From: Elusimicrobiota bacterium
GTDB taxonomy: Bacteria; Elusimicrobiota; Elusimicrobia; F11
Assembly (NCBI GenBank): GCA_022072025.1
Contig: JAJVIP010000010.1
Span: 62,001-126,000 of the forward strand
DNA: 64,000 bases
Direction: 5' to 3'
The translations under genes were made by a program, and so were the position numbers. Positions 1 through 64,000 of this stretch are shown here, in pieces. How positions within the stretch are numbered: the stretch's first letter is position 1; each line of letters opens with the position of its first letter. The notes beneath the pieces were generated by a model, which ran no database searches, was not told the origin of the DNA, and worked only from the letters and a program-made list of their open reading frames with translations.

Positions 1-1524
1 CGAGAATGACCGCGTTGCTGCCGGATCCCACAGCGATCAAGTTTCCAACGGCGACTTTGTTTGACGTGCTCATCCGGATTCCGGCGCCGGAAATCGTTCC
101 CTGGCTTTTAATCAAACGGCAATTGACGACTTGTGTCGGTTGCTGCATGAAATCGTTCACATTGCCGGACTGGTTCTGCGTGATGGCGCAGCTGTCGATC
201 AACTCGCCGCCTTGAACGATCGCGGTGGAGAGCGCGTTGCCGTCATTGGTGATGATGCAATTTCGCATTTGGCCGCCGGATCCGAGAAATATGAATGAGC
301 CGGTGGAGAGATTCCGTTTGAAGGCGCAATCAAAGATGAAGGGACGAGTCGAATTCATGAGGATGCCGCTAAACGGGTTCCCGGTCCGATTGGGTTTGTT
401 TTCATCCACGGTCAGATCCTGGAGGCCGTTGTCGGACCCGGAGGCGCTGATCGAGGAGACTCCGCCCATCGTCGGATCGCAGAGAATAACCGTGGCGTCC
501 CGGCCCTGACCTCTCAAAACGACTTTCGTCCCGATGTTTAAGGTCGCGCTGATGTTATACGTGCCTTCCCGTAAAAGAACGGTGCCTCCACCAGCCGAGG
601 CCGCCACATTGAGAGCATTCTGAATATTCGACGTGTCCGTTGCCGCAACGCCAGTGGGCGCATCCACGACTTGGGTGGCATAGCCGCCGCCTCCGCCTGC
701 AGCCGCTTCAATCGTGATTTTGTTGTTTGGACCGTCCTGAGTCAGGATGACGTTGGGACCGGCTTCCAATTTCACATCACCAGTTAAAGGAGAAGCCTCG
801 CCTATTTTTCGAACGCCGGTCACCCCGGCATTAGCGAAATTGATCTTGTTGTTCGGCCCATCCTGCGTCAATTGCATTCCGGCGCCCTGCTCCAGCTCAA
901 CATCCCCGGATAAGCCGCTCGCTTCTCCGGTTTTCTTAAGGGACGATACGCCGCTTGTTCCGGACGCTTGAATCGTCACATCACCGGTTCCGTCCGGTGG
1001 GCTGACCGAGATACCGGATCCAGCCACGATTTTTCGGACCGAGGTACGTGCGGTGTTCAACGTTGGCACGTCCATCAAGATATTGGTTGGAGTGTTACCC
1101 GTGTCGGTGTAATTTGACGTTGACTCTCCCGCCACCTCGACCAGAAATTTCTCCTGGCCGGAAGAAGTTGATTTGTAGATCCGATAAGCGGTCGCTCCCT
1201 TAACGGTTTCCCATTGAAGGATCACAGGCAAAGGTGTCACGGGTTGACTTACCTGCGCCTCAAGAACGACAGGAATTTTGTTTTCGGGGGTTTCGCCGGC
1301 CGCGTTGATCGCGGTGACCTTGTAGAAGTAGATCGTGCTCCCCAAGAGTTCGGACCCGACCGCCCCGGAGCCGAGAGTGGCAAGCAGGGTCCGAGGCGGT
1401 CGTAAGGTCCCTTGCTGGGCGTGGGCGTCCAGCAAATCCAGATTGGCGTTATGTCCCGCGCCCCAATTCAGGTCGCCGGTGTCCCGCTTGGTGAGCTTTA
1501 ACTTGTCGGTATAGATTTCAGCCA
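1..1524 (-). CDS. Phage tailspike/tail fibre with pectin-lyase-like beta-helix (partial)
   Basis: This reading frame opens at an ATG at 1524 and stays open for 508 codons to the left edge, so the C-terminus lies outside the window. The N-terminal ~70-160 residues resemble a fibronectin III-like domain (YFYKVTAINAAGE, then AYRIYKSTS). Two copies of a ~35-residue unit follow, both containing GDV, LTQDGPNNK and a Gly-rich turn. The remainder has the signature of a right-handed beta-helix: a GG(G)TVLLREGTYNI start, then short strands of the type 'FIFDCAFKRN' and 'MRNCIITNDGNA'. Such proteins bind or degrade surface polysaccharide as receptor-binding spikes. It is the last gene seen of the left-reading structural operon, 11 nt after a small Fn3-like gene. 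The fold assignment is by pattern only, and no catalytic residue can be named. Confidence 0.7.
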
Positions 1525-1535
1525 TATTTTTTCCC

Positions 1536-1958
1536 TCAAAATCCGTAGCCCAACAGATCGAACGGAGAAGCGCCGTAGCCGCGAAGAGGAGAACCAAACG
1601 GCCGCTGGCTGTACGGTGGAAAACTAAAGCCATTGGTGTCCGGATCCCCGTATGGAGCTTCTCCGAAAGGACTTTCGCCGCCTCCCGCCTCTTCAACCGC
1701 GACAACGACATAAAAGCGGTCCGGCCCCGCTTGCGGATCGGTGTCGTCGAATTGAAACACGCCCGTCCCCAGCGTCGCCTCATCCGCGATCTTCTCGCCC
1801 AACTCATTTTTCGCGTTTGACCGGTACACCCGGAATCCGAGTAATTTGTGCCCCACTTTGACGCTGACCGGATAATCAGCCCAGTTCAAACGAACAAATC
1901 CAGGTTCGCCGGAGGCCACTCGAAAGTTCGGAACAGGTGGAAGAGGAAACACGGGCAT
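1536..1958 (-). CDS. Small fibronectin III-like virion protein
   Basis: This 140-residue protein has an N-terminal half that reads as one fibronectin type III-like module: PVPNFRVASGEPGFVRLNW is typical of a first strand pair, LLGFRVYRSN of the middle and DRFYVVVAVEEAGGGES of the end. The C-terminal ~45 residues are rich in Gly, Pro, Phe and Tyr and look unstructured. It lies between the capsid and tailspike genes in one operon, so a virion attachment or decoration role is likely. No specific phage family was recognised. Confidence 0.55.
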   Translation of the reverse strand: MPVFPLPPVPNFRVASGEPGFVRLNWADYPVSVKVGHKLLGFRVYRSNAKNELGEKIADEATLGTGVFQFDDTDPQAGPDRFYVVVAVEEAGGGESPFGEAPYGDPDTNGFSFPPYSQRPFGSPLRGYGASPFDLLGYGF

Positions 1959-1968
1959 ACGGGTGCCA

Positions 1969-2229
1969 TCATCTCCTGGATTTTTTCTTACGCTTGGACT
2001 TCTTTCGGATCAATCGACGTGGAGCCGGCCCGCCGGAGATCGGTCCATCCTCATCCGACTCATCGGTGATGTCCTCGAATCCGAGCTTGACCAATCGATC
2101 CCGCGTTTCCGGCAAACGAACCTCGCAAGTGCCGTTGACGACGGGAATCAAGCCTTCGCTGTAGGATGTCTCGTATTGGGGGACGTCCGCGGTGCCGAAC
2201 GGCTCATGAAGTTTTTTAAGCTTGAACAT
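1969..2229 (-). CDS. Small phage protein downstream of capsid, unknown function
   Basis: This 86-residue protein starts 10 nt after the capsid stop. The N-terminal half could form a small beta domain (VVNGTCEVRLPETRDRLVKLGF). The C-terminus is a strongly basic tail rich in Lys, Arg and Ser (KKSKRKKKSRR), preceded by an acidic stretch (DESDEDG). A short gene straight after the major capsid gene is often a head-completion or decoration protein, and the basic tail could contact packaged DNA. Both points are inference from position and composition; I do not recognise the family. Confidence 0.5.
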   Translation of the reverse strand: MFKLKKLHEPFGTADVPQYETSYSEGLIPVVNGTCEVRLPETRDRLVKLGFEDITDESDEDGPISGGPAPRRLIRKKSKRKKKSRR

Positions 2230-2239
2230 GAGTCATCGA

Positions 2240-3145
2240 TCACAGAGTCACACCGGCAAGTCTCGACGCCTTGATGTCGTTGCCGAGAACAAGCGCGAGA
2301 TCCTCAAAAATGTCGAACTCGCTGAACTGAGACGACTTGGTCGCGAGGCGAAGCATTTTCAAGGGCGTGAGTTCTCCAATCCACGCCGCGCTCGTGTCGA
2401 CCACGAAGATGTCCGTGCAGACGTTGGAAGTTCCTTGCGTCTGGGCTTCCGAGATGAAGATGCTTCGGAAGATCGGGATTCCGTTATAGACCTGGACGCG
2501 GAATCCTCCCTTGACTTCCATCGTGTCCACGAACCGCTGCTGGGCCTGAAGGAGCGCGTTCAGCTTGCGGTTGGCTTTCTTGGACATGATGAGCATGTCG
2601 GGATTTCCCCGGTTTAGATCGATGACTTGATCCATCAAATCCAAAGACAGCGGAGCGCCGTTGGCTCCGGCGACAGCAACCTGCCCCGCCGGAATCAATT
2701 TCCGAAGCCCGTTGAATTGCTTCGGGTTCACCGTTGAGTCGCCGTTAATGAGCGCGTCCTCTTCGGCATCCCGAACAGCTTGAAGCGCGTTCTCCACCTC
2801 TTCCGCCTCAATGTCCAGAAGTGATTTCCCGACCGCCACAAGTTTCCTTGTGACTTTCCCGCGCTGGATCACGGTTTTGTATGCGAATTTCTTCTGCGCA
2901 TAGCTGGCCTGCGTCTCCACCGGCTCGTCGGTGTCGTCCACAAACGACCCGCCCGCTCCCCGACTCGTCCGCTGGTTTAAAATCCATTCTGAACCCGAGC
3001 CGGGCTTCCTCGGAAAGTTCTGTCTCAGCGGATTGTTAACTTCGATTAGCTCCTGAAGAACACGGTCCACCAGGGGTTGCTGAAGCTGGGTCCCCGCGTT
3101 GGCCATATTGAGAGCTTTTTTCAACTGCTCCAAATCATGTGTCAT
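2240..3145 (-). CDS. Phage major capsid protein (HK97 fold)
   Basis: At 301 residues it fits major capsid proteins that have no internal scaffold domain. Features of the HK97-type family are an N-terminal helix, a 'LIEVNNPLRQNFPRK' segment, conserved E-loop-like residues and a P-domain region with 'EEDALINGD', followed by the A-domain pattern (MSKKANRKLNALLQ, then VQVYNGIPIFRS). It follows the prohead protease-scaffold gene by 14 nt, the canonical order in HK97-like phages. It forms the icosahedral shell. Recognition is by family resemblance and gene order. Confidence 0.85.
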   Translation of the reverse strand: MTHDLEQLKKALNMANAGTQLQQPLVDRVLQELIEVNNPLRQNFPRKPGSGSEWILNQRTSRGAGGSFVDDTDEPVETQASYAQKKFAYKTVIQRGKVTRKLVAVGKSLLDIEAEEVENALQAVRDAEEDALINGDSTVNPKQFNGLRKLIPAGQVAVAGANGAPLSLDLMDQVIDLNRGNPDMLIMSKKANRKLNALLQAQQRFVDTMEVKGGFRVQVYNGIPIFRSIFISEAQTQGTSNVCTDIFVVDTSAAWIGELTPLKMLRLATKSSQFSEFDIFEDLALVLGNDIKASRLAGVTL

Positions 3146-3159
3146 GGCGTCATTCCTCC

Positions 3160-4257
3160 TTAGGCTTGATGAAGGGCGAGCGCCACTTTCAGCTTCTTCT
3201 GGGGCGGCAAACCTTCAAATGTTTTTTTCACTTCCTCGGTCTCCGGTTCCGGTTGGATCACTCCTTTCCGTATGGCCGGAATCTGCTTGAGAAGCGGTTC
3301 GATCTGCTTCTTGACCTCGGTTGAAATCATCTCCGCCATTTCGTCCTTGCTGACGGTCTCGGGTGAGGCCGGAGGAATAACCACTGGCGGGGTCCACATT
3401 TCGCCGACCGCCTGCTTCAGCGTCGACTTGATCTCAATCGCGGCCGGGGCGATCTCGCCACCCAGAGCGATCAGTTTGTCGAGCATCATCCAAACGGGCT
3501 CGATCTTGGCGACCACTTCGTTTCCTTTCATGGTTTCCTTGTCCTTTTTCTTGGTTTCTTTCCCGGCCACTTTCTCCGGCGGTTGATCGGAAGGATCTGG
3601 AGTCTTTTCGGGCTCCGGTTCCGGTTTAGGATCTTCCGGTTTTGGATCTGCGGCTGGCGGGGTCTCACCGGGTTTCGGATCCTCCGGATTCAGCTCGTCA
3701 ATAACGGTCTCTTCTTTTGACATGGGGTCGCCTCCTTTCTTCAGCGAATCGATTTCATCGAGGGCTTTCTTCACATACCACCCGATGGCGCGGGCCTCGG
3801 GGTTGGCCGGCACCGATACCAGCGACACCTCAACAAGGACCATCTTTTTGATGACGTTGACCACCCGGTCGAACTCGGCCATGTACTTCTTCTCGCGCTC
3901 GAGAACTTGTCCCCGGATGGAAAATTTATTGAGAACGCCCTCTTTGATTTTTTGAATGATGTTGGGTTCGGTTTGCGAAATCAGAACGTCGATCAAAAGT
4001 CCATTCTTGTCGAACTCGGCTTTGGTGACTCGCCCGATCGCCGATTCAATGTCGTGGTTCAAAAGGACAGTGGAGTTCTTGAGAAGGTCGAGGGAGGAAT
4101 TTTTCAGAGCATCTTCAGTGATAACGTCGCCCTGAAGGTCGAAATCGGTGGTGGCAGCGTAACCGACAATATGGAACTCGCCGCTTTCCTCCGTCTGTTT
4201 CATGATCTCAAGAGGAAAGGCGAACTCTACTTTGGTGATCGTCGTTTGTTCTTTCAC
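3160..4257 (-). CDS. Prohead protease with fused scaffold-like C-terminus
   Basis: Residues 1-170 match HK97-family prohead protease (peptidase S78). The strands FHIVGYAATTDFD and DVITEDAL are present, and the likely catalytic His68 (LLNHD) and Ser113 (NKFSIRG) are followed by VSLVSVPANPEARA. Residues 190-250 form a Pro/Glu/Lys-rich linker. The C-terminal ~110 residues are helical and charged, as in scaffolds fused to the protease. The protein would cleave the scaffold and capsid N-termini during head maturation. The start is GTG at 4257, four bases after a GGAG Shine-Dalgarno. An intrinsic terminator lies immediately upstream, so expression must depend on read-through or antitermination. Confidence 0.85.
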   Translation of the reverse strand: MKEQTTITKVEFAFPLEIMKQTEESGEFHIVGYAATTDFDLQGDVITEDALKNSSLDLLKNSTVLLNHDIESAIGRVTKAEFDKNGLLIDVLISQTEPNIIQKIKEGVLNKFSIRGQVLEREKKYMAEFDRVVNVIKKMVLVEVSLVSVPANPEARAIGWYVKKALDEIDSLKKGGDPMSKEETVIDELNPEDPKPGETPPAADPKPEDPKPEPEPEKTPDPSDQPPEKVAGKETKKKDKETMKGNEVVAKIEPVWMMLDKLIALGGEIAPAAIEIKSTLKQAVGEMWTPPVVIPPASPETVSKDEMAEMISTEVKKQIEPLLKQIPAIRKGVIQPEPETEEVKKTFEGLPPQKKLKVALALHQA

Positions 4258-4269
4258 AAGTCTCCGGGC

Positions 4270-4320
4270 AAAAAAAATGGCGCTGCCACCCGGGCCCCAA
4301 CGGCCTCAGGCAACAGCGCC
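4270..4320 (-). terminator. Intrinsic terminator in front of the protease-capsid operon
   Basis: Read on the minus strand, 4320-4279 forms a long GC-rich hairpin whose outer stem pairs GGCGCTG with CAGCGCC, and eight T residues follow (4277-4270). It sits between the small gene ending at 4346 and the GTG start of the protease at 4257. It therefore either ends the upstream transcript or acts as a read-through point for late transcription. Confidence 0.75.
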
Positions 4321-4345
4321 TTGACTCAGCTCAACAGCGCGAAAT

Positions 4346-4528
4346 CTAGTTTTGTTTGTTGCTAATCAATCTCTTCACGTCCTCACTCAACAGGGTTCCG
4401 TGACATTTTATCCGGGGAATCTTTCCTTTCTGGAAGTGAACCTCCAGAACGTCATAGGATTCGTCCCCGATCATCTTGTCCACGAACCGGATAAATTCGT
4501 CTCTTGTTATGGGCGCTTCTTGGCTCAC
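4346..4528 (-). CDS. Small DUF2292-like protein
   Basis: This 60-residue protein contains a short segment resembling the small DUF2292 family: a helix, then a beta hairpin 'DVLEVHFQKGKIPRIKCHG'. The C-terminus is helical (EDVKRLISN). It lies on the minus strand between the host-like cassette and the prohead protease. A plausible promoter sits upstream (TTTACA near 4562, TAAAAA near 4539). The role is unknown and the DUF2292 link is tentative. Confidence 0.55.
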   Translation of the reverse strand: MSQEAPITRDEFIRFVDKMIGDESYDVLEVHFQKGKIPRIKCHGTLLSEDVKRLISNKQN

Positions 4529-4563
4529 CCCATCTTTTTACCGCAATCAATTGAATCTTGTAA

Positions 4564-4584
4564 ATAAACAATCAAATTGTTTAT
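4564..4584. promoter_or_regulatory. Operator-like perfect inverted repeat
   Basis: ATAAACAAT and ATTGTTTAT form a perfect 9-bp inverted repeat separated by CAA. It lies in the 258-bp gap (4529-4786) between the small gene at 4346-4528 and the CsgG/FlgO-like gene, beside the probable promoter of the former. The geometry fits a dimeric repressor site, but no cognate regulator was identified. I see nothing else clear in this gap. Confidence 0.4.
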
Positions 4585-4786
4585 GCGCAATGTCAAACGA
4601 ATGCCTATCAGGAAGATGGTTGAATACTTTTTCTCAGGATTGTCGCTCCGAGGAGCTTAAAATGGAACCAAGCAATCAAAGAAGGATAAATCTTTGAGAA
4701 ACTTAACCGTAGGTAAGGAGTGACAATTTAATTTACGGTTAGCATTAACATGAAGCATCAACACACACTCTCCACCTGAAACAAAT

Positions 4787-6019
4787 TTAATTACTTTTAC
4801 TTTTCAATGGCGATTCCGCCAAAAGGCGCCTGATATGATATGCCGCATCTTCTACGCAATTTCTTTTACCTTGAATTTTTATCTTTGCATTTGGGAAATT
4901 TGAATCAATTTGGCTAACAAGACTCTCTCGCTCTGATGCGGACAATGCCAAGCTCCCATTCGGCTGAAATGGAAATTCCTTCACTAAATGTGCGCTGCCA
5001 GCTGAAAGCGACATAATTGACTCCCATAGTGCGGTTGTTTCTGCGCCTACCTTGAGGAGTTGGTCGCCTAATTCAACACTATTGGCATTTACTTTATTTG
5101 ATTGTAATGCGACGAGAGATTTTTTGCACATGTCGATTTCAATTTCATTTTTCTTCAATAGCAATTCATACTTTTGCTTTAGATTATATGCGCCATTGCT
5201 AATGTGATTGCTTTCATTATTATCAATGTACGGATTAATTAAAGATATCGCCCTGTGCAGGTAAGGCTGCCCGTTCCTTATGCTGCTAATCTTGCTCACG
5301 AAAAAACCTGACATATCGCTCTCACTACTTTTACCCGGATAGGCAAACTTAACAGCTTTATTAGCGTAAACCAACGTACCTATTATGGTTGAAAGATACT
5401 CCTTTGGAGTCGTGGTAGATATTATGTCTTTGTTGGAATTATCACTTTCAGATCCACTTTTTTTTGGCCTTTTTTCTCGTTCGCGTTCTTCTAGAGTTAG
5501 GTTGCCAATTAATGAAAAGAACTCTTTATTTTTACGTATTTCATGGTTCACTCCCCCATGAAGAATTCCCTTCTCAACATCAACGATTTTTATATTCACG
5601 CCAACCAATGATTTTAATTCTGTGACGGTTCCATACATCACGGTTTTCGCCCCAAGTATTTTCCCTATTCCGATCACGGTTTTTTCATCAAGCAATCCAA
5701 TGTCGGACAGTTTCTTTTCCTCCAGCACGGTTCCGATAGACCTTCTTTCTAATACAGTCGCTCCTAAGTTGGACAGGGCAATATTGAGTTGATCAGCTAA
5801 ATATTTCCCAAAGTAAGTTGTTCTCCCATCCAAATCTTGAAAATCCATCACTAGAACAGCGCTTTTATCTGGGATCTTTTTGTAGGTTTGTTTTGCAATG
5901 GTTGTTACTGATTTATCCAATCCGCTACTGCTTCCAAATGCCAGATGGATCGGGATGGTAAGTAATAAAACGAGGAGTGAAATACTTGCGACAGATTTTT
6001 TCACGAGAACATTCATCAT
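4787..6019 (-). CDS. CsgG/FlgO-like exported protein
   Basis: The protein has a signal peptide (MNVLVKKS followed by a hydrophobic stretch to about residue 30). Residues ~50-160 resemble the FlgO/CsgG/TolB N-terminal fold: SAVLVMDFQDLDG, YLADQLNIALSN, VLERRSIGTVLEE, then a GAKTVMYGTVTEL strand. CsgG secretes curli subunits across the outer membrane, and FlgO works with FlgP and FlgT in the Vibrio flagellar outer ring. The remaining ~250 residues are helical and unrecognised. An in-frame TTG at 6040 exists, but the ATG-ATG at 6019 places the signal peptide properly. No lipobox is evident. It is the last minus-strand gene of the cassette inserted in the phage head operon, and its neighbours include LPP20 (FlgP-like) and FlgT-like proteins. 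Confidence 0.65.
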   Translation of the reverse strand: MMNVLVKKSVASISLLVLLLTIPIHLAFGSSSGLDKSVTTIAKQTYKKIPDKSAVLVMDFQDLDGRTTYFGKYLADQLNIALSNLGATVLERRSIGTVLEEKKLSDIGLLDEKTVIGIGKILGAKTVMYGTVTELKSLVGVNIKIVDVEKGILHGGVNHEIRKNKEFFSLIGNLTLEEREREKRPKKSGSESDNSNKDIISTTTPKEYLSTIIGTLVYANKAVKFAYPGKSSESDMSGFFVSKISSIRNGQPYLHRAISLINPYIDNNESNHISNGAYNLKQKYELLLKKNEIEIDMCKKSLVALQSNKVNANSVELGDQLLKVGAETTALWESIMSLSAGSAHLVKEFPFQPNGSLALSASERESLVSQIDSNFPNAKIKIQGKRNCVEDAAYHIRRLLAESPLKSKSN

Positions 6020-6135
6020 ATGGATAAAGGCTATACGCAAAACGACTTGTTATCAATGAACAAATCTTAATTTTTATCTTCTAAAAACGCTTGATTCTAC
6101 CCTGCCTGATAATCAAAACCGCCGAAACTCTATGT

Positions 6136-6897
6136 TCAGGCTGCTTTTTGTCCGCCGCAGGCTAACGCCAAATCCAGCGCACAGTTCAGATACCGATAGG
6201 ACGTGTTCACGTCCTTAAAGTCTATGAACGCATATGAAATGCCTTGAACATCCAACGTAACAGAAAGCAAATCCTTAAAATCACTGTGCGAGACGTCCCC
6301 TTCCGAAGGCGGCCCAATGATTATTGCGTTTGAAGAGTTTGCCTTTTTACATGCATCCACCATGGCGCTGTAATTAATTTTTCCTTTGTAGCCATACGAG
6401 ACCTTGCCTAAGCAAGTTGCCTCAATTTTCAGAAGGTGCTTTTTGATGGCATCGAGGAAGTTTTTCTCAGCAGCCTCTGCAGCCTGCAACTCCCCTTCGG
6501 GATACAGGACAATGAAAAGCGGTTTTTTGGGCTCTAAATCGGGACCTGTCAGTTTTCCATAATGCGGATTACGCTTAAAGCTAGGCGGTGTGTCAGGTGC
6601 GGCCTGAATTTCGTCAGGGCTATCAAACAACAGATTTTCATTTCCCGATTTTCGAATATGAGATTCGAGTTTTTCAATTCTTTCCTCATACTCCTCGAGT
6701 TTGGTTTGAAGGTCCAAATCATCGACTTCATTTTCCAATAAACTGAATTTCACCTTGTCGATTTTTGATTCGATGGATGACGTTTTCCATGCACTCCAGA
6801 GATACAAAGCAAACAAATATATTCCCAGAACACCAATTTTATTTGACGTAAGATACGGCGTAATAATTATTACCGCGAAAAATAATATGTCTTTCAT
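6136..6897 (-). CDS. Membrane-anchored coiled-coil protein of unknown function
   Basis: This 253-residue protein has a strong GGAGG Shine-Dalgarno. Residues 1-37 carry one or two hydrophobic helices (ILFFAVIIITPYL, GVLGIYLFALYLWSAW). Residues ~40-85 form an acidic coiled coil (LEENVD-type heptads, KLEEYEERIEKLESH). A Pro-rich linker leads to a C-terminal alpha/beta domain (~120-250) with strands PLFIVLYPEG and NAIIIGPPSEGD. The last domain resembles a small nucleotide or ligand-binding fold, but no motif is diagnostic. It lies between the kinase and the CsgG/FlgO-like gene and is probably co-transcribed with the kinase (23-nt gap). Confidence 0.6.
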   Translation of the reverse strand: MKDILFFAVIIITPYLTSNKIGVLGIYLFALYLWSAWKTSSIESKIDKVKFSLLENEVDDLDLQTKLEEYEERIEKLESHIRKSGNENLLFDSPDEIQAAPDTPPSFKRNPHYGKLTGPDLEPKKPLFIVLYPEGELQAAEAAEKNFLDAIKKHLLKIEATCLGKVSYGYKGKINYSAMVDACKKANSSNAIIIGPPSEGDVSHSDFKDLLSVTLDVQGISYAFIDFKDVNTSYRYLNCALDLALACGGQKAA

Positions 6898-6920
6898 GAT
6901 TCCTCCATTTTCCTAATGGC

Positions 6921-9674
6921 TCATTTTTTTCGACTGACGATATCGGTGACCTCTATGCTCTTCAAAGCATTCTCAAAAACCAATTCATACTTGGGATAAT
7001 CCTTTAATTCCGATGCGCATAAAAAGGTGTAAGACATCTTGTTGGCAACCACGGTCAACGCGACAGATCTGACGCTGCGGCCGAGAATGGTTGTGTTAAA
7101 AGATTGCTTTATTCCTTGGTAGCCGCGTTCCTTAACTGGAAGAAATGAATCCACCTTGGCACTCCATCCACCGTCATTAAATATCTCGATCAGCTCCTCC
7201 GCGGCCGCTTTCAATTCACCATCATAGGGCCCGACCGTCACGTTAATCCGCGGGGCATATTCCGCTTGCGAGTGTGGATCTTGAAAATTAACGAGAGGAC
7301 CTTTCAAGGGCGCAACCACCCACTCCTTGGGATACTTGAAAAATAAGCCGTACTCCTTGTTCACATATCCTTCCGGTGTCACGCCCTCGACGATTTTGGC
7401 GGCAGGATCTGCTTCGATAAATTGTTTCTGTTGAAGATAATTGGCACGAATCTGAGCATTTCCAGGGTCCGCTTTTAGGGCTTTTTCATAGTACAAGAGC
7501 GCCTCGTGATGTTGGTTGGCTCCGGCTAGCTTACTGGCTAAAAACGAATATGTCATCGAAGATTGATCGCCCAATTCAATCGCTATTTTTTGAGCCTGGA
7601 TCGATTCTTGCATCCGGCCCTGCTCCCATAAAACCATGCTTATTCCGTTTTGGTGCTGAGGATTCTTCGGCTCTAACGCGGCGAGAACACGATATTGATT
7701 TTCCGATTCCTGGTATTTCTTGAGTTTAAAAAGCGCCAGCGCTTTGACCCCAACAAGCCCAATGTCTTTGGGCTGAACTTCAAGTCCATTAGAAGCGGTT
7801 ATTACGCATTTCGAATAATCGGCCAAATCAAAATAATTCCATGCGAGAAGATTAACGCTGGAAATATATTTTGGATTGAGGGCAACGGCCTTTTCCAAAT
7901 AGGGCAATGCTTTCTTCTTCTCACCTTGATCTCTCAAAAGTTTTCCCATCATCAGATTTGCAGAGAACGATCCACTGTGTTTTGAATATCGCGACTCAAT
8001 CGCTTTGATTGCCTCTGCCGTTCGGCCCAGATGACTTAATCGAGCTGCATATGTCGCCAACACCTCAAGATCTGCGGGAGCTTGGTCAATAATCTCCTCG
8101 TCAATGGCCAAGGCTTTTTCATGTTCGCCTCGATCTGAATGGGCCATCGCCAAGTATGCCTTGGCTTCGTAGTCATTTGGCGCGCGTCTCAGCGCCTCGT
8201 TTAATTCTTGTATCGCTTCATCGGTCTTTTTCATCTGTAAATAAGTTCGCGCTTTTTCGATGTAAGGCTTGGGTGAACGTGGATTTAGACTGATGGCCTC
8301 TCGGATGATCTCAAGGGATTCCTCTGGCCGATTTCCTAATCGCCGGATTTCTGCTTTCTCCAACATCAGAGTCGATTGCGCCTTTTGTGATTTGCCGGTC
8401 ATCAACCGCTGCCACCCAAACCCTAATGCCAATAAGGAAATCAAGATGCTTGTGAAAACGACTTTCCTGTGACGCCGCAGAGTTTTTAGAAATCGTGTAA
8501 ACGGCGTATAAAGTCTGGCGGCTACAGGCTGATGCTGAAGGTGGCGAGTGACGTCCTCCGAAAAGTCTTTCATGGCGGCGTAGCGCCGGCGAGGTGATTT
8601 CTCCATAGCCTTGAGGACTATTGCCTCTAGATCAGGAGCAATTTGAGAGTTAATCAACCGCGGCGGTTTCGGTTCTTGTTTTTGAATAAGTTTAAGAGTC
8701 TTGGCGATATTGCCGCCGTCAAATGGACGTGCCAAAGTCAACATCTCGTAAAAGCTAGCGCCAACACCGTATACGTCCACCAAAGCAATAGATGAGGTTT
8801 TAACGCCCTCAATCTGCTCCGGAGCCATATAGTACGGCGTTCCGAAAAGCTCCGCGGTTAACGTTAACGCCGGCGCATCCGCTTCAAAAGTTAATCCGAA
8901 ATCAATAACGCGAGCGATCCCTGTTTCATCAATTAGAATATTGGACGGTTTGATATCCCGGTGTACAACCCCGGCTTCATGGGCATGCGAGAGAGCGGAA
9001 CACACCGCACCCAATAATCGTGAAATAAAAGATTCCCATTCGATTGACTCTTTCGTATCCAGCTGGAAACCGCGATTGATTAGACATGCCTTAACATACT
9101 TTTCAACGTCCTTCGCTCTTAGAGGGTTTCCCTTGGCCTCGCTGAAAGTTCGGATCAAATCATCCATGCCGATTCCTCGCACATAATCCATCGCCAGATA
9201 TCGGTAACCGTCTTGTTCACCGGCCGTGTAAATTGTGACGATGTTTGGGTGGTGTAACTTTGCTAGTGATCGCGCCTCCCGCACAAATCTTTTTAGGGAT
9301 GCGATTGTTGAATTGATTCGCGGGGGGATCACTTTAAGGGCCACGAGACGATTCAGAGAAATTTGGTTGGCGAGATAGACAATCCCGATGCCCCCTCTGC
9401 CGATTTCACGGATGAGCTTGAAATCGCCAATGGTTTTACCTGTTAGGGAGATGCTGCCCCACGGGATATTCATCTGTGAAACAGCATGGGGCGAAATAAT
9501 TGAGAGCGCCTGTCGAATGGACTTATAGGCTTGGAGTTTTTTCTGGAGAGCTGGTTTCAGTTCAGGGTAATCTTCAAAAAGACTTTCCGGATTTGATTTG
9601 CCTTCATCGGCCTCGATAAGGAACCGGACAAAAACATCGCTGGCATTTGATTGAGTGTTTGTATTCTTCATCAT
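6921..9674 (-). CDS. Transmembrane Ser/Thr protein kinase with TPR and PsbP/DcrB-like sensor domain
   Basis: This 917-residue protein has four parts. Residues 1-80 are a helical N-terminus. Residues ~83-385 are a complete Hanks-type kinase: GRGGIGIVY glycine loop, Lys114 in VALKV, HRDIKPSN at 238-245, DFG at 258-260, APE at 284-286. A single transmembrane helix spans ~404-422. An extracytoplasmic part carries about nine TPRs (~430-765), then a domain (~785-910) opening with YGLFFKYPKEW that resembles PsbP/DcrB-like proteins. All catalytic residues are present. The gene overlaps the ECF sigma gene by 4 nt (ATGA), which suggests a coupled sensor kinase-sigma pair of the type common in Planctomycetes. 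What the extracellular domain senses is unknown. Confidence 0.85.
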   Translation of the reverse strand: MMKNTNTQSNASDVFVRFLIEADEGKSNPESLFEDYPELKPALQKKLQAYKSIRQALSIISPHAVSQMNIPWGSISLTGKTIGDFKLIREIGRGGIGIVYLANQISLNRLVALKVIPPRINSTIASLKRFVREARSLAKLHHPNIVTIYTAGEQDGYRYLAMDYVRGIGMDDLIRTFSEAKGNPLRAKDVEKYVKACLINRGFQLDTKESIEWESFISRLLGAVCSALSHAHEAGVVHRDIKPSNILIDETGIARVIDFGLTFEADAPALTLTAELFGTPYYMAPEQIEGVKTSSIALVDVYGVGASFYEMLTLARPFDGGNIAKTLKLIQKQEPKPPRLINSQIAPDLEAIVLKAMEKSPRRRYAAMKDFSEDVTRHLQHQPVAARLYTPFTRFLKTLRRHRKVVFTSILISLLALGFGWQRLMTGKSQKAQSTLMLEKAEIRRLGNRPEESLEIIREAISLNPRSPKPYIEKARTYLQMKKTDEAIQELNEALRRAPNDYEAKAYLAMAHSDRGEHEKALAIDEEIIDQAPADLEVLATYAARLSHLGRTAEAIKAIESRYSKHSGSFSANLMMGKLLRDQGEKKKALPYLEKAVALNPKYISSVNLLAWNYFDLADYSKCVITASNGLEVQPKDIGLVGVKALALFKLKKYQESENQYRVLAALEPKNPQHQNGISMVLWEQGRMQESIQAQKIAIELGDQSSMTYSFLASKLAGANQHHEALLYYEKALKADPGNAQIRANYLQQKQFIEADPAAKIVEGVTPEGYVNKEYGLFFKYPKEWVVAPLKGPLVNFQDPHSQAEYAPRINVTVGPYDGELKAAAEELIEIFNDGGWSAKVDSFLPVKERGYQGIKQSFNTTILGRSVRSVALTVVANKMSYTFLCASELKDYPKYELVFENALKSIEVTDIVSRKK

Positions 9675-10303
9675 CCTGTTCCAGATAGTTCCTCGTATTT
9701 TGTTGCCAACCTTTCAACTGCTCGATGGTAAAGCATCCGGGCTGCGTCCGGTGACCGGCTCATCTTTTCACCTATCTCGGAGAACTCAAGTCCATCAAAA
9801 TCACGAAGCCGTATGACTTCTTGATCATCCTCCGCAAGCGAATCCAAAATGCCTTCGACACGCTTAACTTCTTCAGACAAAATCAGTTCGCCACTAGGGC
9901 TTTTGTCGGGACCTTGAATTTCGGCCCCTGACGGCTCACCATCGCTATCGGGGGGTCCCATCGATTCAAGAGGAATCTCTTTCAAAACCGAACGCTTCTC
10001 AGCCTTAAAATAATCGGCCTTATCGCGTATTCGATTGGCAGCCAGAGTTGAAAACCAATGTGCCAGCGCCCCCTCGCTTTGCGGCTCGAAATCTTGAAGC
10101 CCAGAAATCGCTTCGGTCAATACCTCTTGGACAATGTCCATTGATTGCACTTTGGTCCGAAGACCGGGCCCCAATCGAGATCGCACAGACATCAATATTC
10201 GCATCCCATAACGTTTGAGGAGCTCATTTAACGCATCCTCATCGCCTTCCTGAAATTGCCGCAATAATAGGATTGACCTATCCAGTTGAACGCTTCTATC
10301 CAT
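9671..10303 (-). CDS. ECF-type RNA polymerase sigma factor coupled to the kinase
   Basis: Region 2 is at residues ~40-110 (DIVQEVLTEAISGLQDFE and HWFSTLAANRIRDKADYF). Region 4 is at the C-terminus (LAEDDQEVIRLRDFDGLEFSEIGEKM then ARMLYHRAVERL). A charged, Ser/Gly-rich linker (ESMGPPDSDGEPSGAE) joins them. It resembles the planctomycete/acidobacterial sigma factors that are encoded beside Ser/Thr kinases. The frame is open 32 codons further to 10399, but those residues are not sigma-like and would abut the divergent gene, so ATG at 10303 is preferred. It probably directs transcription of the cassette; no anti-sigma factor is visible, so phosphorylation by the kinase is the likely control. Confidence 0.8.
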   Translation of the reverse strand: MDRSVQLDRSILLLRQFQEGDEDALNELLKRYGMRILMSVRSRLGPGLRTKVQSMDIVQEVLTEAISGLQDFEPQSEGALAHWFSTLAANRIRDKADYFKAEKRSVLKEIPLESMGPPDSDGEPSGAEIQGPDKSPSGELILSEEVKRVEGILDSLAEDDQEVIRLRDFDGLEFSEIGEKMSRSPDAARMLYHRAVERLATKYEELSGTG

Positions 10304-10401
10304 CCTCGAAATGTATGGCGAAAACAGCGTATTTTCAACGCGTTTGTAAATGTTCGCTTCGCGTCGATTTTCCTCTCTAATAGCCGGAGGACAATGCAAA
10401 C

Positions 10402-12609
10402 ATGAATCAGCCTATTACGCATCGATATTCAAAAAAAATGGGAATCACGGTGAGCTTCATATTCCTCATTCAGATCGTGTTTTCAGGCCATTTTTCTCTG
10501 GCAAGTGGTGCGGAGAAACTCACCGACAAATCAGCACGAAAACTACCGCCATGGGTCAAACAAATAACCCCACCCAAAAATGGCGTCCTGTACTTTGTCG
10601 GGATTCATAGCAAGGCCAGCAATCTAGAAGATGGGCGGGACGGTGCACTTATTGATGCTGCTTCCCAAATCTCAAATCGAATCGGTGTGTCCATCTCGAC
10701 GCGTCATATTGCGCGCAAGTCAAAAACCGAGTCGTTGGTTATCGATGATGGACGCACGGCCAGTCAGGCCTTTGTGGAGGGGTGTAGGATGGAAGACCTT
10801 TACTGGGAGCGGTGGCGGGAGACAAATACCGGCGCATCTATTTACAAGGTTTGGGTTCTTATCGCCTACGACGAGAAAGCTTTGCTCAATCAGAAAAACA
10901 AAGCGATAAACGCAAAACGCGCTTATGACGACTCGTTGCGGTCACTGTGCCTTGAAATCAGAAAAGCGGCACCGGCCTTAAAACTAAACGCTCTAACCGT
11001 CTCTGGGTTCACAGAGCAGATCACCGAGAAACGATATTCGTTGAGCCGAGTGATTGAGTCCGATCTATCCACTCAGCTGGCCAGCCTCGGCGTTAAGGTT
11101 TCGCCAGCACCGTCTCAATTTGTTCTCACTGGAAACTACAGAGAACAGAACAACTCCATTCGAATCGCCTCTCAGATTTATAGCAAACAGTCGAAATCAA
11201 CCATCTTCGCCAAAACCATCGAAATTCCAAAAGGCGCAATCGATCCCGAATGGCTGAAATTGGAATTCTCAATTGATGATCCCTACTTTTCCGATTTAGA
11301 GACAGAGTCCATTGAAAAACAAGAGACCGGGCACTTAACCGTTGTTTCCAATCCACCAGGGGCGGATGTCTTTCTAAACACGGAATCCAAAGGGAAGACC
11401 AACGTCACCATCCATGATGTGCCTGTTGGCTCTCACAGCCTCCTCCTCACGCTGTCAAACTTTGAGGACGTCATTGGCACCGTAACTGTGAGGCAGCACG
11501 GAATGACTCAATTCAACGCCAAACTTAACCGCCGCAAAGGGACTCTCTCGATCAGAAGCAATCCTCCCGGCGCGAAAATTTGGCTGGACGGTCGTTTTAC
11601 GGCAAGGAATACGCCATTCGTGTTTTCCGAACTTTTGGAGGGCCCTCACCAAATACGCCTACAGCTCGCGAAACACAAGGATTACATCGCCACAATTGAG
11701 GTTCCATACCGCGACACCGGCCACGCCGATATCGCGCTCGTTGAAATGGATGGCTCATTGCTCGTGAAATCAAATCCGCCAGGAGCGAAAGTATTTCTCA
11801 ATGACACGACGCTTGGGACGATTCAAGCTGGCAAACCTTTTGTTGCCCAGAATATCCCATCGGGAGAAGCCATCTTGCGACTGGAGCTTTTGGGTTATGA
11901 GGAATGGGAAGGCACAGTTTTGATCCGCCCCAATACCGTTTCGACCCAAGTTGTCAATTTAAAGAAAGCGACATTTGGGCAATTGAAAATTGAGACCAAT
12001 TACCGTGATATCGCGGTTTCCATCAATGGTGAAGACGCAGGCGTTACGGACGGTGACGGATTTCTCACAGTGAAACTGCCATCTGGCAAGCACACTGTGA
12101 CGATCCAGGAAAGCGGATACGATGACTGGAAAAGAGAAATCAATGTTAGGCCGGGCGAAGAAACCTTTCTTAAAGCGGACATCACGAAAATCTATCAAGC
12201 CCCGGACGTGAAGTTAAATGCCGGGCTTAAATCTCTTGTGTTCCCTGGATGGGGGCAATACCAAAACAATGAGGATCGGAAGGGGCTCATTGTCGGATGT
12301 GCTTTTTGGGGTTCGGTGCTTTTTGCAGCAGTCTTCGCTGCGGAAGCGGACGCTTCGTATGACGAATACCAGCAAACCACGGATCCACAAATGGCCGACT
12401 ACTACTATGACGACGCCAAAGCAATGGATCAGACCGCCACGGCCTTTTCATGGATCGCAGTTGGGTTTTGGGCTTACGGGGTCATCGATGCGACAGTCGT
12501 ACAGAATCAGTCAGGGAATTATGCCCAGGGCTATCACCAAGAGGGATGGAGCGCAGATCTCAATCCCAAATTGAAGGAAACGAAGGTCGTTTACACGAGA
12601 AGGTTTTAA
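10402..12609 (+). CDS. FlgT/LPP20-like N-terminus, four PEGA repeats and DUF5683 membrane C-terminus
   Basis: This 735-residue exported protein has its signal peptide best placed from an internal ATG at 10438 (MGITVSFIFLIQIVFSG). Residues ~48-165 resemble LPP20/FlgT (PPWVKQ, GVLYFVGIHS). Residues ~195-290 resemble the FlgO-like middle domain. Four PEGA beta-sandwiches start near residues 310, 382, 455 and 528, three of them opening with the hallmark SNPPGA. The end (~600-715) matches DUF5683: an SLVFPGWGQYQN motif and two hydrophobic helices. PEGA domains usually bind peptidoglycan or serve as surface spacers. The gene diverges from the ECF sigma gene across a ~100-bp promoter region and is the first gene of a rightward group of envelope proteins. 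Confidence 0.75.
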   Translation: MNQPITHRYSKKMGITVSFIFLIQIVFSGHFSLASGAEKLTDKSARKLPPWVKQITPPKNGVLYFVGIHSKASNLEDGRDGALIDAASQISNRIGVSISTRHIARKSKTESLVIDDGRTASQAFVEGCRMEDLYWERWRETNTGASIYKVWVLIAYDEKALLNQKNKAINAKRAYDDSLRSLCLEIRKAAPALKLNALTVSGFTEQITEKRYSLSRVIESDLSTQLASLGVKVSPAPSQFVLTGNYREQNNSIRIASQIYSKQSKSTIFAKTIEIPKGAIDPEWLKLEFSIDDPYFSDLETESIEKQETGHLTVVSNPPGADVFLNTESKGKTNVTIHDVPVGSHSLLLTLSNFEDVIGTVTVRQHGMTQFNAKLNRRKGTLSIRSNPPGAKIWLDGRFTARNTPFVFSELLEGPHQIRLQLAKHKDYIATIEVPYRDTGHADIALVEMDGSLLVKSNPPGAKVFLNDTTLGTIQAGKPFVAQNIPSGEAILRLELLGYEEWEGTVLIRPNTVSTQVVNLKKATFGQLKIETNYRDIAVSINGEDAGVTDGDGFLTVKLPSGKHTVTIQESGYDDWKREINVRPGEETFLKADITKIYQAPDVKLNAGLKSLVFPGWGQYQNNEDRKGLIVGCAFWGSVLFAAVFAAEADASYDEYQQTTDPQMADYYYDDAKAMDQTATAFSWIAVGFWAYGVIDATVVQNQSGNYAQGYHQEGWSADLNPKLKETKVVYTRRF

Positions 12610-12610
12610 G

Positions 12611-13027
12611 ATGAAAACCGCTAATCGAGTCCTATTCATCTTAATCATGGCAGGCTTAGTTGGTTGCCGGTTTTCATCTCCGGATCGGGAACGATCAAAT
12701 CCATTGGACCCTGCATCAACCACACAGCCCGACAGAATTACCGATTTGCATCTGTATCCAGAAAATCCGGTGGTTAATTTTGGTGGATGGACGGCCACGA
12801 TTAATTTGCACTCACAAATTCAACTGGCTTCAGGAGTAGACCCCTACTTCGTGAATTACATCTGGAGCGCTACCCCTTCCGATGGCGTGAGCGTTCCCTA
12901 TGTTTATAGCTCTGGAACTTTTACAGCCTATCGTACAGGCCAATTTCAAATCACGTTGACCGCAATGGTCGATGGCGAGATGAGATCAGCAACAACAACT
13001 GTCACCGTAAAAAATACCGGGACTTAA
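12611..13027 (+). CDS. Lipoprotein with Ig-like beta-sandwich
   Basis: This 138-residue protein begins with a lipoprotein signal (RVLFILIMAGLVGC, lipobox LVGC at ~19-22). The body is beta-rich and resembles a bacterial Ig/PKD-like domain: YIWSATPSDG, GTFTAYRTGQFQITLTAMVDG, then TTTVTVKN. It begins 1 nt after the PEGA gene stop, so the two are translationally coupled. The function is not known; an envelope partner of the PEGA protein is likely. Confidence 0.6.
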   Translation: MKTANRVLFILIMAGLVGCRFSSPDRERSNPLDPASTTQPDRITDLHLYPENPVVNFGGWTATINLHSQIQLASGVDPYFVNYIWSATPSDGVSVPYVYSSGTFTAYRTGQFQITLTAMVDGEMRSATTTVTVKNTGT

Positions 13028-13044
13028 AAAGGAGGTCGTGTGTC

Positions 13045-13641
13045 ATGAAAAAAATCAACGTTGTACTCGTAGCTGTAGCCGCAGGGTTGTTTGTTCAGGG
13101 GTGTGCCGGCCCCTCCAAAATGATCGGATCCCAAAGAATCGTCGAGCGGATGCCTTCGAGAGAGCCGGAATGGAAGTCACTCTCCCAGTGGGAGAAAAAA
13201 GACCAGCTCTACTTTGTGGGGGCGGTAATGAACGTAAGCGATATGGCGCTTGGGTTTCGCGAAGCAAAGGCCGAAGCCGAAAAAAAGATCGCTGAGCAAA
13301 TTAAAGAACGCATCAGAACGGAGTTTGGAAAAGCCGTTGAAGGCCAGAACATCGACAATCAGTTGGGCGTGTATGTGAAAGATGTCATCGTAAAAGTGTC
13401 CGAGAACGTCCCAGTCTCAGGTATAGCGGAAAACGAACGGTTCACCGAGCGCTATGAAGAGACCACCGGGTTCGGGATCAAATACGGATACAACTGCTTC
13501 GTCCTCTTAGCGCTGCATCGCGCAGACTACCTAGAGGCCCGTAAAAATGTCTTGGAAGGTGCAGTTGAACAGGCGAAACGTGAGAAGAACATAAAAGCCG
13601 AGGAAAGCCTTAAAGCGGCTTTCGAAAAACTCGAAGATTGA
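13045..13641 (+). CDS. LPP20/FlgP-like lipoprotein
   Basis: The protein has a lipoprotein signal with lipobox FVQGC near residue 19, and a strong AAAGGAGG site precedes its ATG. The mature part contains an LPP20 domain: LYFVGAVMNVSDMALGFREA, a helical AKAEAEKKIAEQIKERI segment, and YGYNCFVLLAL. LPP20-family proteins include Helicobacter LPP20 and Vibrio FlgP, which form part of an outer-membrane ring with FlgO and FlgT. The C-terminal ~40 residues form a charged helix. It lies 17 nt after the Ig-like lipoprotein in the same rightward transcript. Confidence 0.75.
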   Translation: MKKINVVLVAVAAGLFVQGCAGPSKMIGSQRIVERMPSREPEWKSLSQWEKKDQLYFVGAVMNVSDMALGFREAKAEAEKKIAEQIKERIRTEFGKAVEGQNIDNQLGVYVKDVIVKVSENVPVSGIAENERFTERYEETTGFGIKYGYNCFVLLALHRADYLEARKNVLEGAVEQAKREKNIKAEESLKAAFEKLED

Positions 13642-13721
13642 TGCAATAGCCCATGTTTTACCATTGGAATGTCACCTGTTTGTAACAAGACATCGCCAAA
13701 ATATCTTCTGGAGGTATGGTT

Positions 13722-14210
13722 ATGAGATTCGTCTTAACTGGACTTGTGATATTCGGATTCTGCGCGACGCTAATGGCAGGAGACTATAGTTGGGAGAATT
13801 CCCCTTACAATTGGAATAATTCACAATCCAAGTGGGAAAATTCTCCGAGCAATCACACCAATAATTCGTCCAATTGGAAGAATTCTCCTTCGAATTGGAA
13901 CAATTCCATCAACAATAGAGAAAACACAGAATCGAATTGGAGCAATTCTTCAAGTAATTGGGATAATTCGCCGAGCAACTGGACAAACAACAAAGCTAAT
14001 AGAAACAGAACATCTATCACCGATGATAATGGAAATTCAATCGGGTATGCGGTCCCAAAGAAAAACGGCGGATATAACCTCTACGATGATGATGGGAATC
14101 GAATTGGTTACACGACATCAGAAGGACGGAGTATTTTTAATAGCGAAGGTGACCGCTCTGGATACGCCGTTCCAAAACGAAAAGGTGGATATAACCTATA
14201 TCAGGACTGA
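13722..14210 (+). CDS. Secreted Trp-Asn-Ser heptad-repeat protein
   Basis: After a signal peptide (MRFVLTGLVIFGFCATLMAG), about residues 24-93 are ten uninterrupted heptads of consensus W-x-N-S-x-x-N; Trp is replaced by His once and Arg once within the array. A second part carries two copies of GYAVPK(K/R)xGGYNLY separated by GNRIGYTT and SEGRSIFNS segments. Base composition is AT-rich and Asn-rich compared with its neighbours. ATG at 13722 has a GGAGG seven bases upstream and is preferred over ATG at 13716. Such regular repeats suggest a solenoid or fibre-forming surface protein. It ends the envelope group and may be exported by the CsgG/FlgO-like protein encoded nearby. That link is inference; I know of no characterised homologue. 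Confidence 0.7.
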   Translation: MRFVLTGLVIFGFCATLMAGDYSWENSPYNWNNSQSKWENSPSNHTNNSSNWKNSPSNWNNSINNRENTESNWSNSSSNWDNSPSNWTNNKANRNRTSITDDNGNSIGYAVPKKNGGYNLYDDDGNRIGYTTSEGRSIFNSEGDRSGYAVPKRKGGYNLYQD

Positions 14211-14238
14211 CGCAATATCTATCGAATAGGAGAACGTC

Positions 14239-14568
14239 ATGGCGAGGATCAATCGATATGAGAAGATAAGCACTGACCCTAGGCGCATTATGACAGTGGA
14301 AGTTTCATTCGACGATTCGAATCCAAATGAAAAAAAGCTCCTTATTGAAAAAATAAGCTCGGATCTAAATACGTTGGATCTGTCCAAATATCCTGCGGGT
14401 TTTAAGGGATATTGGGAACTGACGCAGTCGCAAGTGGTGGAATTTTTTGATTTGCGGGAAATGTCCCGACCAAAATCAGTGAATTCTAGTTGGGTAGAGT
14501 TAGAGTGTGATGGAAAACAGCAGCTCATGGCTGATGTTCTTGACGCCGTCAAGTCATCTTTGCGTTAA
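14239..14568 (+). CDS. Small cytoplasmic protein, unknown
   Basis: This 109-residue protein has no signal peptide or membrane segment. It shows an alternating alpha/beta pattern: TVEVSFDDSNPNEKKLLIEKI, then a helix 'SQVVEFFDLREM', a WVELECDG strand and a C-terminal helix. GGAGA lies just upstream of the ATG. It is the last plus-strand gene of the cassette and its stop overlaps the convergent methylase stop by 4 nt, which marks the cassette's right edge. I do not recognise the family. Confidence 0.5.
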   Translation: MARINRYEKISTDPRRIMTVEVSFDDSNPNEKKLLIEKISSDLNTLDLSKYPAGFKGYWELTQSQVVEFFDLREMSRPKSVNSSWVELECDGKQQLMADVLDAVKSSLR

Positions 14569-16610
14569 GAATGACCCTCAACGTAAAGTTCCGATTGCTT
14601 CACAGGATAATTGGAAACGAGAAGCTCGTATTTGTAGCGATGCCCCAATTGATTAGCACCCGTCCATAGCGTTTTTACACGGTAGGTTTTGAAACCCTTG
14701 AATATTCGGCTCTTTTCTAGCTCGTAACTCAATAAAAATCGCCCCTTGATCTTGTGAAGAGTCTCTAACAGATCATCCTCTTTGAAGAACTTCGACCCGA
14801 CGCCACGGCTCTCGTCCGGCCAATGATTTGGGTAAGGCGGATCCAGATAGAAAAAGGCGTTGCTGGAATCGAATAACTTGATTACATCCCGCCAGTCTTT
14901 GTTGAGAAGTTTCACGCCCTGCAACCGTGCCTTGATATCAGGCAGGCGAGGTACGAGTTGGATTTTGTAGCCCTCCCCCTTTGAGCCGGTCCGCATGCCC
15001 TCAATCCGGTCCGTTCGGCCCCAGTAGTTGGCTTTGTTGAGATAAGCGATCCGGTAGAACCGCTCGCGGGCCGATCTCGGCTCATGATTGAAGACTTTTT
15101 TCACATGGGATCTTGAAATGACCCAATACTGTTTGCCAAGCCACTCGTGGTCTTCGTCGTCCATCTTTTTGAGAAACCGGTAAGCGAAAATGAGATCCGG
15201 GTTAATGTCGTTTAACACCTCTTCATTCGACCGCTTCTTGTGGAAGAACACTTGGGCGCCGCCGCAGAAACCTTCGACGAATGTTTTATGTTCGGGGATC
15301 ATGGGAACCAGCTTTTTACAGAGCCGGAATTTCCCGCCGGGGCTTTTAAAAGCTCCCTGGAGTTTTTCAAGGTCTTCGACGTCGTCGTATTGAGGGAAGA
15401 TAAGCGTCATCTCGCTCTCCATCCCTTCCGGTTTGGGGTCCAAGGCCTTGTCGATGTAGAGGTTGAGCGGCTGGAGTTTGTTTTTTGAGACCAACAATTC
15501 CGTCACCCACTCTTGATTGCCGCCCGGCCCCCTCATCTGGTTTCGCCTCTTCACGCGATAAACATTGAATCCCTTGAAGGCGTTTGCCCGCTCCGCGGTG
15601 TAGGACACGATCCAGTCTGCCTTCAGGCTCTTAAGCGTCTTGATGAACTTCTCCTCTTCAAACCCGAAATCGAAAAGGTTGAAGGTGCCCGGGTACGGCG
15701 GGTCGATGTAAAAGAAGGTGTCCTCTCCGTCATATTTTTTGAAGACGTCCGCGTAATCTTTGTTGTGAACCGCGACATTTTTAATTCGTTGCTGGGCGCG
15801 GGTGATGTTGTTCTCAAAATCAATCGTCACACCTTCATTGGCGGGGTTAAAGGAACCGCCGCGCTGTTTTCCATAGGATGAGCGCGTCAGGTAATAAGCC
15901 TTGTAGAACCGGTCCATCTCGGAATCGGAGTTGGATTTCTTCAGGCGTTCGTGCGTCTCTTTTTTGATCACCCAGTTCCGTTTGGCAAGCGCTGATCGTT
16001 GCTCCGGTGTGTGGTCGCGAATGAACCGGTACATAAAAGCAATCTCGGAATCCCGGTCATTGATGACTTCTTGGGGAGATGGGTCTTTGGCGAAGAGAAC
16101 GGCGGCGCCGCCCGCGAACGGTTCCACGTAAGTTTTGTGGTAAGGAATGTAAGAGGCGATCTTGTGTGCGAGGGCCCGCTTCCCGCCATAAGATCCAAAT
16201 GCCTGACGAACGCCCTTTTCCGCATCGCCTTCAAAGATCAATTCCTCGATCTCAATGTCTCCGATGGATTTCTCATCGCCTTCGGGAATCTCATCTTCGC
16301 CGCCCATCTCTCCGTCAGGTTCGGTCGGATCAGGTCTGCCCGATCGCTCCGTCAACTGATCGTTGATGGAATGGGAAAACGCCCGTCGACGCATCTCGGA
16401 CTGAACGGTTTTGTGAAGATCGATCAGATCTTCGGCGTCCCAATCCGAGGCGTTAAAGAAAACGCGGTGGCCTTCCTCCAGAAATTTCCATGACCGGTGC
16501 AGGATAAAGTCCATCGACAAGAGTTCTTGGTCGGTCAGCTCCTCGGGATCCAGTTGGAAGAGATTTCCGAACTGAGCCAGGTTGATCTTCGATATTTCAA
16601 GTGTTTGCAT
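14565..16610 (-). CDS. Tandem double D12-class adenine DNA methyltransferase
   Basis: This 681-residue protein contains two complete Dam/D12-type N6-adenine methylase domains. The first has GGKRAL near 142, AdoMet motif EPFAGGA at 163-169 and catalytic DPPYPG at 303-308. The second has SPGGKFRL at 423-430, EGFCGGA at 446-452 (Gly in place of the usual Pro) and DPPYPN at 590-595. Both also carry the family's middle helices (FYKAYYLTRSSYG / FYRIAYLNKANYW). A ~130-residue acidic N-terminal extension may tether it to the head operon products. Ordinary Dam enzymes are ~270-300 residues, so this is a duplication-fusion. It sits directly after the portal gene (2-nt gap) and may protect phage DNA or mark it at packaging. 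Confidence 0.85.
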   Translation of the reverse strand: MQTLEISKINLAQFGNLFQLDPEELTDQELLSMDFILHRSWKFLEEGHRVFFNASDWDAEDLIDLHKTVQSEMRRRAFSHSINDQLTERSGRPDPTEPDGEMGGEDEIPEGDEKSIGDIEIEELIFEGDAEKGVRQAFGSYGGKRALAHKIASYIPYHKTYVEPFAGGAAVLFAKDPSPQEVINDRDSEIAFMYRFIRDHTPEQRSALAKRNWVIKKETHERLKKSNSDSEMDRFYKAYYLTRSSYGKQRGGSFNPANEGVTIDFENNITRAQQRIKNVAVHNKDYADVFKKYDGEDTFFYIDPPYPGTFNLFDFGFEEEKFIKTLKSLKADWIVSYTAERANAFKGFNVYRVKRRNQMRGPGGNQEWVTELLVSKNKLQPLNLYIDKALDPKPEGMESEMTLIFPQYDDVEDLEKLQGAFKSPGGKFRLCKKLVPMIPEHKTFVEGFCGGAQVFFHKKRSNEEVLNDINPDLIFAYRFLKKMDDEDHEWLGKQYWVISRSHVKKVFNHEPRSARERFYRIAYLNKANYWGRTDRIEGMRTGSKGEGYKIQLVPRLPDIKARLQGVKLLNKDWRDVIKLFDSSNAFFYLDPPYPNHWPDESRGVGSKFFKEDDLLETLHKIKGRFLLSYELEKSRIFKGFKTYRVKTLWTGANQLGHRYKYELLVSNYPVKQSELYVEGHS

Positions 16611-16612
16611 AT

Positions 16613-18712
16613 TTATACCTCGCTAATGAATGTGCACCGGCAGTTGGGGTGGACCGGCAGAAGGTTTCGCGCCTCGCCGAGGCCCAACGTTTTTCCCAGT
16701 TTCTCGCCGGGTATCGAATCGGACACCGCCCGGCACTCAGGGCAGGCGTCCGTTGAAAGCAGAAAAACCACATTGTCGAGCCCGGCCTGCTCGAGCGCGT
16801 CCAGATTTCCTTCGTTGTAAGCGCGGTTCGCCTCGGACCTCGCGATTAATTCCGCGGCCGATTCCCGTGACACCTCCCGCATGTGTCCGGTCCGGACAAC
16901 ACGCCCTTGCGCGTCAATCACAGGGCGAACATTAACCGTGGCGAACGAATCCAATTGGGCCTCGATTCGTTCCTGAAGTTTCTGGATCGGTTCGTTGGCG
17001 GCAAATCCCTCGATGAGCGCTTGCCGGACCGAGTCTTTGATTGAGGATGCGATATGCGAGGCCAGCGTCGAGGCGTTGTTCCGCAAAAGCTCCTCCAACT
17101 CCAGGCTGATGTCATGAAGGTCTTTGAGCTTGTTTCGGCGGGCCGCTAATTTAAGAGCCTTGGCCGCCGCCTCCAGCGAATATTTTTCAAGGACGCGGCT
17201 AATGCCCTCTTCGTCGATCAACTCAAGAATTACTTCGAGATCGTCCAACCGCTTTATGGCCTCGGGAAACTCAACCTGTTTGAGAGCAATGTCGTGGAAC
17301 GTAATCCGGCCGATCTCAAACTGAAGATCGGCTTTTTCTATTTTGGGGATGACCCTTTCACGCGCGATCGTTGGAATTCTCCGCGAGAGACCGTCCTTTA
17401 TTCGCCGGAACGTTTGCTCGAGCGCCCGGACAAATCTGTTCTCGATGGCGACCTGCTCTTGCGTGGCGTCAACGATGGTTTGAGACCGGGTGAGCTTGCT
17501 CTTGATGAGTTCAAGGCTGTCCCGGCCGCCCTTCTCCAACTCAGGCATCCGGGGCGCAACGATGCGGCGCACTTCTTCCGGCTTTAGCACCCCGCCTTGG
17601 AGGTAGATATTGAAAATCTCGGCCTGGTCTTTCTCATCAATCGCGCGCTTATTGAACTGAAACGACCAGTCCATGATTTCGAATCCATTTCGGATGATGT
17701 GCTTGTTGATCTTTTCCGCGACCCGCATCTGAAACGGAAGGATTGTCTCTTCGTAGAACGTCTGCGTTTGATGCTCGCCGGTGCCCGCGCCGATGTTGCC
17801 TGTCTCGATGATCGACACTTTGCTCGGCGGAACGCCATAGACCGCGAGAATCTCGTTCCGTGTAAATTCGCGGAGCTCCAGAAATTCCATGTCCTTCTGG
17901 TTGACGCTGATTTGCTTGTATTCGATCTCGCCCTCGAGCACGAGATCAGCATGCGCTTGGTCCGGGTTTTTGGCTTTTGCTTGCAGGTATTCCCGATTAC
18001 GTTCCACTTGTTCCGCCGTGGCGTCCTTCATGATAAAGGCGCCGCGAATCTTGGCCCCATTCACAAAGAAGGCACGGTTATAGACTTGCGCGAACCGGTC
18101 GACCGTCACAGGAAGCACCAGTGAGATTAGTGGCGAGAGCCCGTAAAGCGTCGCGCCTTTTGTGCCGAGTTTGAAATGGATCACTTCTCTCGGCTCGAAA
18201 TCCACCCGGCCGGCTGACGTCCACCGCGGACTTTGCACGTAGCCTGTGATCGTGCCGTGTTTGTCCGCTTTGACCCTCATCGTGGTGGCGTCCAGATTCC
18301 ACAACTCCTTCGGCTTTCCGTCCGGCCCATGAACCACCTCCAGAAACGCATTCCCAAAAACGTACTCATCCCTCGTGATATCGTCGAGAATTTCCAGAAA
18401 CGTGTCGTTGGGATTGCAGTTGGAAAAAAACTCCATGAGCCGTTCGGCGTTGGCAGGATCGGCGTCGGGTTTTGTTGGAACCAACGTGTATCCGCGCGCC
18501 GTGACGGCTTTGCAGATGACGCCTACAACAGCTCTCACCCAGGACGTCTGCTCGTACGTCTGGTTGAAAATCTCGAAGTCGACGTCGGGATAAATCCCAT
18601 CACTCGGCGTCAACCCCAAAACATGTGAGACGATCTGCTTCGAGGACTTCTGAATTTCCTTCTGGATCACGTCCCCGAAGAACGCTTTGGCGATCCGGTC
18701 TTTGAGTCCCAT
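16613..18712 (-). CDS. Portal protein fused to SPP1 gp7/Mu gpF-like minor head protein
   Basis: From the ATG at 18712 (MGLKDRIAKAFFG) this gives 699 residues; upstream in-frame codons overlap the terminase in a non-conserved way and are excluded. Residues ~1-410 match the phage portal family: QTSWVRAVVGVICKAV, DEYVFGNAFLEVV, EVIHFKLG, YGLSPL and ILAVYGVPPSKV. The C-terminal ~250 residues end with a minor-head signature: RAYNEGNLDALEQ, then ACPECR and HPNCRC. The protein would form the dodecameric DNA-entry ring and carry a morphogenesis domain usually encoded separately. It overlaps the terminase stop by one base (TAATG). Confidence 0.85.
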   Translation of the reverse strand: MGLKDRIAKAFFGDVIQKEIQKSSKQIVSHVLGLTPSDGIYPDVDFEIFNQTYEQTSWVRAVVGVICKAVTARGYTLVPTKPDADPANAERLMEFFSNCNPNDTFLEILDDITRDEYVFGNAFLEVVHGPDGKPKELWNLDATTMRVKADKHGTITGYVQSPRWTSAGRVDFEPREVIHFKLGTKGATLYGLSPLISLVLPVTVDRFAQVYNRAFFVNGAKIRGAFIMKDATAEQVERNREYLQAKAKNPDQAHADLVLEGEIEYKQISVNQKDMEFLELREFTRNEILAVYGVPPSKVSIIETGNIGAGTGEHQTQTFYEETILPFQMRVAEKINKHIIRNGFEIMDWSFQFNKRAIDEKDQAEIFNIYLQGGVLKPEEVRRIVAPRMPELEKGGRDSLELIKSKLTRSQTIVDATQEQVAIENRFVRALEQTFRRIKDGLSRRIPTIARERVIPKIEKADLQFEIGRITFHDIALKQVEFPEAIKRLDDLEVILELIDEEGISRVLEKYSLEAAAKALKLAARRNKLKDLHDISLELEELLRNNASTLASHIASSIKDSVRQALIEGFAANEPIQKLQERIEAQLDSFATVNVRPVIDAQGRVVRTGHMREVSRESAAELIARSEANRAYNEGNLDALEQAGLDNVVFLLSTDACPECRAVSDSIPGEKLGKTLGLGEARNLLPVHPNCRCTFISEV

Positions 18713-20259
18713 TAGATCGTAACCCCCTGGTCTCGCGGTGGCCGCACTTCCGTATCCGGTATATCGCTCGTGTAAAAGATGTTCGGGGCCACGCGCTGGG
18801 CCTGCACACCTTGAAGCGCAAGCCACAAAGCGTCCAGCATGTCTTTGGTCCCGTCCGGGAATTCCATCAGCTCTTCGATCATCTGATCGATCCACGCTCC
18901 ACCGGTTCTTGGGAACCGGATAAACCCATTCTCGAAAAGCGGCGCGAGGCCCCGGATACGAGCATCCTTGTCGCCCTCCGTGTTTTTATCTTTCAACGGC
19001 AGGCGTTTCGTTTCGGGGTCGGTTCTCAAAGATTCCAGAAACACCGACTGATAGGCGTTGGTCTCGACCATAATCAAACGCGGACTGTGCAGATGGTGAA
19101 TTCGTTTGGCGACCTTCAGCTGCTCGGTGAAGGGGATATGGTCGCGGTAGGCATCTTTGATGTAGACGTCTCCGTGTTTATCCACGGCGATCACGCAATA
19201 GGCGAAGTAGGCGTTGTTCTTTTTGTTCTTGCCCGCGGCCAGATCGATCCCGGCAAAGATCGTCGCGCCCTCGGGGATCTGGTCGTAACGCCCCGAATCA
19301 AGCCATGCTTCTTTGAAGTCCGCGTTGGCGTCGCTCGATGGCTTGTTGAGATAGAGCATGCTGTAATCGCGGGCACCCAACTGGGCACGAATCCGCTTCA
19401 ACTTCTCCGGCGTATATTTCTCCGGGAACAAGATGTGTTGCTTCCCACTCTCGTCCGTCCACTCGGCCGGCTGGTTGATCACCTTCCAGTGGGAGTAGCC
19501 CGGATCTGACATGATGAAACCGGCCAGGTCTTCCTTGTGCCAACGCGGCGTGATGATGATGATCTGGCCATTGTCGTCATCCATGCGGGGAAGCACGTTC
19601 TTCCGGAACCATGAGATCACCTTCATCCTCTGCTGGGGCGTTTGCGTATTCCGCTCGGAGCAGGGATCATCAATCACAATCAGGTTGGGATGAATCGATA
19701 CAACGGTTCCCAAGACGGACGCGACGGCAATCGTGGGTTCCTTCCGGATCTCGGTGCGCGGAATTTGGATTCGATCTTCGGTCCAGGTGTGCGCCGACAT
19801 ATCCCAATTCCCGTAACGCTTTTTGAACCGCTCGTTTTGAGTCAGGTGCGCCTTCGTCTCTCTCAAAAAATTCTTGGCGTTGTCGAGAATTTCGTTGATG
19901 AGAAGGATTCTCATGTTGTGATCTTCCGTCAACCGGAAGAGCGGATAGGTGATCGTGCAGGCGGTTGTTTTCAAGTGGCCGGGCGGCGTGACAAGCACGA
20001 CGTACTTCTCTTTCAAAAGAATATCGAACCAAGCGAGATGGAGTTCGGTGAGCTGATCGTATCCGAGCACGTCGCGCCCGAATGAGAAGAGGTTTTGGAG
20101 GCGGTTCTCGTCGGTAATCACAGGGTCACCGTTTTCGTACGAAAAATAAAAAAGCCGTGCGAAGATTGACTGCCTATGATTTTCCCTATGAGGTTTCGTA
20201 CAAAAAAAATGAAGGGCGTTTGTGTCGCGGCGTTCGAAATATAAGTCAGTAGGGAGCAT
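18712..20259 (-). CDS. terL: Terminase large subunit
   Basis: The ATPase domain shows an atypical Walker A (TPPGHLKTT at 91-99) and Walker B (LIVIDDP at 193-199), with coupling motif-like IIIITPRW. The nuclease domain starts with FAGIDLAAG (Asp339), followed by VETNA and a C-terminal DMLDALWLAL. The protein would cut and pump phage DNA into the prohead. The first ~45 residues (from 20259) are not family-like, and GTG at 20121 is a reasonable alternative start. It follows the small-terminase-like gene and precedes the portal, the standard packaging order. Confidence 0.85.
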   Translation of the reverse strand: MLPTDLYFERRDTNALHFFCTKPHRENHRQSIFARLFYFSYENGDPVITDENRLQNLFSFGRDVLGYDQLTELHLAWFDILLKEKYVVLVTPPGHLKTTACTITYPLFRLTEDHNMRILLINEILDNAKNFLRETKAHLTQNERFKKRYGNWDMSAHTWTEDRIQIPRTEIRKEPTIAVASVLGTVVSIHPNLIVIDDPCSERNTQTPQQRMKVISWFRKNVLPRMDDDNGQIIIITPRWHKEDLAGFIMSDPGYSHWKVINQPAEWTDESGKQHILFPEKYTPEKLKRIRAQLGARDYSMLYLNKPSSDANADFKEAWLDSGRYDQIPEGATIFAGIDLAAGKNKKNNAYFAYCVIAVDKHGDVYIKDAYRDHIPFTEQLKVAKRIHHLHSPRLIMVETNAYQSVFLESLRTDPETKRLPLKDKNTEGDKDARIRGLAPLFENGFIRFPRTGGAWIDQMIEELMEFPDGTKDMLDALWLALQGVQAQRVAPNIFYTSDIPDTEVRPPRDQGVTI

Positions 20260-20336
20260 ACCGGGTTTGAGGCGGAATTTTTACGCTCCGCCGGTGACGG
20301 GTGAATCTCCCCGGTTTTCCGTCGGGGATTGACTCG

Positions 20337-20355
20337 ACATAATGTCGCATTATGT
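20337..20355. promoter_or_regulatory. Operator-like inverted repeat upstream of the large terminase
   Basis: ACATAATG and CATTATGT form a perfect 8-bp inverted repeat around TCG. It lies in the ~108-bp gap between the small and large terminase genes. A GC hairpin (CCCCG/CGGGG arms, roughly 20308-20330) is adjacent. The pair could be a regulatory site or an RNA structure; a packaging (cos/pac) recognition role is possible because of its place beside the terminase genes. Confidence 0.35.
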
Positions 20356-20367
20356 TGAGTGGACGCG

Positions 20368-20937
20368 CTAACCATTTGCACCGTTCTCCGCAGGGACAAG
20401 CGGTTCTCCACTCGCCTCTCCCGCCGTCTCGTCCGCACCGGGTCGGGGATCGGGGGGCTCGCTCGACAGGTCATTATTTCCACCTTTCCCAGCGACCTCC
20501 ATTTCTTTTTTCTTCTCAAGGAATCGTCGGTAAGTGATGCTCGTTTGTTCCGACACCTCGACGATGGTCGCCGCCGACGGCTCGTGCCCGCCCACAATTT
20601 GGATCTGACCCAATACCGTAGCGAGATCTTTGATGCCGGTCATAATCTCGCGGAAGGAAGCGTTCTCTTCTTTTTTGGTGAGTGTTTTGCAAAGGTGATG
20701 GACGTACTTCCAGCCGTAGTCGAGGATTTTTGATTGCCAAAGAGCGACTCGCCCCTCGGGCGTGAGGCGATCGGTCCGGTCGGACAAAAACTTGTGCGGG
20801 TTGTCGAGCCAATATTTAACCGTGGTCTTCGGCAATCCCATTTCTTTTGCAATCCCGCTTAATGTCCCGCCGTCTTCGCGTTTTTTAATCGCGGAGCGGA
20901 TCAGCTCTTTTGAATAGCGTTGCGGCCCTCGTTTCAT
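20368..20937 (-). CDS. Terminase small subunit-like HTH protein
   Basis: This 189-residue protein has an N-terminal helix-turn-helix (ELIRSAIKKREDGGTLSGIAKEMGLPKTTV, split over ~11-40) resembling the DNA-binding part of phage small terminases. A helical middle (KILDYGWKYVHHLCKTL) and a Pro/Gly/Glu-rich tail follow. It lies immediately before the large terminase gene, which fits a pac/cos-recognition role. The identification rests on the HTH and position. Confidence 0.65.
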   Translation of the reverse strand: MKRGPQRYSKELIRSAIKKREDGGTLSGIAKEMGLPKTTVKYWLDNPHKFLSDRTDRLTPEGRVALWQSKILDYGWKYVHHLCKTLTKKEENASFREIMTGIKDLATVLGQIQIVGGHEPSAATIVEVSEQTSITYRRFLEKKKEMEVAGKGGNNDLSSEPPDPRPGADETAGEASGEPLVPAENGANG

Positions 20938-20947
20938 GAATTCCCGT

Positions 20948-21148
20948 TCACTCCGAACATCGTTTCAAACCTCGCCTCATTTCGCGGTGATACATTCTCA
21001 AGTAAATCCGCCTGGCTGCGGCCCGGCATTGCGGATGGAACCGTTGATTGCACCACCACTTCCACATCGGCTTCTTGCAATGGTCACACAGCCGTTGTGG
21101 CGGCTTGGAAATTTTTCGACCGCTTAATGTTTTACCGCTTGAGGTCAT
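20948..21148 (-). CDS. Small zinc-finger phage protein
   Basis: This ~66-residue basic protein carries a Cys/His cluster: CDHCKKPM, then WWCNQRFHPQCR. The pattern C-x2-C...C-x4-H-x2-C suggests a treble-clef or HNH-like zinc knuckle without the nuclease residues. The frame is open from a TTG at 21169, but the ATG at 21148 avoids overlap with the next gene. It precedes the small terminase gene, and HNH proteins at this place help terminase cleavage in other phages. Here that is only a suggestion. Confidence 0.5.
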   Translation of the reverse strand: MTSSGKTLSGRKISKPPQRLCDHCKKPMWKWWCNQRFHPQCRAAARRIYLRMYHREMRRGLKRCSE

Positions 21149-21165
21149 TCGTCGTCCATAAACAA

Positions 21166-21534
21166 TCAAACTGTTACCGCAGGCGTGGGATGCGTTTCGA
21201 CCTTTTCTTTTTCCAAATCCGCTTTTCTCACGAACCCGCCAAATGTCTTTTTCGCCAAGTGAATTTTTCTGCGGAACTCTGTGTCATGTTCAAAAGGTGT
21301 GAGCGCGTCGATTTCGGAAAGCGTGTAAATCACGAGTCCGGGATTTTCGGCTTCGGCGTCTTTGAGATATGCGGGATCGATCACGCAAACAATTTCCTCG
21401 CCTGGAAAAATATCGGGCGCGATGACGACCCACTTGGTGTCACCAGAATTGGCGGCGTGTGAGATGTTGATCGGCGGGGATGGTTGCGAGGGTTTGGCGA
21501 CCGGCGTTTCGGCCAATTTGGACAGGAGGCTCAT
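21166..21534 (-). CDS. Phage protein of unknown function next to the replication origin
   Basis: From ATG at 21534 (MSLLSKLAETPVAKPS) the protein is 122 residues. It has a Pro/Ser-rich N-terminus, then a compact alpha/beta part: WVVIAPDIFPGEEIVCVIDPAYL and LVIYTLSEIDAL. The first gene downstream of a primase in many prophages has this kind of product, with the Pro-rich leader reading into repetitive DNA. I do not recognise a function. The upstream extension to 21585 runs into the iteron region and is not protein-like. Confidence 0.5.
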   Translation of the reverse strand: MSLLSKLAETPVAKPSQPSPPINISHAANSGDTKWVVIAPDIFPGEEIVCVIDPAYLKDAEAENPGLVIYTLSEIDALTPFEHDTEFRRKIHLAKKTFGGFVRKADLEKEKVETHPTPAVTV

Positions 21535-21554
21535 TGAAAAACCCCCGTTTTCGA

Positions 21555-21824
21555 GGGTGCAACCCTGGGTGAAAGCAAGGTGCAACCGCTGACACCCTTG
21601 AATTTATTGTGGTTGAAGCATTTTGGCCGTGGGTGCAAGGGGTGCAACCAGTTTGGGGGGTCATTCTTTATATATATACACCTACAACCTTCCCCCCTAT
21701 ATATATTTTTCTTCCTCGACTCTATAAAGAGATACATGGGGTTGCACCCATTGCACCCTTGCACCCGTGTCGACGGAAAAATGGTGGGTGCAACCTTGGG
21801 TGCAAGCATCATAGGGTTGCACCC
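21555..21824. repeat. Iteron cluster around an AT-rich core: putative phage replication origin
   Basis: Ten copies of the octamer GGGTGCAA or its complement TTGCACCC (one copy reads AGGTGCAA) lie in 270 bp. The forward copies start at 21555, 21579, 21631, 21640, 21786 and 21798. The reverse copies are at about 21742, 21751, 21759 and 21817. Several extend to the 11-bp near-palindrome GGGTTGCACCC. Between the left and right groups is an AT-rich stretch (21666-21715) with two TATATATA runs. The cluster lies in the gap between the primase-helicase gene and the next gene, and weaker copies extend into the primase 3' end (21883-21910). Iterons flanking an AT-rich unwinding region beside the replication gene are typical of phage and plasmid origins. 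Confidence 0.6.
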
Positions 21825-24484
21825 AAATTCTGCGTTAAATTCGTTATTTCTTCTGGCGGTGAGAATCGGTGATACCGGTCCCCATGCACCACTCGCACCC
21901 GAAGTTGCACACCCCACCCCATCTGTTCAAGCGTCGGCAGGGACTCCTGAAGCCGCATCCCGAGCTGCCGGGGATTGTCAAACGGGCGGGGTAAACCGTT
22001 CTCTTTGGCGAGGCGGGAGAACACGTTGTGGAGGGCCATGCTGGTGGCCTCAAAACAGGGTCGGCCTTCGAACTGGTTGAGCCGCATTCCGGGGTGGGAC
22101 GAAAGCCCATTCTGGCCGTGAAGAAGGCCCAAGTACTGCACAAAAATGTTGGTCTCTTGCGAGGTCTCTTCCGACACTTCCATCTGCGCCAAGATCCACG
22201 CCTCGTCTAAGTCCGCGGGCAATCCCAAGATCCGCTCGAGCGCGTCCCAGGCGATCAGGATGAGCGAGAGACAGCCGAATGTGCGCCGCTTGGGGTGATT
22301 CATAAACTTCGACACAAGAGCGCCTTCGAGTTCTTTCCTTTTTTTTATTTGCGGGAAAATCTCCTGAGAGATCAATTTGAAAATCGCGCTCAACATGACG
22401 TCGCGCGATTCCTTGATCTTGACCAAGTGCTCGGCCTCCGAAAAATTCTTGGTGAAGTTCGCCGCGTCGCAAGCGATCTCCCATTGGCGGGAGAGAAGCT
22501 CCGGCTTACCGAGGGTCTCGATGCCCGTGGTGGCGATGAAGGCGCCAGCCCGCTCGCGGACGATGTCTTGATCGGTGTAGAGTTTTTTCTTTTCGTGGAC
22601 GATGCCCGTGGAGGCGGTGAGGAGAAAGTTCAGGAGTTCCTTGTCGAAATCGCGGGCTTCCAAATTATCGAGGAACGTAAGCGGGTTTTTCGAGGCGTCG
22701 GTGTAAAGGGCGGCCATCGTGCCGATCTTTCCGACGTTCTCGCCGTAAACGATGTGACTGATCGTGGAGGCGACGGATGTTTTCCCGGATCCATGAACGC
22801 CGGACAATCGCAAGATCGGTTTCATGGGGCAGAAATCGTCCATGACGATGATTGTGCAGTAGGCGAGGAGAAATGCCTTGTCCGCTTCCGAGCAAGGCGA
22901 GGTGTCGTAGACAAATTGTTTTAACAGTTGAAGACCGCATTCCATGTCGACGTCGTCCTTATAGGTGAAAGACTGAACGCGGTCGCTGGGATTCAAAATA
23001 ATTTCATCGTCGTTTTGACCGTTGGGAATGACCGTGATCGAATTGGGATATAGACGAAGGATGTCGCCCTTCTCACCGTGGGTGTGAACGTAGATGGCAG
23101 GCTTGACGACATCGCCGAACACCCAACTCGCGGACCGGATCGGCGAGCCCAGACTCCGGGCATAATTTCTCAGGTATTCCCAAACGTATTTCCCCTCGGC
23201 CGTCGTAATATTGAGCTGACCGATGGTTTGGAGCAACGAATTGAAGAGGCGGTTATTGCCAATGGTGTAAACGCGGCCGTCAAAACACAGATATTCGGCC
23301 GAGGCCTTCGGATCGAAATAGAAAGCGCCGTATTTGGAAAGGTGATTTGAGATGGTCTCGCCGACCTCCACGTTCCGCTCGTGCGCCCGTTTGTCCTCGG
23401 CATTGCGAATGGCATTTATGATTTTTAGAAGATTCGGCCCATTGCCGTTTTCAGACGGTGCGCTGGGCACAAACTTCTTAATGTCGACCGCGACGGTGTG
23501 GTCAATGAGCGTTTGCAGATCTTCCGCCGAATAGCATCGTTTGTCGAAGAGATCCGGACTCACCTGATGCGGTTTGAGGAAATAATCCGTGATGTCTTTG
23601 TCTTCCTTCGAGCCGGCCAATGGCAGGACGACGTTTTTAATCGAACCGATTTCCGAATCCTTAAAGGCTTTCAGAATATTTCCCTGCACCGCCGCCTGGC
23701 CCTCGGGATCACAGTCGTAAACCACGACGACATCCTTTCCCTTAAACAGATCCAGCCATTCGTCGCGGAATGAATTGCAACCGTGCGTGGAGGTGACGGC
23801 GGAAAAGCCGTTTTGACTCAAGAGGAGCCGGTCAAACTCGCCCTCGCACAAGAGGACTTGTTTTCGTTCATCCTTGACCAGCTCGTCTGCGCCGTAAAGC
23901 CGGGCGGGATTCCCAAACCCCTTAAGGTTGATCATCTTCATCGAGTTTTTGGGGCTGTAGAAACGGATGTTGGCGAGTTTTCCGCTCGTGTCGCGAATCG
24001 GAATGGATATCCGGCGCCGGGATTTGTCGTAGCCGAGCTGGTACTTTTTTATGGTGCCGTCAGTCAGTCCCCGCTTTTCTCGAAGGTAACGAAGAACGGA
24101 CGCATTGGCGTGGAGATCAGCCGCCATCCCCTGAACGGAGGTCTCGCTGATCTGCTCGGCCTTGTTGTTCGCGGACGATGGCCTGGGAACGCCCACTTTG
24201 TCGCCCAGGACCAAAAGCGCATCTTTGAAGGACGCGCCGGTGGTCTGCATAAGAAAATCGAGCGCGCCGCCCTTTCCGCATTTAGAAAAGCAGGCCCAGC
24301 GTCCCGTTTTCCGGTTGTAAGCGAAAGAGGGATCGTGGTCGTCGTGAAAAGGGCAACACCCGACGACCCAACCGCCGTCGGTGTTCTTTTCCTTGCGAAG
24401 ATGGCCGAAGAAATCGGAGAAATCTCCGACTTTTTCAAGAACCGTCTTTTTGTAATCCCTCCAAATTTGGCTTTTGTCCTCCAC
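21809..24484 (-). CDS. Bifunctional primase-helicase
   Basis: This 891-residue protein combines three modules. A DnaG-type CHC2 zinc finger lies at ~40-75 (GCCPFHDDHDPSF then ACFSKCGKGG). A TOPRIM catalytic core lies at ~208-270 (LLCEGEFDRL and DCDPEGQAA). A P-loop helicase/ATPase has Walker A SGVHGSGKTS at 561-570. It would unwind the origin and prime DNA synthesis in one chain, as in T7 gp4-like and satellite-phage primases, although the ATPase part is of a different family. The last ~40 codons overlap the weak end of the iteron array. The start at 24484 lies 50 nt inside the ERCC4 nuclease gene. Confidence 0.85.
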   Translation of the reverse strand: MEDKSQIWRDYKKTVLEKVGDFSDFFGHLRKEKNTDGGWVVGCCPFHDDHDPSFAYNRKTGRWACFSKCGKGGALDFLMQTTGASFKDALLVLGDKVGVPRPSSANNKAEQISETSVQGMAADLHANASVLRYLREKRGLTDGTIKKYQLGYDKSRRRISIPIRDTSGKLANIRFYSPKNSMKMINLKGFGNPARLYGADELVKDERKQVLLCEGEFDRLLLSQNGFSAVTSTHGCNSFRDEWLDLFKGKDVVVVYDCDPEGQAAVQGNILKAFKDSEIGSIKNVVLPLAGSKEDKDITDYFLKPHQVSPDLFDKRCYSAEDLQTLIDHTVAVDIKKFVPSAPSENGNGPNLLKIINAIRNAEDKRAHERNVEVGETISNHLSKYGAFYFDPKASAEYLCFDGRVYTIGNNRLFNSLLQTIGQLNITTAEGKYVWEYLRNYARSLGSPIRSASWVFGDVVKPAIYVHTHGEKGDILRLYPNSITVIPNGQNDDEIILNPSDRVQSFTYKDDVDMECGLQLLKQFVYDTSPCSEADKAFLLAYCTIIVMDDFCPMKPILRLSGVHGSGKTSVASTISHIVYGENVGKIGTMAALYTDASKNPLTFLDNLEARDFDKELLNFLLTASTGIVHEKKKLYTDQDIVRERAGAFIATTGIETLGKPELLSRQWEIACDAANFTKNFSEAEHLVKIKESRDVMLSAIFKLISQEIFPQIKKRKELEGALVSKFMNHPKRRTFGCLSLILIAWDALERILGLPADLDEAWILAQMEVSEETSQETNIFVQYLGLLHGQNGLSSHPGMRLNQFEGRPCFEATSMALHNVFSRLAKENGLPRPFDNPRQLGMRLQESLPTLEQMGWGVQLRVRVVHGDRYHRFSPPEEITNLTQNLGATL

Positions 24485-24926
24485 TATTCGTCTCCCTTTT
24501 GTACTTCCAGAATTTTTCCAATAGCCGGAACGTCAGCGTTTGTCCGTACCGCCGGTTCCCAGCGAAAAAAATGCAGACGTGATACTTGACCGACCAGGCC
24601 AAGAGCGAATTCATCGCCGCCTTCGGGTTCATCCTTGAAAAGGCCGGCGCCTTTAAAAACTCTTCCAGCGTCGCCTCGATCACAATCGCGGCATAATCCA
24701 TGCCGGAAAGCCGTTCGAGCTCCCGCTCAAAGCGCTTCCGGCCACCACCGAGCGACGAATAGGCGTCCGACAGCGTCTTCCTCTCTATCGCCACCCGCGT
24801 TTCGTGCCCAAAAAGAGAATAATCCCCCGAGCGAAGCGCCATGACCACCGCACCCGGGTAGTCGTACGGCTGCTGCTCGCGGGAATCGATCACAATCGGC
24901 AAAGAAGGTTCAGGTCTCTTTGCCAT
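24435..24926 (-). CDS. ERCC4-type nuclease
   Basis: This 163-residue protein carries the ERCC4/XPF nuclease core: VIDSREQQPY near residue 12, SGDYSLFG, then AIERKTLSD, and GGGRKRFERELERL. The G-D-x(n)-E-R-K-x3-D signature is intact, with Asp and Glu as the metal ligands. Stand-alone ERCC4 nucleases occur in phages and cut flap or fork structures during recombination. It overlaps the RecD-like gene by 17 nt at its start and the primase gene by 50 nt at its end, so all three are one transcript. Confidence 0.8.
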   Translation of the reverse strand: MAKRPEPSLPIVIDSREQQPYDYPGAVVMALRSGDYSLFGHETRVAIERKTLSDAYSSLGGGRKRFERELERLSGMDYAAIVIEATLEEFLKAPAFSRMNPKAAMNSLLAWSVKYHVCIFFAGNRRYGQTLTFRLLEKFWKYKRETNSGGQKPNLEGLQKDGS

Positions 24927-26112
24927 TGAGACGTTCTGTTAAATTGGTGTACCGCTTCCCTTGCTCGTTTCGGCGAACGATCCTCCCTATCTCGTCCCGT
25001 TGGCCGATGATGACCAGGAGCCTTTTCGCTCGCGTCACCGCCGTGTAAAGAAGATTCCGTTGGGGAAGGCGATTCCCGAAATTCCGGTGGATGGGAAGGA
25101 TCACGACCGGCCATTCCGAGCCCTGTGATTTGTGGACGGTGATGGCATAGGCCAGATCAAGATCGTGGCCCTTAATCGGAAGTGTGACGTGGCGGTTCGG
25201 ACTCTCAAAATCCACTGAGATAAATTTGTCAACCTTGTTGATCGCCGCGACGTAACCCATATCGCCGTTCACGATGTTGTGGTCGTAATCGTTTCGCGTT
25301 TGGATCACCTTGTCGCCGACTTTGAAGGGGTAATCCTGGACAGGATCGTTCGGGTTCAGTTTCTTCTGAAGCGCAAGGTTGATTGATTTGCAGGAGAGAA
25401 GAGTTTTTTCACGCAGGGGTGAAATTACCTGCACGTCTCTGAGTGGATCCACCTTCAGCTCTCTCAGGAAGTCGCTGGCGTAGAAATCGGCGATCTTGAT
25501 CAAGATATCGTCTTCATCTTCCCGCTCCAGGAAAAGAAAATCGCCCGCGTTATGCTCGTTCACGATTATGTCTTCACCGTTTTTTATTCGGTGGGCGTTC
25601 TGAATAAGCAGGCCGTCCTTCTGGCGCTTAATGATGTCGAGCTCCTTAAACGGCACCTGGGCGGAGTTCAATAAATCGCGAAACGGGCTGCCGGGGCCCA
25701 CGGGTGGGAGTTGGTAGTGATCGCCGACCATGACCAGTTTGGTTTCGGGTGAGATGGCGCAAAGGAGACTGGCCATAAGCGAAATGTCCACCATTGAGGT
25801 CTCATCGATGACGATCAGTTCCGCCGGAAGATGGTTACTCTCGTTGAACCGAAATTCAAACCAATTGCCGACCTTGGTCGGACCGAGCAACCGGTGGATC
25901 GTTGTCGCTTCTCGATCAGTTACTTCCGAAAGCCGCTTCGCCGCCTTGCCGGAGGGAGCGGCGAGCGCAATCCGGTAGCTTGGCCGCGCATGTGCCTCGA
26001 TAATTTCTCTCACAACAGTTGATTTGCCGGTGCCGGCGCCGCCCGTGACAATGGATATTTTCTCGCGAGAAACGAGATCTTTTGCTGCTTCTTGATCGGG
26101 AAAAAGGTTCAT
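24910..26112 (-). CDS. RecD2-like helicase, motor half (split gene)
   Basis: This 400-residue SF1B helicase core has Walker A VTGGAGTGKST at ~22-32, Walker B LIVIDETSMVD, GDHYQLPPVGPG (motif III), and near the C-terminus YAITVHKSQGSEWP with LLYTAVTRAKRLLV (motifs V-VI). It lacks the N-terminal OB/helix-hairpin-helix part of RecD2, which is encoded by the gene immediately upstream and overlaps it by ATGA. The two together equal one RecD2 of ~695 residues. It is likely a 5'-3' DNA helicase for recombination or replication. See the slippery site at 26112-26118, which could join the two halves. Confidence 0.85.
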   Translation of the reverse strand: MNLFPDQEAAKDLVSREKISIVTGGAGTGKSTVVREIIEAHARPSYRIALAAPSGKAAKRLSEVTDREATTIHRLLGPTKVGNWFEFRFNESNHLPAELIVIDETSMVDISLMASLLCAISPETKLVMVGDHYQLPPVGPGSPFRDLLNSAQVPFKELDIIKRQKDGLLIQNAHRIKNGEDIIVNEHNAGDFLFLEREDEDDILIKIADFYASDFLRELKVDPLRDVQVISPLREKTLLSCKSINLALQKKLNPNDPVQDYPFKVGDKVIQTRNDYDHNIVNGDMGYVAAINKVDKFISVDFESPNRHVTLPIKGHDLDLAYAITVHKSQGSEWPVVILPIHRNFGNRLPQRNLLYTAVTRAKRLLVIIGQRDEIGRIVRRNEQGKRYTNLTERLNGKET

Positions 26113-26996
26113 TTTTTTGAAAGCATCACTTTGACTTTGCTGGCAACCGTAACTTCGTCGTCATAAAGTCCGATGAGGTAGACTTTCGCGCCATCGATGT
26201 GGAGACACCGGAGATCGTGCGTCATCCGTGGAATCATGGGGGCGATTTTGTCCTCCGTCACCGTTAAAAGCTCGGATGCAAGGGGAACCAGTTCGCCAAG
26301 TGGCAGATAGACATGACCGCCCGACTGCGCGGCGGTCTTCAGCGTATGAATCACCCCCGCCCGAATGCGGGGATATCCTTCCGGGTCGAATCCGACTTTC
26401 CGGGCGATAGCGTCTGCGATGCCAAAACCCACGCGTTCGAATTTTTCAATCAGTCGATAGGGGTTCTCACGTATGAAGTCCGGCGCCTGTTCACCCCAAG
26501 CTTTAATAATCGCGTTCAACGCTGATTTCGGAAGACGGGTGCCGCTCACCATCTCGTTTAAGGCGAGGCTCACCCGCTCTTGCTTCTCCATCTCCCGAAG
26601 TTGTTCGGAAACGGCCTTCGCCCGCTCAAGCGTGATGCCGGATTTCGTGGTGGCCACCCTGTCCGGGTCTGTCTTCAACACGTGAAGCGTTTGATCGCCG
26701 AACGCCTCCGTCAATTTCTCGGCGATCTTGGGGCCGATGCCTTCGGCATTTTCCACGAGATATTCCTGGATCGCTTTGGAGCTGGTCGGGTAGACGGTTT
26801 GATACTCCTCGAATTTGAATCCGCGGCCGAACTTGGGATGATCCTCCCAGTGACCCTTAAAAATGTAGCCCATCCCGATTTTCGGCGAGATGAGCTGCCC
26901 CTTAACGGTGGCTCCCTGATTGAGCCGTCCGATCAAGAACCCGTCTCCGTGGTAGCGGATATCGGTGAGAATGCCTTCAAGGGTTTCGTCGTACAT
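26109..26996 (-). CDS. RecD2-like N-terminal half: OB and helix-hairpin-helix region
   Basis: The ~295 residues cover what is normally the N-terminus of RecD2. An OB-like beta barrel comes first (LEGILTDIRYHGDGFLIGRL, split, then YIFKGHWEDHPKFGRGFKFE). Helix-hairpin-helix repeats follow (NAEGIGPKIAEKL; ENPYRLIEKFERVGFGIADAIARKVG). A helical linker ends at MLSKK. No P-loop is present. ATG at 26996 is used rather than TTG at 27002. The stop TGA overlaps the ATG of the helicase half. The protein may act as a separate subunit or be fused by frameshifting. Confidence 0.8.
   Translation of the reverse strand: MYDETLEGILTDIRYHGDGFLIGRLNQGATVKGQLISPKIGMGYIFKGHWEDHPKFGRGFKFEEYQTVYPTSSKAIQEYLVENAEGIGPKIAEKLTEAFGDQTLHVLKTDPDRVATTKSGITLERAKAVSEQLREMEKQERVSLALNEMVSGTRLPKSALNAIIKAWGEQAPDFIRENPYRLIEKFERVGFGIADAIARKVGFDPEGYPRIRAGVIHTLKTAAQSGGHVYLPLGELVPLASELLTVTEDKIAPMIPRMTHDLRCLHIDGAKVYLIGLYDDEVTVASKVKVMLSKK
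26112..26118 (-). other. A AAA AAA slippery heptamer at the RecD2 gene junction
   Basis: On the minus strand the upstream half ends with codons TCA AAA AAA TGA. The seven A residues therefore sit in the exact X XXY YYZ phase of a -1 ribosomal frameshift site, followed at once by a stop codon. A -1 slip would continue as ATG AAC and enter the frame of the helicase half. Transcriptional slippage adding one A would have the same result. A sequencing error in the homopolymer must be excluded. Confidence 0.5.
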
Positions 26997-27231
26997 CGTC
27001 AATTTTGATGAGGTCCAGGTCGACCATCGTTCGGCACTGGCAACAGAGAGCCTCGTACCGGTGCCACGCCATTTCGTGCCGGTAAACGTCTCGCGCAGCT
27101 TCCAGCCGCAGGTAAAATTCGTCCCTGCGGGCGTTCTGCCTCAACTGCGTTAAGAGATTTTCAAGCGCGTCCACGATGTTCCGGTAGCGGTTCGCCGTGT
27201 CACCCCATTTTTCAGAATGAGTCATCATCAT
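26977..27231 (-). CDS. Small phage protein, unknown
   Basis: From the MMMTHSEK start the protein has 84 residues, and AGGAGAGG lies just upstream of the triple Met. It is mostly helical (TANRYRNIVDALENLLTQLRQN; EFYLRLEAARDVYRHEMAWHRYEAL). It contains CCQC, perhaps a metal site but with too few ligands to be sure. The end overlaps the start of the RecD2 N-terminal gene by 20 nt. The function is not recognised. Confidence 0.5.
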   Translation of the reverse strand: MMMTHSEKWGDTANRYRNIVDALENLLTQLRQNARRDEFYLRLEAARDVYRHEMAWHRYEALCCQCRTMVDLDLIKIDDVRRNP

Positions 27232-27425
27232 GCTCCTCTCCTTTTTGTTGAAATCAATCACGCCTCGCCTAACCGCAGCCCACCAATCATTGGCATGACT
27301 TACCGCACAACTCCACGCCCGGACATCCAAATGGGCAATGAATCCTCACCTCGCCTGACCACACCCACGGGCAACCCCACCCAGTTCAGCCTCGACTCAA
27401 CGCACCAGAGCTCGCCATGCCAGAA
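27232..27425. repeat. Non-coding gap of degenerate GGCNNGG-type repeats (copy 1)
   Basis: This stretch holds no plausible gene. On the minus strand it is a string of short purine-rich units such as GGCATGGCGAG, GGTGTGGTCAGGCGAGGTG, GGGCGTGGAG and TTAGGCGAGGCGTG. A second gap of the same size and style lies at 28095-28280, on the other side of the 215-residue gene. The composition is unlike neighbouring coding or promoter DNA. Confidence 0.5.
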
Positions 27426-28073
27426 TCAGTTTTCCCACCTCTCGAATCTTTTCAGAAGGAACAGACCGTATTCGGGACGGTAATCGCCCAACCCAACGGT
27501 CATTCCCGCGCGGGTGATCACTTCATAAAGAAGGTCCGGCGTGATGTATTCAGGAAGGAGAACCCGCACAAAAAAAGTCGCCGCCCATCCCGGTTTCATT
27601 GCCGGCCGGATCCGGGCGACACGAGCCTTTTGAATGATGACGCCCCGCTTGTCCTCGAAATCCCAATGCTCAACGCCGAGCGTGGCAACTTCCGGCATGA
27701 CTTGAAGTCCCGCTTTGAAGATATCCATCGCCGATTTTCGCGGGCTCCGTGGGTCCTGGTTGAATTTGGCCGAGTGAACCAGACACTGTTTAAAATTGAT
27801 TCCTGGAATGCCGATCTCGTTTAATCCGGGAACCCGGTAGACGTATGACTCTAAGTTGTCGGTCTTCCTTTCCTGAGAACCTTTTTTTGCTCGAGATTTG
27901 GCTTCCGCCGCTTCGCAGTCGTACCGGTGAAACAAAAGGGTTGATGTTCCCTCGATCTGCACTTCCATCACGTAGGGTTGATCGTGTTTAACGACACCCT
28001 TCGGTTTGTACGCGTCGCCCAAATTCAGCCCGACCGCGCGCTTTTCTCTTTTCCCGTCTAATGTCGCTTCCAT
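27426..28073 (-). CDS. Conserved phage protein with possible RAMP/Cas7-like fold
   Basis: This 215-residue protein opens with an extended segment (VMEVQIEGTSTLLFHRYDC), a charged helix and a central VPGLNEIGIPGINFKQCLVHSAK motif. It ends with a glycine-rich turn AGMTVGLGDYRPEYGLF. The 'PG..FK..L' helix and the late G-x-G-D-x-R-P-x-Y-G loop recall RAMP-type ferredoxin folds seen in Cas7 relatives. I cannot show homology from sequence alone. It lies in the recombination block between a small unknown gene and the DUF669 protein, and a role in binding single-stranded nucleic acid would fit. Confidence 0.5.
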   Translation of the reverse strand: MEATLDGKREKRAVGLNLGDAYKPKGVVKHDQPYVMEVQIEGTSTLLFHRYDCEAAEAKSRAKKGSQERKTDNLESYVYRVPGLNEIGIPGINFKQCLVHSAKFNQDPRSPRKSAMDIFKAGLQVMPEVATLGVEHWDFEDKRGVIIQKARVARIRPAMKPGWAATFFVRVLLPEYITPDLLYEVITRAGMTVGLGDYRPEYGLFLLKRFERWEN

Positions 28074-28094
28074 TTTGATTCCTCCTGATTTTTT

Positions 28095-28280
28095 TATGCC
28101 TCACCATGCCCAGCGAATCCGAGCCCTGCTGTGCCATGCACTGGCGATCCTGGCCAAGCCACATTCGTTTCGCCGGACCATGCCTAGTAACATCAAATTC
28201 ATCAGAGCCAAGCGAAGAAGATGCCATGCCACGTTCTGCCGCGCCTTTTCAAGCCGAGCCAGACCTTCCCATGGCACGAC
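28095..28280. repeat. Non-coding gap of degenerate GGCNNGG-type repeats (copy 2)
   Basis: This is the sister of 27232-27425. On the minus strand the sequence contains GGCTCGGCTTG, GGCGCGGC, GTGGCATGGCATC, AGGCATGGTCCGGCG, GTGGCTTGGCCAGG and GGGCATGGTGAGGC. The core GGC(A/T)NGG returns about every 12-20 nt. No open frame with sensible protein features or a Shine-Dalgarno is present. Confidence 0.5.
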
Positions 28281-28727
28281 TCAAAACGGTTCCTCCTCCG
28301 AATCGGCTCCCGGGGCCTGCTGCGCCGGCGCGGCTTTGTCCGCTTTCTCGTATCCCGCGAACGGCACCACGTTCCGTTTCTTGGGGTTCTGTTTATCGTC
28401 GAGGTACTCCTCAATATCCACCGTGAGGTAACAGGTTTTTCCTTTCACCATCTCCGGGGTAAGATTCATCGGCCCGGAAACATCGAGACCCAATCGCGAG
28501 CAGATCAACTTGACCCGCTTGATCGCCGCCTGGCTGAAAATCATCCGGTCGAAGACGGCGCGACCCTTGTGTTCGCCTTCGATGACCTCGAATCGCACGT
28601 TCCACATCTCGTCCTCGTATTGGGTTTTTGATTCCTCGACTTCGACCAGCCGGCACAAGTAACGACCGCCGGGAATGGGAGAGAAGTCTTGAACGTCTTC
28701 GATTTCGTCGAAGTTAATCTTAGGCAT
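28281..28727 (-). CDS. DUF669-like phage single-strand-binding candidate
   Basis: From ATG at 28727 (MPKINFDEIEDVQDFSPIPG) the protein has 148 residues. It matches the DUF669 pattern: GGRYLCRLVEVEESKTQYED, then MWNVRFEVIEGEHKGRAVFDRM, and a KGKTCYLTVDIEEY strand. It ends in a disordered tail closing with EEEPF, an acidic hydrophobic tip like that of SSB proteins. DUF669 genes lie next to RecA-like ATPases in many phages, as here (8-nt overlap). A role as ssDNA-binding partner is inferred from tail and context. Confidence 0.7.
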   Translation of the reverse strand: MPKINFDEIEDVQDFSPIPGGRYLCRLVEVEESKTQYEDEMWNVRFEVIEGEHKGRAVFDRMIFSQAAIKRVKLICSRLGLDVSGPMNLTPEMVKGKTCYLTVDIEEYLDDKQNPKKRNVVPFAGYEKADKAAPAQQAPGADSEEEPF

Positions 28728-29757
28728 GGGATCCTCCTGGATTTGTATTTTTAGCGGCCACGGCCGCCTCAAGTTTTTTGAGAATCGTTTCGGCGTCTTG
28801 AGCTTTGAGATCATCAATACTTTCCGCTCCGTAGGTGGCCAACCTTCGCTCGACATGCTCCGGCGTCATTCCCAGGGTTTCGATATGAGATTGGATTTTC
28901 ACCTTCAGCTCATCGGTGGCCAGCTCGATGGGTTTTGGTTTGCGGGAGAGCGGCTGTTTACCGAAGAAAGACTCGAAGACTTTGTACCGGGCATCAAGCG
29001 GCTCGTCTGGCAGTTGAAACGCTTCCTTTGGGAGTTTGTGGGAGCGGTCTTTCAGGCACCGTCCCATGTGCCGGCCGTTTTCATCGATAAAAAGGTGGAC
29101 GATGGTGTCGAAAAGATAAGGGAGGCTCTTTTCGCCATCGAAGGTGTCGCCCATCGCCACCATAAATGATCCTTCTTTGTATTGCGGTTTCTGGCGCGCG
29201 GTCACAATCACGTTCATGTCGAGCGCGATCAGTTTGCGGATAAATTCCTTAAATTCCGCCTTGATCGTCATCCAGTCCTTGGGTTGGAGGTCGTAGAACT
29301 CGAATCGATGACCCTTCGAACCTTTGTTGCGCCGTAAAAAAATATCCGACCACTTCTTTTGGAGGGCGTCCCAGTAGATCGTGATGGGATCGATGATGAG
29401 CGACCGGTAATCGTGGCGGTTGGTGAGCAGCCAATTCACCGCTTCCAACACCTGGTCCGCGGTCGTGGCTTTAAGGACGCCGAAATCAAACGTGTCCCCA
29501 TAAAGATCGGTGCCGCCCTCCATATCGATCACGACCGGTTTGGGAAATTGTAAGGCGACAGTGGTTTTGAACACGCCCGAGTCGCCCCAGAGAAAAAGTT
29601 TGAGCCTCTTTTCAACAGACTGCGCCTTCTGAAATGGCGATGATCCGGCGGCCGACTCCTTTTTTGAAAAGTCGACATGGACCTCTTTTGATTTCTCGGC
29701 GGGCGCCGCTGGTGATGTTTGATTTCCTTCTTCGGGCAAAGTGACGTCGGTCTTCAT
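28720..29757 (-). CDS. Phage RecA/Sak4-like ATPase (AAA_24 type)
   Basis: This 345-residue protein has a ~45-residue Ser/Pro-rich leader. It then has a compact ATPase with Walker A-like LWGDSGVFKTT near 55-65, KPVVIDMEGGTDL, and SLIIDPITIYWDAL as Walker B, followed by MNVIVTARQKPQY. It resembles phage nucleotide-binding proteins of the Sak4/AAA_24 type that pair strands in recombination. The C-terminal ~70 residues are helical and may be a dimerisation or DNA-binding part. It lies between the RecB-like nuclease and the DUF669 gene. Confidence 0.7.
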   Translation of the reverse strand: MKTDVTLPEEGNQTSPAAPAEKSKEVHVDFSKKESAAGSSPFQKAQSVEKRLKLFLWGDSGVFKTTVALQFPKPVVIDMEGGTDLYGDTFDFGVLKATTADQVLEAVNWLLTNRHDYRSLIIDPITIYWDALQKKWSDIFLRRNKGSKGHRFEFYDLQPKDWMTIKAEFKEFIRKLIALDMNVIVTARQKPQYKEGSFMVAMGDTFDGEKSLPYLFDTIVHLFIDENGRHMGRCLKDRSHKLPKEAFQLPDEPLDARYKVFESFFGKQPLSRKPKPIELATDELKVKIQSHIETLGMTPEHVERRLATYGAESIDDLKAQDAETILKKLEAAVAAKNTNPGGSHA

Positions 29758-29772
29758 TTTTAATTTCTCCTT

Positions 29773-30600
29773 TTACCTGGCGAATTTCCGGCCGATGCAC
29801 CGCGACCAATAACCACATCGCGCGGCGGAACAGTGCCATCCGTTGGGATTGGGATAAAAAACGCCGGATTGGATCACACGGGCAACCTGCTCAATCAAGC
29901 GGAGGAGGAACCGGCAATCGTCGTTGGTGCGTCTGGTGGAAATTTGAACCGCCTTGGGGTTTTTATTTTTGACAATGGTGTCGAGGCGGAGGCCTTTCTC
30001 AATTTGGTTCCGCGTGGCGCGAAAACCCAAACTGTAGATACCAAGCTGGATGTCCTTGTCCACGTCATCCTGATTAGGGGTCTTGCTGTAAGCTTTGTTA
30101 TCGGCGATGAACCCGTCTTTATCGACCAAGTCCCACACACCGACCAAGTCGTATGGAAAATCGTCGCCTAGGTTGACCGTGAATCTCTCCTCCACCAGCA
30201 GGGGCCGAACCCGAGGCGCAATCAATTTATGGTGAACGGTTGTGATCGCGATGCCTTCATCTTTTAAATCGCCAGGGTTCTCATCCGACTCAAACGCGAT
30301 CTCCTCTGCTTTGAGCGCAGTCTCATACTCTGCCGCGTAAAATTCCTGCATGTGATTGAGTGGGAGGTCCTGCTCAGATTTGATTTTCTGCCGGTAGTTC
30401 TCCTCCACCGTTTTGTGCCACACTTTGCTCTGCATCATGGCGCCGGTGGGCGGGACTTTCTTCCCCTCGATGTACCGGAAGCGAAATTGTTCCGGACAAC
30501 GGAGGAACATGCTGATTTGGGTGGCGCTCAGATGTTTCTTTTCCGGTTTGGCCGGCTCTGTGATCGGGGTTTTAGTGTCCAATGGAGAACCCCTCAACAA
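29773..30600 (-). CDS. RecB/Cas4-like PD-(D/E)XK nuclease
   Basis: This 275-residue protein has an N-terminal SATQISMFLRCPEQFRFRYI, the classic first motif of PDDEXK_1 nucleases. GVWDLVDKDGFIADNKAYSK follows, with Asp in the first strand and D-x-K in the second as catalytic residues. A C-terminal cysteine cluster (HCSAARCGYWSRC) together with Cys near residue 35 may hold an Fe-S or zinc centre, as in Cas4/AddB. It would act as an exonuclease with the RecA-like ATPase downstream. Two TTG codons (30600, 30597) are the only starts, so initiation is probably coupled to upstream translation. Confidence 0.75.
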   Translation of the reverse strand: MLRGSPLDTKTPITEPAKPEKKHLSATQISMFLRCPEQFRFRYIEGKKVPPTGAMMQSKVWHKTVEENYRQKIKSEQDLPLNHMQEFYAAEYETALKAEEIAFESDENPGDLKDEGIAITTVHHKLIAPRVRPLLVEERFTVNLGDDFPYDLVGVWDLVDKDGFIADNKAYSKTPNQDDVDKDIQLGIYSLGFRATRNQIEKGLRLDTIVKNKNPKAVQISTRRTNDDCRFLLRLIEQVARVIQSGVFYPNPNGWHCSAARCGYWSRCIGRKFAR

Positions 30601-30646
30601 TCATGGCGGCAAATGTGGTGATGAACAAAAGAATGCAGACGGCCAT
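30572..30646 (-). CDS. Possible tiny membrane peptide
   Basis: A 24-residue frame (MAVCILLFITTFAAMIVEG then FSIGH) forms one hydrophobic helix and overlaps the TTG start of the nuclease gene by 29 nt. The frame is open further upstream without a normal start codon, but a GGGAGGAAG site lies ~50 nt before. It would fill the otherwise empty gap 30601-30735. It may be a coupling leader rather than a functional peptide. Confidence 0.25.
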   Translation of the reverse strand: MAVCILLFITTFAAMIVEGFSIGH

Positions 30647-30735
30647 ACACGCAGACAGGATCTCGATCTTGACTTCCTCCCAATTCCGCCAGTACCACCG
30701 CCTGGACAGGAATTGAAGCGAGGCGACCCATCGTC

Positions 30736-31056
30736 TTAACCGTTCGCCGATTCCTTTCCCTTGGTTTCGCCATCGGCGAAGTGCTTCTTCTTTCGTAAAC
30801 GGGCGACCTTGAAAGCCGCCTCGCCGAAAGCGCGGCTGATGCAATCGGTGAATATTTGCGCTATGCACTGTCCAACCTCGGTTGTTTTGTCGATCACGCA
30901 TACCCGTTTCTCCTTATCGAAATTAAAGGAGCCGTCCAGACGTACCCGGGGTTTCCCGTAAATGCTTTCGGCATTTAGAACCGCCCAGCAAAGCGTCTCT
31001 TCAATCTCTTTGGCTGGGACTTCTTCTTTGAATTCGAACCGGTAAACTGCGTCCAT
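30736..31056 (-). CDS. Small phage early protein, unknown
   Basis: This 106-residue protein opens with VYRFEFKEEVPAKEIEETLCWAVLNAESIYG, followed by a two-strand segment (RVRLDGSFNFDKEKRVCVIDKTT) and a helix with a basic end. The layout suggests a small alpha/beta domain. It lies between the sigma factor and the RecB-like nuclease in the early transcript. Similar short proteins are common in temperate-phage recombination blocks, but no name can be given. Confidence 0.55.
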   Translation of the reverse strand: MDAVYRFEFKEEVPAKEIEETLCWAVLNAESIYGKPRVRLDGSFNFDKEKRVCVIDKTTEVGQCIAQIFTDCISRAFGEAAFKVARLRKKKHFADGETKGKESANG

Positions 31057-31115
31057 AGCGTCTCCACTACCTAAGAGACGGGAAACGCGGCCGGATTGTC
31101 AGAACTATTTTTTGG

Positions 31116-31718
31116 TTAGATATATCCGCCAAGGCCCTCCTCGTCGAAAACCGCCCGGATCCGATTAATTTCCAGATAGAGGGTCGGCCTCTTCATGCGA
31201 ACCGCTGTTGCGACCTTATCGACTGTCCGGTATGTCATAAGCAACCGGCACACGCGCCTCTGGAACGACGTCAGTTTTCCGAGCGCGGATCCCAGCGCGA
31301 GCCGTATTTCCTCCTCCTCGGCCAACCGCCGTTTCCCGCTCCGCCCAAACGAATCGTCCTCGCTGAGGATGTCTTCGTAAGTAACGGACTCTCCTTCTTC
31401 TCCTTGGCCGAGCTCTCGATGCAGGGAATCGGATTTGAGTTGCCCTTCCCTTTTTTTGCTTTTGGCTTTTTCGATGAGATCACGGATCCGGTTGTCGAGA
31501 ATCCGCCCCATCACCGATTTTCCTTTTGATTGGAGCTGGGCCGCGGCAGAACCTCCTTTTTTTCGCAGGAAAATATGGAGCAACAGCTCTTGTTCCAAAT
31601 CCCCAGCGTCCTCCTGCGTAAACCCGAACTTCCCGATCAACCTTCTCGCCTTCTTCTTCGCCAACTTCACTTCCCACTTCTCGAACGACGTGTAACCGAA
31701 CTTCCTTTGGTTGGACAT
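31116..31718 (-). CDS. Phage-encoded sigma-70-like factor
   Basis: This 200-residue protein has a region 2-like helix set (KKARRLIGKFGFTQEDAGD, LEQELLLHIFLRK, RILDNRIRDLIEKA). An acidic linker (EEGESVTYEDILSEDD) and a region 4-like HTH follow (LTSFQRRVCRLLMTYRTVDK, AVRMKRPTLYLEINRI). Its small size and lack of region 3 fit ECF or phage late sigma factors. A GGAGGAGG site precedes the ATG. The leader holds a strong intrinsic terminator and paired hairpins, so its own expression may be gated. It probably controls the leftward late or cassette genes. Confidence 0.7.
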   Translation of the reverse strand: MSNQRKFGYTSFEKWEVKLAKKKARRLIGKFGFTQEDAGDLEQELLLHIFLRKKGGSAAAQLQSKGKSVMGRILDNRIRDLIEKAKSKKREGQLKSDSLHRELGQGEEGESVTYEDILSEDDSFGRSGKRRLAEEEEIRLALGSALGKLTSFQRRVCRLLMTYRTVDKVATAVRMKRPTLYLEINRIRAVFDEEGLGGYI

Positions 31719-31780
31719 GATGTCCTCCTCCGGATCTCGTCCGGAGGCAGGACTGGCAGGAAGAACTCACGTCCCCGCGC

Positions 31781-31834
31781 AAAAAAAAGCCCAGTCGCAC
31801 CCAAGGACGTGATCCTTGTTTGCGCGACTGGGCT
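31781..31834 (-). terminator. Strong intrinsic terminator in the sigma-factor leader
   Basis: On the minus strand 31834-31788 folds with an 11-bp outer stem (AGCCCAGTCGC with its complement) and an inner stem CAAGGA/TCCTTG. Eight T residues follow at 31788-31781. It stands 63 nt before the sigma ATG and ~250 nt after the upstream zinc-finger gene. It must be bypassed for sigma expression unless a promoter lies in the short remaining leader. Confidence 0.75.
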
Positions 31835-31864
31835 CCAGCAGGCGCTGGCACTAGGCTCTGGCCC

Positions 31865-32002
31865 GCTTTTGGCTCTGTTAGAGTCGCTGTCTATTGATGG
31901 TGATACTCAGGAGAGAAAATACTCCTGTTCGAGCGGCGCGACTTGGCACGAGCAATGTCGTCCGTTAGAACGGCGGTTTGCTTTTGGCTCTCTTAGAGAC
32001 GC
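31865..32002 (-). repeat. Paired hairpin repeats in the 364-nt sigma leader
   Basis: The gap 31719-32082 has no gene. Besides the terminator it holds two copies of a ~22-nt unit at 31865-31886 and 31980-32002. On the RNA strand each reads as a short hairpin CTCTAA(C/G)AGAG followed by CCAAAAGC. A further small palindrome (CCGTTCTAACGG) lies at about 31963-31974. The tandem arrangement before a terminator resembles nut/put-type antitermination sites or binding sites for an RNA-binding regulator. Confidence 0.45.
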
Positions 32003-32082
32003 GACGTTAAAATTCCTGTCGATTAAATTGGTGTGTTACTGCGTCCGGCATCCGCCGATTCAAAAACGTGGCTTCATGTCAG

Positions 32083-32286
32083 CTATATGAGGGATAATTT
32101 GGAGGGAGATACTTCTTCGCGAGAGGTTTTAATTAACCGGCGGCAGCGTTTACACCATGTCACGACCGTCCCGTACAGAAGATGGGTATGAAACTTTTTC
32201 TTACAAAAATGGCACATGATCCGGATTGCTCCGGGGATCGATCCCGGCAAATTGTCTTCTTCCTGTTCTTTCTTCATAATCTCCAT
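32083..32286 (-). CDS. Com-like zinc-finger protein
   Basis: From ATG at 32286 (MEIMKKEQEEDN) the protein has 67 residues, with a four-cysteine site: C25-x2-C28 (MCHFCKK) and C45-x2-C48 (TWCKRCRR). This resembles Mu Com, a zinc-finger protein that binds mRNA to stimulate translation of the mom operon. The rest is basic and Ser/Lys-rich. GGAGG lies before the ATG. It is the first leftward early gene, upstream of the sigma leader hairpins, which could be its RNA targets. The Com link is by pattern only. Confidence 0.5.
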   Translation of the reverse strand: MEIMKKEQEEDNLPGSIPGAIRIMCHFCKKKFHTHLLYGTVVTWCKRCRRLIKTSREEVSPSKLSLI

Positions 32287-32609
32287 CTTGTAGTCCTCCC
32301 TCCTAATTTCTGTCACCGTAAATAACAGAAGCCTTCTCCGCCGGCCACGAGACCGGGAAGCAGGCTTATCGCCTTGTATAGAGGGGATCGTGAATTGACC
32401 GCGGTGACTTCAGGCGGACTCCGGATCCAGTGGATCCTGCAGTCTCAGTCCCAAATCGGTCTATTCATTACATACAGTGCAAAGTATACGGACGAGACAT
32501 TTGATATCAAGAGGATAAAAAGATTTCTTGCCCGGTATCCCCGCTAACCCGTCCTTCCCTATTTATATTTCACACTCATCGCTTGCCCTTCCACTACCCC
32601 AAAGAGAAA
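32287..32609. promoter_or_regulatory. Divergent intergenic region between early phage genes and defence genes
   Basis: This 323-bp stretch separates a leftward and a rightward gene and must hold their promoters. I see no open frame. It contains two GGATCC palindromes three bases apart (32423-32437), giving an extended inverted repeat, and an AT-rich segment (32500-32525) ahead of the rightward gene. No promoter can be fixed with confidence. Confidence 0.35.
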
Positions 32610-34088
32610 ATGCGGACGATGATATTTCACGCTTCCGACTTTCATGTGTACTTCCAGCCGGCCAGCTGCGACCTGCGGGTTTACCTTCGGCACAAAGGCG
32701 AGCCGGAAGCCAAGCCGAGTCCCTACGTGGAGGTGTTGAAAAAACTCGGTGATCGCCATGAAGCAAGCCATCTTCAAACATTCCCTGAATTCATCGACAT
32801 GAAAGCCGGCATGGACCGCGAGAGGCGCACCATTGAGGCGATCAAAAACAGGGCGCCGGTCATCTATCAGGCGCGATTCAAGGCCACACTGCCGGTGAAT
32901 GGAATCACGTGCGAAGTCATTGGTGAACCGGACTTTCTCATAGCCACACCGAACGGCTACATCATTCGCGATTCAAAAATGGCTCGCCGGGTGACCAAGG
33001 ATGATCACCCGGAAATTCTTCACCAACTCCGAATCTATGGCTGGCTCTTTGAAAAAAACTTAGAGGAACCGCCACATCGATTGGAGGCGCACAGCGGAAC
33101 CGGCGAAATTATTGAGATTCCTTACAATAATGGCGATGGAACAATCGAAACGCTGGAACGGATCATCTCGATCCGTCTGGCTGAAAGTGAGCCCTACAGC
33201 CCCGTGGGGTGGTCGAAGTGCGGTGGGTGCGGTTACAACGAGCGCTGCTGGAACCAAGCAAAAGAAAACAAGGACGTGGCGCTGCTTGTCGCCGTGGATC
33301 AGAATCTCGCATTCGCCTTGCGCGCAAATGGCGTTTCCACCATAGATGAACTCCTGAAAAGCTACACCGACCAGAGTTTGGCGGAGTTAAAGAAGCCTTG
33401 GGGCAACAAGACGCAAAAAGTCGGCAAGCGCGCGGGCTCGATCCTGAGAAATGCGCGGGCCTACAAATCGGGCCAGGAGATTCTTCTTAAACCGCCCGAC
33501 CTACCGGCCCACGACAACTACGTGATGTTTGACTTGGAAGGCATGCCGCCTCAATTTAATGAGTTGGACAAAATTTACCTCTGGGGAATTCAGGTTTATG
33601 GAAAGGTCCCCGGAGAATTCCATCCGGCAGTAGCCGGCTTCGGTCCGGAGGGCGACCGGGAGGGATGGGAGATGTTCTTAGCGGAGGCCCGGAATGTCTT
33701 TAAGAAATACGGAGACACTATTCCCTTCGTCCACTGGGCCCCTTATGAAAAAACATTTTTGAACCGATATATCGACCGTTATGGGGATCCAGACGGCACC
33801 GGCCAAAAGGTCATCGACAATTTATTGGATTTGTTGGTGGTAACGAAGGACTCGCTCGCCCTTCCCTTGCCCAGTTACAGTCTCAAGGTCATCGAGCCCT
33901 ATGTTGGTTTCAAGCGCACCCAGGACGAATACGGCGGTCAATGGTCGATGGCCAAATACATTGAGGCCACCGAAATGGAAGATCCCCAGGAGCGCGACGC
34001 TGTCATGAACGAGATTTTGGTTTACAACAAAGAAGATCTGGCGTCGATGTGGGCGATTTTCGAGTGGTTAATGTCCAAAAAGGCGTAA
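32610..34088 (+). CDS. TM0106-type RecB-like nuclease with RNase H-like exonuclease domain
   Basis: This ~492-residue protein starts with a Cas4/RecB-type fold: CDLRVYLRHKGE, a core GEPDFLIATPNGYIIRDSKMAR (split; Asp and D-x-K catalytic pair) and LHQLRIYGWLF. A cysteine cluster CGGCGYNERC follows near 220. A helical linker leads to a DEDD-like RNase H domain with YVMFDLEGMP, FVHWAPYEK and YNKEDLASMW. The family is known as TM0106 RecB-like nucleases, often found near CRISPR or defence genes. ATG at 32610 is chosen over 32583 because the extra nine residues are not conserved-looking. It precedes a 5'-nucleotidase gene in the same direction. Confidence 0.8.
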   Translation: MRTMIFHASDFHVYFQPASCDLRVYLRHKGEPEAKPSPYVEVLKKLGDRHEASHLQTFPEFIDMKAGMDRERRTIEAIKNRAPVIYQARFKATLPVNGITCEVIGEPDFLIATPNGYIIRDSKMARRVTKDDHPEILHQLRIYGWLFEKNLEEPPHRLEAHSGTGEIIEIPYNNGDGTIETLERIISIRLAESEPYSPVGWSKCGGCGYNERCWNQAKENKDVALLVAVDQNLAFALRANGVSTIDELLKSYTDQSLAELKKPWGNKTQKVGKRAGSILRNARAYKSGQEILLKPPDLPAHDNYVMFDLEGMPPQFNELDKIYLWGIQVYGKVPGEFHPAVAGFGPEGDREGWEMFLAEARNVFKKYGDTIPFVHWAPYEKTFLNRYIDRYGDPDGTGQKVIDNLLDLLVVTKDSLALPLPSYSLKVIEPYVGFKRTQDEYGGQWSMAKYIEATEMEDPQERDAVMNEILVYNKEDLASMWAIFEWLMSKKA

Positions 34089-34152
34089 AACTGGCTTGTT
34101 CTAATTTGGATGGAACCTTGAAACACCGCGAAAAACCGTCAATCATGAATAC

Positions 34153-35070
34153 ATGCCCTTTTCTTTTAATGACAAGTTGGTCATCGCGGTTTCATCCAGA
34201 GCCCTCTTCGATCTTGAGGCAGAGAACAAGGTATTCAACCAAAAGGGACTAAAAACATACCGGCAACTCCAACGTCGGAATGAACGTAAAATTCTTCGCA
34301 AGGGTACGGCGTTCTCACTCGTCCAAAAGCTTCTAAAGTTAAATCAACTTCTCTCCACCGAATTGACTGAAGTTGTTTTAGTCTCGAACAACGATGCTGA
34401 CACGGCCGTTCGTATTTTCAACTCCATCGAAAAGTATTCCCTACCTATTCTTCGCGCTGCGTTCACAAATGGTGCACCAAAATTCAAGTATCTTAAGGCG
34501 TTTAATTCCAAGCTATATTTATCCTGTAGCACTCATGACGTCAGAGAAGCCCTCGAGAAAGGGTTTGCCGCGGCGCACGTTGTTCATAAGAAATCAACCA
34601 CCCTTCTAAATGGAACCCACGATGATGAATTACGCATTGGATTTGACTTTGATGGCGTCCTGGCGGATGACAGCGCGGAATCGGTATATCAGCGGAAAGA
34701 CTTGAAGGCATTTGTCTCGTATGAAAAACGGTTTGCGAAAAAATCTCATCGCCCTGGACCAATCTATGAATTCCTAAAAGCGATTGGTCAGCTAAGGCAG
34801 GTAGCGGAAGATAAGGCAGGGAAAAATCACCCAAAAATTCGAACTGCAATCGTCACTGCAAGGGACGCCCGGGTACATAAGCGGTTAGTAACGACTTGCC
34901 GCAACAAAGGCCTCATCATTGATGAAACCTTCTTTTTAGGTGGCGCCGAGAAAGCACCATTCATTAATTCTTTCGCTCCGGATATTTACTTTGATGATCA
35001 ACTCAAACATCTCGAACCTGCCAAGAATGTGGCCACAGCTTTTGTCCCATACGGCATAGTCAATCGCTGA
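34153..35070 (+). CDS. Cytosolic 5'-nucleotidase family protein
   Basis: This 305-residue protein resembles the cN-I/PF06189 5'-nucleotidases: N-terminal KLVIAVSSRALFDLEAEN, a middle LRAAFTNG, and a nucleophile motif IGFDFDGVLADD (D-x-D). VTARDARVHKRLV and a late IYFDDQLKHL complete the HAD-like site. It would hydrolyse nucleoside monophosphates. It follows the RecB-like nuclease by 64 nt and may act on the products of DNA degradation or lower nucleotide pools as part of a defence response. The latter is inference. Confidence 0.8.
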   Translation: MPFSFNDKLVIAVSSRALFDLEAENKVFNQKGLKTYRQLQRRNERKILRKGTAFSLVQKLLKLNQLLSTELTEVVLVSNNDADTAVRIFNSIEKYSLPILRAAFTNGAPKFKYLKAFNSKLYLSCSTHDVREALEKGFAAAHVVHKKSTTLLNGTHDDELRIGFDFDGVLADDSAESVYQRKDLKAFVSYEKRFAKKSHRPGPIYEFLKAIGQLRQVAEDKAGKNHPKIRTAIVTARDARVHKRLVTTCRNKGLIIDETFFLGGAEKAPFINSFAPDIYFDDQLKHLEPAKNVATAFVPYGIVNR

Positions 35071-35112
35071 AAATCATCCATCCATAAGCAAGTTAAATAA
35101 CGATCAATAAGT

Positions 35113-35658
35113 TTATTCTTGTCGTAATTTGACGATGTGGCTTCGACGACTTGCTTCTTCATCGCACCTTTCATAAGAAAATACAGTTGAGCCAGCTTTG
35201 CTGAATGCTTTTTTCATGTTAACGGGAAGGACAAAAAACTCTGTTTGGCGCATATTCCCTTCAACAAAAAATCCGATAACGAGAAAAATCGAAATCTTCG
35301 TCATCCCCTTTTTCTTGAATTCGGTTCGTAGCTTTTTTAATTTGTCATCCAAATTCGATAAATGCAGTGGAGAGTTTTTCTGCTGTGTCGCCAAATAGAA
35401 AAACTGAGGCGCTTCGCTTCCCTTGAAAACCACTCCTTGGCTGTCGGCTGCCAGGCCGTCAAGAAACGCATGCTCAAGAGGCTGTGGCGCAACTCCATTG
35501 TTCTGAAGGACTGAAAAAAACAGTTCCTTCAAAGTTCGATGCCGATCAGAATTCTTCGGAGAACGTCCATCCCTTTCAATCACAGGTTTGGGTGGGTAGT
35601 TAGGGTCAATTTTTGAGAAGTTGAGGTTGCCACCCCAATCGACGGGCTTATACTTCAT
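35113..35658 (-). CDS. Unknown protein at the end of the restriction-like operon
   Basis: This 181-residue protein has no signal peptide. The middle has a helical stretch (TLKELFFSVLQNNGVAPQPLEHAFLDGL), followed by strands (GVVFKGSEAPQFFYLATQQ; KISIFLVIGFFVEGN; TEFFVLPVNMKKAF). It lies 21 nt after the EVE/nuclease gene on the same strand, so it may be the fifth gene of that operon. I do not recognise the family. Confidence 0.5.
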   Translation of the reverse strand: MKYKPVDWGGNLNFSKIDPNYPPKPVIERDGRSPKNSDRHRTLKELFFSVLQNNGVAPQPLEHAFLDGLAADSQGVVFKGSEAPQFFYLATQQKNSPLHLSNLDDKLKKLRTEFKKKGMTKISIFLVIGFFVEGNMRQTEFFVLPVNMKKAFSKAGSTVFSYERCDEEASRRSHIVKLRQE

Positions 35659-35679
35659 TTTATTTTTTCCTGCTTTTGA

Positions 35680-36972
35680 TCAAGATAAGAACCGCAGGCT
35701 CTTTTCCGACCCATTGGAAAATCCGTTTGGGACAGGCCAACAGACATGGATGGTTCGATCATTTAAAAGGTAGTCGACAACCCAATGAAATCCATCCGGC
35801 GGTGCCGTCTGCAACACCAAGCACAACCCTACGTTATGGGCCGATCGACGATACTTGTATCGGTATTCATAAAGCTGAGCGATACCATGTCTGACCTGGG
35901 ATAAGAAATTTCCATCGTGGGTACTCTTCACTTCGAAGATCCAATTGGCATCTCCGATCTTGGCAAACAGATCGACTTGCGAATTGACCGTTGTCTCATA
36001 ACCTTTCGCGCGTAATGTCTCTGCCAGTTTATTCAATAGCGCTTTGTGCGCGTTGTTTGATTTCTCCAATCTGGCGGCCCGTTCTGCAGGATCTGTTACC
36101 GTTGAGGACGGAGTGATACGAGAGGCGTCTTGGGAGTTATAGGGCTTTTCGTCTACATCAGGTCGCGTGTTGATACGTCCATTGTCGCCATGATTTGATT
36201 GGTTGAATTCTTCCTGGCGATGCCTGAGCCCTTCTTCCAATAACTCAAACTGTGATTGGCTTAATTGAAATCCATGTTGCGGCAGGCCCTCGATATTCAA
36301 AAGTGTTTTCACCTCAGACAGGGGAATCCCTTTGCGGGGAGGAACTGGCACGTCAGTCTTGACCTTTCGTTTAAAAATCCAGCGTTTTCCACCGCGTAAT
36401 TGTTCAGGCTCTGGGATATATTCACGGTCGTCCACGACTGTCCCACTCGCAAAGAGGGCCTTTGCGCCTTCAACCTTGACCTCTGGATGCCGACCGACCT
36501 CATAAAAAACCACTCTGTCGCCTTGCTTAACCTCAGTGTCCTTTTTGATGTTTTTCTCATGGAACCACATGAAAAGATTATCGAGATCGCGACCTTCCTG
36601 TGGCCAATACTCCTCAAACCAATAATTTCGAGCGACTTCCACATTCCGGCCGGTTTCATTCCAATGAGTAAAAACGCGATGAAGCTCTTCAGCAAAAAAA
36701 GATTTGTCGTCCTGTCCTTTTTGGCGTCCCAATTCTTTCGCTAATCGAAAGAATCCAGCGCCGGGCATTTTGTCCTTCGGGTTAACCACTACGGCGCTCA
36801 ACATTGGTCGCCCCTGGGCAACTTCGTGTTTGGAAATTTCTCCAAGATAGATGAAAAGCTGGCGCATTCCTGCGCCGTCTCGGATTCCAATTGACCTTCC
36901 TACCGGCTTGTAAAAATCGGTTTTGCCCTGACGGGCAACATCTTTTAGAAGATCGTATAGCTTCTCATGCAT
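35680..36972 (-). CDS. EVE/PUA-like reader fused to a PD-(D/E)XK nuclease
   Basis: This 430-residue protein has an N-terminal domain (1-100, with RQLFIYLGEI and AVVVNPKDKMPG). A middle EVE/PUA-like domain spans ~130-250: LFMWFHEK, GDRVVFYEVG, ALFASGTVV, RWIFKRKVKTDVPVPP and LSQSQFELLEEGL. A C-terminal nuclease spans ~310-420 with Asp334 (QVDLFA) and E347-V-K349 (WIFEVKS) as catalytic residues. EVE domains read modified bases, so the protein could be a modification-dependent restriction enzyme. It follows the methylase gene by ~100 nt on the same strand. Confidence 0.75.
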   Translation of the reverse strand: MHEKLYDLLKDVARQGKTDFYKPVGRSIGIRDGAGMRQLFIYLGEISKHEVAQGRPMLSAVVVNPKDKMPGAGFFRLAKELGRQKGQDDKSFFAEELHRVFTHWNETGRNVEVARNYWFEEYWPQEGRDLDNLFMWFHEKNIKKDTEVKQGDRVVFYEVGRHPEVKVEGAKALFASGTVVDDREYIPEPEQLRGGKRWIFKRKVKTDVPVPPRKGIPLSEVKTLLNIEGLPQHGFQLSQSQFELLEEGLRHRQEEFNQSNHGDNGRINTRPDVDEKPYNSQDASRITPSSTVTDPAERAARLEKSNNAHKALLNKLAETLRAKGYETTVNSQVDLFAKIGDANWIFEVKSTHDGNFLSQVRHGIAQLYEYRYKYRRSAHNVGLCLVLQTAPPDGFHWVVDYLLNDRTIHVCWPVPNGFSNGSEKSLRFLS

Positions 36973-37073
36973 AGATATTCTCAGCTTGTTGTGAGCACTT
37001 TAATGAAAACAACAATTTTTTCCTTCGACGGATTGCGTTCAAACCGCATCGCTTCTTGAAGAATGCTTGCAAT

Positions 37074-40000
37074 TTAACTTCTTGATTCCTCTACAATCGC
37101 AATATCTTCTTTTGTTAGCCCGTAGAGCTTATACACTAACCCATCAATCTCCCGCTCCGAGGGGGTCGTATCCGTATCCGCGTTTCGCTGCTTCACCGTT
37201 AGGATGTGATTAACGAGACTGATGACTGATTTCTGATCAGCACCCGTGGCAATTTTTATCGGGAGGCGTTTCAGATTAACAATCTTGACTTCAGCGAAGG
37301 CCCGATTTTCCTCATTTGTTAATTTGCGATGTATCCAATTCATAAGATTTGAGTTGAGCAATCCCAATAGATATTGAATGTCTATTTTTGTATCGAATAT
37401 AAGATGAGTAGTATCCATGCTAAAGCGTCCGACTTCATCAAGAGCGGCGATCAAACTGTCTCCAGTTTGGCGAATGATTATCTTTGGCTTTCTGCCGAGT
37501 TTTGTTTCGTCCGAATTACTCCAAAGCAATTGCTTATCAAATAAAACAAATTTGTTATTAAAAACGATTTGATATCGATCAACATCTCTACCCCGAATTA
37601 TCTCGCGGTATTTGCTGTTAATCTTACGATCTGACAAATATTTTTTATTATCGCCTGTTTTTATTCCATTATAAAAACCTGCCAACTCACCTAGCGAAGT
37701 ACTGTTATCTCGTATCTTTTTAATTATATTTGCGCCAATTGCATCAGTATAAAATCTACAGCCCTCGTTGCTCGCAAATTGGAGCTGGGGAATGAGCGAT
37801 GGCTTCAGTGTGGCAAATTTCTCCAGATCGGCAACTTCATGAATTTGAACTTTATTTTCCTCTTCAGCTGATCTTTTAAAGATGCAAATTAAATTACCGC
37901 CAATTTCAGCACTTTCAAATACTCGGCCATGAATATTTACCAAAGTCACTAAAGAGGTTTTCGATAAAAGGAATTTGCGCATTTTTTCACAGGTGTCATT
38001 TAGCAATAATGTATTTGGAATTATAAACGTACACACTTTTTTATTAGCAACGATTTCATAGGCGCGCCTTAAAAATAGAATAAATGTATTCCCTTTATAT
38101 TCAATCACATCGCTATACAAAGGAGTAAGTAGCTCTATGTCCTTCTTAGTGAGATGGTTTTGTTTTTTACCCAGTGCCAGTGTAATGTATGGTGGATTCG
38201 CAATTATCACATCAAATCCATTTTTCCTGTGAAACACTTCGGAGAAATAAATTTCAAAGTCAAAGATTTCCTTGCCATTAGTTAGTTCGAGGATGAGATC
38301 GTCAATTTCATGTTTGAATTTTTCTTTCTGCTTCCGGTCTGTGGCATCAAAGTAGCGAGGTTTGAGTTCCTCCAACTTATTAAAAAGTTCTACGTTGAAC
38401 AGATTTTTCTCCACGCAGAGTAGCGAATTCCCGGCGACAATCTTGTAATCAAGGTTGGGCAGCGGTTTGATTTGCTTCACGTCATCCTCGTCCACCACCA
38501 GCGATAACCAGAGACGTAGCTTGGCGATTTCAACGGCCCCAGGATCGATATCCACTCCGTAAAGGCAGTTCTGGATAGCGTGGCGTTTGAAGTGATAGGA
38601 GGTACGTTCATGAACATCATTAAAGTAGGGGGTGAGAGTTGATCGTGCCCTGACGATTTCTTGCATCATGCCCACAGGAAATGCGCCGGATCCGATGGCG
38701 GGGTCGCACACAGTAATGTCGGCGAGCTTATCATCGAGTAGGCGAGAATGAGTCTCAATGGTCTTGGGAAGTTTGCGAGCGTATCCCGTGCCCTCCACGC
38801 GAGCGGCTTCGTAGTGGCTGGCCTGGTCACCGGAGCGTATGAAGGTTTCGATATCGGTGCGTGGAATAATTTGCTCGGTGTTGACAGCGGTGTCGATGTA
38901 ATTGATAAGACTTTCCTGGCACATGTAGTGGACGATTTCACGTGGCGTGTAAAACGAGCCTTTGGATTTTCGCTCCTTCACCCCGAGCAGATTCTCGAAC
39001 ACCTTGCCAAGCATCTCTGGATCAATGGCCACTTCCTTTTCTAGTGGTTCGGCTTCGTTGACGGTGAAGTTGTAGCGGTCGAATACGTCGAGGATACCCG
39101 TGCCGATGTCACCGGCCTTGGTGGTCTTGGTGTTCGCGAACAGCGAATTGGGGATGGCGATGTCGGTCTTCTGCCAGTCGTAACCAGCGAGTGGTTCAAA
39201 GAGTCCACCGTTTAAGAACGGTATGCGGCAGTTTAAGGTTTTGCACCATGCGTCGTGGCCGCGATCCGTAGCGAGCGTGTCGTAAAAGAGTGGTTCGAGA
39301 ATGTCGTTGAAAAAGTTCTTGTGCGGGCCGAATTTACCGTCGAGAAGATGGCGGAGAAAATTGTGCGGACCGTCACCCCAATCGCAACCTTTGGACACGC
39401 CCAACCAACCTTTCTTTTGTAAGAAGTAGAGGAAAACAATTTGCCCCATAAGTTTCTTGGCAAAGTCGGCAGTGCTGACGTTCTTGGAGGCAAATTCGTC
39501 GCGGATGGTTTTGTCCCGTTTCATCAAAACTTCGATTTCATCTGCGAGATCGAGGAACAGCGCTTTGTATTGCTCGAAAAATTCCTTGGTAACAGCCTCA
39601 ACGCTGAAAGCGTCTTCGATCTGCGCAAGCATAGGATGATTCTCGGTGTCCTGGAGCAAGTCGAGAAAACGGGTCTGCGCTGTGTGACAACTCTCGCCTT
39701 CCCCAACGATATAGGAACTGCGGCGGGCGGGGGTGAGTTTGGTTTTTACGCCAACCTTGCCATCGTCCTGCGCGACGGCTGCGTATTCCATTTTGACGTA
39801 GGAAAAGCGCCATTGCTTTTCCGTTGGCGAAACGAAGGCAACGAGCGCGGCTTCCTTGCTATCACGAGTTTTGAGATGGTCGGCGACGAAGTTGCGGATA
39901 GCGGTGCGGGCGCGTCCCAATTTGGATTCTGCCGTCAGGTGGACGATAAGAACGTCGAGCTTCTCATCGTCGGGCGAGGTGTAAGTGCCAAGGCGTTCGT

Positions 40001-40172
40001 AGCCTTTGACGTGGTCTTTGAAGGCGTCCTTGACGTATGTGGTGTTCCATGCCTGAGCCTTTGACTCGTCAATGTGGTTGAGCAGATTGACGGCGAATTG
40101 CCGGAAACGGCCTTTGTCGAAAGGCTGAGGGAAAGTATCGGTGACAAGCGCGCGGGCTTGCTGTGAATTCAT
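37074..40172 (-). CDS. Eco57I-type adenine DNA methyltransferase of a restriction/defence operon
   Basis: This 1032-residue protein carries N6-adenine methylase motifs: AdoMet motif DPAIGSGAF at ~490-498 and catalytic NPPYI at 659-663, preceded by KGSFYTPREIVHYM. A long helical N-terminus (FLYFLQKKGWLG, NGGLFEPL, LEKEVAIDPEMLGKVFENL) and a C-terminal target-recognition region (GIKTGDNKKYL, LPIKIA) are as in Eco57I/PglX-like enzymes. No complete nuclease site is evident in its first 130 residues. It overlaps the PLD-helicase gene by 4 nt, so the two form one unit. The 3' half is AT-richer than the 5' half, a possible sign of target-domain exchange. Confidence 0.85.
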   Translation of the reverse strand: MNSQQARALVTDTFPQPFDKGRFRQFAVNLLNHIDESKAQAWNTTYVKDAFKDHVKGYERLGTYTSPDDEKLDVLIVHLTAESKLGRARTAIRNFVADHLKTRDSKEAALVAFVSPTEKQWRFSYVKMEYAAVAQDDGKVGVKTKLTPARRSSYIVGEGESCHTAQTRFLDLLQDTENHPMLAQIEDAFSVEAVTKEFFEQYKALFLDLADEIEVLMKRDKTIRDEFASKNVSTADFAKKLMGQIVFLYFLQKKGWLGVSKGCDWGDGPHNFLRHLLDGKFGPHKNFFNDILEPLFYDTLATDRGHDAWCKTLNCRIPFLNGGLFEPLAGYDWQKTDIAIPNSLFANTKTTKAGDIGTGILDVFDRYNFTVNEAEPLEKEVAIDPEMLGKVFENLLGVKERKSKGSFYTPREIVHYMCQESLINYIDTAVNTEQIIPRTDIETFIRSGDQASHYEAARVEGTGYARKLPKTIETHSRLLDDKLADITVCDPAIGSGAFPVGMMQEIVRARSTLTPYFNDVHERTSYHFKRHAIQNCLYGVDIDPGAVEIAKLRLWLSLVVDEDDVKQIKPLPNLDYKIVAGNSLLCVEKNLFNVELFNKLEELKPRYFDATDRKQKEKFKHEIDDLILELTNGKEIFDFEIYFSEVFHRKNGFDVIIANPPYITLALGKKQNHLTKKDIELLTPLYSDVIEYKGNTFILFLRRAYEIVANKKVCTFIIPNTLLLNDTCEKMRKFLLSKTSLVTLVNIHGRVFESAEIGGNLICIFKRSAEEENKVQIHEVADLEKFATLKPSLIPQLQFASNEGCRFYTDAIGANIIKKIRDNSTSLGELAGFYNGIKTGDNKKYLSDRKINSKYREIIRGRDVDRYQIVFNNKFVLFDKQLLWSNSDETKLGRKPKIIIRQTGDSLIAALDEVGRFSMDTTHLIFDTKIDIQYLLGLLNSNLMNWIHRKLTNEENRAFAEVKIVNLKRLPIKIATGADQKSVISLVNHILTVKQRNADTDTTPSEREIDGLVYKLYGLTKEDIAIVEESRS

Positions 40173-43100
40173 GGACGCTGGCTAAGAAAGGACGACAATA
40201 TCACCTCTCGAAACGCCAATGCCTGGCTGGCATTTGCAATGGGGCTGGCCTGAAAAAACTCTTGTTTGATATCGCGCCGAAGAATAGCCAGCACCTTGAG
40301 CGGCTCGATTTCCTTCTTGAGGCGCGCTGCCATCTTTTTAGTGAGGGTCTTTGGAAGCGAGCCATCTTCCAGGAGCCGTATCACCTTGCTGACAAAATCC
40401 TCATCATCCTCAGTAAACTGTGGACACCGGCGAAGCGCCCGCTCTTTAAGGCGCTTTAGAAGGTAGGCGTCATAAGGGCTCCCACGAAACGATGATTCGT
40501 CCTGCTGAGGTTCGGCTGTCGTTGCGGTAACGAAGGCAGTTTTATTCCTGTCGAGCAGGCCATAGAACTCCTTTGGGATGGATTGCCGCGGCTCATTCGT
40601 ATCAGCGGGCCTAAGGATCGTTGCTGCCGACATAAAGTCTAATTCTGTGGCCAGCTGACTGCCTGCCCCGGACAGGAAGAACTTGTCAAGTTTGCCCTGT
40701 CGAAAATAGGAGATCAGTGCCGGAAATTGAACCGCTTCCGGGGCCGATGAAAGCATCCGGGTGGAGCGCGCCTTTTTTGGTAAACGTTTAATCCGCTCAA
40801 ATAAAGTGGGGTTTTTATCGCGAACCTCACGGATTTCAGAAAGAAATTTCAATTCTGTTTCCTCGTTCTCGTCTTCACCGGTGATGGTCACCTTGGAGTT
40901 CCACTTGGCAAAGAGATCATGTGAGACAACTTCTTCACCCTCAGTGAGCAGTCGGGCGTCGGAACCAAGCATTTGGATAAAAGCATGAATCTTGGCTTCG
41001 GCGGCCTCCCGTAACTTGATGAGATCGTTGCCTTCGTCCGTTGGGAAAAAGTTGTAGGTGTGAATGGTATCGAACTTGGTGTCCACCCTATTTACCCGAC
41101 CAACCCGCTGGATCAAACGGGTTGGGTTCCAAGGGATGTCGTAATTAATAACCACATTGGAACGATGAAGATTGACACCTTCGGAAAGCACCTCAGTGGC
41201 AACGAGGATGCGGTATTCATCCTTCGGTTTATAGGCTTTGGCATCAAAATTAGCGGTAACGTCTTCACGAACGCTTTTAAGTGACTCACCGGTAAAAAGC
41301 AAAACTTTTGACCCGACTTCCTTTGTAATTTGGGCGGCAAGGTAATTGGCGGTTTCCTTGGACTCCGTAAAGATGATCAGCTTGCCGCTTTTAAGCAACT
41401 TGGACGTCTTCAGAATCTCTCGAAACGATTCCCATTTGGGGTCCCGGACGACTTTTTTCCATTGGGAACGAATGGCCTTCAGTGCCTTCAAGTCATCCTC
41501 CAGAAGGGAAATGTATTCCTTCTTGAAGTCGCCTGCGGACAATTTTTCTGCTTTGTCCTCTTCTATCAACCGTTCAATACCTTCCTGGTCGTCGGTTTCA
41601 AGTAGTTCAAATATTTTTCCAGCGTATTTTTTGCTAATGAAAACATGGCCTTTATGGAACTCCGCGATCACGCGCTCATAAGTTTGGATGAAACGGCCAA
41701 GCGTGGAGAGAAATGCCGTGAAACTGCTTTCCAACCGCTTCACGGTCAGAATCTTCATGAATTTGGCGAGGTTCCGTTGACTTTGAATGTCCTGCTCGTC
41801 CTGCTTCCCCGTATAGTAGGCCAGCGGGGTGTAGCGAACATATTTAAAGTCATCTCTCAGCAATCGAATCGTTTCATCGAACACTTCGCTTTCGGTCTTG
41901 TTGAACTTGTAATACAGCGGCTCTGGGTCAGCAACTTCGGGAAACTTCAGACCCTGACGTTTCAAATCTTCCCCATAGTACTTTTCGATTTCCGTGCGAG
42001 TGCGGCGGATCATGAGATACTTGAGGATCTTTTCACGAGTTTTTAGGGCATTTTCCTGAACTGTCGCGAAGTACTCGTTTCGGTTGGCTTGACGATCTAG
42101 CCCTTTTAGCTTGCGCTTTAATGCTCCGAAGAACGCTTCAAGGTTGCGGACGTTTGGAATGGTGCTGTTCTTTCCAGGTTGAAATAGCTTGATCTGACTC
42201 AGGATGTCCTGTGGGGTATTATTTAGTGGTGTGGCAGAGACAAGAATGACTTTCTTCCCGCGACAGATTTGAGCAAGAAGTTCATAGCTTTGCGTGTCCT
42301 CGGTTCGGAATCGATGCGATTCATCAATGAAAACATTGGTGAACTTCGAGAGATCGCGCTCCACAAGCGATTCCAGTTTCCCAAGAGATTCGCACAGAAA
42401 CCCGCGTACGCCGAACTCGCGAAACACGTTCGGCCACGAACCGGAATTATTTTCGTCGAGAAGATGCGGAGGGGCGATGACGAGGCACGGCTCATTGAGT
42501 CGATGCGCAAGAAGAGCAGACATATACGTTTTACCGAGGCCGACGACGTCTGACAAAAAAGCCCCACCGTATTCATCGAGGACTTTTTGCGCGTTTAGCA
42601 CGGCCTCTTCTTGATATTTTAGTTTCTTGAATCCTTTTGGCAAATAGACATCATCGATCTCGTCCGGCAGGTTGAGCCATCCACGGAAATACTCGTAGAG
42701 AAATTTCAAATATAACTCATAAGGGGTGAACTGCGCGTATGGCGATTTGAGTTCTATGGTAGCTACATAGTCCTGGGTAACATCAACCGATTTCTCCCAT
42801 AGTTCATTAAATTTCCGGATCGCGAAATCATAGTCAGATGGATTCTTTAGCTCGACATTGAATTCCAGGTTGTCCTGTAGTCCAGCGGCCGTGAAATTGC
42901 TCGAGCCGGTAATGACGCGCCCCTTGTCGCGGTCATCCTCATGGAACGTCATGATGTAGAGCTTTGCATGGACGCGGGCCGACGGATACGCTCGGACTTC
43001 GAGCTTGCCCGTTTTAATCCACTCGATGAACATTCTTATCCCATCCTCGATCTCCGAGGTGTCTGCAGAACCTTGAAGCTCGTCAATGACCATATCCGGA

Positions 43101-43423
43101 AGCCGCTCTCTAACTTGGGCGTGTGATTCCAGAATAAATTCCTGCTGCTCGTTTGCGTTTTGAATCAAATCGAACGTAGCCCGATCAGTCTTAATACCGA
43201 TGAGAATCCGTATCTTCTCGGTTTTGGTGAGGGAAGGATAAAGCTTGTGAAAACCGCTGATAAAGAAATAACCGACCAGGCAATCGAAGTGGCGGGTATC
43301 GTCGGCCAGCAACGCGGTGAACCTATCGGATAGACTCTGGCCGCGCTCGTTGGTGATAAAGGTCAGATCGGTCGATGGCCGCGGCTCGCTCCGGGGCGTT
43401 TCTCTTTTTTGACGTGGAGACAT
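40169..43423 (-). CDS. PLD nuclease-SNF2 helicase fusion
   Basis: This 1084-residue protein begins with a phospholipase D-type domain (~20-220): HKD motif H152-A-K154 (VHAKLYIM) and GSSNFTAAGL at 173-182, ending with FNVEL. A SNF2/DEAD-like motor follows: Walker A VVGLGKT at 293-299, FIDESHRFR, LVSATPLNN and KLIIFTESKET. Motif VI is IPWNPTRLIQRVGRVNR. The C-terminal ~250 residues are helical and lack known motifs. PLD nucleases joined to NTP-driven helicases occur in CglI/NgoAVII-like restriction systems and in DISARM (as separate genes). Paired with the methylase, it is likely the effector of a restriction system. Its start is 5 nt after the small HTH gene. Confidence 0.85.
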   Translation of the reverse strand: MSPRQKRETPRSEPRPSTDLTFITNERGQSLSDRFTALLADDTRHFDCLVGYFFISGFHKLYPSLTKTEKIRILIGIKTDRATFDLIQNANEQQEFILESHAQVRERLPDMVIDELQGSADTSEIEDGIRMFIEWIKTGKLEVRAYPSARVHAKLYIMTFHEDDRDKGRVITGSSNFTAAGLQDNLEFNVELKNPSDYDFAIRKFNELWEKSVDVTQDYVATIELKSPYAQFTPYELYLKFLYEYFRGWLNLPDEIDDVYLPKGFKKLKYQEEAVLNAQKVLDEYGGAFLSDVVGLGKTYMSALLAHRLNEPCLVIAPPHLLDENNSGSWPNVFREFGVRGFLCESLGKLESLVERDLSKFTNVFIDESHRFRTEDTQSYELLAQICRGKKVILVSATPLNNTPQDILSQIKLFQPGKNSTIPNVRNLEAFFGALKRKLKGLDRQANRNEYFATVQENALKTREKILKYLMIRRTRTEIEKYYGEDLKRQGLKFPEVADPEPLYYKFNKTESEVFDETIRLLRDDFKYVRYTPLAYYTGKQDEQDIQSQRNLAKFMKILTVKRLESSFTAFLSTLGRFIQTYERVIAEFHKGHVFISKKYAGKIFELLETDDQEGIERLIEEDKAEKLSAGDFKKEYISLLEDDLKALKAIRSQWKKVVRDPKWESFREILKTSKLLKSGKLIIFTESKETANYLAAQITKEVGSKVLLFTGESLKSVREDVTANFDAKAYKPKDEYRILVATEVLSEGVNLHRSNVVINYDIPWNPTRLIQRVGRVNRVDTKFDTIHTYNFFPTDEGNDLIKLREAAEAKIHAFIQMLGSDARLLTEGEEVVSHDLFAKWNSKVTITGEDENEETELKFLSEIREVRDKNPTLFERIKRLPKKARSTRMLSSAPEAVQFPALISYFRQGKLDKFFLSGAGSQLATELDFMSAATILRPADTNEPRQSIPKEFYGLLDRNKTAFVTATTAEPQQDESSFRGSPYDAYLLKRLKERALRRCPQFTEDDEDFVSKVIRLLEDGSLPKTLTKKMAARLKKEIEPLKVLAILRRDIKQEFFQASPIANASQALAFREVILSSFLSQRP

Positions 43424-43428
43424 TCCCT

Positions 43429-43653
43429 TTATTTCCTCCCGCGCCGTTTGCCGCTGATCCGGTCGTACTTGGACCCACGCAACCGTTTAACTTCCCTCTT
43501 TTCGAATAACCAAGTGGTGCCGGTGATCCGTGTCCACGGCTTGAGGCGCCCGCTTTTCATCCACGAGTACAGAGTCTGCCGAGTAATGCCGAGGAGCTTG
43601 CAAGCCTGGGACGTTGCAAGGAGGGACGATGGGTTGAGGGGTTTGTTCGGCAT
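43429..43653 (-). CDS. Excisionase/MerR-like HTH regulator of the restriction-like operon
   Basis: This 74-residue protein carries the 'excisionase family' winged helix: LLATSQACKLLGITRQTLYSW then MKSGRLKPWTRITGTTWLFEKREV, followed by a very basic tail. It is the first gene of the operon and ends 5 nt before the PLD-helicase start, so it is probably its regulator. An AT-rich stretch with TTGACA and TATAAA elements lies just upstream (43670-43690), but their spacing is poor. Confidence 0.75.
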   Translation of the reverse strand: MPNKPLNPSSLLATSQACKLLGITRQTLYSWMKSGRLKPWTRITGTTWLFEKREVKRLRGSKYDRISGKRRGRK

Positions 43654-43877
43654 CGATTCGAATCAAATCAATTTTATACGAGGGTGTCAAAAATAATAAC
43701 CGAATTCTCCTTGCGACGGTAATGGCTGAAAACACGCTGACGTAAGTTAAAACCCACCCCCATCTCCAACTAATTCCTGACATTTCGCGGCCGAATCCCG
43801 TCTCTTTATAGATAAGGCCATCCTTCCCTCATTCGGCGGGACGGCTTGACTCTTTTATTTAACGAAGGTAGGTCCGT

Positions 43878-44066
43878 GTGAAGGAAACAGCTGAATCCGG
43901 TGGATTATTAACGGTCAAAGAGGCGGCCCGAGTTCTGAAAATCTCGCCGTACACGCTCCGCAAATGGATACGAGCGATGGAAATTCACCCTGTCCGATTC
44001 GGCCGGAAAATTATCCGCATCGAGCGGGAGACGCTCGCAAGATGGATTCAAAAGAATAGATCCTAA
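43878..44066 (+). CDS. Excisionase-like HTH protein preceding the integrase
   Basis: This 62-residue protein has an excisionase-type winged helix: LLTVKEAARVLKISPYTLRKW, then IHPVRFGRKIIRIERETLARW. It starts at GTG 43878 with a GGTAGGT site upstream. It precedes the integrase by 15 nt and probably acts as its directionality factor. It diverges from the HTH at 43429-43653 across a 224-bp gap that must contain both promoters; a TTGACT box (near 43846) precedes this gene. Confidence 0.75.
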   Translation: MKETAESGGLLTVKEAARVLKISPYTLRKWIRAMEIHPVRFGRKIIRIERETLARWIQKNRS

Positions 44067-44081
44067 GAGGAGGAGACGATT

Positions 44082-45206
44082 ATGGCAGTGGCACTTCGGC
44101 AACGGGGCAAATCCTATTCCGCCTACTGGCGGGAGGATGGCAAGGTGATCGAAAAATCTTTGGGCACGGACCTAAGGATGGCCAAAATTAGAATGGCCAA
44201 TATTGAAAACCAATTGGTCGACAAAAAGAAAGGGATCAATAAGCAGGTTCTTTGGGAGGAATATAAAGAAAAATACCTGAAATTTATTTCTTCCGATCAC
44301 GCAAAAGACACAGTGGTCCGCAACAAAACGATCTTTAACAACTTCGACCGCGCCATTACAATTCAGTACTTATCGGATATAACGCCGGAGGTGCTTGAAG
44401 AATACAAACTCCTCAGAAAAAATCTTGGAATGATGGGATCGACTATAAACCGGGAATTGGTGGGAATAAAGACCGCCATGAAAAAAGCGGCGGAATGGGG
44501 ATATGCCTCTACCAATATCTGGGGGGTTCGAAAACTGCCTGAGGTCAAACGGCACCCGTTCTTCTTCTCAGAAGAAGCTTTGCAACAATTGCTTTCCGTT
44601 GCGGATCCATACTGGCGGGTGATAATCCACATCGGATTTTACGCCGGCCTCAGGCTTGGAGAAATCGTGAATCTCAAATGGGCGGACATCGATTTTAAAC
44701 AGCGTTTTCTAAAGGTTTCCCCCAACGACGAGTGGCATCCGAAAGACCGGGAGGCCCGGCAGGTTCCCATGCATCGCGAGCTGGAGGAGTGTTTAAGGGG
44801 ATGGCAGAAAGCTTCGGCGGGGCAAGAGAATGTGGTCCCATGGAACATGAAATATTGCATCCTCTCCATGAATTTCACTCGCCTACGAAAGCGCTCCGGC
44901 CTCGACAAAGGCACCTTGCACTCCTTGCGCCATTCATTCGCCTCTCATCTGGCCATTAAGGGGATCGATTTGAACCGCATAAGAGTAATGATGGGGCACA
45001 GTTCAATCGTCACCACCCAAATCTACGCCCACCTGTTGCCGTCCAACCTCATCAACGCAATTGACGAGCTCCCAACGCTAAAATCTGAAACGACGCCCAA
45101 AAAAGCGCCGATGAACAATCCTGACGCCGTTTGTTGCCACAAGAACGGAGCGGATCATGGAGCACCCCACGTCACCAAAGCGCCAATAGCGGCGATTCCA
45201 GCCTAG
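44082..45206 (+). CDS. Tyrosine recombinase/integrase
   Basis: This 374-residue protein has an N-terminal AP2-like arm-binding start (GKSYSAYWREDGKVIEKSLG), a core-binding domain (~55-150) and a catalytic domain. The catalytic residues are Arg191 (AGLRLGE), H280-x2-R283 (HSLRHS), His306 (MGHSS) and Tyr315 (TTQIYAH). It would integrate and excise the mobile element with the neighbouring excisionase-like protein. The last ~50 residues are low complexity. GAGGAGGAG precedes the ATG. No tRNA gene or clear att site is seen in the adjoining 100 bp. Confidence 0.9.
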   Translation: MAVALRQRGKSYSAYWREDGKVIEKSLGTDLRMAKIRMANIENQLVDKKKGINKQVLWEEYKEKYLKFISSDHAKDTVVRNKTIFNNFDRAITIQYLSDITPEVLEEYKLLRKNLGMMGSTINRELVGIKTAMKKAAEWGYASTNIWGVRKLPEVKRHPFFFSEEALQQLLSVADPYWRVIIHIGFYAGLRLGEIVNLKWADIDFKQRFLKVSPNDEWHPKDREARQVPMHRELEECLRGWQKASAGQENVVPWNMKYCILSMNFTRLRKRSGLDKGTLHSLRHSFASHLAIKGIDLNRIRVMMGHSSIVTTQIYAHLLPSNLINAIDELPTLKSETTPKKAPMNNPDAVCCHKNGADHGAPHVTKAPIAAIPA

Positions 45207-45308
45207 CTGATTACGCCTCCCCCCTTAAATCTCTTAGATCGCCTCTCTTACCTTGGATTGATTGGTTCCCTGTTCTCCAAATCCCAGTTGGCTCAAACTG
45301 TTGAATTC

Positions 45309-47081
45309 TCAATCGAACCTTATTCCAAAAAGACCACCATGTTCTGATTCGTCAGTGAGTGTAGCTGGCATAACGTATTGATCGATGAAACCCGTTGGCA
45401 GGATCGTCTTCACCGTTTCAAAAATATCGGAATTCATCGTTACGATATACTGGAATTTTAAAGACTCTGCTGTTTGTGCGCCAACTGAGAGCGCAGTGGC
45501 AATCTGGCGGTCATCCACACCATCAAAAAGATGACTATCATGGACGAGAAACCCTGGCCCCATCTTTCGCTCACGGCAAAGCTTCATGAGCATCATGTCA
45601 AAACAGAAGAGCTGCATATTTGTTATGCCCTTGCTTCTGGCACCTGGGATCGTGATGCCGAATTCCGGCCCATTTAACGTTTCACTCAAAGTAAAGCTGC
45701 CCGCCTGTTCATACAGCTGCGTCGAAATTTCTTCGAATCCCACAATCGCACGGCGCAAGACGTGTTCCTGCTCTCGGAATTCCTGTTGTAGTTGAGCAAG
45801 GAGCTTCCCGCGCTCAATACTCAACTCCCCTTTCTGCCCCTCGATATTTTCGGCTACGGAGAATTGTTGTCGAAGTGTTTCCAATTCGGTGTTTGCCTTC
45901 ACCAACTGGGTTTGAAGTTGAGTGAATTGCTCCAAGGCTCCGTGTGCAGTCAAGATCGACATGATTTCTGCTCTCCGCTTGTCCAAAACCTCCATGGTTT
46001 TTTGCCGCTCGCCAATTCGTGCTTCAAGCGAACGGGTTTCCTCACTCAAGTAAGCTTTTCTATTAGAGACCACTGAATCATGGAACAACTTTACCTCGTC
46101 AAATCGACGAGTTACCTTCTCTGGGAACGTGATGCCGAGTTCTTTGTAAACGCGTTCTACCTCTGAGGAATTAGGAGACCGTTCAACCGAAATCGATAGA
46201 TTAAGTTCCTTGAGTAGATGGCGATCAACGGTATCTTGATCAGCCAGGGATCCCAATTTCGATGTAACCTCAGAAGCTTCCTTTTCCAAAGCATGGTACT
46301 CTGGAAGAACCCGAAACGTCTGCATAGAAGCAGTCAAACTTTTTGATCGTTCCTCCGCGACGGCCAAGCGCGTCCGTAGCTCAGCGGTGGTGCCAATGAC
46401 CTTTCCAAGCGTTCCGCCGGCTGCAGCTTTTTTTATTTCCCGTAGTGTTCGTTCGCGCTCGCGGACTTTCTGCCATTCGTAAGCAATAGTCCAGTCGAGA
46501 CCCAATAGGTAGAAAATATCTACTTGTTGATCCCCGAGCTGTTGAGGATCGGTATGCTTAAAAGGCGAATTAAACCCGCCGCTCGATTGTCGACGAACAA
46601 AGTAAGGGAAAAGAGAACGAAATGTCGGGCCGCTTATCGTGGCTTCTTCTTCATCATCCGATTGGCCTAAAGAAAACCAGATATTTCCCAAGACAAGACG
46701 CCAATTCGAATTTGAAATAACATTTGTTCCGGTCTTCTTATCGAGCACTGGCTGGACGGTCCAATCGGATGTGTCGGCGGAATTAACGATGATTTTGCTG
46801 GGCTGACTTCCCGAACGTTCGATTGATGCAACTTTATCCTGAAGATCAAAATCACATCCGAATGAAAAGGTTTTAAGGGCGTCCGACCTGAAGATCGAAT
46901 CTGGTTCACTTTTTGAGCCCATCAGAAAATGAATAAGTTCGATCAAACTTGTCTTACCAGCGCGGTTTCGTGTTTGCTTAACCGTCGAGTCAGGCGTTTT
47001 CTTAGCCAGGAGGATGTTAAGCCCAGGTTTGAACTGAAGACTTTTAAACGACTGCAGATTGCTGAAAATTCGGTGGATCAT
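45309..47081 (-). CDS. ABC-3C system ATPase (DUF2326 family)
   Basis: This 590-residue SMC/RecN-like ATPase has its N-terminus at FKPGLNILLAKK, with a degenerate Walker A NRAGKTSLIELIHFLMG. A long coiled coil spans ~200-460. The C-terminal half has the DUF2326 pattern (GITNMQLFCFDMMLMKLC, FLVHDSHLFDGVDDRQ). ABC-three-component systems pair this protein with a middle component and a CTD protein and act as anti-phage or anti-plasmid defence. It overlaps the middle-component gene by 4 nt. It is convergent with the integrase gene. Confidence 0.8.
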   Translation of the reverse strand: MIHRIFSNLQSFKSLQFKPGLNILLAKKTPDSTVKQTRNRAGKTSLIELIHFLMGSKSEPDSIFRSDALKTFSFGCDFDLQDKVASIERSGSQPSKIIVNSADTSDWTVQPVLDKKTGTNVISNSNWRLVLGNIWFSLGQSDDEEEATISGPTFRSLFPYFVRRQSSGGFNSPFKHTDPQQLGDQQVDIFYLLGLDWTIAYEWQKVRERERTLREIKKAAAGGTLGKVIGTTAELRTRLAVAEERSKSLTASMQTFRVLPEYHALEKEASEVTSKLGSLADQDTVDRHLLKELNLSISVERSPNSSEVERVYKELGITFPEKVTRRFDEVKLFHDSVVSNRKAYLSEETRSLEARIGERQKTMEVLDKRRAEIMSILTAHGALEQFTQLQTQLVKANTELETLRQQFSVAENIEGQKGELSIERGKLLAQLQQEFREQEHVLRRAIVGFEEISTQLYEQAGSFTLSETLNGPEFGITIPGARSKGITNMQLFCFDMMLMKLCRERKMGPGFLVHDSHLFDGVDDRQIATALSVGAQTAESLKFQYIVTMNSDIFETVKTILPTGFIDQYVMPATLTDESEHGGLFGIRFD

Positions 47082-47320
47082 TTCGTTCGCATTACCCGAC
47101 CCTCGACAAGGCTCACTAAGCTAAGGGCGAAAAGAATATCGAGCCCTAATACAAACCAGTCGAAAGTAATTGTGTTCGATTTACCTTTGTTCAACGTCTT
47201 TTCCTTTACGAGACTCCATAATCGAGAGACGGTTTTCGGCTGATCGATACAAGATAATATGTCGGCGCCTACAGCAATCAAAGAGCGGTCAGACGGTAGT
47301 CTTTTTGTCGGAAGTATCAT
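47078..47320 (-). CDS. ABC-3C middle component 6 (MC6)
   Basis: This 80-residue protein matches the small MC6 family of ABC-3C systems: ILPTKRLPSDRSLIAVGADIL, split, then QPKTVSRLW and ITFDWFVLGLDILFALSL. It overlaps both neighbours by 4 nt, the gene order being CTD, MC6, ATPase. It presumably bridges the ATPase and the effector or adaptor CTD protein. Confidence 0.75.
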   Translation of the reverse strand: MILPTKRLPSDRSLIAVGADILSCIDQPKTVSRLWSLVKEKTLNKGKSNTITFDWFVLGLDILFALSLVSLVEGRVMRTK

Positions 47321-48297
47321 CGCGTTCCATCTCCTGAGACGCCCAATGCTTCAAAAATATCGCATTCCTCGAAAAGGTGCGCCAACACTGCGAGAACCGC
47401 GGCTTCATTTTCAGGTGTTCCGCGATTCCCGCCTCCAGCGAATGATTGCAGCTGGTAAAAGATCAGGTCAGGCGCCAACTCCGCTTTTTTCAAATCTTCG
47501 TATCGAGTAAAAAAAGAAGCCGCAACCTCATCGCCAAGTTTTGGATCCGGCCATTTGCTAAAAAAATCAGCTACGAGATCCGATTTCGCCATCCCAGCTC
47601 TTAGAAGAATTTCAACACTATGGGAGAGCCCATTATGGTACAGCTTCTCTTTGGGGACAGGCCTTATTTGAGGATCGGAGACAGGTTCCTTACGTGCAAT
47701 TGCGAGAATAACGGGCTCAAGTTTATCGAAACGTAATTCACTGAACGTTTTCCTAGAGGGAGCCGGACCTAAAAGATGCGCGATATCTATTAATGAAAGT
47801 TTGAATACTTCAAGTCGAAGCTCAGGAAAGCCGCAAGACCCAACCACAAATTGCTGGTTTTCTTGTCCAAGATCCAGAAGCCTTTTCAAAATATCCGGAC
47901 CGAGGCCATCCCTAGAGTTGTGCGTGAATATCCAGCGATCAAAATGATCTTTCCAAAACGGTAATGCTTCAGAGAAGTCTTCATTGATCTTAGCGATTGC
48001 GGCCGCCGCTGACATTTCGTTCGGCGCGTATACTTGATGAAGTGTGCGTAAAGAGCGGATATACCCATCGTTTTTTTCATCGCCTTGTCTGCCCCACGGC
48101 CTAGTACGCTGAAAGTCGCCAGGATATCGTTTCTCCATGATCTCCGAGAAGAAATTCTGAAATTCTTCCCCCTTCTTCCGGAGAAAGTCTCTTTCGAAAA
48201 CTGCTTCGTAAAATGCTTGCGTGAACTCGTCCAGGGGAAAATACCTCGCAATCAAAAATAAAATAATGGAGAGGAAGGGACAAACCCACCTCTCCAA
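47317..48297 (-). CDS. ABC-3C C-terminal-domain (CTD) component
   Basis: This ~310-326-residue protein has the family start LDEFTQAFYEAVFERDFLRKKG (split), followed by FSEIMEKRYPGDFQRTRPWG. An EKNDGYIRS motif and a helical end complete it. It is the first gene of the ABC-3C operon and overlaps MC6 by 4 nt. The start is uncertain: TTG at 48297 gives extra hydrophobic residues, and TTG at 48255 (LIARYF) is an alternative. The role of CTD proteins in ABC-3C systems (recognition or effector scaffold) is not settled. Confidence 0.7.
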   Translation of the reverse strand: MERWVCPFLSIILFLIARYFPLDEFTQAFYEAVFERDFLRKKGEEFQNFFSEIMEKRYPGDFQRTRPWGRQGDEKNDGYIRSLRTLHQVYAPNEMSAAAAIAKINEDFSEALPFWKDHFDRWIFTHNSRDGLGPDILKRLLDLGQENQQFVVGSCGFPELRLEVFKLSLIDIAHLLGPAPSRKTFSELRFDKLEPVILAIARKEPVSDPQIRPVPKEKLYHNGLSHSVEILLRAGMAKSDLVADFFSKWPDPKLGDEVAASFFTRYEDLKKAELAPDLIFYQLQSFAGGGNRGTPENEAAVLAVLAHLFEECDIFEALGVSGDGTR

Positions 48298-48611
48298 AAC
48301 TCTCTACAGACTTTTTGCTGTTTTGCTCTCTTTGGCTTTCGTCGCTTTCGATCAACCTTTCAACCATTTGATTTTATCAGACCAATGACAATCATCAAAA
48401 AGCTTCCTGGCTTTTGAGGTTCACCCTTCAACTCGGGAAGGAATCAGGAGGCTGCCTTCCTCGCTCCAAAACGATATGCAACCGCTGCACCCCTATGATG
48501 GCAAATCGCCCTTCGATATCATTCATTGTCAGAGAATTTCGCGAGGCAATTTTTGCCATCACTTTTGCCATACAAATTGATCCCGGAAGGGCAATTTTGA
48601 TGGCAACTTCC

Positions 48612-48638
48612 GAATCGTTGCCGTACGTTCTGCCATAC
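48612..48638. repeat. Direct repeat copy A
   Basis: This 27-nt unit contains the core TACGTTCTGCCATAC and differs from the second copy at 48967-48993 at two positions. The copies are 355 bp apart in non-coding DNA. An exact match this long is not expected by chance in 64 kb. The pair could be a remnant of attachment sites or of tandem eroded recombinase genes. Confidence 0.5.
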
Positions 48639-48966
48639 ACGGGCGCAACATATCGCCACACATCGCAACAAATCGACACATTCGAGGGGAACGGAATATC
48701 GTTCGGCCCATGCCCAATTTTTACCGAAATTTCGGTACGGATTGCCTCTTGTGAACGGACAAACCGGTTGCGTTTTATCGACGACGGCTGCGGTTTCCGT
48801 CGAGCGAATTGTGATTTTTGGATCAGGAGGCGGAGGGCAGTAGTTCGGCGAGAATTTCGAGGCGAGGCTTTTCTAGGCCTGCGGCCGGGGCACCATTGTT
48901 ATCGCATCCCACGGACTATAATCAAAATAAGAGTGTTTGATTTTCATACGGTTTCAAGCGATTCTA

Positions 48967-48993
48967 GAATCATTGCCATACGTTCTGCCATAC
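48967..48993. repeat. Direct repeat copy B
   Basis: This second copy of the 27-nt unit (core ATACGTTCTGCCATAC) lies ~100 bp before the LpxR-family gene's 3' end. It is the last feature before host-like genes, so if the repeats are attachment-site remnants the element edge is here. Confidence 0.5.
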
Positions 48994-49093
48994 AATTCGG
49001 CTCTCCGATTCGGCATGTGTCACTACCTTTACCCCATAATTCGATGGTGCAGTTACATAAGGGTAATTTGAAACGCCACTTCGTTGGGAGATT

Positions 49094-50101
49094 CTACTGC
49101 AAAACCTTAAATGAAACAGCAACGGCGCCGAATTCGTCGCTACCGTCAGCGGTGGTGAATTCGCGCGAGCGAAAGACATGAGTGTAGCCAAGGCGAATAT
49201 CGGGCCAGTCAACGACGAATCCAAACTGAAAGTCGCCGACAAATGGTTCCTTGTCCACGGTTCGACTGTCACGGAAGGTGTTTCCATCGAGAAAGATGTT
49301 CTGCGCCACTGCCCGGCCATCGACTCCTCCAAAAATATACCAGCCGAAATCAGAAACAGGCGCAAAGTCCCCCGCACCTGGCAATCCGGGCAAAACGCGC
49401 GGCGGCCCGTAATCTTTGGGCAACCGTACGCCAAGGCGCATAGTCAAACCGGTATTTGCGTACGTGAACACATTGCCGAGGGCCGCCCCGAGATGAGGGG
49501 TCAAATCCAACTGAACTCCAGACAAGTTTGCCTTCGCAAAATCACGCCAACTTCGCTGAGAGGTAACAACGATACCCACCTCATTGTGGAGCTGGGTGTC
49601 CCATCCATGCGGTTGGGGTGCCCCGATCACCTTGTGAACGAATTTTTGGCTTTGTTCCGCCAGGGACGCCGGTCCCACAACACCGAGAGATACTCCGAAT
49701 TGGTCGAGTCTCCCGTCGGCCTCTACACCCAGTCCGACAGTTGCGAAGAGCCACCCCGCATAAGGGCGATCCCACAAGGGCGGATCCGGGAGAGTGATAT
49801 CCTTCGGCGTGAACATACTTTGCCCAAACGCATAGCCGGGGCGAACGACTCCCTGGTCCGGAAACCACGGAACAAACCGGGCCCATTTGAGAGCCCATCT
49901 GGGCGGCGGCCTATCCGGACCCGGCACCCATGTGAATCGGAGGCCATTCGTATAGTTTTGGTCCCTCCCATAAAAAAGATCGTTCTCTAAAACAAAACTC
50001 AGTGTCCCAGTCTTTGGTTTTTCTGCCGAGAAAATTCGAGCCGGGCAGACACCGACGATCAAAAACAGAAACGCAAGTGCGTGGCATCGGGTTGAGGTCA
50101 T
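49094..50101 (-). CDS. LpxR-family lipid A deacylase-like outer-membrane protein
   Basis: From ATG at 50101 (MTSTRCHALAFLFLIVG) the protein is 335 residues with a signal peptide. It matches the LpxR/DUF2219 family: LSFVLENDLFYGRDQNYTNGLRF (split), DRPYAGWLFATVGLG and HNEVGI. The latter region carries the Asn/Asp/Arg residues of the active site. LpxR removes the 3'-acyloxyacyl chain of lipid A in the outer membrane. ATG overlaps the stop of the upstream barrel protein gene (TAATG). An upstream extension to 50257 is not signal-like and is excluded. Confidence 0.8.
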   Translation of the reverse strand: MTSTRCHALAFLFLIVGVCPARIFSAEKPKTGTLSFVLENDLFYGRDQNYTNGLRFTWVPGPDRPPPRWALKWARFVPWFPDQGVVRPGYAFGQSMFTPKDITLPDPPLWDRPYAGWLFATVGLGVEADGRLDQFGVSLGVVGPASLAEQSQKFVHKVIGAPQPHGWDTQLHNEVGIVVTSQRSWRDFAKANLSGVQLDLTPHLGAALGNVFTYANTGLTMRLGVRLPKDYGPPRVLPGLPGAGDFAPVSDFGWYIFGGVDGRAVAQNIFLDGNTFRDSRTVDKEPFVGDFQFGFVVDWPDIRLGYTHVFRSREFTTADGSDEFGAVAVSFKVLQ

Positions 50102-51501
50102 TAAAACATCCCTCCAATCGCGAAGGAAACCTGACCATCGTCGTCCGTGAGGCTCTGCGTGTAGCTGATGCCAAGAGGCAAAGGAAACCGCCAGAAGCGA
50201 TAATAAAAACTCGCTCCGACACCATCTTGGTGGAACCTGGGGCCGTCTTTTTGCCATACCGTTCCGCGTTCGACGAAGGCTTCGGCAGCCAGAATTCCTC
50301 GGGCACTTCGGCGGAGCAGGCGCGTGTATCCAATCGATGTGCCGGCTCCGGTGTCTCCGCGAAACTCGCGAGCATAATTGCCTTTTAAACCTAAATCCCG
50401 CCCGGTCGCGATCTTTCGGGAAAATGGAAGGTCGATGCCTTGACTCAGAGACAATCGCCCATTAAGCCGATGCCGACTCGGAAATTCGGCTGAGCCGGAC
50501 AAGGCGGCTGAGAGTTGCGAAAAGGTGAAGTCCGAGCCCACCGCTTTGGCGCCGTGGGCGGCGGAAATATCTCCACCCCAAATCCAGCGCGTTCTGGAAA
50601 GAGGCGCTGCGTCCCTTACGCCCGCGAGGCCGAGTCCAAATAGAACTCCGAAGGTTTCGGCAAAATTTGCCCGATTTGAATCCCCGGGGCCAAATGAAAC
50701 ACCGACTTGAACCGCATTTTGGTTGCCGGCGTCACCCGGCGAAGCCGCCGGCGAACTGGCATACGAAACCTCATTGGCCTCAAAGGATAGAGATGTTTTG
50801 AGGGGCGAGACCGGGCGGAGACTTACGCTAAATGTTCCACCTTCAAACTCCTTATCGTGCGCCTCATTAATCGATCCAAAGCGTTCCGGATCATCCTCAT
50901 CCCGCGTGGTCCGCCAGCCACTGGTGGCGTTAAAACCGCCGTCTGCGTATTGTCTTTCAAGGAAGTCACGTTGGTGAATCGAGCCCGAGACGGAAAAATG
51001 AGGCAGCCCCGCGCCAATGATAATTCGCTCACTCTCCTTATTAAACATGCCGACGCCGAACAATGACTCGGCCCGCCGGAAATAGTTCCGCTCCAGAAGC
51101 AACAGGGAGAACCGGCCCCCGCCACCTCCACCTGTAAATAAAGGAAACGGCAGGAAAAACCATCCATCCTCCGCGTCGATGAACACGTCCACTCCAATAC
51201 CGGACGCGTCCAGCCGGCTTTCGATTCCGACGTTCTTGAAGAGACGCATTTCGTGGAGGCGGCGCTTTGTCTCGTCCACGTCGGCCTGGCGGAACGGTTG
51301 TCCCTCGCGAAGAGAGATTCTGGACTTGAGAATATCCGGTGCGGTCCGGTTCCCACGGATGGTGATCTGGGAAACGGGTTTGCCTTCCAGTGAATCGTCG
51401 GATCGGACAGTAGTAGGAATAAAAAGAAGAAGAAAAGAGAGGAAATAAAAGAGGCGGCGCGGCCGATGAGCGTCCCCCGGCGAGCGCATGAATCTAGCCA
51501 T
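50101..51501 (-). CDS. BamA/TamA-like outer-membrane protein with POTRA domain
   Basis: This ~466-residue protein has a signal sequence (RRLFYFLSFLLLFIPTTVRS), one POTRA domain (~45-120: VSQITIRGNRTAPDILKSRI; FRQADVDETKRRLHEM; GVDVFIDAEDG) and a C-terminal 16-strand-type barrel ending with FAIGGMF, an outer-membrane C-terminal signature. TamA and related Omp85 proteins insert other proteins into the outer membrane. With only one POTRA it is a small Omp85 member. It is coupled to the LpxR-family gene. The first ATG at 51540 is less likely than that at 51501. Confidence 0.75.
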   Translation of the reverse strand: MARFMRSPGDAHRPRRLFYFLSFLLLFIPTTVRSDDSLEGKPVSQITIRGNRTAPDILKSRISLREGQPFRQADVDETKRRLHEMRLFKNVGIESRLDASGIGVDVFIDAEDGWFFLPFPLFTGGGGGGRFSLLLLERNYFRRAESLFGVGMFNKESERIIIGAGLPHFSVSGSIHQRDFLERQYADGGFNATSGWRTTRDEDDPERFGSINEAHDKEFEGGTFSVSLRPVSPLKTSLSFEANEVSYASSPAASPGDAGNQNAVQVGVSFGPGDSNRANFAETFGVLFGLGLAGVRDAAPLSRTRWIWGGDISAAHGAKAVGSDFTFSQLSAALSGSAEFPSRHRLNGRLSLSQGIDLPFSRKIATGRDLGLKGNYAREFRGDTGAGTSIGYTRLLRRSARGILAAEAFVERGTVWQKDGPRFHQDGVGASFYYRFWRFPLPLGISYTQSLTDDDGQVSFAIGGMF

Positions 51502-51574
51502 GGATAATCTGTCTAATGGCAGAGAGGCGAATAAGATCAACTATTCGGGCTTGGAATTTGAACTTGCTTCAGGC

Positions 51575-51913
51575 TTAATTGTTTCCTGGATTTTCGACCA
51601 CCACTTGCCGCGACTTTGATTCTCTCCAGTCATTGTCCGCGTCCTTGAAACGGGCGAGGAGTCTGGCGTCGCCCGGCTCCGCCCACCAGTCGAACCAATA
51701 GAACCCGGCGTCGGCGCGGCAGCATTGCCACGGCCCACCGTTGATGGATACTTCGACGTCGGTTTCAGGAGTTCCGGAAATGCGGACCGCGTAATGCCCA
51801 GGCATTATGGTTTCGCCCTTTTGCGGATAATCAATCACCGCTTCGAAACCTCGTACGGACTTATTGGCTTCCAATGTCTCGCCTTTCTTATTTTTGGAAT
51901 GTCGTGTTGTCAT
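51575..51913 (-). CDS. Small beta-sandwich protein, unknown
   Basis: From ATG at 51913 (MTTRHSKNKKG) the protein has 112 residues. It shows an Ig-like carbohydrate-binding pattern: HYAVRISGTPETDVEVSINGG (split), WQCCRADAGFYWFDWWAEPGD and LLARFKDADN. The Trp/Tyr-rich segment could bind sugars. No signal peptide is seen. Related short proteins occur in several uncultivated phyla, but no function is known to me. Confidence 0.6.
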   Translation of the reverse strand: MTTRHSKNKKGETLEANKSVRGFEAVIDYPQKGETIMPGHYAVRISGTPETDVEVSINGGPWQCCRADAGFYWFDWWAEPGDARLLARFKDADNDWRESKSRQVVVENPGNN

Positions 51914-51952
51914 AATCACTACCTCCATTCATTTCGTGAATCTATAAATCGA

Positions 51953-52465
51953 TCATCTGTCCAATGATGAGTGCTTCCGCCGATTAACCCACGTTATGGC
52001 GACAAAAGAAGCGATCAATGCGGTGTAGTTGAGCGCGAGGAACCAGGGAGCGCTCCAACGAAAGCCATCCACAAACGGCGTCGGGAAGGGCCACAAAAAC
52101 GGAGTTGGAAAAAACTCTTTCGTATGAGTGGGAATATCGCAGAGGATGTGAAGCAGCCAGGCGCCGAAAACCCAAGGAGGACGGCCGAGCGTTCGCGTCA
52201 AAACGAAAAACACAAGGCCCCAGATCACGGCGCTGTGGGTTATGTTATAGAGGTGTCCGACATAGGCGGGGATCATCGACGGATCCGGCGGTTCGCCCGG
52301 CAACCTCGACATCGGCGGAAATCCCCGGACCGCCCAGGTCAAAAAGAAAAAACCGAACGACAATAGGTCCGGAGACATCCCAAGAATAAACGACGCGATG
52401 AAACGACCTCGGTTCTTGCGGCCAAATGCCACGCCGCCCCACAAACCATGCGCCAACGTATCCAT
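51953..52465 (-). CDS. Membrane protein resembling YdjM/DUF457-type hydrolases
   Basis: This 170-residue protein has four hydrophobic segments and conserved histidines and aspartates: MDTLAHGLWGG, GMSPDLLSFGFF, HSAVIWGLVFF, and LLHILCDIPTH. These HxxxH/D motifs at membrane ends are typical of the YdjM/LexA-regulated, metal-dependent hydrolase family. It starts at the stop of the peroxiredoxin gene (no gap), so the two genes are co-transcribed. Confidence 0.65.
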   Translation of the reverse strand: MDTLAHGLWGGVAFGRKNRGRFIASFILGMSPDLLSFGFFFLTWAVRGFPPMSRLPGEPPDPSMIPAYVGHLYNITHSAVIWGLVFFVLTRTLGRPPWVFGAWLLHILCDIPTHTKEFFPTPFLWPFPTPFVDGFRWSAPWFLALNYTALIASFVAITWVNRRKHSSLDR

Positions 52466-52948
52466 TTACGAAATGCTTTTCGCCTGCCGGTCCGTGTTTT
52501 TTAGCGCCGATAGAGCGTCCAGGGTTTCCGGCCAATGACGGCCCACAGCGAAATCGTGACGAAGAACCCGGCGAATAACGCCCGCTTTATCAATAACGTA
52601 AGTGACCCGTGCCGTGAGCAAACCGAGCAACCCTTTGGCTTCGTACAGCTCAATCAATTTTTTGCCGGGATCGGCGATGAGGGGAAACGGAAGCCGGTAT
52701 TTATCACGAAATTTCCGGTGAGACTCGTCGGTATTGTTGCTGATGCCGATGAGGACCGCGTCATATTGCCCCAACTCACTGTAGTTGTCCCGGAACAGGC
52801 ACGCTTGGCGGGTGCATCCCGGCGTGAAGTCCCGTGGATAGAAATAGAGGACAATGTTCTTCTCGCCTTTGTACGCCGACAACTTGAAACGTTGTCCGTT
52901 ATCAAGGATCGCCGAGAAATCCGGCGCAATAACACCTTCTTTAAGCAT
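52466..52948 (-). CDS. bcp: Peroxiredoxin, Bcp/PrxQ type
   Basis: This 160-residue protein matches thiol peroxidases of the Bcp family: GVIAPDFSAILDNG, then NIVLYFYPRDFTPGCTRQAC (peroxidatic Cys in PGCT; second Cys five residues on) and DLGVRHWPETL-like ends. It reduces hydroperoxides with thioredoxin. GAGGAGGG lies upstream of the ATG. A terminator hairpin ends the previous gene's transcript just before it. Confidence 0.9.
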   Translation of the reverse strand: MLKEGVIAPDFSAILDNGQRFKLSAYKGEKNIVLYFYPRDFTPGCTRQACLFRDNYSELGQYDAVLIGISNNTDESHRKFRDKYRLPFPLIADPGKKLIELYEAKGLLGLLTARVTYVIDKAGVIRRVLRHDFAVGRHWPETLDALSALKNTDRQAKSIS

Positions 52949-52965
52949 ACATCCCTCCTCAACGG

Positions 52966-52997
52966 AAAAAGGGCCTGGATTTTCGGTGTCCAGACCC
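52966..52997 (-). terminator. Intrinsic terminator between the deletion scar and bcp
   Basis: On the minus strand 52997-52971 forms a 9-bp stem (GGGTCTGGA with TCCAGGCCC, one G-T pair) around CACCGAAAA. Five T residues follow (52970-52966). It lies 23 nt after the rhodanese fragment's stop and 18 nt before the ATG of bcp. Confidence 0.75.
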
Positions 52998-53019
52998 TTG
53001 TGACGAGCCCGTCCGGGCT

Positions 53020-53130
53020 TTAACTCTTGATGGTTTCTAAAGGAAACCCTGCTTCGGGCCAGTCTTTCAGGCCGCCTTCATAGGCGAACACCTTGCTGAA
53101 GCCGAGATCAGCCAAGGTGGCTGGCGGCGT
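53020..53130 (-). pseudogene. Rhodanese C-terminal fragment
   Basis: The last ~35 codons before the stop at 53020 read TLADLGFSKVFAYEGGLKDW and PEAGFPLE, the C-terminal part of a rhodanese domain. The active-site Cys loop and the whole N-terminal part are missing. The frame continues upstream into DoxX-type DNA in the wrong frame. This is one side of a deletion junction and cannot encode a working rhodanese. Confidence 0.65.
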
Positions 53131-53221
53131 ATCCAATGCTTTCCTTGGAAAAATGCCCAAGGTTAGCCATGATGAAAATGGCCGAAAAACACACACGTCC
53201 AATCAAGACCGTATAATTCAT
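53108..53221 (-). pseudogene. DoxX N-terminal fragment
   Basis: ATG at 53221 has a strong GGAGGGAGGG site and opens a frame MNYTVLIGRVCFSAIFIMA followed by NLGHFSKESIGYAAS, the first ~33 residues of a DoxX-family membrane protein. It then stops at 53108 just inside the rhodanese fragment, which is in a different frame. The rest of DoxX is missing. DoxX genes often stand near RND efflux or thiol-redox genes, as here. Confidence 0.65.
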
Positions 53222-53234
53222 AAGCCCTCCCTCC

Positions 53235-53549
53235 TTACACCAACTGGGTACATGGAATTGAATAAACCCGAAGCGGAACATGCTCGCCTTCTTTTTCACG
53301 CTTATTGGTGAAATCGGTAAGGGCCGCAACAACCCGGGCCACATCTTCCTTCGATAACGCCGACAGAACAAGCGAGTTATGCCCAGGCCACGCGTGGCTC
53401 TCGAAAACCGGTTCGTCTGTTCCGCGGCCGAACACAGTCGGCGCCTCCGTGTAGCCGGGGAGTTTGAGCGCGTCCAAAATTTCCAGAATCTCTTTCGAAA
53501 AACCGGAACGGAAAACCAGAAGCAGAAGTTGGAACGATTGATCTTTCAT
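53235..53549 (-). CDS. PII-like small protein of the efflux operon
   Basis: This 104-residue protein has the ferredoxin-like pattern of PII-type regulators that accompany RND pumps: QLLLLVFRSGFSKEILEILDAL, split, then GRGTDEPVF and HNSLVLSALSKEDVARVVAAL, and PLRVYSIPCTQLV. It overlaps the RND permease gene by 4 nt (ATGA). It may sense a small ligand and modulate the pump; this is inference from context. Confidence 0.6.
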   Translation of the reverse strand: MKDQSFQLLLLVFRSGFSKEILEILDALKLPGYTEAPTVFGRGTDEPVFESHAWPGHNSLVLSALSKEDVARVVAALTDFTNKREKEGEHVPLRVYSIPCTQLV

Positions 53550-56500
53550 GTGGATGATGCCTCCTTTTTATCTGGAGCGGGTTTGGCGAAGCGGGCGTTA
53601 AACCACTGGGTGAGATCGTCGAAGATCGCGTAGGCAACCGGAGTGATGAGAAGCGTGATTAAAAGGCACAACGTCTGCCCTCCGACGATCACGACCGCCA
53701 TCGTCGCGCGGTTTGCCGATCCCGGCCCTTTTCCGATGGCGACAGGAATCATGGCGGCAACCAGAACCACGGTGGTCATGAGGATGGGCCGCAGTCGCGT
53801 TTTATTGGCCTCAAGAATCGCCTCGTCTCTCGGCATCCCCCGCTCCCGCAGCGTGTTCGTGTAGTCCACTTGGAGGATGGCGTTTTTCTTCACGATTCCG
53901 AACAACATGAAAATTCCCATGATGGAGAAAATAGTCAGACTTTGCCCCATGACCAGAAGAGAAAGTAAAGCAAATGGAATCGACAACGGAAGAGACAGCA
54001 TGATGGTGATGGGATGGAGAAAACTCTCAAACTGAGAAGCCAGCACCATATACATGAAGATAAAGGAAAGAATGAAGGCCACAAGAAATCCCCGGATCAT
54101 CCTTCCAAATTCCTTCGCTTTTCCTTGAAGGCCGCTGGTGTATTCAGGCGGGAGTTTCAAGCTCTTAACAATCTGATTGGTTTTCTCTATGGCCGTTCCG
54201 ATGGGAACGCCCTGCAGGTTGGCGGAGATGGTCACCTGGCGCTGGCGGTTGATGCGGTCGATTTGCGAAGGTCCTTGCTGCTCAATCAACGTGGCCACGT
54301 TGTCGAGCCGGACAAGCCCGACTTTGGACGAGGGAACGAAAAGGCCCGCGACGACGGCGGCGTTGTTCCGGTAATTTTTATCCACCCGCAGACGCACCTG
54401 ATAAAGATCGTCCCCTTCCTTATATTTGGTGATGTCTTCTTCTCCTCCCACCATGGTACGGAGCGAGTTGGCGATGTCCTCAATTTTCACCCCAAGATCT
54501 TGCGCCCGGTCCCGGTTGATGCGGACATTAATCTCCGGCTTGGCAAAGACCAGGCTCGTATCCACATCGACGATGCCCGGCACAGCTTTTAGTCCCTTCA
54601 CAAGCTCCGAAGAATACTGCTGAAGCTTCTCCAGGTCGGGCCCGGCCAGCACATAATTGAAGTCCGTCGACTTGAACCCGCCGCCGGATATCGCACTGAT
54701 CGGAGAAACTCCAATTCGAAGCCCCGAATATTTCGAGAGGGCTTTCCGCGCCTGCGCCATAATTTCAAACTGGTCTTCATGGCGTTCAGAGAGATCCTTG
54801 AGGCGAACATAAATTAATCCATCGTTCACCCCGGCTCCTTCTCCCTCGCCGATGGATGTGAGCAAGCTTTTGATGCCAGGCAACCGCTGGATTTCGCTTT
54901 CAATTTGCTGAAGGATCTCATCGGTTGATTTGAGGGATGTTCCTTCCGGCGTTTTGACTGTGACCTGGAATTCGCTGGCGTCGTCCGGCGGCAAAAAGTC
55001 CTTTCCGACAAACCGGATTAACACGCCCGTTGACAGAATCGTGATCGCGGCAGAAGTGACGATAATCCACCGGTGCGCCATCGACCATTGAACCATTCGC
55101 CCATAATGCTCTTTCAAAACGTCATTCCATCGGTCCACCGCTTTTTGAAGCCGGTTTTTCGGGCCATGCTGAATCTTGAGAAAACGCGAACACAGCATGG
55201 GTGTCAGGGTAAACGCGATGAAAAGGCTGACCATGATGGCAAAGGCCACGGTGAGTCCGTAACTTTTGAGAAAACGACCCACAATCCCAGGCATGTAGGC
55301 AAGAGGAAGAAAAATAATAACCAGAGAGAGCGTCGTGGCCATGACGGCCATGCCGATTTCTCGCGTTGCTTCAGACGCGGCCCTCATCGCCGGCGTTCCA
55401 TCCTCTTCCATGTGCCTAAAAATGTTTTCCAAGACGACAATGGCGTCGTCAATCACGACGCCCACAGACAGGGCCAGCGCCAAAAGGGTCATGTTGTTCA
55501 ACGTGAATCCTGCGTAATCCATTAATATAAACGTGGCGATGAGAGAGGTCGGAATAGCCACAGACGCGATCAGCGTGCTGCGGAAATTCCCCATGAAAAG
55601 CAGAACCGCCAAGCTGGCGAGGATAGCTCCCAGAACAAGATGCTCTTGAACGGTGTGAACGGATGAAAGAATGAATCCGGATTGATCCCGCACCACCCGG
55701 GCCTCGATCCCCGGCGGAAGCGTTTTCTGAAGATCGGCCAGATTTTCCGTCACCTTTTGAATAACTTCGACGGTGTTCGTTCCGGATTGTTTTTGAACAA
55801 CCAAGGAGACGGTCGACCGGCCGTCCAACCGGGCCAGCGTGCGGGGTTCCTGCTCGGTGTCCTCAACCTTGCCGATGTCGCGGACACGGATGGGAACACC
55901 ATTCACATTGGCGATTACAACTTTCCCGAAATCTTCCGGCCGCTCAATCCGCCCCATGGTCCGAAGCCCCAATTCTTTGCGGTCTTGATCCACGCGTCCG
56001 CCAGGGACTTCAATGTTTTGCTGCTCCAAAGATTCCTTCACTTGTTTTATCGACAAGTGGTAAGACGCCAGCTTCGACGGATCCACGATCACGTGAACCT
56101 CGCGCTCGCGCCCGCCCACCATGGTGATCTTTCCGACGCCCCGGATTGTTTCGAGCGGCTCCTTTATTTTTTTCTTCGCAATCTCGGTGATTTCCCTGAG
56201 AGGTTGGTTTCCGCTCACCGCAACCGACATGACGGGAGAAGCGCCGGGATCAAATTTTTGGATAACGGGGGGATCAGTCCCTTGCGGAAATTCGGCGAGA
56301 ACCCGTCCGACCGCGTCCCGAACTTCTTGAGCGCCCACGTCGGCGTCCTTTTCCAGAACAAATGTGACGATCACCTGGCTTAACCCTTCGTAACTGGTGG
56401 ATCTCAATTCATCGATGCCGGAAATGGTGTTAACCCCTTCCTCGACCACCTTTGTGATTGACGTTTCGATTTCTTCCGGACTGGCCCCGCGCAGCGTTGT

Positions 56501-56644
56501 GGTGACGGTGACGATGGAGAGGTCGATATTGGGAAAAAGATCCACACCCAGCCGGCCGTAAGAAAACAATCCGAGCACCGTGAGGGCGGCGACCATCATC
56601 GTCGCGAAAACAGGCCTCTTGATGCTGACGTCTGCGAGCATCAT
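53546..56644 (-). CDS. RND multidrug efflux permease (AcrB/MdtB-like)
   Basis: This 1032-residue protein is full length for hydrophobe/amphiphile RND pumps. Seen are the N-terminal start SIKRPVFATMMVAALTVLGL and the TM4 region with VVIDDAIVVLENIFRH, where the paired Asp of the proton relay lie. Large periplasmic loops hold PEGTSLKSTDEI and GGFKSTDFNYVL. The C-terminal half has GIVKKNAILQVDY, RGMPRDEAI and RLRPILMTT. It exports drugs or other amphiphiles through TolC using the proton gradient. It overlaps the adaptor gene by 4 nt. Confidence 0.95.
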   Translation of the reverse strand: MMLADVSIKRPVFATMMVAALTVLGLFSYGRLGVDLFPNIDLSIVTVTTTLRGASPEEIETSITKVVEEGVNTISGIDELRSTSYEGLSQVIVTFVLEKDADVGAQEVRDAVGRVLAEFPQGTDPPVIQKFDPGASPVMSVAVSGNQPLREITEIAKKKIKEPLETIRGVGKITMVGGREREVHVIVDPSKLASYHLSIKQVKESLEQQNIEVPGGRVDQDRKELGLRTMGRIERPEDFGKVVIANVNGVPIRVRDIGKVEDTEQEPRTLARLDGRSTVSLVVQKQSGTNTVEVIQKVTENLADLQKTLPPGIEARVVRDQSGFILSSVHTVQEHLVLGAILASLAVLLFMGNFRSTLIASVAIPTSLIATFILMDYAGFTLNNMTLLALALSVGVVIDDAIVVLENIFRHMEEDGTPAMRAASEATREIGMAVMATTLSLVIIFLPLAYMPGIVGRFLKSYGLTVAFAIMVSLFIAFTLTPMLCSRFLKIQHGPKNRLQKAVDRWNDVLKEHYGRMVQWSMAHRWIIVTSAAITILSTGVLIRFVGKDFLPPDDASEFQVTVKTPEGTSLKSTDEILQQIESEIQRLPGIKSLLTSIGEGEGAGVNDGLIYVRLKDLSERHEDQFEIMAQARKALSKYSGLRIGVSPISAISGGGFKSTDFNYVLAGPDLEKLQQYSSELVKGLKAVPGIVDVDTSLVFAKPEINVRINRDRAQDLGVKIEDIANSLRTMVGGEEDITKYKEGDDLYQVRLRVDKNYRNNAAVVAGLFVPSSKVGLVRLDNVATLIEQQGPSQIDRINRQRQVTISANLQGVPIGTAIEKTNQIVKSLKLPPEYTSGLQGKAKEFGRMIRGFLVAFILSFIFMYMVLASQFESFLHPITIMLSLPLSIPFALLSLLVMGQSLTIFSIMGIFMLFGIVKKNAILQVDYTNTLRERGMPRDEAILEANKTRLRPILMTTVVLVAAMIPVAIGKGPGSANRATMAVVIVGGQTLCLLITLLITPVAYAIFDDLTQWFNARFAKPAPDKKEASST

Positions 56645-57537
56645 CGGGCGTTTTCCTCCGCGCCGTTATCCAACAGTTCGACCGCGCTGCCGTCCTTAAG
56701 TCCAAAAAGGCCGAACGTCACCACTTGATCTCCTTTGGATAGCCCAGATTTCACTTCGATGAATTTGTCGGTTTTAAGACCGGTCTCAATGTCGCGCTTA
56801 TTGGCCTTGCCGTCACTCACGACAAATACGGAGGGGCTTGTCCCTTCCACCACCGTCTCCAACGGAACGGCAAGAATATCCTTCTTTGCCGACATCACGA
56901 TGGTTAGGTTGGCAAACATTCCCGAACGAAGCAGACGAGAAGGATCCTCAATCGATACCTCGACGAAAGCGCTCCGTGTCATCGCGTCGACGACAGGGCT
57001 AACCCGCGAAACGCGTCCTTTAAATATTTTGCCCGAAAACGCTTCCACTTGAATCCGAACCTCTTGGCCGGACCGAATCTTGGGCGCGTATCGCTCCGGG
57101 ACATCGGCCTGACCGATCATTTCCGATTGATCCGCAACCAGAGCGATCGGGGTATTGAGCAAGACGTCCGAGCCGGGATCAAGATAAACCCGTCCGACAA
57201 CCCCACTCAATGTTGAAGGCACGGGCGCCGGTTCAAATTTGACGCCAACTTCGTCCCGTTCAACCAACGCGACCGCCTGCCCTTTCTGAATGGCGTCTCC
57301 TTCCTTAACCAAATTCCTCAATAGTTTTCCGGGAACCCGCGCATACAATGTGGCCTCGGCTTTGGCTTTAAGAGATCCCACCACGACGAGATTGTCCTCC
57401 AAAGACCGCAATTCCACAGATGAGACACGGACGGGGAACGAATCCAATCTCTTTTGATCGCTCTCTTTCTTTTTGCAGCCTCCAAAGAGAATGGCCAGCA
57501 CTCCCAGTGAAATTAAAAATCCGTTTATTTTTTTCAT
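56641..57537 (-). CDS. RND periplasmic adaptor lipoprotein (MexA/AcrA-like)
   Basis: This 298-residue protein has a lipoprotein signal with lipobox LFGGC near residue 20. It shows the membrane-fusion pattern: LVVVGSLKAKAEATLYARVPG (split), GDAIQKGQAVALVERDE (lipoyl half), GRVYLDPGSDV, VRIQVEAFSGKIFKGRVSRV and GLSKGDQVVTFGL. It is short because the hairpin is small. It bridges the inner-membrane pump and TolC and is coupled by 4-nt overlaps to both. Confidence 0.9.
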   Translation of the reverse strand: MKKINGFLISLGVLAILFGGCKKKESDQKRLDSFPVRVSSVELRSLEDNLVVVGSLKAKAEATLYARVPGKLLRNLVKEGDAIQKGQAVALVERDEVGVKFEPAPVPSTLSGVVGRVYLDPGSDVLLNTPIALVADQSEMIGQADVPERYAPKIRSGQEVRIQVEAFSGKIFKGRVSRVSPVVDAMTRSAFVEVSIEDPSRLLRSGMFANLTIVMSAKKDILAVPLETVVEGTSPSVFVVSDGKANKRDIETGLKTDKFIEVKSGLSKGDQVVTFGLFGLKDGSAVELLDNGAEENAR

Positions 57538-58868
57538 TTTGTTCCATCCTCTTTGATCGGAGCTCCGACCGCTCTATCCAAACGCGCCAGGCTTAGCCAA
57601 TAATCGTGCAACGCCAGCACGTAAACAAGGCGGGTTCGGTTCACAGAAAAAGTGGTGTCGTTCAGTTCCAATTGGCTCGATTGACCGGCCCGATACCGAA
57701 CCTCGGTAACCTCCAGCGCCCGTTTGGATTGCTGGATGGCCGCTTCTTGAGCAGCCGCCCTATCCTCCGCCTCATGGAGAGCCAGCCAATTCTGCTTGAC
57801 CTCGGTTCGCACGGATCTCTTTATTTTTTCTTCTTGTTGAACGGCTTTTTCATGTCCGATTTTGGCTTGCTGGTATTTCTGCCAATTCTCGCCGCCGGTA
57901 AAAATTGGATATTTCAATCGCAACCCGCCACTGGACGTGGTCGCTTGTTCATTACCATCAATAGTGAAATCGTTAGACTGAGCCAACCATCGGGAATTTG
58001 CAAAGAGCGTTAACTCCGGGAACATGTCGCCTCTGATGACATTTGAGAAACTCAGCGCCGCTTCCGTTCGCTTTCGAGCTGACAAGATCTCCGGCCGAGA
58101 CTCAAACGCTTGTTGCACCATTTTCTCGTAGGTCAACACAGGCACGTTTTTCATATCAAGCGACCCAACAAGGGAGACAGGTTTGTCCACGTCCAGATAA
58201 AGTAAATCGAGGAAATTGACCAGGGAGATCTCGTAGAAGTTTTTCGCTTGGATGAGCGCAGTCTTGGCGTTTGCCACTTCCACGTTCTGCCGCATGACGA
58301 TCAAGTCGCTGTCCAATCCTTGCTTATACCGCTGGTTGACTGTTTCCAAATGCTCCTGGGTGGACCGCAGATTGTCTTGTTGGATCGCAACTGTCTCACT
58401 CGCAAGGAGAACAGAGTAAAAAAGCTTTTTAACCGCGAGTTCCACTTCTTCCTTGGTCGCTCTTAGATCCATTTTTCCCGCTTCAAGACTGGCTTTCGTT
58501 GAGCGACGTCCCGCTATAAACCGTCCTCCAGAAAAAACAATTTGCTCAAGTTCGGCTGATGCCTCAAAAGCCTTCCATTGCCCCACCTCAACCTTGTTTC
58601 CAGAGAAAAATGCAACCGGACGATTGAAATTGTTCGTGTAACTTCCTGACAGCGTAATATCCGGAATTCCGGTGCCGAGAATTTCCTTGTAGCGGCTTTG
58701 CAAAGCCCGAACGCTGAGTTCCGCCAGTTCGATATCAAGATTATTCTCGTAAGCGATACGAACGGCATCCTCTAGCGTCAATTGCGTGGGAGGCTCAGTT
58801 TCGGCGCGAACAAAACCAGTCAAAACCGAAATGAAAATGGCCATCATGAAAAATCCACGCCTACGCAT
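57534..58868 (-). CDS. TolC-family outer-membrane channel protein
   Basis: This 444-residue protein has a signal peptide (FFMMAIFISVLTGFVRA). Two repeated long-helix halves follow the TolC fold: LTLEDAVRIAYENNLDIELAEL (split), RYKQGLDSDLIVMRQNVEVANA (split) and, in the second half, ALEVTEVRYRAGQSSQLELN followed by YVLALHDYWLSLARLDRAVG. It forms the exit duct of the pump. It overlaps the TetR gene by 8 nt and the adaptor by 4 nt. Confidence 0.9.
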   Translation of the reverse strand: MRRRGFFMMAIFISVLTGFVRAETEPPTQLTLEDAVRIAYENNLDIELAELSVRALQSRYKEILGTGIPDITLSGSYTNNFNRPVAFFSGNKVEVGQWKAFEASAELEQIVFSGGRFIAGRRSTKASLEAGKMDLRATKEEVELAVKKLFYSVLLASETVAIQQDNLRSTQEHLETVNQRYKQGLDSDLIVMRQNVEVANAKTALIQAKNFYEISLVNFLDLLYLDVDKPVSLVGSLDMKNVPVLTYEKMVQQAFESRPEILSARKRTEAALSFSNVIRGDMFPELTLFANSRWLAQSNDFTIDGNEQATTSSGGLRLKYPIFTGGENWQKYQQAKIGHEKAVQQEEKIKRSVRTEVKQNWLALHEAEDRAAAQEAAIQQSKRALEVTEVRYRAGQSSQLELNDTTFSVNRTRLVYVLALHDYWLSLARLDRAVGAPIKEDGTK

Positions 58869-59463
58869 TCGACCCGCCTTTTTTTCCGACGCCGTTCAAA
58901 AAAAAGTTCATTAATTCGTCCACATAACCCGGGATCGGTTTCCGCGATTTTTCATGAATCTCATAGATGGCGAACATGCGAACCAGGGACACGAGATAAA
59001 GAGCCCCTTGCCGAGAATCGTGTCGGCGTAGACTTCCTTCCTTCATGCAGACTTCGAGATGGGAGCACAACAATTTTATGTGCTGGCCAAACCGGTCTTT
59101 CAAATCCCGGCCCGCCGCCGCCCCACAGAAATTCAATTTTGTAGCCGAGAGTTGAGCGATGAAATCTTTGTTTTCGACAAAATGAATGAGTTCCTGCTCA
59201 ATGATGGCGCGCAACTGATCAAGCGCGGATCCACTCGGTTTAATGACAGCCAGGCAAGCTTCAAGTCGATCCACAATGTCATTCAGGACGGCTGCCATTA
59301 ACTGTTCCTTATCTCGAAAATAAAGATACAGCGTGCCTTTGGCGATATTGGCGCGTTTGGCTACGTCATCCAACTTTACGTCGTGGTAGTTTTTCTCACC
59401 CAACACATGGCGGGTGGCATCGAGGATTTTTTGTTTCCTGCCCGCAGGTTTTATTCGGCTCAT
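58861..59463 (-). CDS. TetR-family repressor of the efflux operon
   Basis: This 200-residue protein has an N-terminal HTH: KQKILDATRHVLGEKNYHDV (split), VAKRANIAKGTLYLYFRDKE. The ligand-binding C-terminal part is helical. It is the first gene of the TetR-TolC-adaptor-RND operon, and a perfect palindrome upstream (59485-59502) is its likely operator. Binding of pump substrates would relieve repression. Confidence 0.9.
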   Translation of the reverse strand: MSRIKPAGRKQKILDATRHVLGEKNYHDVKLDDVAKRANIAKGTLYLYFRDKEQLMAAVLNDIVDRLEACLAVIKPSGSALDQLRAIIEQELIHFVENKDFIAQLSATKLNFCGAAAGRDLKDRFGQHIKLLCSHLEVCMKEGSLRRHDSRQGALYLVSLVRMFAIYEIHEKSRKPIPGYVDELMNFFLNGVGKKGGSNA

Positions 59464-59484
59464 AGCGCTCCGTTTAATATTAAC

Positions 59485-59502
59485 TGACTGAACTTTCAGT
59501 CA
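59485..59502. promoter_or_regulatory. TetR operator palindrome
   Basis: TGACTGAA and TTCAGTCA form a perfect 8-bp inverted repeat around CT, 22 nt upstream of the TetR start. This is the typical spacing and sequence for a TetR-type operator. No other function is apparent in the 200-bp gap up to the small ORF at 59666. Confidence 0.7.
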
Positions 59503-59665
59503 TTCTAATGCCGATTCGAATGAAAGTCAACGGTTTGTAAATAAAACCGGGCTTGCCTGCTTAAGTTTTCGACTGCAGGAATGACTGGATTGTTCCGCGA
59601 AGTCCCTCCACGGTCCCAGTCCTGATGGGCGACACAACGCCGAATCACAGGAGGTGGGCAACAAT

Positions 59666-59812
59666 ATGGACAGGTACGGATCGATTCGCCGCGAATTCCG
59701 CAAGTGGTGGGCAAGGAACTATTACGAATTGCTGGACAGTGTGGTGATGTTCTATTTCGGGATGGTTTTATTGCTGGTTGGCATGGCCATTTTCGAATCA
59801 CTCAAGGGATAA
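59666..59812 (+). CDS. Overlooked 48-residue membrane protein
   Basis: A short frame from ATG 59666 to TAA 59812 has a good AGGAGGTG Shine-Dalgarno nine bases upstream. The product starts with a basic/aromatic MDRYGSIRREFRKWWAR, followed by YYELLDSVVMF and a hydrophobic helix with GMVLLLVGMAIF. The pattern (positive-inside N-terminus, one TM helix) is that of a real small membrane protein. Its 3' end overlaps the cyclase 3' end by 61 nt on the opposite strand. No family is recognised. Confidence 0.6.
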   Translation: MDRYGSIRREFRKWWARNYYELLDSVVMFYFGMVLLLVGMAIFESLKG

Positions 59813-60450
59813 ACCTTCCACAACGTCCGGATATCCTCCGGATCCACGCCTCGTGGACATCGGCCGCGAATGTGGGCCGACTTGAAAGCGAAAACCGCGC
59901 TTCCCCGTAGTGCCCCATTCAGAATCTTCTTTACGCTTTCGTGACACAGAATCGCTGATTCGCGGTCAATCTCCAAAAGGCGCGCCGCCAAATTTATCGC
60001 ATATCCCAAATAGTCGGTTTGCGCTGTCCCTTGCCCCGGCCGGCTGGCAACCATTTTCCAAACGTGCCCGGCGGCGATCCGGATTCGAAATGATCCAGGA
60101 GCGGGGAACGTGTTCCTCGTAATATTCTGAATCGCCGATTCGAGATCTACCGCATGACTTAAAAATTCCAGTGTCCTCGCTTTGGCGTTTCCCTTATCGA
60201 GTTCGGTTATGCACATGAATCCATCACCCATCAACTTCACAAAGTATCCATTTCCATTCCGAAACCGAATGAACTCCTTGTAAAGATGAACCATGAAATC
60301 TTTGAACTCTTCTGGCGAATTACTCCCTCGGCGCGTCCATGCGCCAAAACCGGTGACATCGCCAAACGCAACCAAAACTTTGACACGCCCCGCCTTTATT
60401 TGTGGCCCTCTCTGTAGAAATTCCAGATCGAGCGGTTTTCGTACTCCCAT
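59752..60450 (-). CDS. Class III adenylate/guanylate cyclase-like protein
   Basis: From ATG at 60450 (MGVRKPLDLEFLQRG) the protein is ~232 residues, essentially one catalytic domain. Motifs are VLVAFGDVTGFGAW (first metal Asp), YFVKLMGDGFMCI (second Asp) and DYLGYAINLAARL (transition-state Asn/Arg region). It would make a cyclic nucleotide; both metal ligands are present. It lacks a sensor domain. AGGAGG lies six bases before the ATG. Upstream in-frame codons to 60537 run through a terminator hairpin and are excluded. Confidence 0.75.
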   Translation of the reverse strand: MGVRKPLDLEFLQRGPQIKAGRVKVLVAFGDVTGFGAWTRRGSNSPEEFKDFMVHLYKEFIRFRNGNGYFVKLMGDGFMCITELDKGNAKARTLEFLSHAVDLESAIQNITRNTFPAPGSFRIRIAAGHVWKMVASRPGQGTAQTDYLGYAINLAARLLEIDRESAILCHESVKKILNGALRGSAVFAFKSAHIRGRCPRGVDPEDIRTLWKVYPLSDSKMAMPTSNKTIPK

Positions 60451-60468
60451 TCGCTTCCTCCTGAAAAC

Positions 60469-60508
60469 AAAAAAGGCGTCACCGCTCCCGAACGGGAACA
60501 GCAACGCC
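60469..60508 (-). terminator. Leader terminator/attenuator upstream of the cyclase gene
   Basis: On the minus strand 60508-60475 folds with outer stem GGCGT/ACGCC and inner stems GCT/AGC and CCCG/CGGG, then six T residues (60474-60469). It is placed between the probable promoter and the cyclase Shine-Dalgarno, with no gene upstream on this strand. That makes it a likely attenuator or riboswitch expression platform. Confidence 0.65.
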
Positions 60509-60556
60509 TTGGTTCGCCCAACAGCTTTGACATTCATTCTATCTGATTGGTGGATT

Positions 60557-60584
60557 TTTATCGTCGATGATTTCCGTTTGTAAA
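60557..60584 (-). promoter_or_regulatory. Probable promoter of the cyclase leader
   Basis: On the minus strand TTTACA (60584-60579) and GATAAA (60562-60557) are separated by 16 bp, a fair sigma-70-type match. Transcription would start near 60550, ~40 nt before the terminator hairpin. Confidence 0.35.
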
Positions 60585-60884
60585 TTATTCATCAAGCCAA
60601 TGTAAAGCCAACGTAAAGTCGAATTTTCTGAGCTCAATCAATCGACTTGGCTTCCCTTTTTGAAGAAGGTAGTCCTTTCAACCGCCTCGATTCCGACGGT
60701 AATTCGTCGAATCGCCGAATCTGTAACCGCTTTGATTTTTATAGGCGAATTTGAAGCCGAAAGGCCTTGATTGATTCGCGAACTCGCTGTACTTCGGTCC
60801 GGACAGAGCGGCAAAAATAGCCCAAACGGGGCAACGGGTTGCACGAACGTCGCAACGTGGGAGAGATAAGGAGGCGATAGGGGT

Positions 60885-61124
60885 ATGCAGAACACCATCA
60901 AATTCGAAATGGACGACTGGGTAGAAATAGTCGAAGCACTCGGGTCGAAGATCCGCCAGATCGAGTCCGGCCAGCTTGGGCCGGAAAATCAGCCCGGGCA
61001 AGATAAGAAATGGATCGCGCATCTTCTACGCATCATTCGAAAAATCGAAGGGAGGATTGTCGAGGAACCGACTTCGCCGTTTTCAAGAAACACGTCACAA
61101 CAAAAAAGGAGATCGATAACATGA
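60885..61124 (+). CDS. Small helical protein, first gene of the recombinase operon
   Basis: This 79-residue protein begins with IKFEMDDWVEIVEALGSKIR and has a second helix 'KWIAHLLRIIRKIEGRIVEE'. It ends in a Ser/Arg-rich tail. Its stop overlaps the start of the next gene by ATGA, so the genes are coupled. No family is recognised. Confidence 0.5.
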   Translation: MQNTIKFEMDDWVEIVEALGSKIRQIESGQLGPENQPGQDKKWIAHLLRIIRKIEGRIVEEPTSPFSRNTSQQKRRSIT

Positions 61125-61591
61125 ATGCCATCGACGCAAAAGTAGGTCAGAAGTACCTGTCAAAAAAGGGAACACCCGTCACGATGATTGCTCACAAGGG
61201 CGACAAGGTGACGCTGAAAATCAGCGGATCGGATAACGAAATCGACGTCGTCAAAAATTACGAGCTGAAGCCGTATCGCGACGCCGAGGTCAATAAGGAG
61301 GCGAAGTTTCTTATACGCGCCAACGGCGGCCGCGGCAAAGGCGGTCGAAAGCCGAGCAAAGAATCGCTCTCGACCACCATTGACCCGATGCTCTTAGCGG
61401 GCGGAAAGACCGTGAAGGATATTGCGGAACTCGCGATCAAAAACGCGCCTGATCTCGCCAAAGGCAAAGACGTGGAGGCCAATGTCCGGGCGCGAATGGT
61501 TTCTTTTTCTCGCAAGGGATGGAAAATTGAAAAGGACGACAAAAAACACATTCGCGTCATCAAACCAAAGGAGGTTGCCCATGCGAATTAA
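61121..61591 (+). CDS. Unknown protein with HTH-like C-terminal half
   Basis: From ATG at 61121 (MNAIDAKVGQKYLSKKG) the protein is 156 residues. The first ~60 residues look like a small beta-barrel (TPVTMIAHKGDKVTLKISG). A Gly/Lys/Arg-rich linker leads to a helical segment with winged-helix character: TVKDIAELAIKNAPDL, then ANVRARMVSFSRKGWKIEKD. This suggests DNA binding. It overlaps the preceding gene by 4 nt and the following one by 11 nt. Confidence 0.55.
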   Translation: MNAIDAKVGQKYLSKKGTPVTMIAHKGDKVTLKISGSDNEIDVVKNYELKPYRDAEVNKEAKFLIRANGGRGKGGRKPSKESLSTTIDPMLLAGGKTVKDIAELAIKNAPDLAKGKDVEANVRARMVSFSRKGWKIEKDDKKHIRVIKPKEVAHAN

Positions 61592-61892
61592 TCAAGGCGA
61601 CAAGTTTTGGGTGATGGTGGACGCCAAACCCACCAGCGAATTGGCCGATATCTTGTTTGAGACGACCATCGACGGACTCGAACGCCAATTCAAAGGCGGG
61701 CTGACCTCCGACGACAACGTCACGATCTTCACCGATAACAAAGAGGCGTCGATTGAGGCCCACCGTCGAATGACTGCGGTCAACGTCGCCGAGGCGATCA
61801 AGAACATGGCCTCGGCCGACAGCATGAAAAAAGCCAAAACCGTCGAATTCAAATCCGCCACCGGCGCGGTGGTGTTCTCGGTCAACCTATGA
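61581..61892 (+). CDS. Unknown small protein coupled to the recombinase
   Basis: This 103-residue protein has AAAGGAGG upstream of its ATG. The pattern is alpha/beta: DKFWVMVDAKPTSELADILF, then NVTIFTDNKEASIEAHRRM, and a last strand TGAVVFSVNL. It overlaps the recombinase gene by 4 nt (ATGA). It may bind the recombinase or its DNA, by context only. Confidence 0.5.
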   Translation: MRINQGDKFWVMVDAKPTSELADILFETTIDGLERQFKGGLTSDDNVTIFTDNKEASIEAHRRMTAVNVAEAIKNMASADSMKKAKTVEFKSATGAVVFSVNL

Positions 61893-62776
61893 CGGCAGGC
61901 GCCGGCCTTTTGGCGAGGTTCCTCGCCCACTTGCGCGTGGAGCGCGGGCTTTCACTCGCCACCCAAACGGCCTACCGCCGCCAGATTGAAGGCTACCTCC
62001 GTGACGTCGCCAAACAAGGCGCCTCCCTCGCCGAGTCCACGAAAGAAACCATCGTGGCGTATATTGGATCGCGTCAACGCGCTGGCCTTAAACCGAGTTC
62101 GGTTTTTCACCTCGCGCTGGCTATCCGCCAATTCCACCGGTTCCTGTTCGCGGAAAAATATCTCGGAATCGATCCTAGCGCGGGAATGAAACTTCCTAAA
62201 TTTGAACACACTGTTCCTGAGCCTTTGTCTGTAGTCCAAATCGGTGTGCTTCTAACTCCATCGGTTTCTCGTAAATTTGCAGTCGTGAAAACGCAGACCA
62301 TGATCACCGCCGCATACAGTTTGGGGTTGCGGGTTTCGGAGTTGGTGAATCTCAATGCTGGCGATGTTAATTTCGAAGAAGGGTATGTCCGTGTGCGTCG
62401 AGGCAAGGGCGGTCAGGATCGAATTATCCCATTCGGGCAAACCCTAAAAAATGCGCTCAAGTGTTACATTGAAATGAGGAGCGAACAATCAAATCTAACG
62501 TTGCCTCACCTTTTCTTGAGCACAAGAGGAAGGCCGATCAGCCGAGGAACGTTCTGGTGGCTACTGAAGCGGTGGGCGAATCGAGCCGGGATTAAGGGAC
62601 GCGTCTCACCGCATCAGCTTCGGCATTCATTCGCGACTCATCTATTAGCTGGCGGGGCAAACATCAGAGGCATTCAAGCAGCCCTAGGACATAAGGATAT
62701 CCGTCAAACTCAGAGATATTCCCATGTTGATATATCTTTCCTACGAAAAACCCTGACTCATCTTCCAATGTCTTGA
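61889..62776 (+). CDS. XerC/D-like tyrosine recombinase
   Basis: This 295-residue protein matches XerC/D in size and motifs: N-terminal core-binding domain (LRVERGLSLATQTAYRRQI), Arg148 (GLRVSEL), Lys173 in GKGGQDR, H242-x2-R245 (HQLRHSF), His268 (LGHKDI) and Tyr277 (RYSHV). It could resolve dimers or mobilise the small operon it terminates. Chromosomal xerC/D are not usually found behind three short unknown genes. It overlaps the previous gene by 4 nt. Confidence 0.85.
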   Translation: MTAGAGLLARFLAHLRVERGLSLATQTAYRRQIEGYLRDVAKQGASLAESTKETIVAYIGSRQRAGLKPSSVFHLALAIRQFHRFLFAEKYLGIDPSAGMKLPKFEHTVPEPLSVVQIGVLLTPSVSRKFAVVKTQTMITAAYSLGLRVSELVNLNAGDVNFEEGYVRVRRGKGGQDRIIPFGQTLKNALKCYIEMRSEQSNLTLPHLFLSTRGRPISRGTFWWLLKRWANRAGIKGRVSPHQLRHSFATHLLAGGANIRGIQAALGHKDIRQTQRYSHVDISFLRKTLTHLPMS

Positions 62777-62841
62777 GCAACGAACCGCACGGCCCGCCAT
62801 TCGTAAAGAATTGAGAGCTGTTCTAGAGGGAGGTGATCATA

Positions 62842-63201
62842 ATGGCCCACGAAACAATGACTCAAATGAGCAACGAAGTGCGGCAATGTATCCAAAATTG
62901 TCTCGACTGTTTTCGGATCTGTGAAGAAACAGCGGCTCACTGCTTGGCGATAGGTGGAAAGCACGCTGAGGCGTCTCATATTCAAGTGCTCCAAGACTGT
63001 GCGGACATCTGCAAAACAAGCGCTGGCTTCATGGCCCGTAATTCAGATCGGCATGGTCAAACTTGCGGCGTATGCGCCAAAGTCTGTCAAGAATGTGCCG
63101 AAAGCTGGGAACAAATGGCCGGGGGCGACAGCCTGATGAAGCAATGCGCAGATGCTTGCCGACGTTGTGCGCAATCTTGTCAGTCGATGGCTCGCATGTG
63201 A
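62842..63201 (+). CDS. Four-helix-bundle copper-storage protein (Csp-like, DUF326)
   Basis: This 119-residue protein starts at ATG 62842 with GGGAGGTG upstream. It has about 15 cysteines spaced along four helices: RQCIQNCLDCFRICEE, CADICKTS, CGVCAKVCQECAES and CADACRRCAQSC. The same pattern defines Csp proteins, which store Cu(I) inside the bundle. No signal peptide is present, so it is cytosolic. It is convergent with a copper P-type ATPase gene, in keeping with a copper-handling locus. Confidence 0.85.
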   Translation: MAHETMTQMSNEVRQCIQNCLDCFRICEETAAHCLAIGGKHAEASHIQVLQDCADICKTSAGFMARNSDRHGQTCGVCAKVCQECAESWEQMAGGDSLMKQCADACRRCAQSCQSMARM

Positions 63202-63219
63202 TGAGAATCAAGTAGTCAT

Positions 63220-63276
63220 CCCCTGACCGTCCCAATCCGAGGTCGGAAGAGCGGCCAGGGGAATGGCATTTTTTTT
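63220..63276 (+). terminator. Intrinsic terminator after the copper-storage gene
   Basis: CCCCTG (63220-63225) pairs with CAGGGG (63256-63261), with further pairing inward (CCG/CGG). After AATGGCA there are eight T residues (63269-63276). It ends the rightward transcript and overlaps the stop codon of the convergent ATPase gene. Confidence 0.65.
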
Positions 63277-64000
63277 ACAGGCTTAATTTTCGCAATCGAA
63301 GCGCGTTACCGATCACTGATACCGAGCTGAGCGTCATCGCCGCCGCCGCGATCATCGGACTCAACAACAATCCTGTGAAGGGATAGAGAATTCCTGCGGC
63401 AACTGGAACGCCGAGAACGTTGTAGATGAAGGCGAAGAACAGATTTTGGCGGATGTTCCGCATCGTGCCTTGGCTGAGTCGATAGGCGCGGGCAATGCCT
63501 CTGAGATCTCCCTTCACGAGCGTCATCCGGGCGCTTTCCATCGCCACATCGGTTCCGGTGCCCATCGCGATGCCCACGTTGGCCTGCGCCAAGGCTGGCG
63601 CGTCATTGATGCCATCCCCGGCCATCGCGACAATTTTTCCTTCAGCCTGAAACCGCTTTACTACCTCAATTTTCTGGTGAGGCAGTGTTTCCGCTTCAAC
63701 TTTATCGATGCCTAACTTTTTGGCGACGGCCTCTGCGGTGGTGCGACTATCGCCTGTTAACATCACAACATGGATGCCTTGCTTTTGAAGAATTTGAATC
63801 GCCTCTTTGGATGATTCTTTAATGGGATCGGCCACACCCAAAATCCCCGCCAATTGATTGTCAACCACGATGAACATCGCAGTCTGGCCTTCCCGGCGCA
63901 TTTCCTCCGCTTTGTCTTTTGACTCACTCGCCGCAACACCGAGTTGCTCTAACAATGGCGCGTTCCCTATGGCGATTTGTTTGCCATCGATCACGCCAAT
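63275..64000 (-). CDS. copA: Copper-type P1B ATPase, C-terminal part (partial)
   Basis: The frame is open to the right edge, so only the last ~240 residues are present. Seen are the nucleotide-binding and hinge motifs [30 protein letters not shown] and [20 protein letters not shown] (split), followed by the final membrane pair [20 protein letters not shown] (TM7, family Asn/Tyr) and [20 protein letters not shown] (TM8, family Met/Ser). The DKTGT phosphorylation site lies beyond the edge. The membrane residues (YN, MxxSS) indicate Cu(I) specificity. It exports copper from the cytosol. Confidence 0.9.

Follow-up and report, generated by a model that had tools for sequence, protein, structure and literature searches.

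The antiviral hotspots of P2-like and P4-like phages hold a variable, largely defensive cargo between two conserved phage genes, and the cargo is missing in some members (PMC9122126). ECF43 sigma factors have another sequence in place of the acidic motif of sigma2.2 and gain the charge when an adjacent kinase phosphorylates them; such ECF43/Hanks kinase pairs, including EcfP-PknT and EcfK-PknS, confer resistance to polymyxin and to protists (PMC8999054, PMC13147305), and the mechanism may not be the same in other ECF groups (PMC8999054). In flagellated bacteria, FlgT and members of the LPP20 family build rings or disks at the outer membrane (PMC12222027, PMC11756786).

The locus described here shares features with each of these systems. 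It lies in a prophage within the window, which is the whole stretch of 64,000 nucleotides that was analysed (C10:62001-126000, part of a 3.6-Mb Elusimicrobiota draft genome in 43 contigs). As in the P2 and P4 hotspots, variable cargo stands between two conserved phage genes; in contrast to them, the phage family and host phylum are others, the site is the junction of a methylase gene and a head promoter, and the cargo reaches up to 10 kb with sigma-kinase control of its own. As in EcfP-PknT and EcfK-PknS, an ECF gene adjoins that of a transmembrane Ser/Thr kinase and the acidic sigma2.2 is reduced; however, the cassette sigma is best matched by TIGR02984 (Planctomycetaceae-type), has QSMD and not QTTA, is prophage-borne, and has lipoproteins, not a T6SS, as its presumed output. 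As among the flagellar FlgO-FlgP-FlgT ring proteins and Lpp20, FlgO/CsgG-, LPP20- and FlgT-like proteins occur together, and the cassette models appear to share their SHS2-like element order, whereas the FlgT-like protein differs from flagellar FlgT by its PEGA and DUF5683-like parts. The moron hotspot is a known kind of site; the content of the cargo is new.

Results

The cassette is an insertion between two phage transcription units

An ORF check of the window found nine intact cassette genes at 4787-14568, at about the positions given in an earlier note on this DNA, between the phage methylase and the head protease and capsid genes. The right flank is the phage terminase-portal-methylase order, ending in a double-domain DNA methylase (14565-16610, minus strand; PHROG 1.6e-92) that relatives keep as the neighbouring gene. 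The left flank consists of the head maturation protease (3160-4257, minus) and the major capsid protein (2240-3145, minus), the latter 77-89% identical in close relatives. Upstream of the protease, the head operon begins with the gene of a 60-aa phage protein with a GTG start (4346-4528, minus), which tblastn placed at the same position in most relatives.

The relatives were six IMG/VR contigs, chosen by a capsid identity of 78-87%, and further phages reached through a capsid alignment. In them, the junction runs from the methylase stop through a AAACTGTTTAAACAGTTT-type palindrome (imperfect in some) and TATGGACA-like and TTAGAAT-like elements to the gene of about 60 aa and the protease. At least seven related phages have a methylase-protease gap of only about 0.35-0.4 kb with no cassette gene, and the cassette is therefore a real insertion. 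These empty sites were identified gene by gene in the IMG/VR contigs L013, L014/L015, L017, L018 and L072, and the two prophages of G158 are likewise empty, as are G021 and G007 with slightly different spacing. Comparison with relatives had been suggested as a way to find the ends of the cassette, and it located both: the right end is at 14565-14568, and the left end is between 4582 and 4787.

At the left boundary, the window keeps the small gene and a conserved phage palindrome with a -35-like hexamer (AAACAATTTGATTGTTTATTTACA; 4559-4582, minus). Most of the relatives read have a similar sequence at the orthologous place; in the window, the -10-like element is poor. We infer solely from how conserved it is and where it lies that the palindrome may be the promoter/operator of the head operon. 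The earlier note had placed the cassette inside the head operon, breaking the head gene order; it sits instead between two phage transcription units, and because it is upstream of the promoter-like site and the small first gene, the operon itself is intact.

The cassette has a GC content of 45.6% (left arm 44.7%, right arm 47.3%), compared with 53.3% and 54.6% in the phage flanks and 52.6% in the host stretch at 49-64 kb. Lower GC and the lack of these genes in close relatives agree with the proposal that they are non-phage cargo. None of the nine genes encodes a transposase or integrase, and there was no direct repeat of at least 8 nt between the two junction stretches that would mark a target-site duplication. 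For the prophage as a whole, no attachment repeat of at least 14 nt was found between C10:37001-48000 and window positions 43000-49500.

The junction is a recurrent cargo hotspot

The methylase/head-promoter junction is a recurrent hotspot, with different cargo at the same place in about ten relatives. When 341 Elusimicrobiota genomes were searched with a capsid alignment, nine proved to contain the phage family, and the genome of the window alone has six capsid genes, marking six related prophages, two of them at contig edges. Every readable junction in this genome is occupied, and the readable prophages each carry different cargo: a DnaJ-domain protein and an HNH protein on contig C7, a PIN_12 protein on C30, and GmrSD_N at C10:152 kb. 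On C13, only 0.06 kb separates an RND pump from the small gene and the contig ends before the methylase, and the tail of an RND gene of the same kind at the edge of C4 is probably the same element. Elsewhere, the site holds AbiU2 (PF18734) and a membrane protein (L016), a single small membrane protein (L073), three genes including a NOV_C/PDDEXK-like one (L074), GmrSD_N (G005, whose methylase region is masked), an AbiU-like Mrr_cat-AIPR gene (G014), and Sel1 repeats with a small protein (G024). Most of these cargos have a GC content below the rest of their phage. The cargo is mostly, but not only, predicted defence genes, since the RND efflux pump and the Sel1 protein also occupy the site.

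A kinase and an ECF sigma factor form a probable control pair

The domain content bears out the description of the cassette as a set of bacterial genes for the envelope and for signalling that brings its own sigma-kinase pair: matches above the Pfam cut-off were CsgG/FlgO, Pkinase with TPR, sigma-70 region 4/ECF and four PEGA repeats, and those to DUF5683 and LPP20 fell below it. The left arm has the same orientation as the head operon, and the right arm opposes the late genes. In the left arm, the kinase gene (6921-9674, minus; Pkinase and TPR, 3e-44) encodes intact catalytic motifs (ALKVI, HRDIKPSN, DFG and APE), a single hydrophobic helix of 17 aa (residues 405-421), short for a membrane helix, and a weak PsbP-like domain at the C-terminus. 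As predicted from sequence, this helix would place the TPR repeats and the PsbP-like domain outside.

The ECF sigma gene (9671-10303, minus; Pfam, NCBIfam) shares 4 nt with the kinase gene, and TIGR02984 is its nearest NCBIfam family. In sigma2.2 it has QSMD in place of the usual DAED, a motif that is depleted in acid, contains a Ser and retains one acidic residue. ECF43 proper was considered and rejected, as the QTTA-type sigma2.2 with phospho-Thr at position 3 is absent; by its motif the cassette sigma is not ECF43, and we therefore say that it may work like an ECF43 factor, not that it is one. No anti-sigma gene is among the nine cassette genes.

The two arms diverge from a shared promoter region at 10304-10401, and the 98 nt between their starts, reported earlier, hold if the ECF gene starts at the ATG at 10303. 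On the plus strand of this region, no sigma-70-type match was among the matches listed, and scans of the cassette for sigma-70 promoters and terminators did not rise above shuffled sequence. The best ECF relative in the phylum (41% identical) is on the chromosome of G059, where the divergent design is repeated: the ECF gene, whose sigma2.2 motif ESQD is likewise acid-depleted with Ser, and a kinase-TPR gene face genes for a DUF4384 protein, a PorV-like protein and a WD40/caspase-like gene. That the layout recurs favours control of the facing envelope genes by the sigma factor.

The envelope proteins belong with chromosomal relatives

The output proteins bear signal or lipobox sequences. The exported FlgO/CsgG-like protein of the left arm (4787-6040, minus; 417 aa; CsgG 4e-6, FlgO 1.8e-5) has a hydrophobic N-terminus and an extra C-terminal region, and an alignment with chromosomal FlgO-like genes covers its N-terminal part. 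In the right arm, the FlgT-like protein (10402-12609, plus) combines an SHS2/LPP20-like domain, a TolB-N/LpoB-like domain, four PEGA repeats (Pfam 4e-50) and a DUF5683-like C-terminus; in a shallow-alignment model, the second domain matched PelC, LpoB and TolB best (E about 1e-3, probability 1.00), and FlgT was outside the best 50. It is followed by a small lipoprotein (12611-13027, plus) with the lipobox LVGC and a weak PKD/Ig-like match (PKD, E 0.071), and by the LPP20/FlgP-like lipoprotein (13045-13641, plus), which is assigned from its relatives in the phylum, from a 15-sequence profile match to the solved Lpp20 of H. pylori (PDB 5OK8; E 3.6e-4, compared with 0.028 for Pfam alone) and from a shallow-alignment model (pLDDT 87) with beta-alpha-(alpha)-beta-beta order. 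A Foldseek search of this model against solved structures gave no significant match. The model has a helix (residues 105-119) where FlgP has a beta-hairpin insert; as the model does not show the hairpin between the SHS2 helix and the second strand (PMC12222027), the protein was rejected as a ring-forming FlgP. The arm ends with an exported Trp-Asn-Ser heptad protein with GYxVPxxxGGYNLY repeats (13716-14210, plus) and a 109-aa protein without an assigned family (14239-14568, plus), whose stop abuts that of the methylase at the right boundary. Neither FlgH nor flagellin was found in the host genome; thus, the cassette is not flagellar, and its reading as a flagellar accessory was ruled out.

Relatives of the LPP20-like protein occur in 28 of the 341 Elusimicrobiota genomes, across several families, and a FlgT-like gene stands next to LPP20 in about 21 of the 28 chromosomal loci fetched. 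A separate genome-wide scan with the LPP20 alignment listed at least one locus. In the f10 lineage (G053, G093, G096, G097, G108 and G114), a FlgO-like gene is upstream, and G097 has a kinase-TPR gene nearby. The prophage LPP20 groups in one clade (support 1.000) with G024, G195 and G206, together with G220, and is 51% identical to that of G195. The loci of G024, G195 and G206 contain the closest LPP20 and FlgT/PEGA relatives, with an overlapping sigma-like and TPR-CHAT pair about 1-2.5 kb upstream (CHAT match in G206, 7e-56); unlike the cassette, they have a CHAT peptidase in place of the kinase and no separate FlgO-like gene detected, and they are non-phage.

The membrane coiled-coil protein of the left arm (6136-6897, minus) has a C-terminal domain (residues 120-250) that it shares with DnaA-like AAA+ proteins of the phylum and that is found inside larger proteins of 44 of the 341 genomes, including a DnaA-like AAA+ protein of the same genome (C7:238578; Bac_DnaA 2.5e-55). 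A weak PprPIWI match of the coiled-coil protein was also observed and treated as chance.

Because LPP20, FlgT and coiled-coil-domain relatives occur in Elusimicrobiota genomes, the cassette is, for the most part, native to this phylum, and its core (FlgO/CsgG-like, LPP20 and FlgT-like PEGA proteins) belongs to a chromosomal Elusimicrobiota module. Where tested, the PEGA, LPP20 and heptad proteins had no relative in IMG/VR, GenBank phages or plasmids, and for the heptad protein neither phages and plasmids nor the remaining Elusimicrobiota genomes gave a homologue. A search of one literature library found no paper that has the PEGA domain and LPP20 together. The earlier note knew of no described system with this gene set and proposed searching for it: the complete set was found only once, but the core is not unique, having chromosomal relatives in the phylum.

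Discussion

We consider it probable that the cassette is mobile moron cargo of a temperate phage, in which a kinase-activated ECF sigma factor switches on an outer-membrane lipoprotein complex and brings about lysogenic conversion. We propose the following course. In the lysogen, the cassette would act as a self-regulated envelope unit: the membrane Ser/Thr kinase may sense an envelope signal through its outer TPR/PsbP-like part and phosphorylate the ECF sigma encoded just upstream, which would then start transcription of the two arms within the 98 nt between them. This would yield an outer-membrane assembly of the FlgO-, LPP20/FlgP- and FlgT-like PEGA proteins with exported accessory proteins, and this assembly could remodel, reinforce or mask the envelope. 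The placement of the cassette is shown; we infer the activation of sigma by the kinase, the regulon and the physical effect on the envelope. An altered envelope in the lysogen is a plausible outcome.

Several other readings were weighed. It is possible, although on balance unlikely, that the cassette is a general envelope-stress or anti-predator module without a phage role, carried by chance as selfish fitness cargo and comparable to the ECF-kinase systems directed at polymyxin or amoebae. The polymyxin and protist resistance conferred by ECF43-kinase pairs (PMC8999054, PMC13147305) and the chromosomal relatives in several Elusimicrobiota families are in its favour; however, it overlaps the moron explanation and differs in the trigger alone. 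More doubtful is anti-phage activity or superinfection exclusion, in which the kinase-sigma pair would detect the envelope perturbation caused by an incoming phage and the lipoprotein complex would prevent its adsorption or the entry of its DNA. Hotspots in phages are known to harbour antiviral systems (PMC9122126), and the same site in relatives holds mostly predicted defence genes (GmrSD_N twice, AIPR/AbiU-like, AbiU2, HNH, PIN and NOV_C/PDDEXK-like). On the other side, a PADLOC scan covering the cassette other than the LPP20-like protein and the ECF sigma gave generic kinase matches only and no described defence system beyond the kinase domain, and the presence of the core on chromosomes without a phage link counts against exclusion. 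Exclusion may be regarded as the leading novel reading, favoured by the site, while no protein feature points to defence.

An assembly artefact that stitched a host segment into a prophage is very improbable: a 43-contig draft with six related prophages invites misassembly, but the genes on either side correspond one by one to those of the same phages, and the cassette ends exactly at the junction used by other cargo, where a chimera would need two joins. A junction of two different prophages, which the earlier note had kept in view, was ruled out, as all flanking genes match single relatives of one phage family. That these are virion or late structural-accessory genes of the phage lineage, as their place between packaging and head genes and the co-directional left arm might suggest, is hardly credible and was ruled out by their absence from all relatives read, together with the lower GC, the sigma-kinase pair, the lipoprotein signals and the right arm running against the late genes.

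Returning to the moron explanation, we tentatively put forward a wider idea, which is itself doubtful: the cassette may represent a new class of mobile envelope surveillance in Elusimicrobiota, in which an LPP20/FlgT-PEGA outer-membrane complex is joined to a swappable sigma-enzyme pair (ECF with TPR-kinase, or sigma with TPR-CHAT), spread by phages via a defence hotspot, and protects the lysogen from phages or predators. That one envelope module exists with either a kinase or a CHAT protein suggests that its control part is exchangeable, which is relevant to bacterial signalling and immunity. For this phage family of a poorly studied phylum, an exchangeable-cargo hotspot is demonstrated, and one of the six prophages in the genome carries a predicted complete signal-to-envelope circuit. 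This raises the questions of whether FlgO, LPP20 and FlgT proteins have a role outside flagella and whether prophages give their lysogens an inducible envelope programme under its own sigma factor.

Variable cargo of the prophage family

The host genome carries the capsid genes of six related prophages, two of them on contig C10 (64 kb and 152 kb) and the others on contigs C13, C4, C7 and C30. In this family, the head operon is preceded by a palindrome and promoter-like elements (window 4559-4582) that are conserved in most of the relatives compared, and the cargo differs between the host's prophages wherever the junction between methylase gene and head operon is readable. AcrB/CzcA-type RND efflux pump genes lie immediately upstream of the phage head operon on C13 (locus L110:342-3464) and C4 (L111:53-958); it is possible that both represent efflux cargo at the same hotspot, each contig ending short of the methylase.

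In a second low-GC cargo block (window 34153-43423), with replication genes on one side and the integrase (44082-45206) on the other, a 5'-nucleotidase gene matching PDC-S08 is accompanied by genes for a Type IIG restriction-methylase and for an HKD-Snf2 helicase; immediately past the integrase is a PDC-M68A/M68B candidate defence pair (45309-48297).

Cassette proteins and chromosomal loci

The cassette membrane protein (window 6136-6897) shares a domain of ~120 aa, present in 44 Elusimicrobiota genomes, with a DnaA-like AAA+ protein of the host (match at G000:C7:238578-238934), whose gene adjoins a histidine kinase gene. The heptad protein (13716-14210), which has W-x-N-S and GYxVP..GGYNLY repeats, had no relative in the phage and plasmid collections or the other genomes of the phylum.

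On the G059 chromosome, a divergent locus (L135:6942-14285) has ECF and kinase-TPR genes on one arm, and DUF4384, PorV-like and WD40/caspase-like proteins on the opposite arm. In the LPP20-FlgT/PEGA neighbourhoods of G024 (L028), G195 (L062) and G206 (L063), a sigma-like gene overlaps a TPR-CHAT gene. For a sigma factor linked to a TPR-CHAT peptidase, type III-E CRISPR (Csx29/Csx30) offers a precedent (PMC10028731); because of this precedent, the pairing in the three genomes may, by analogy, constitute a peptidase-gated sigma.
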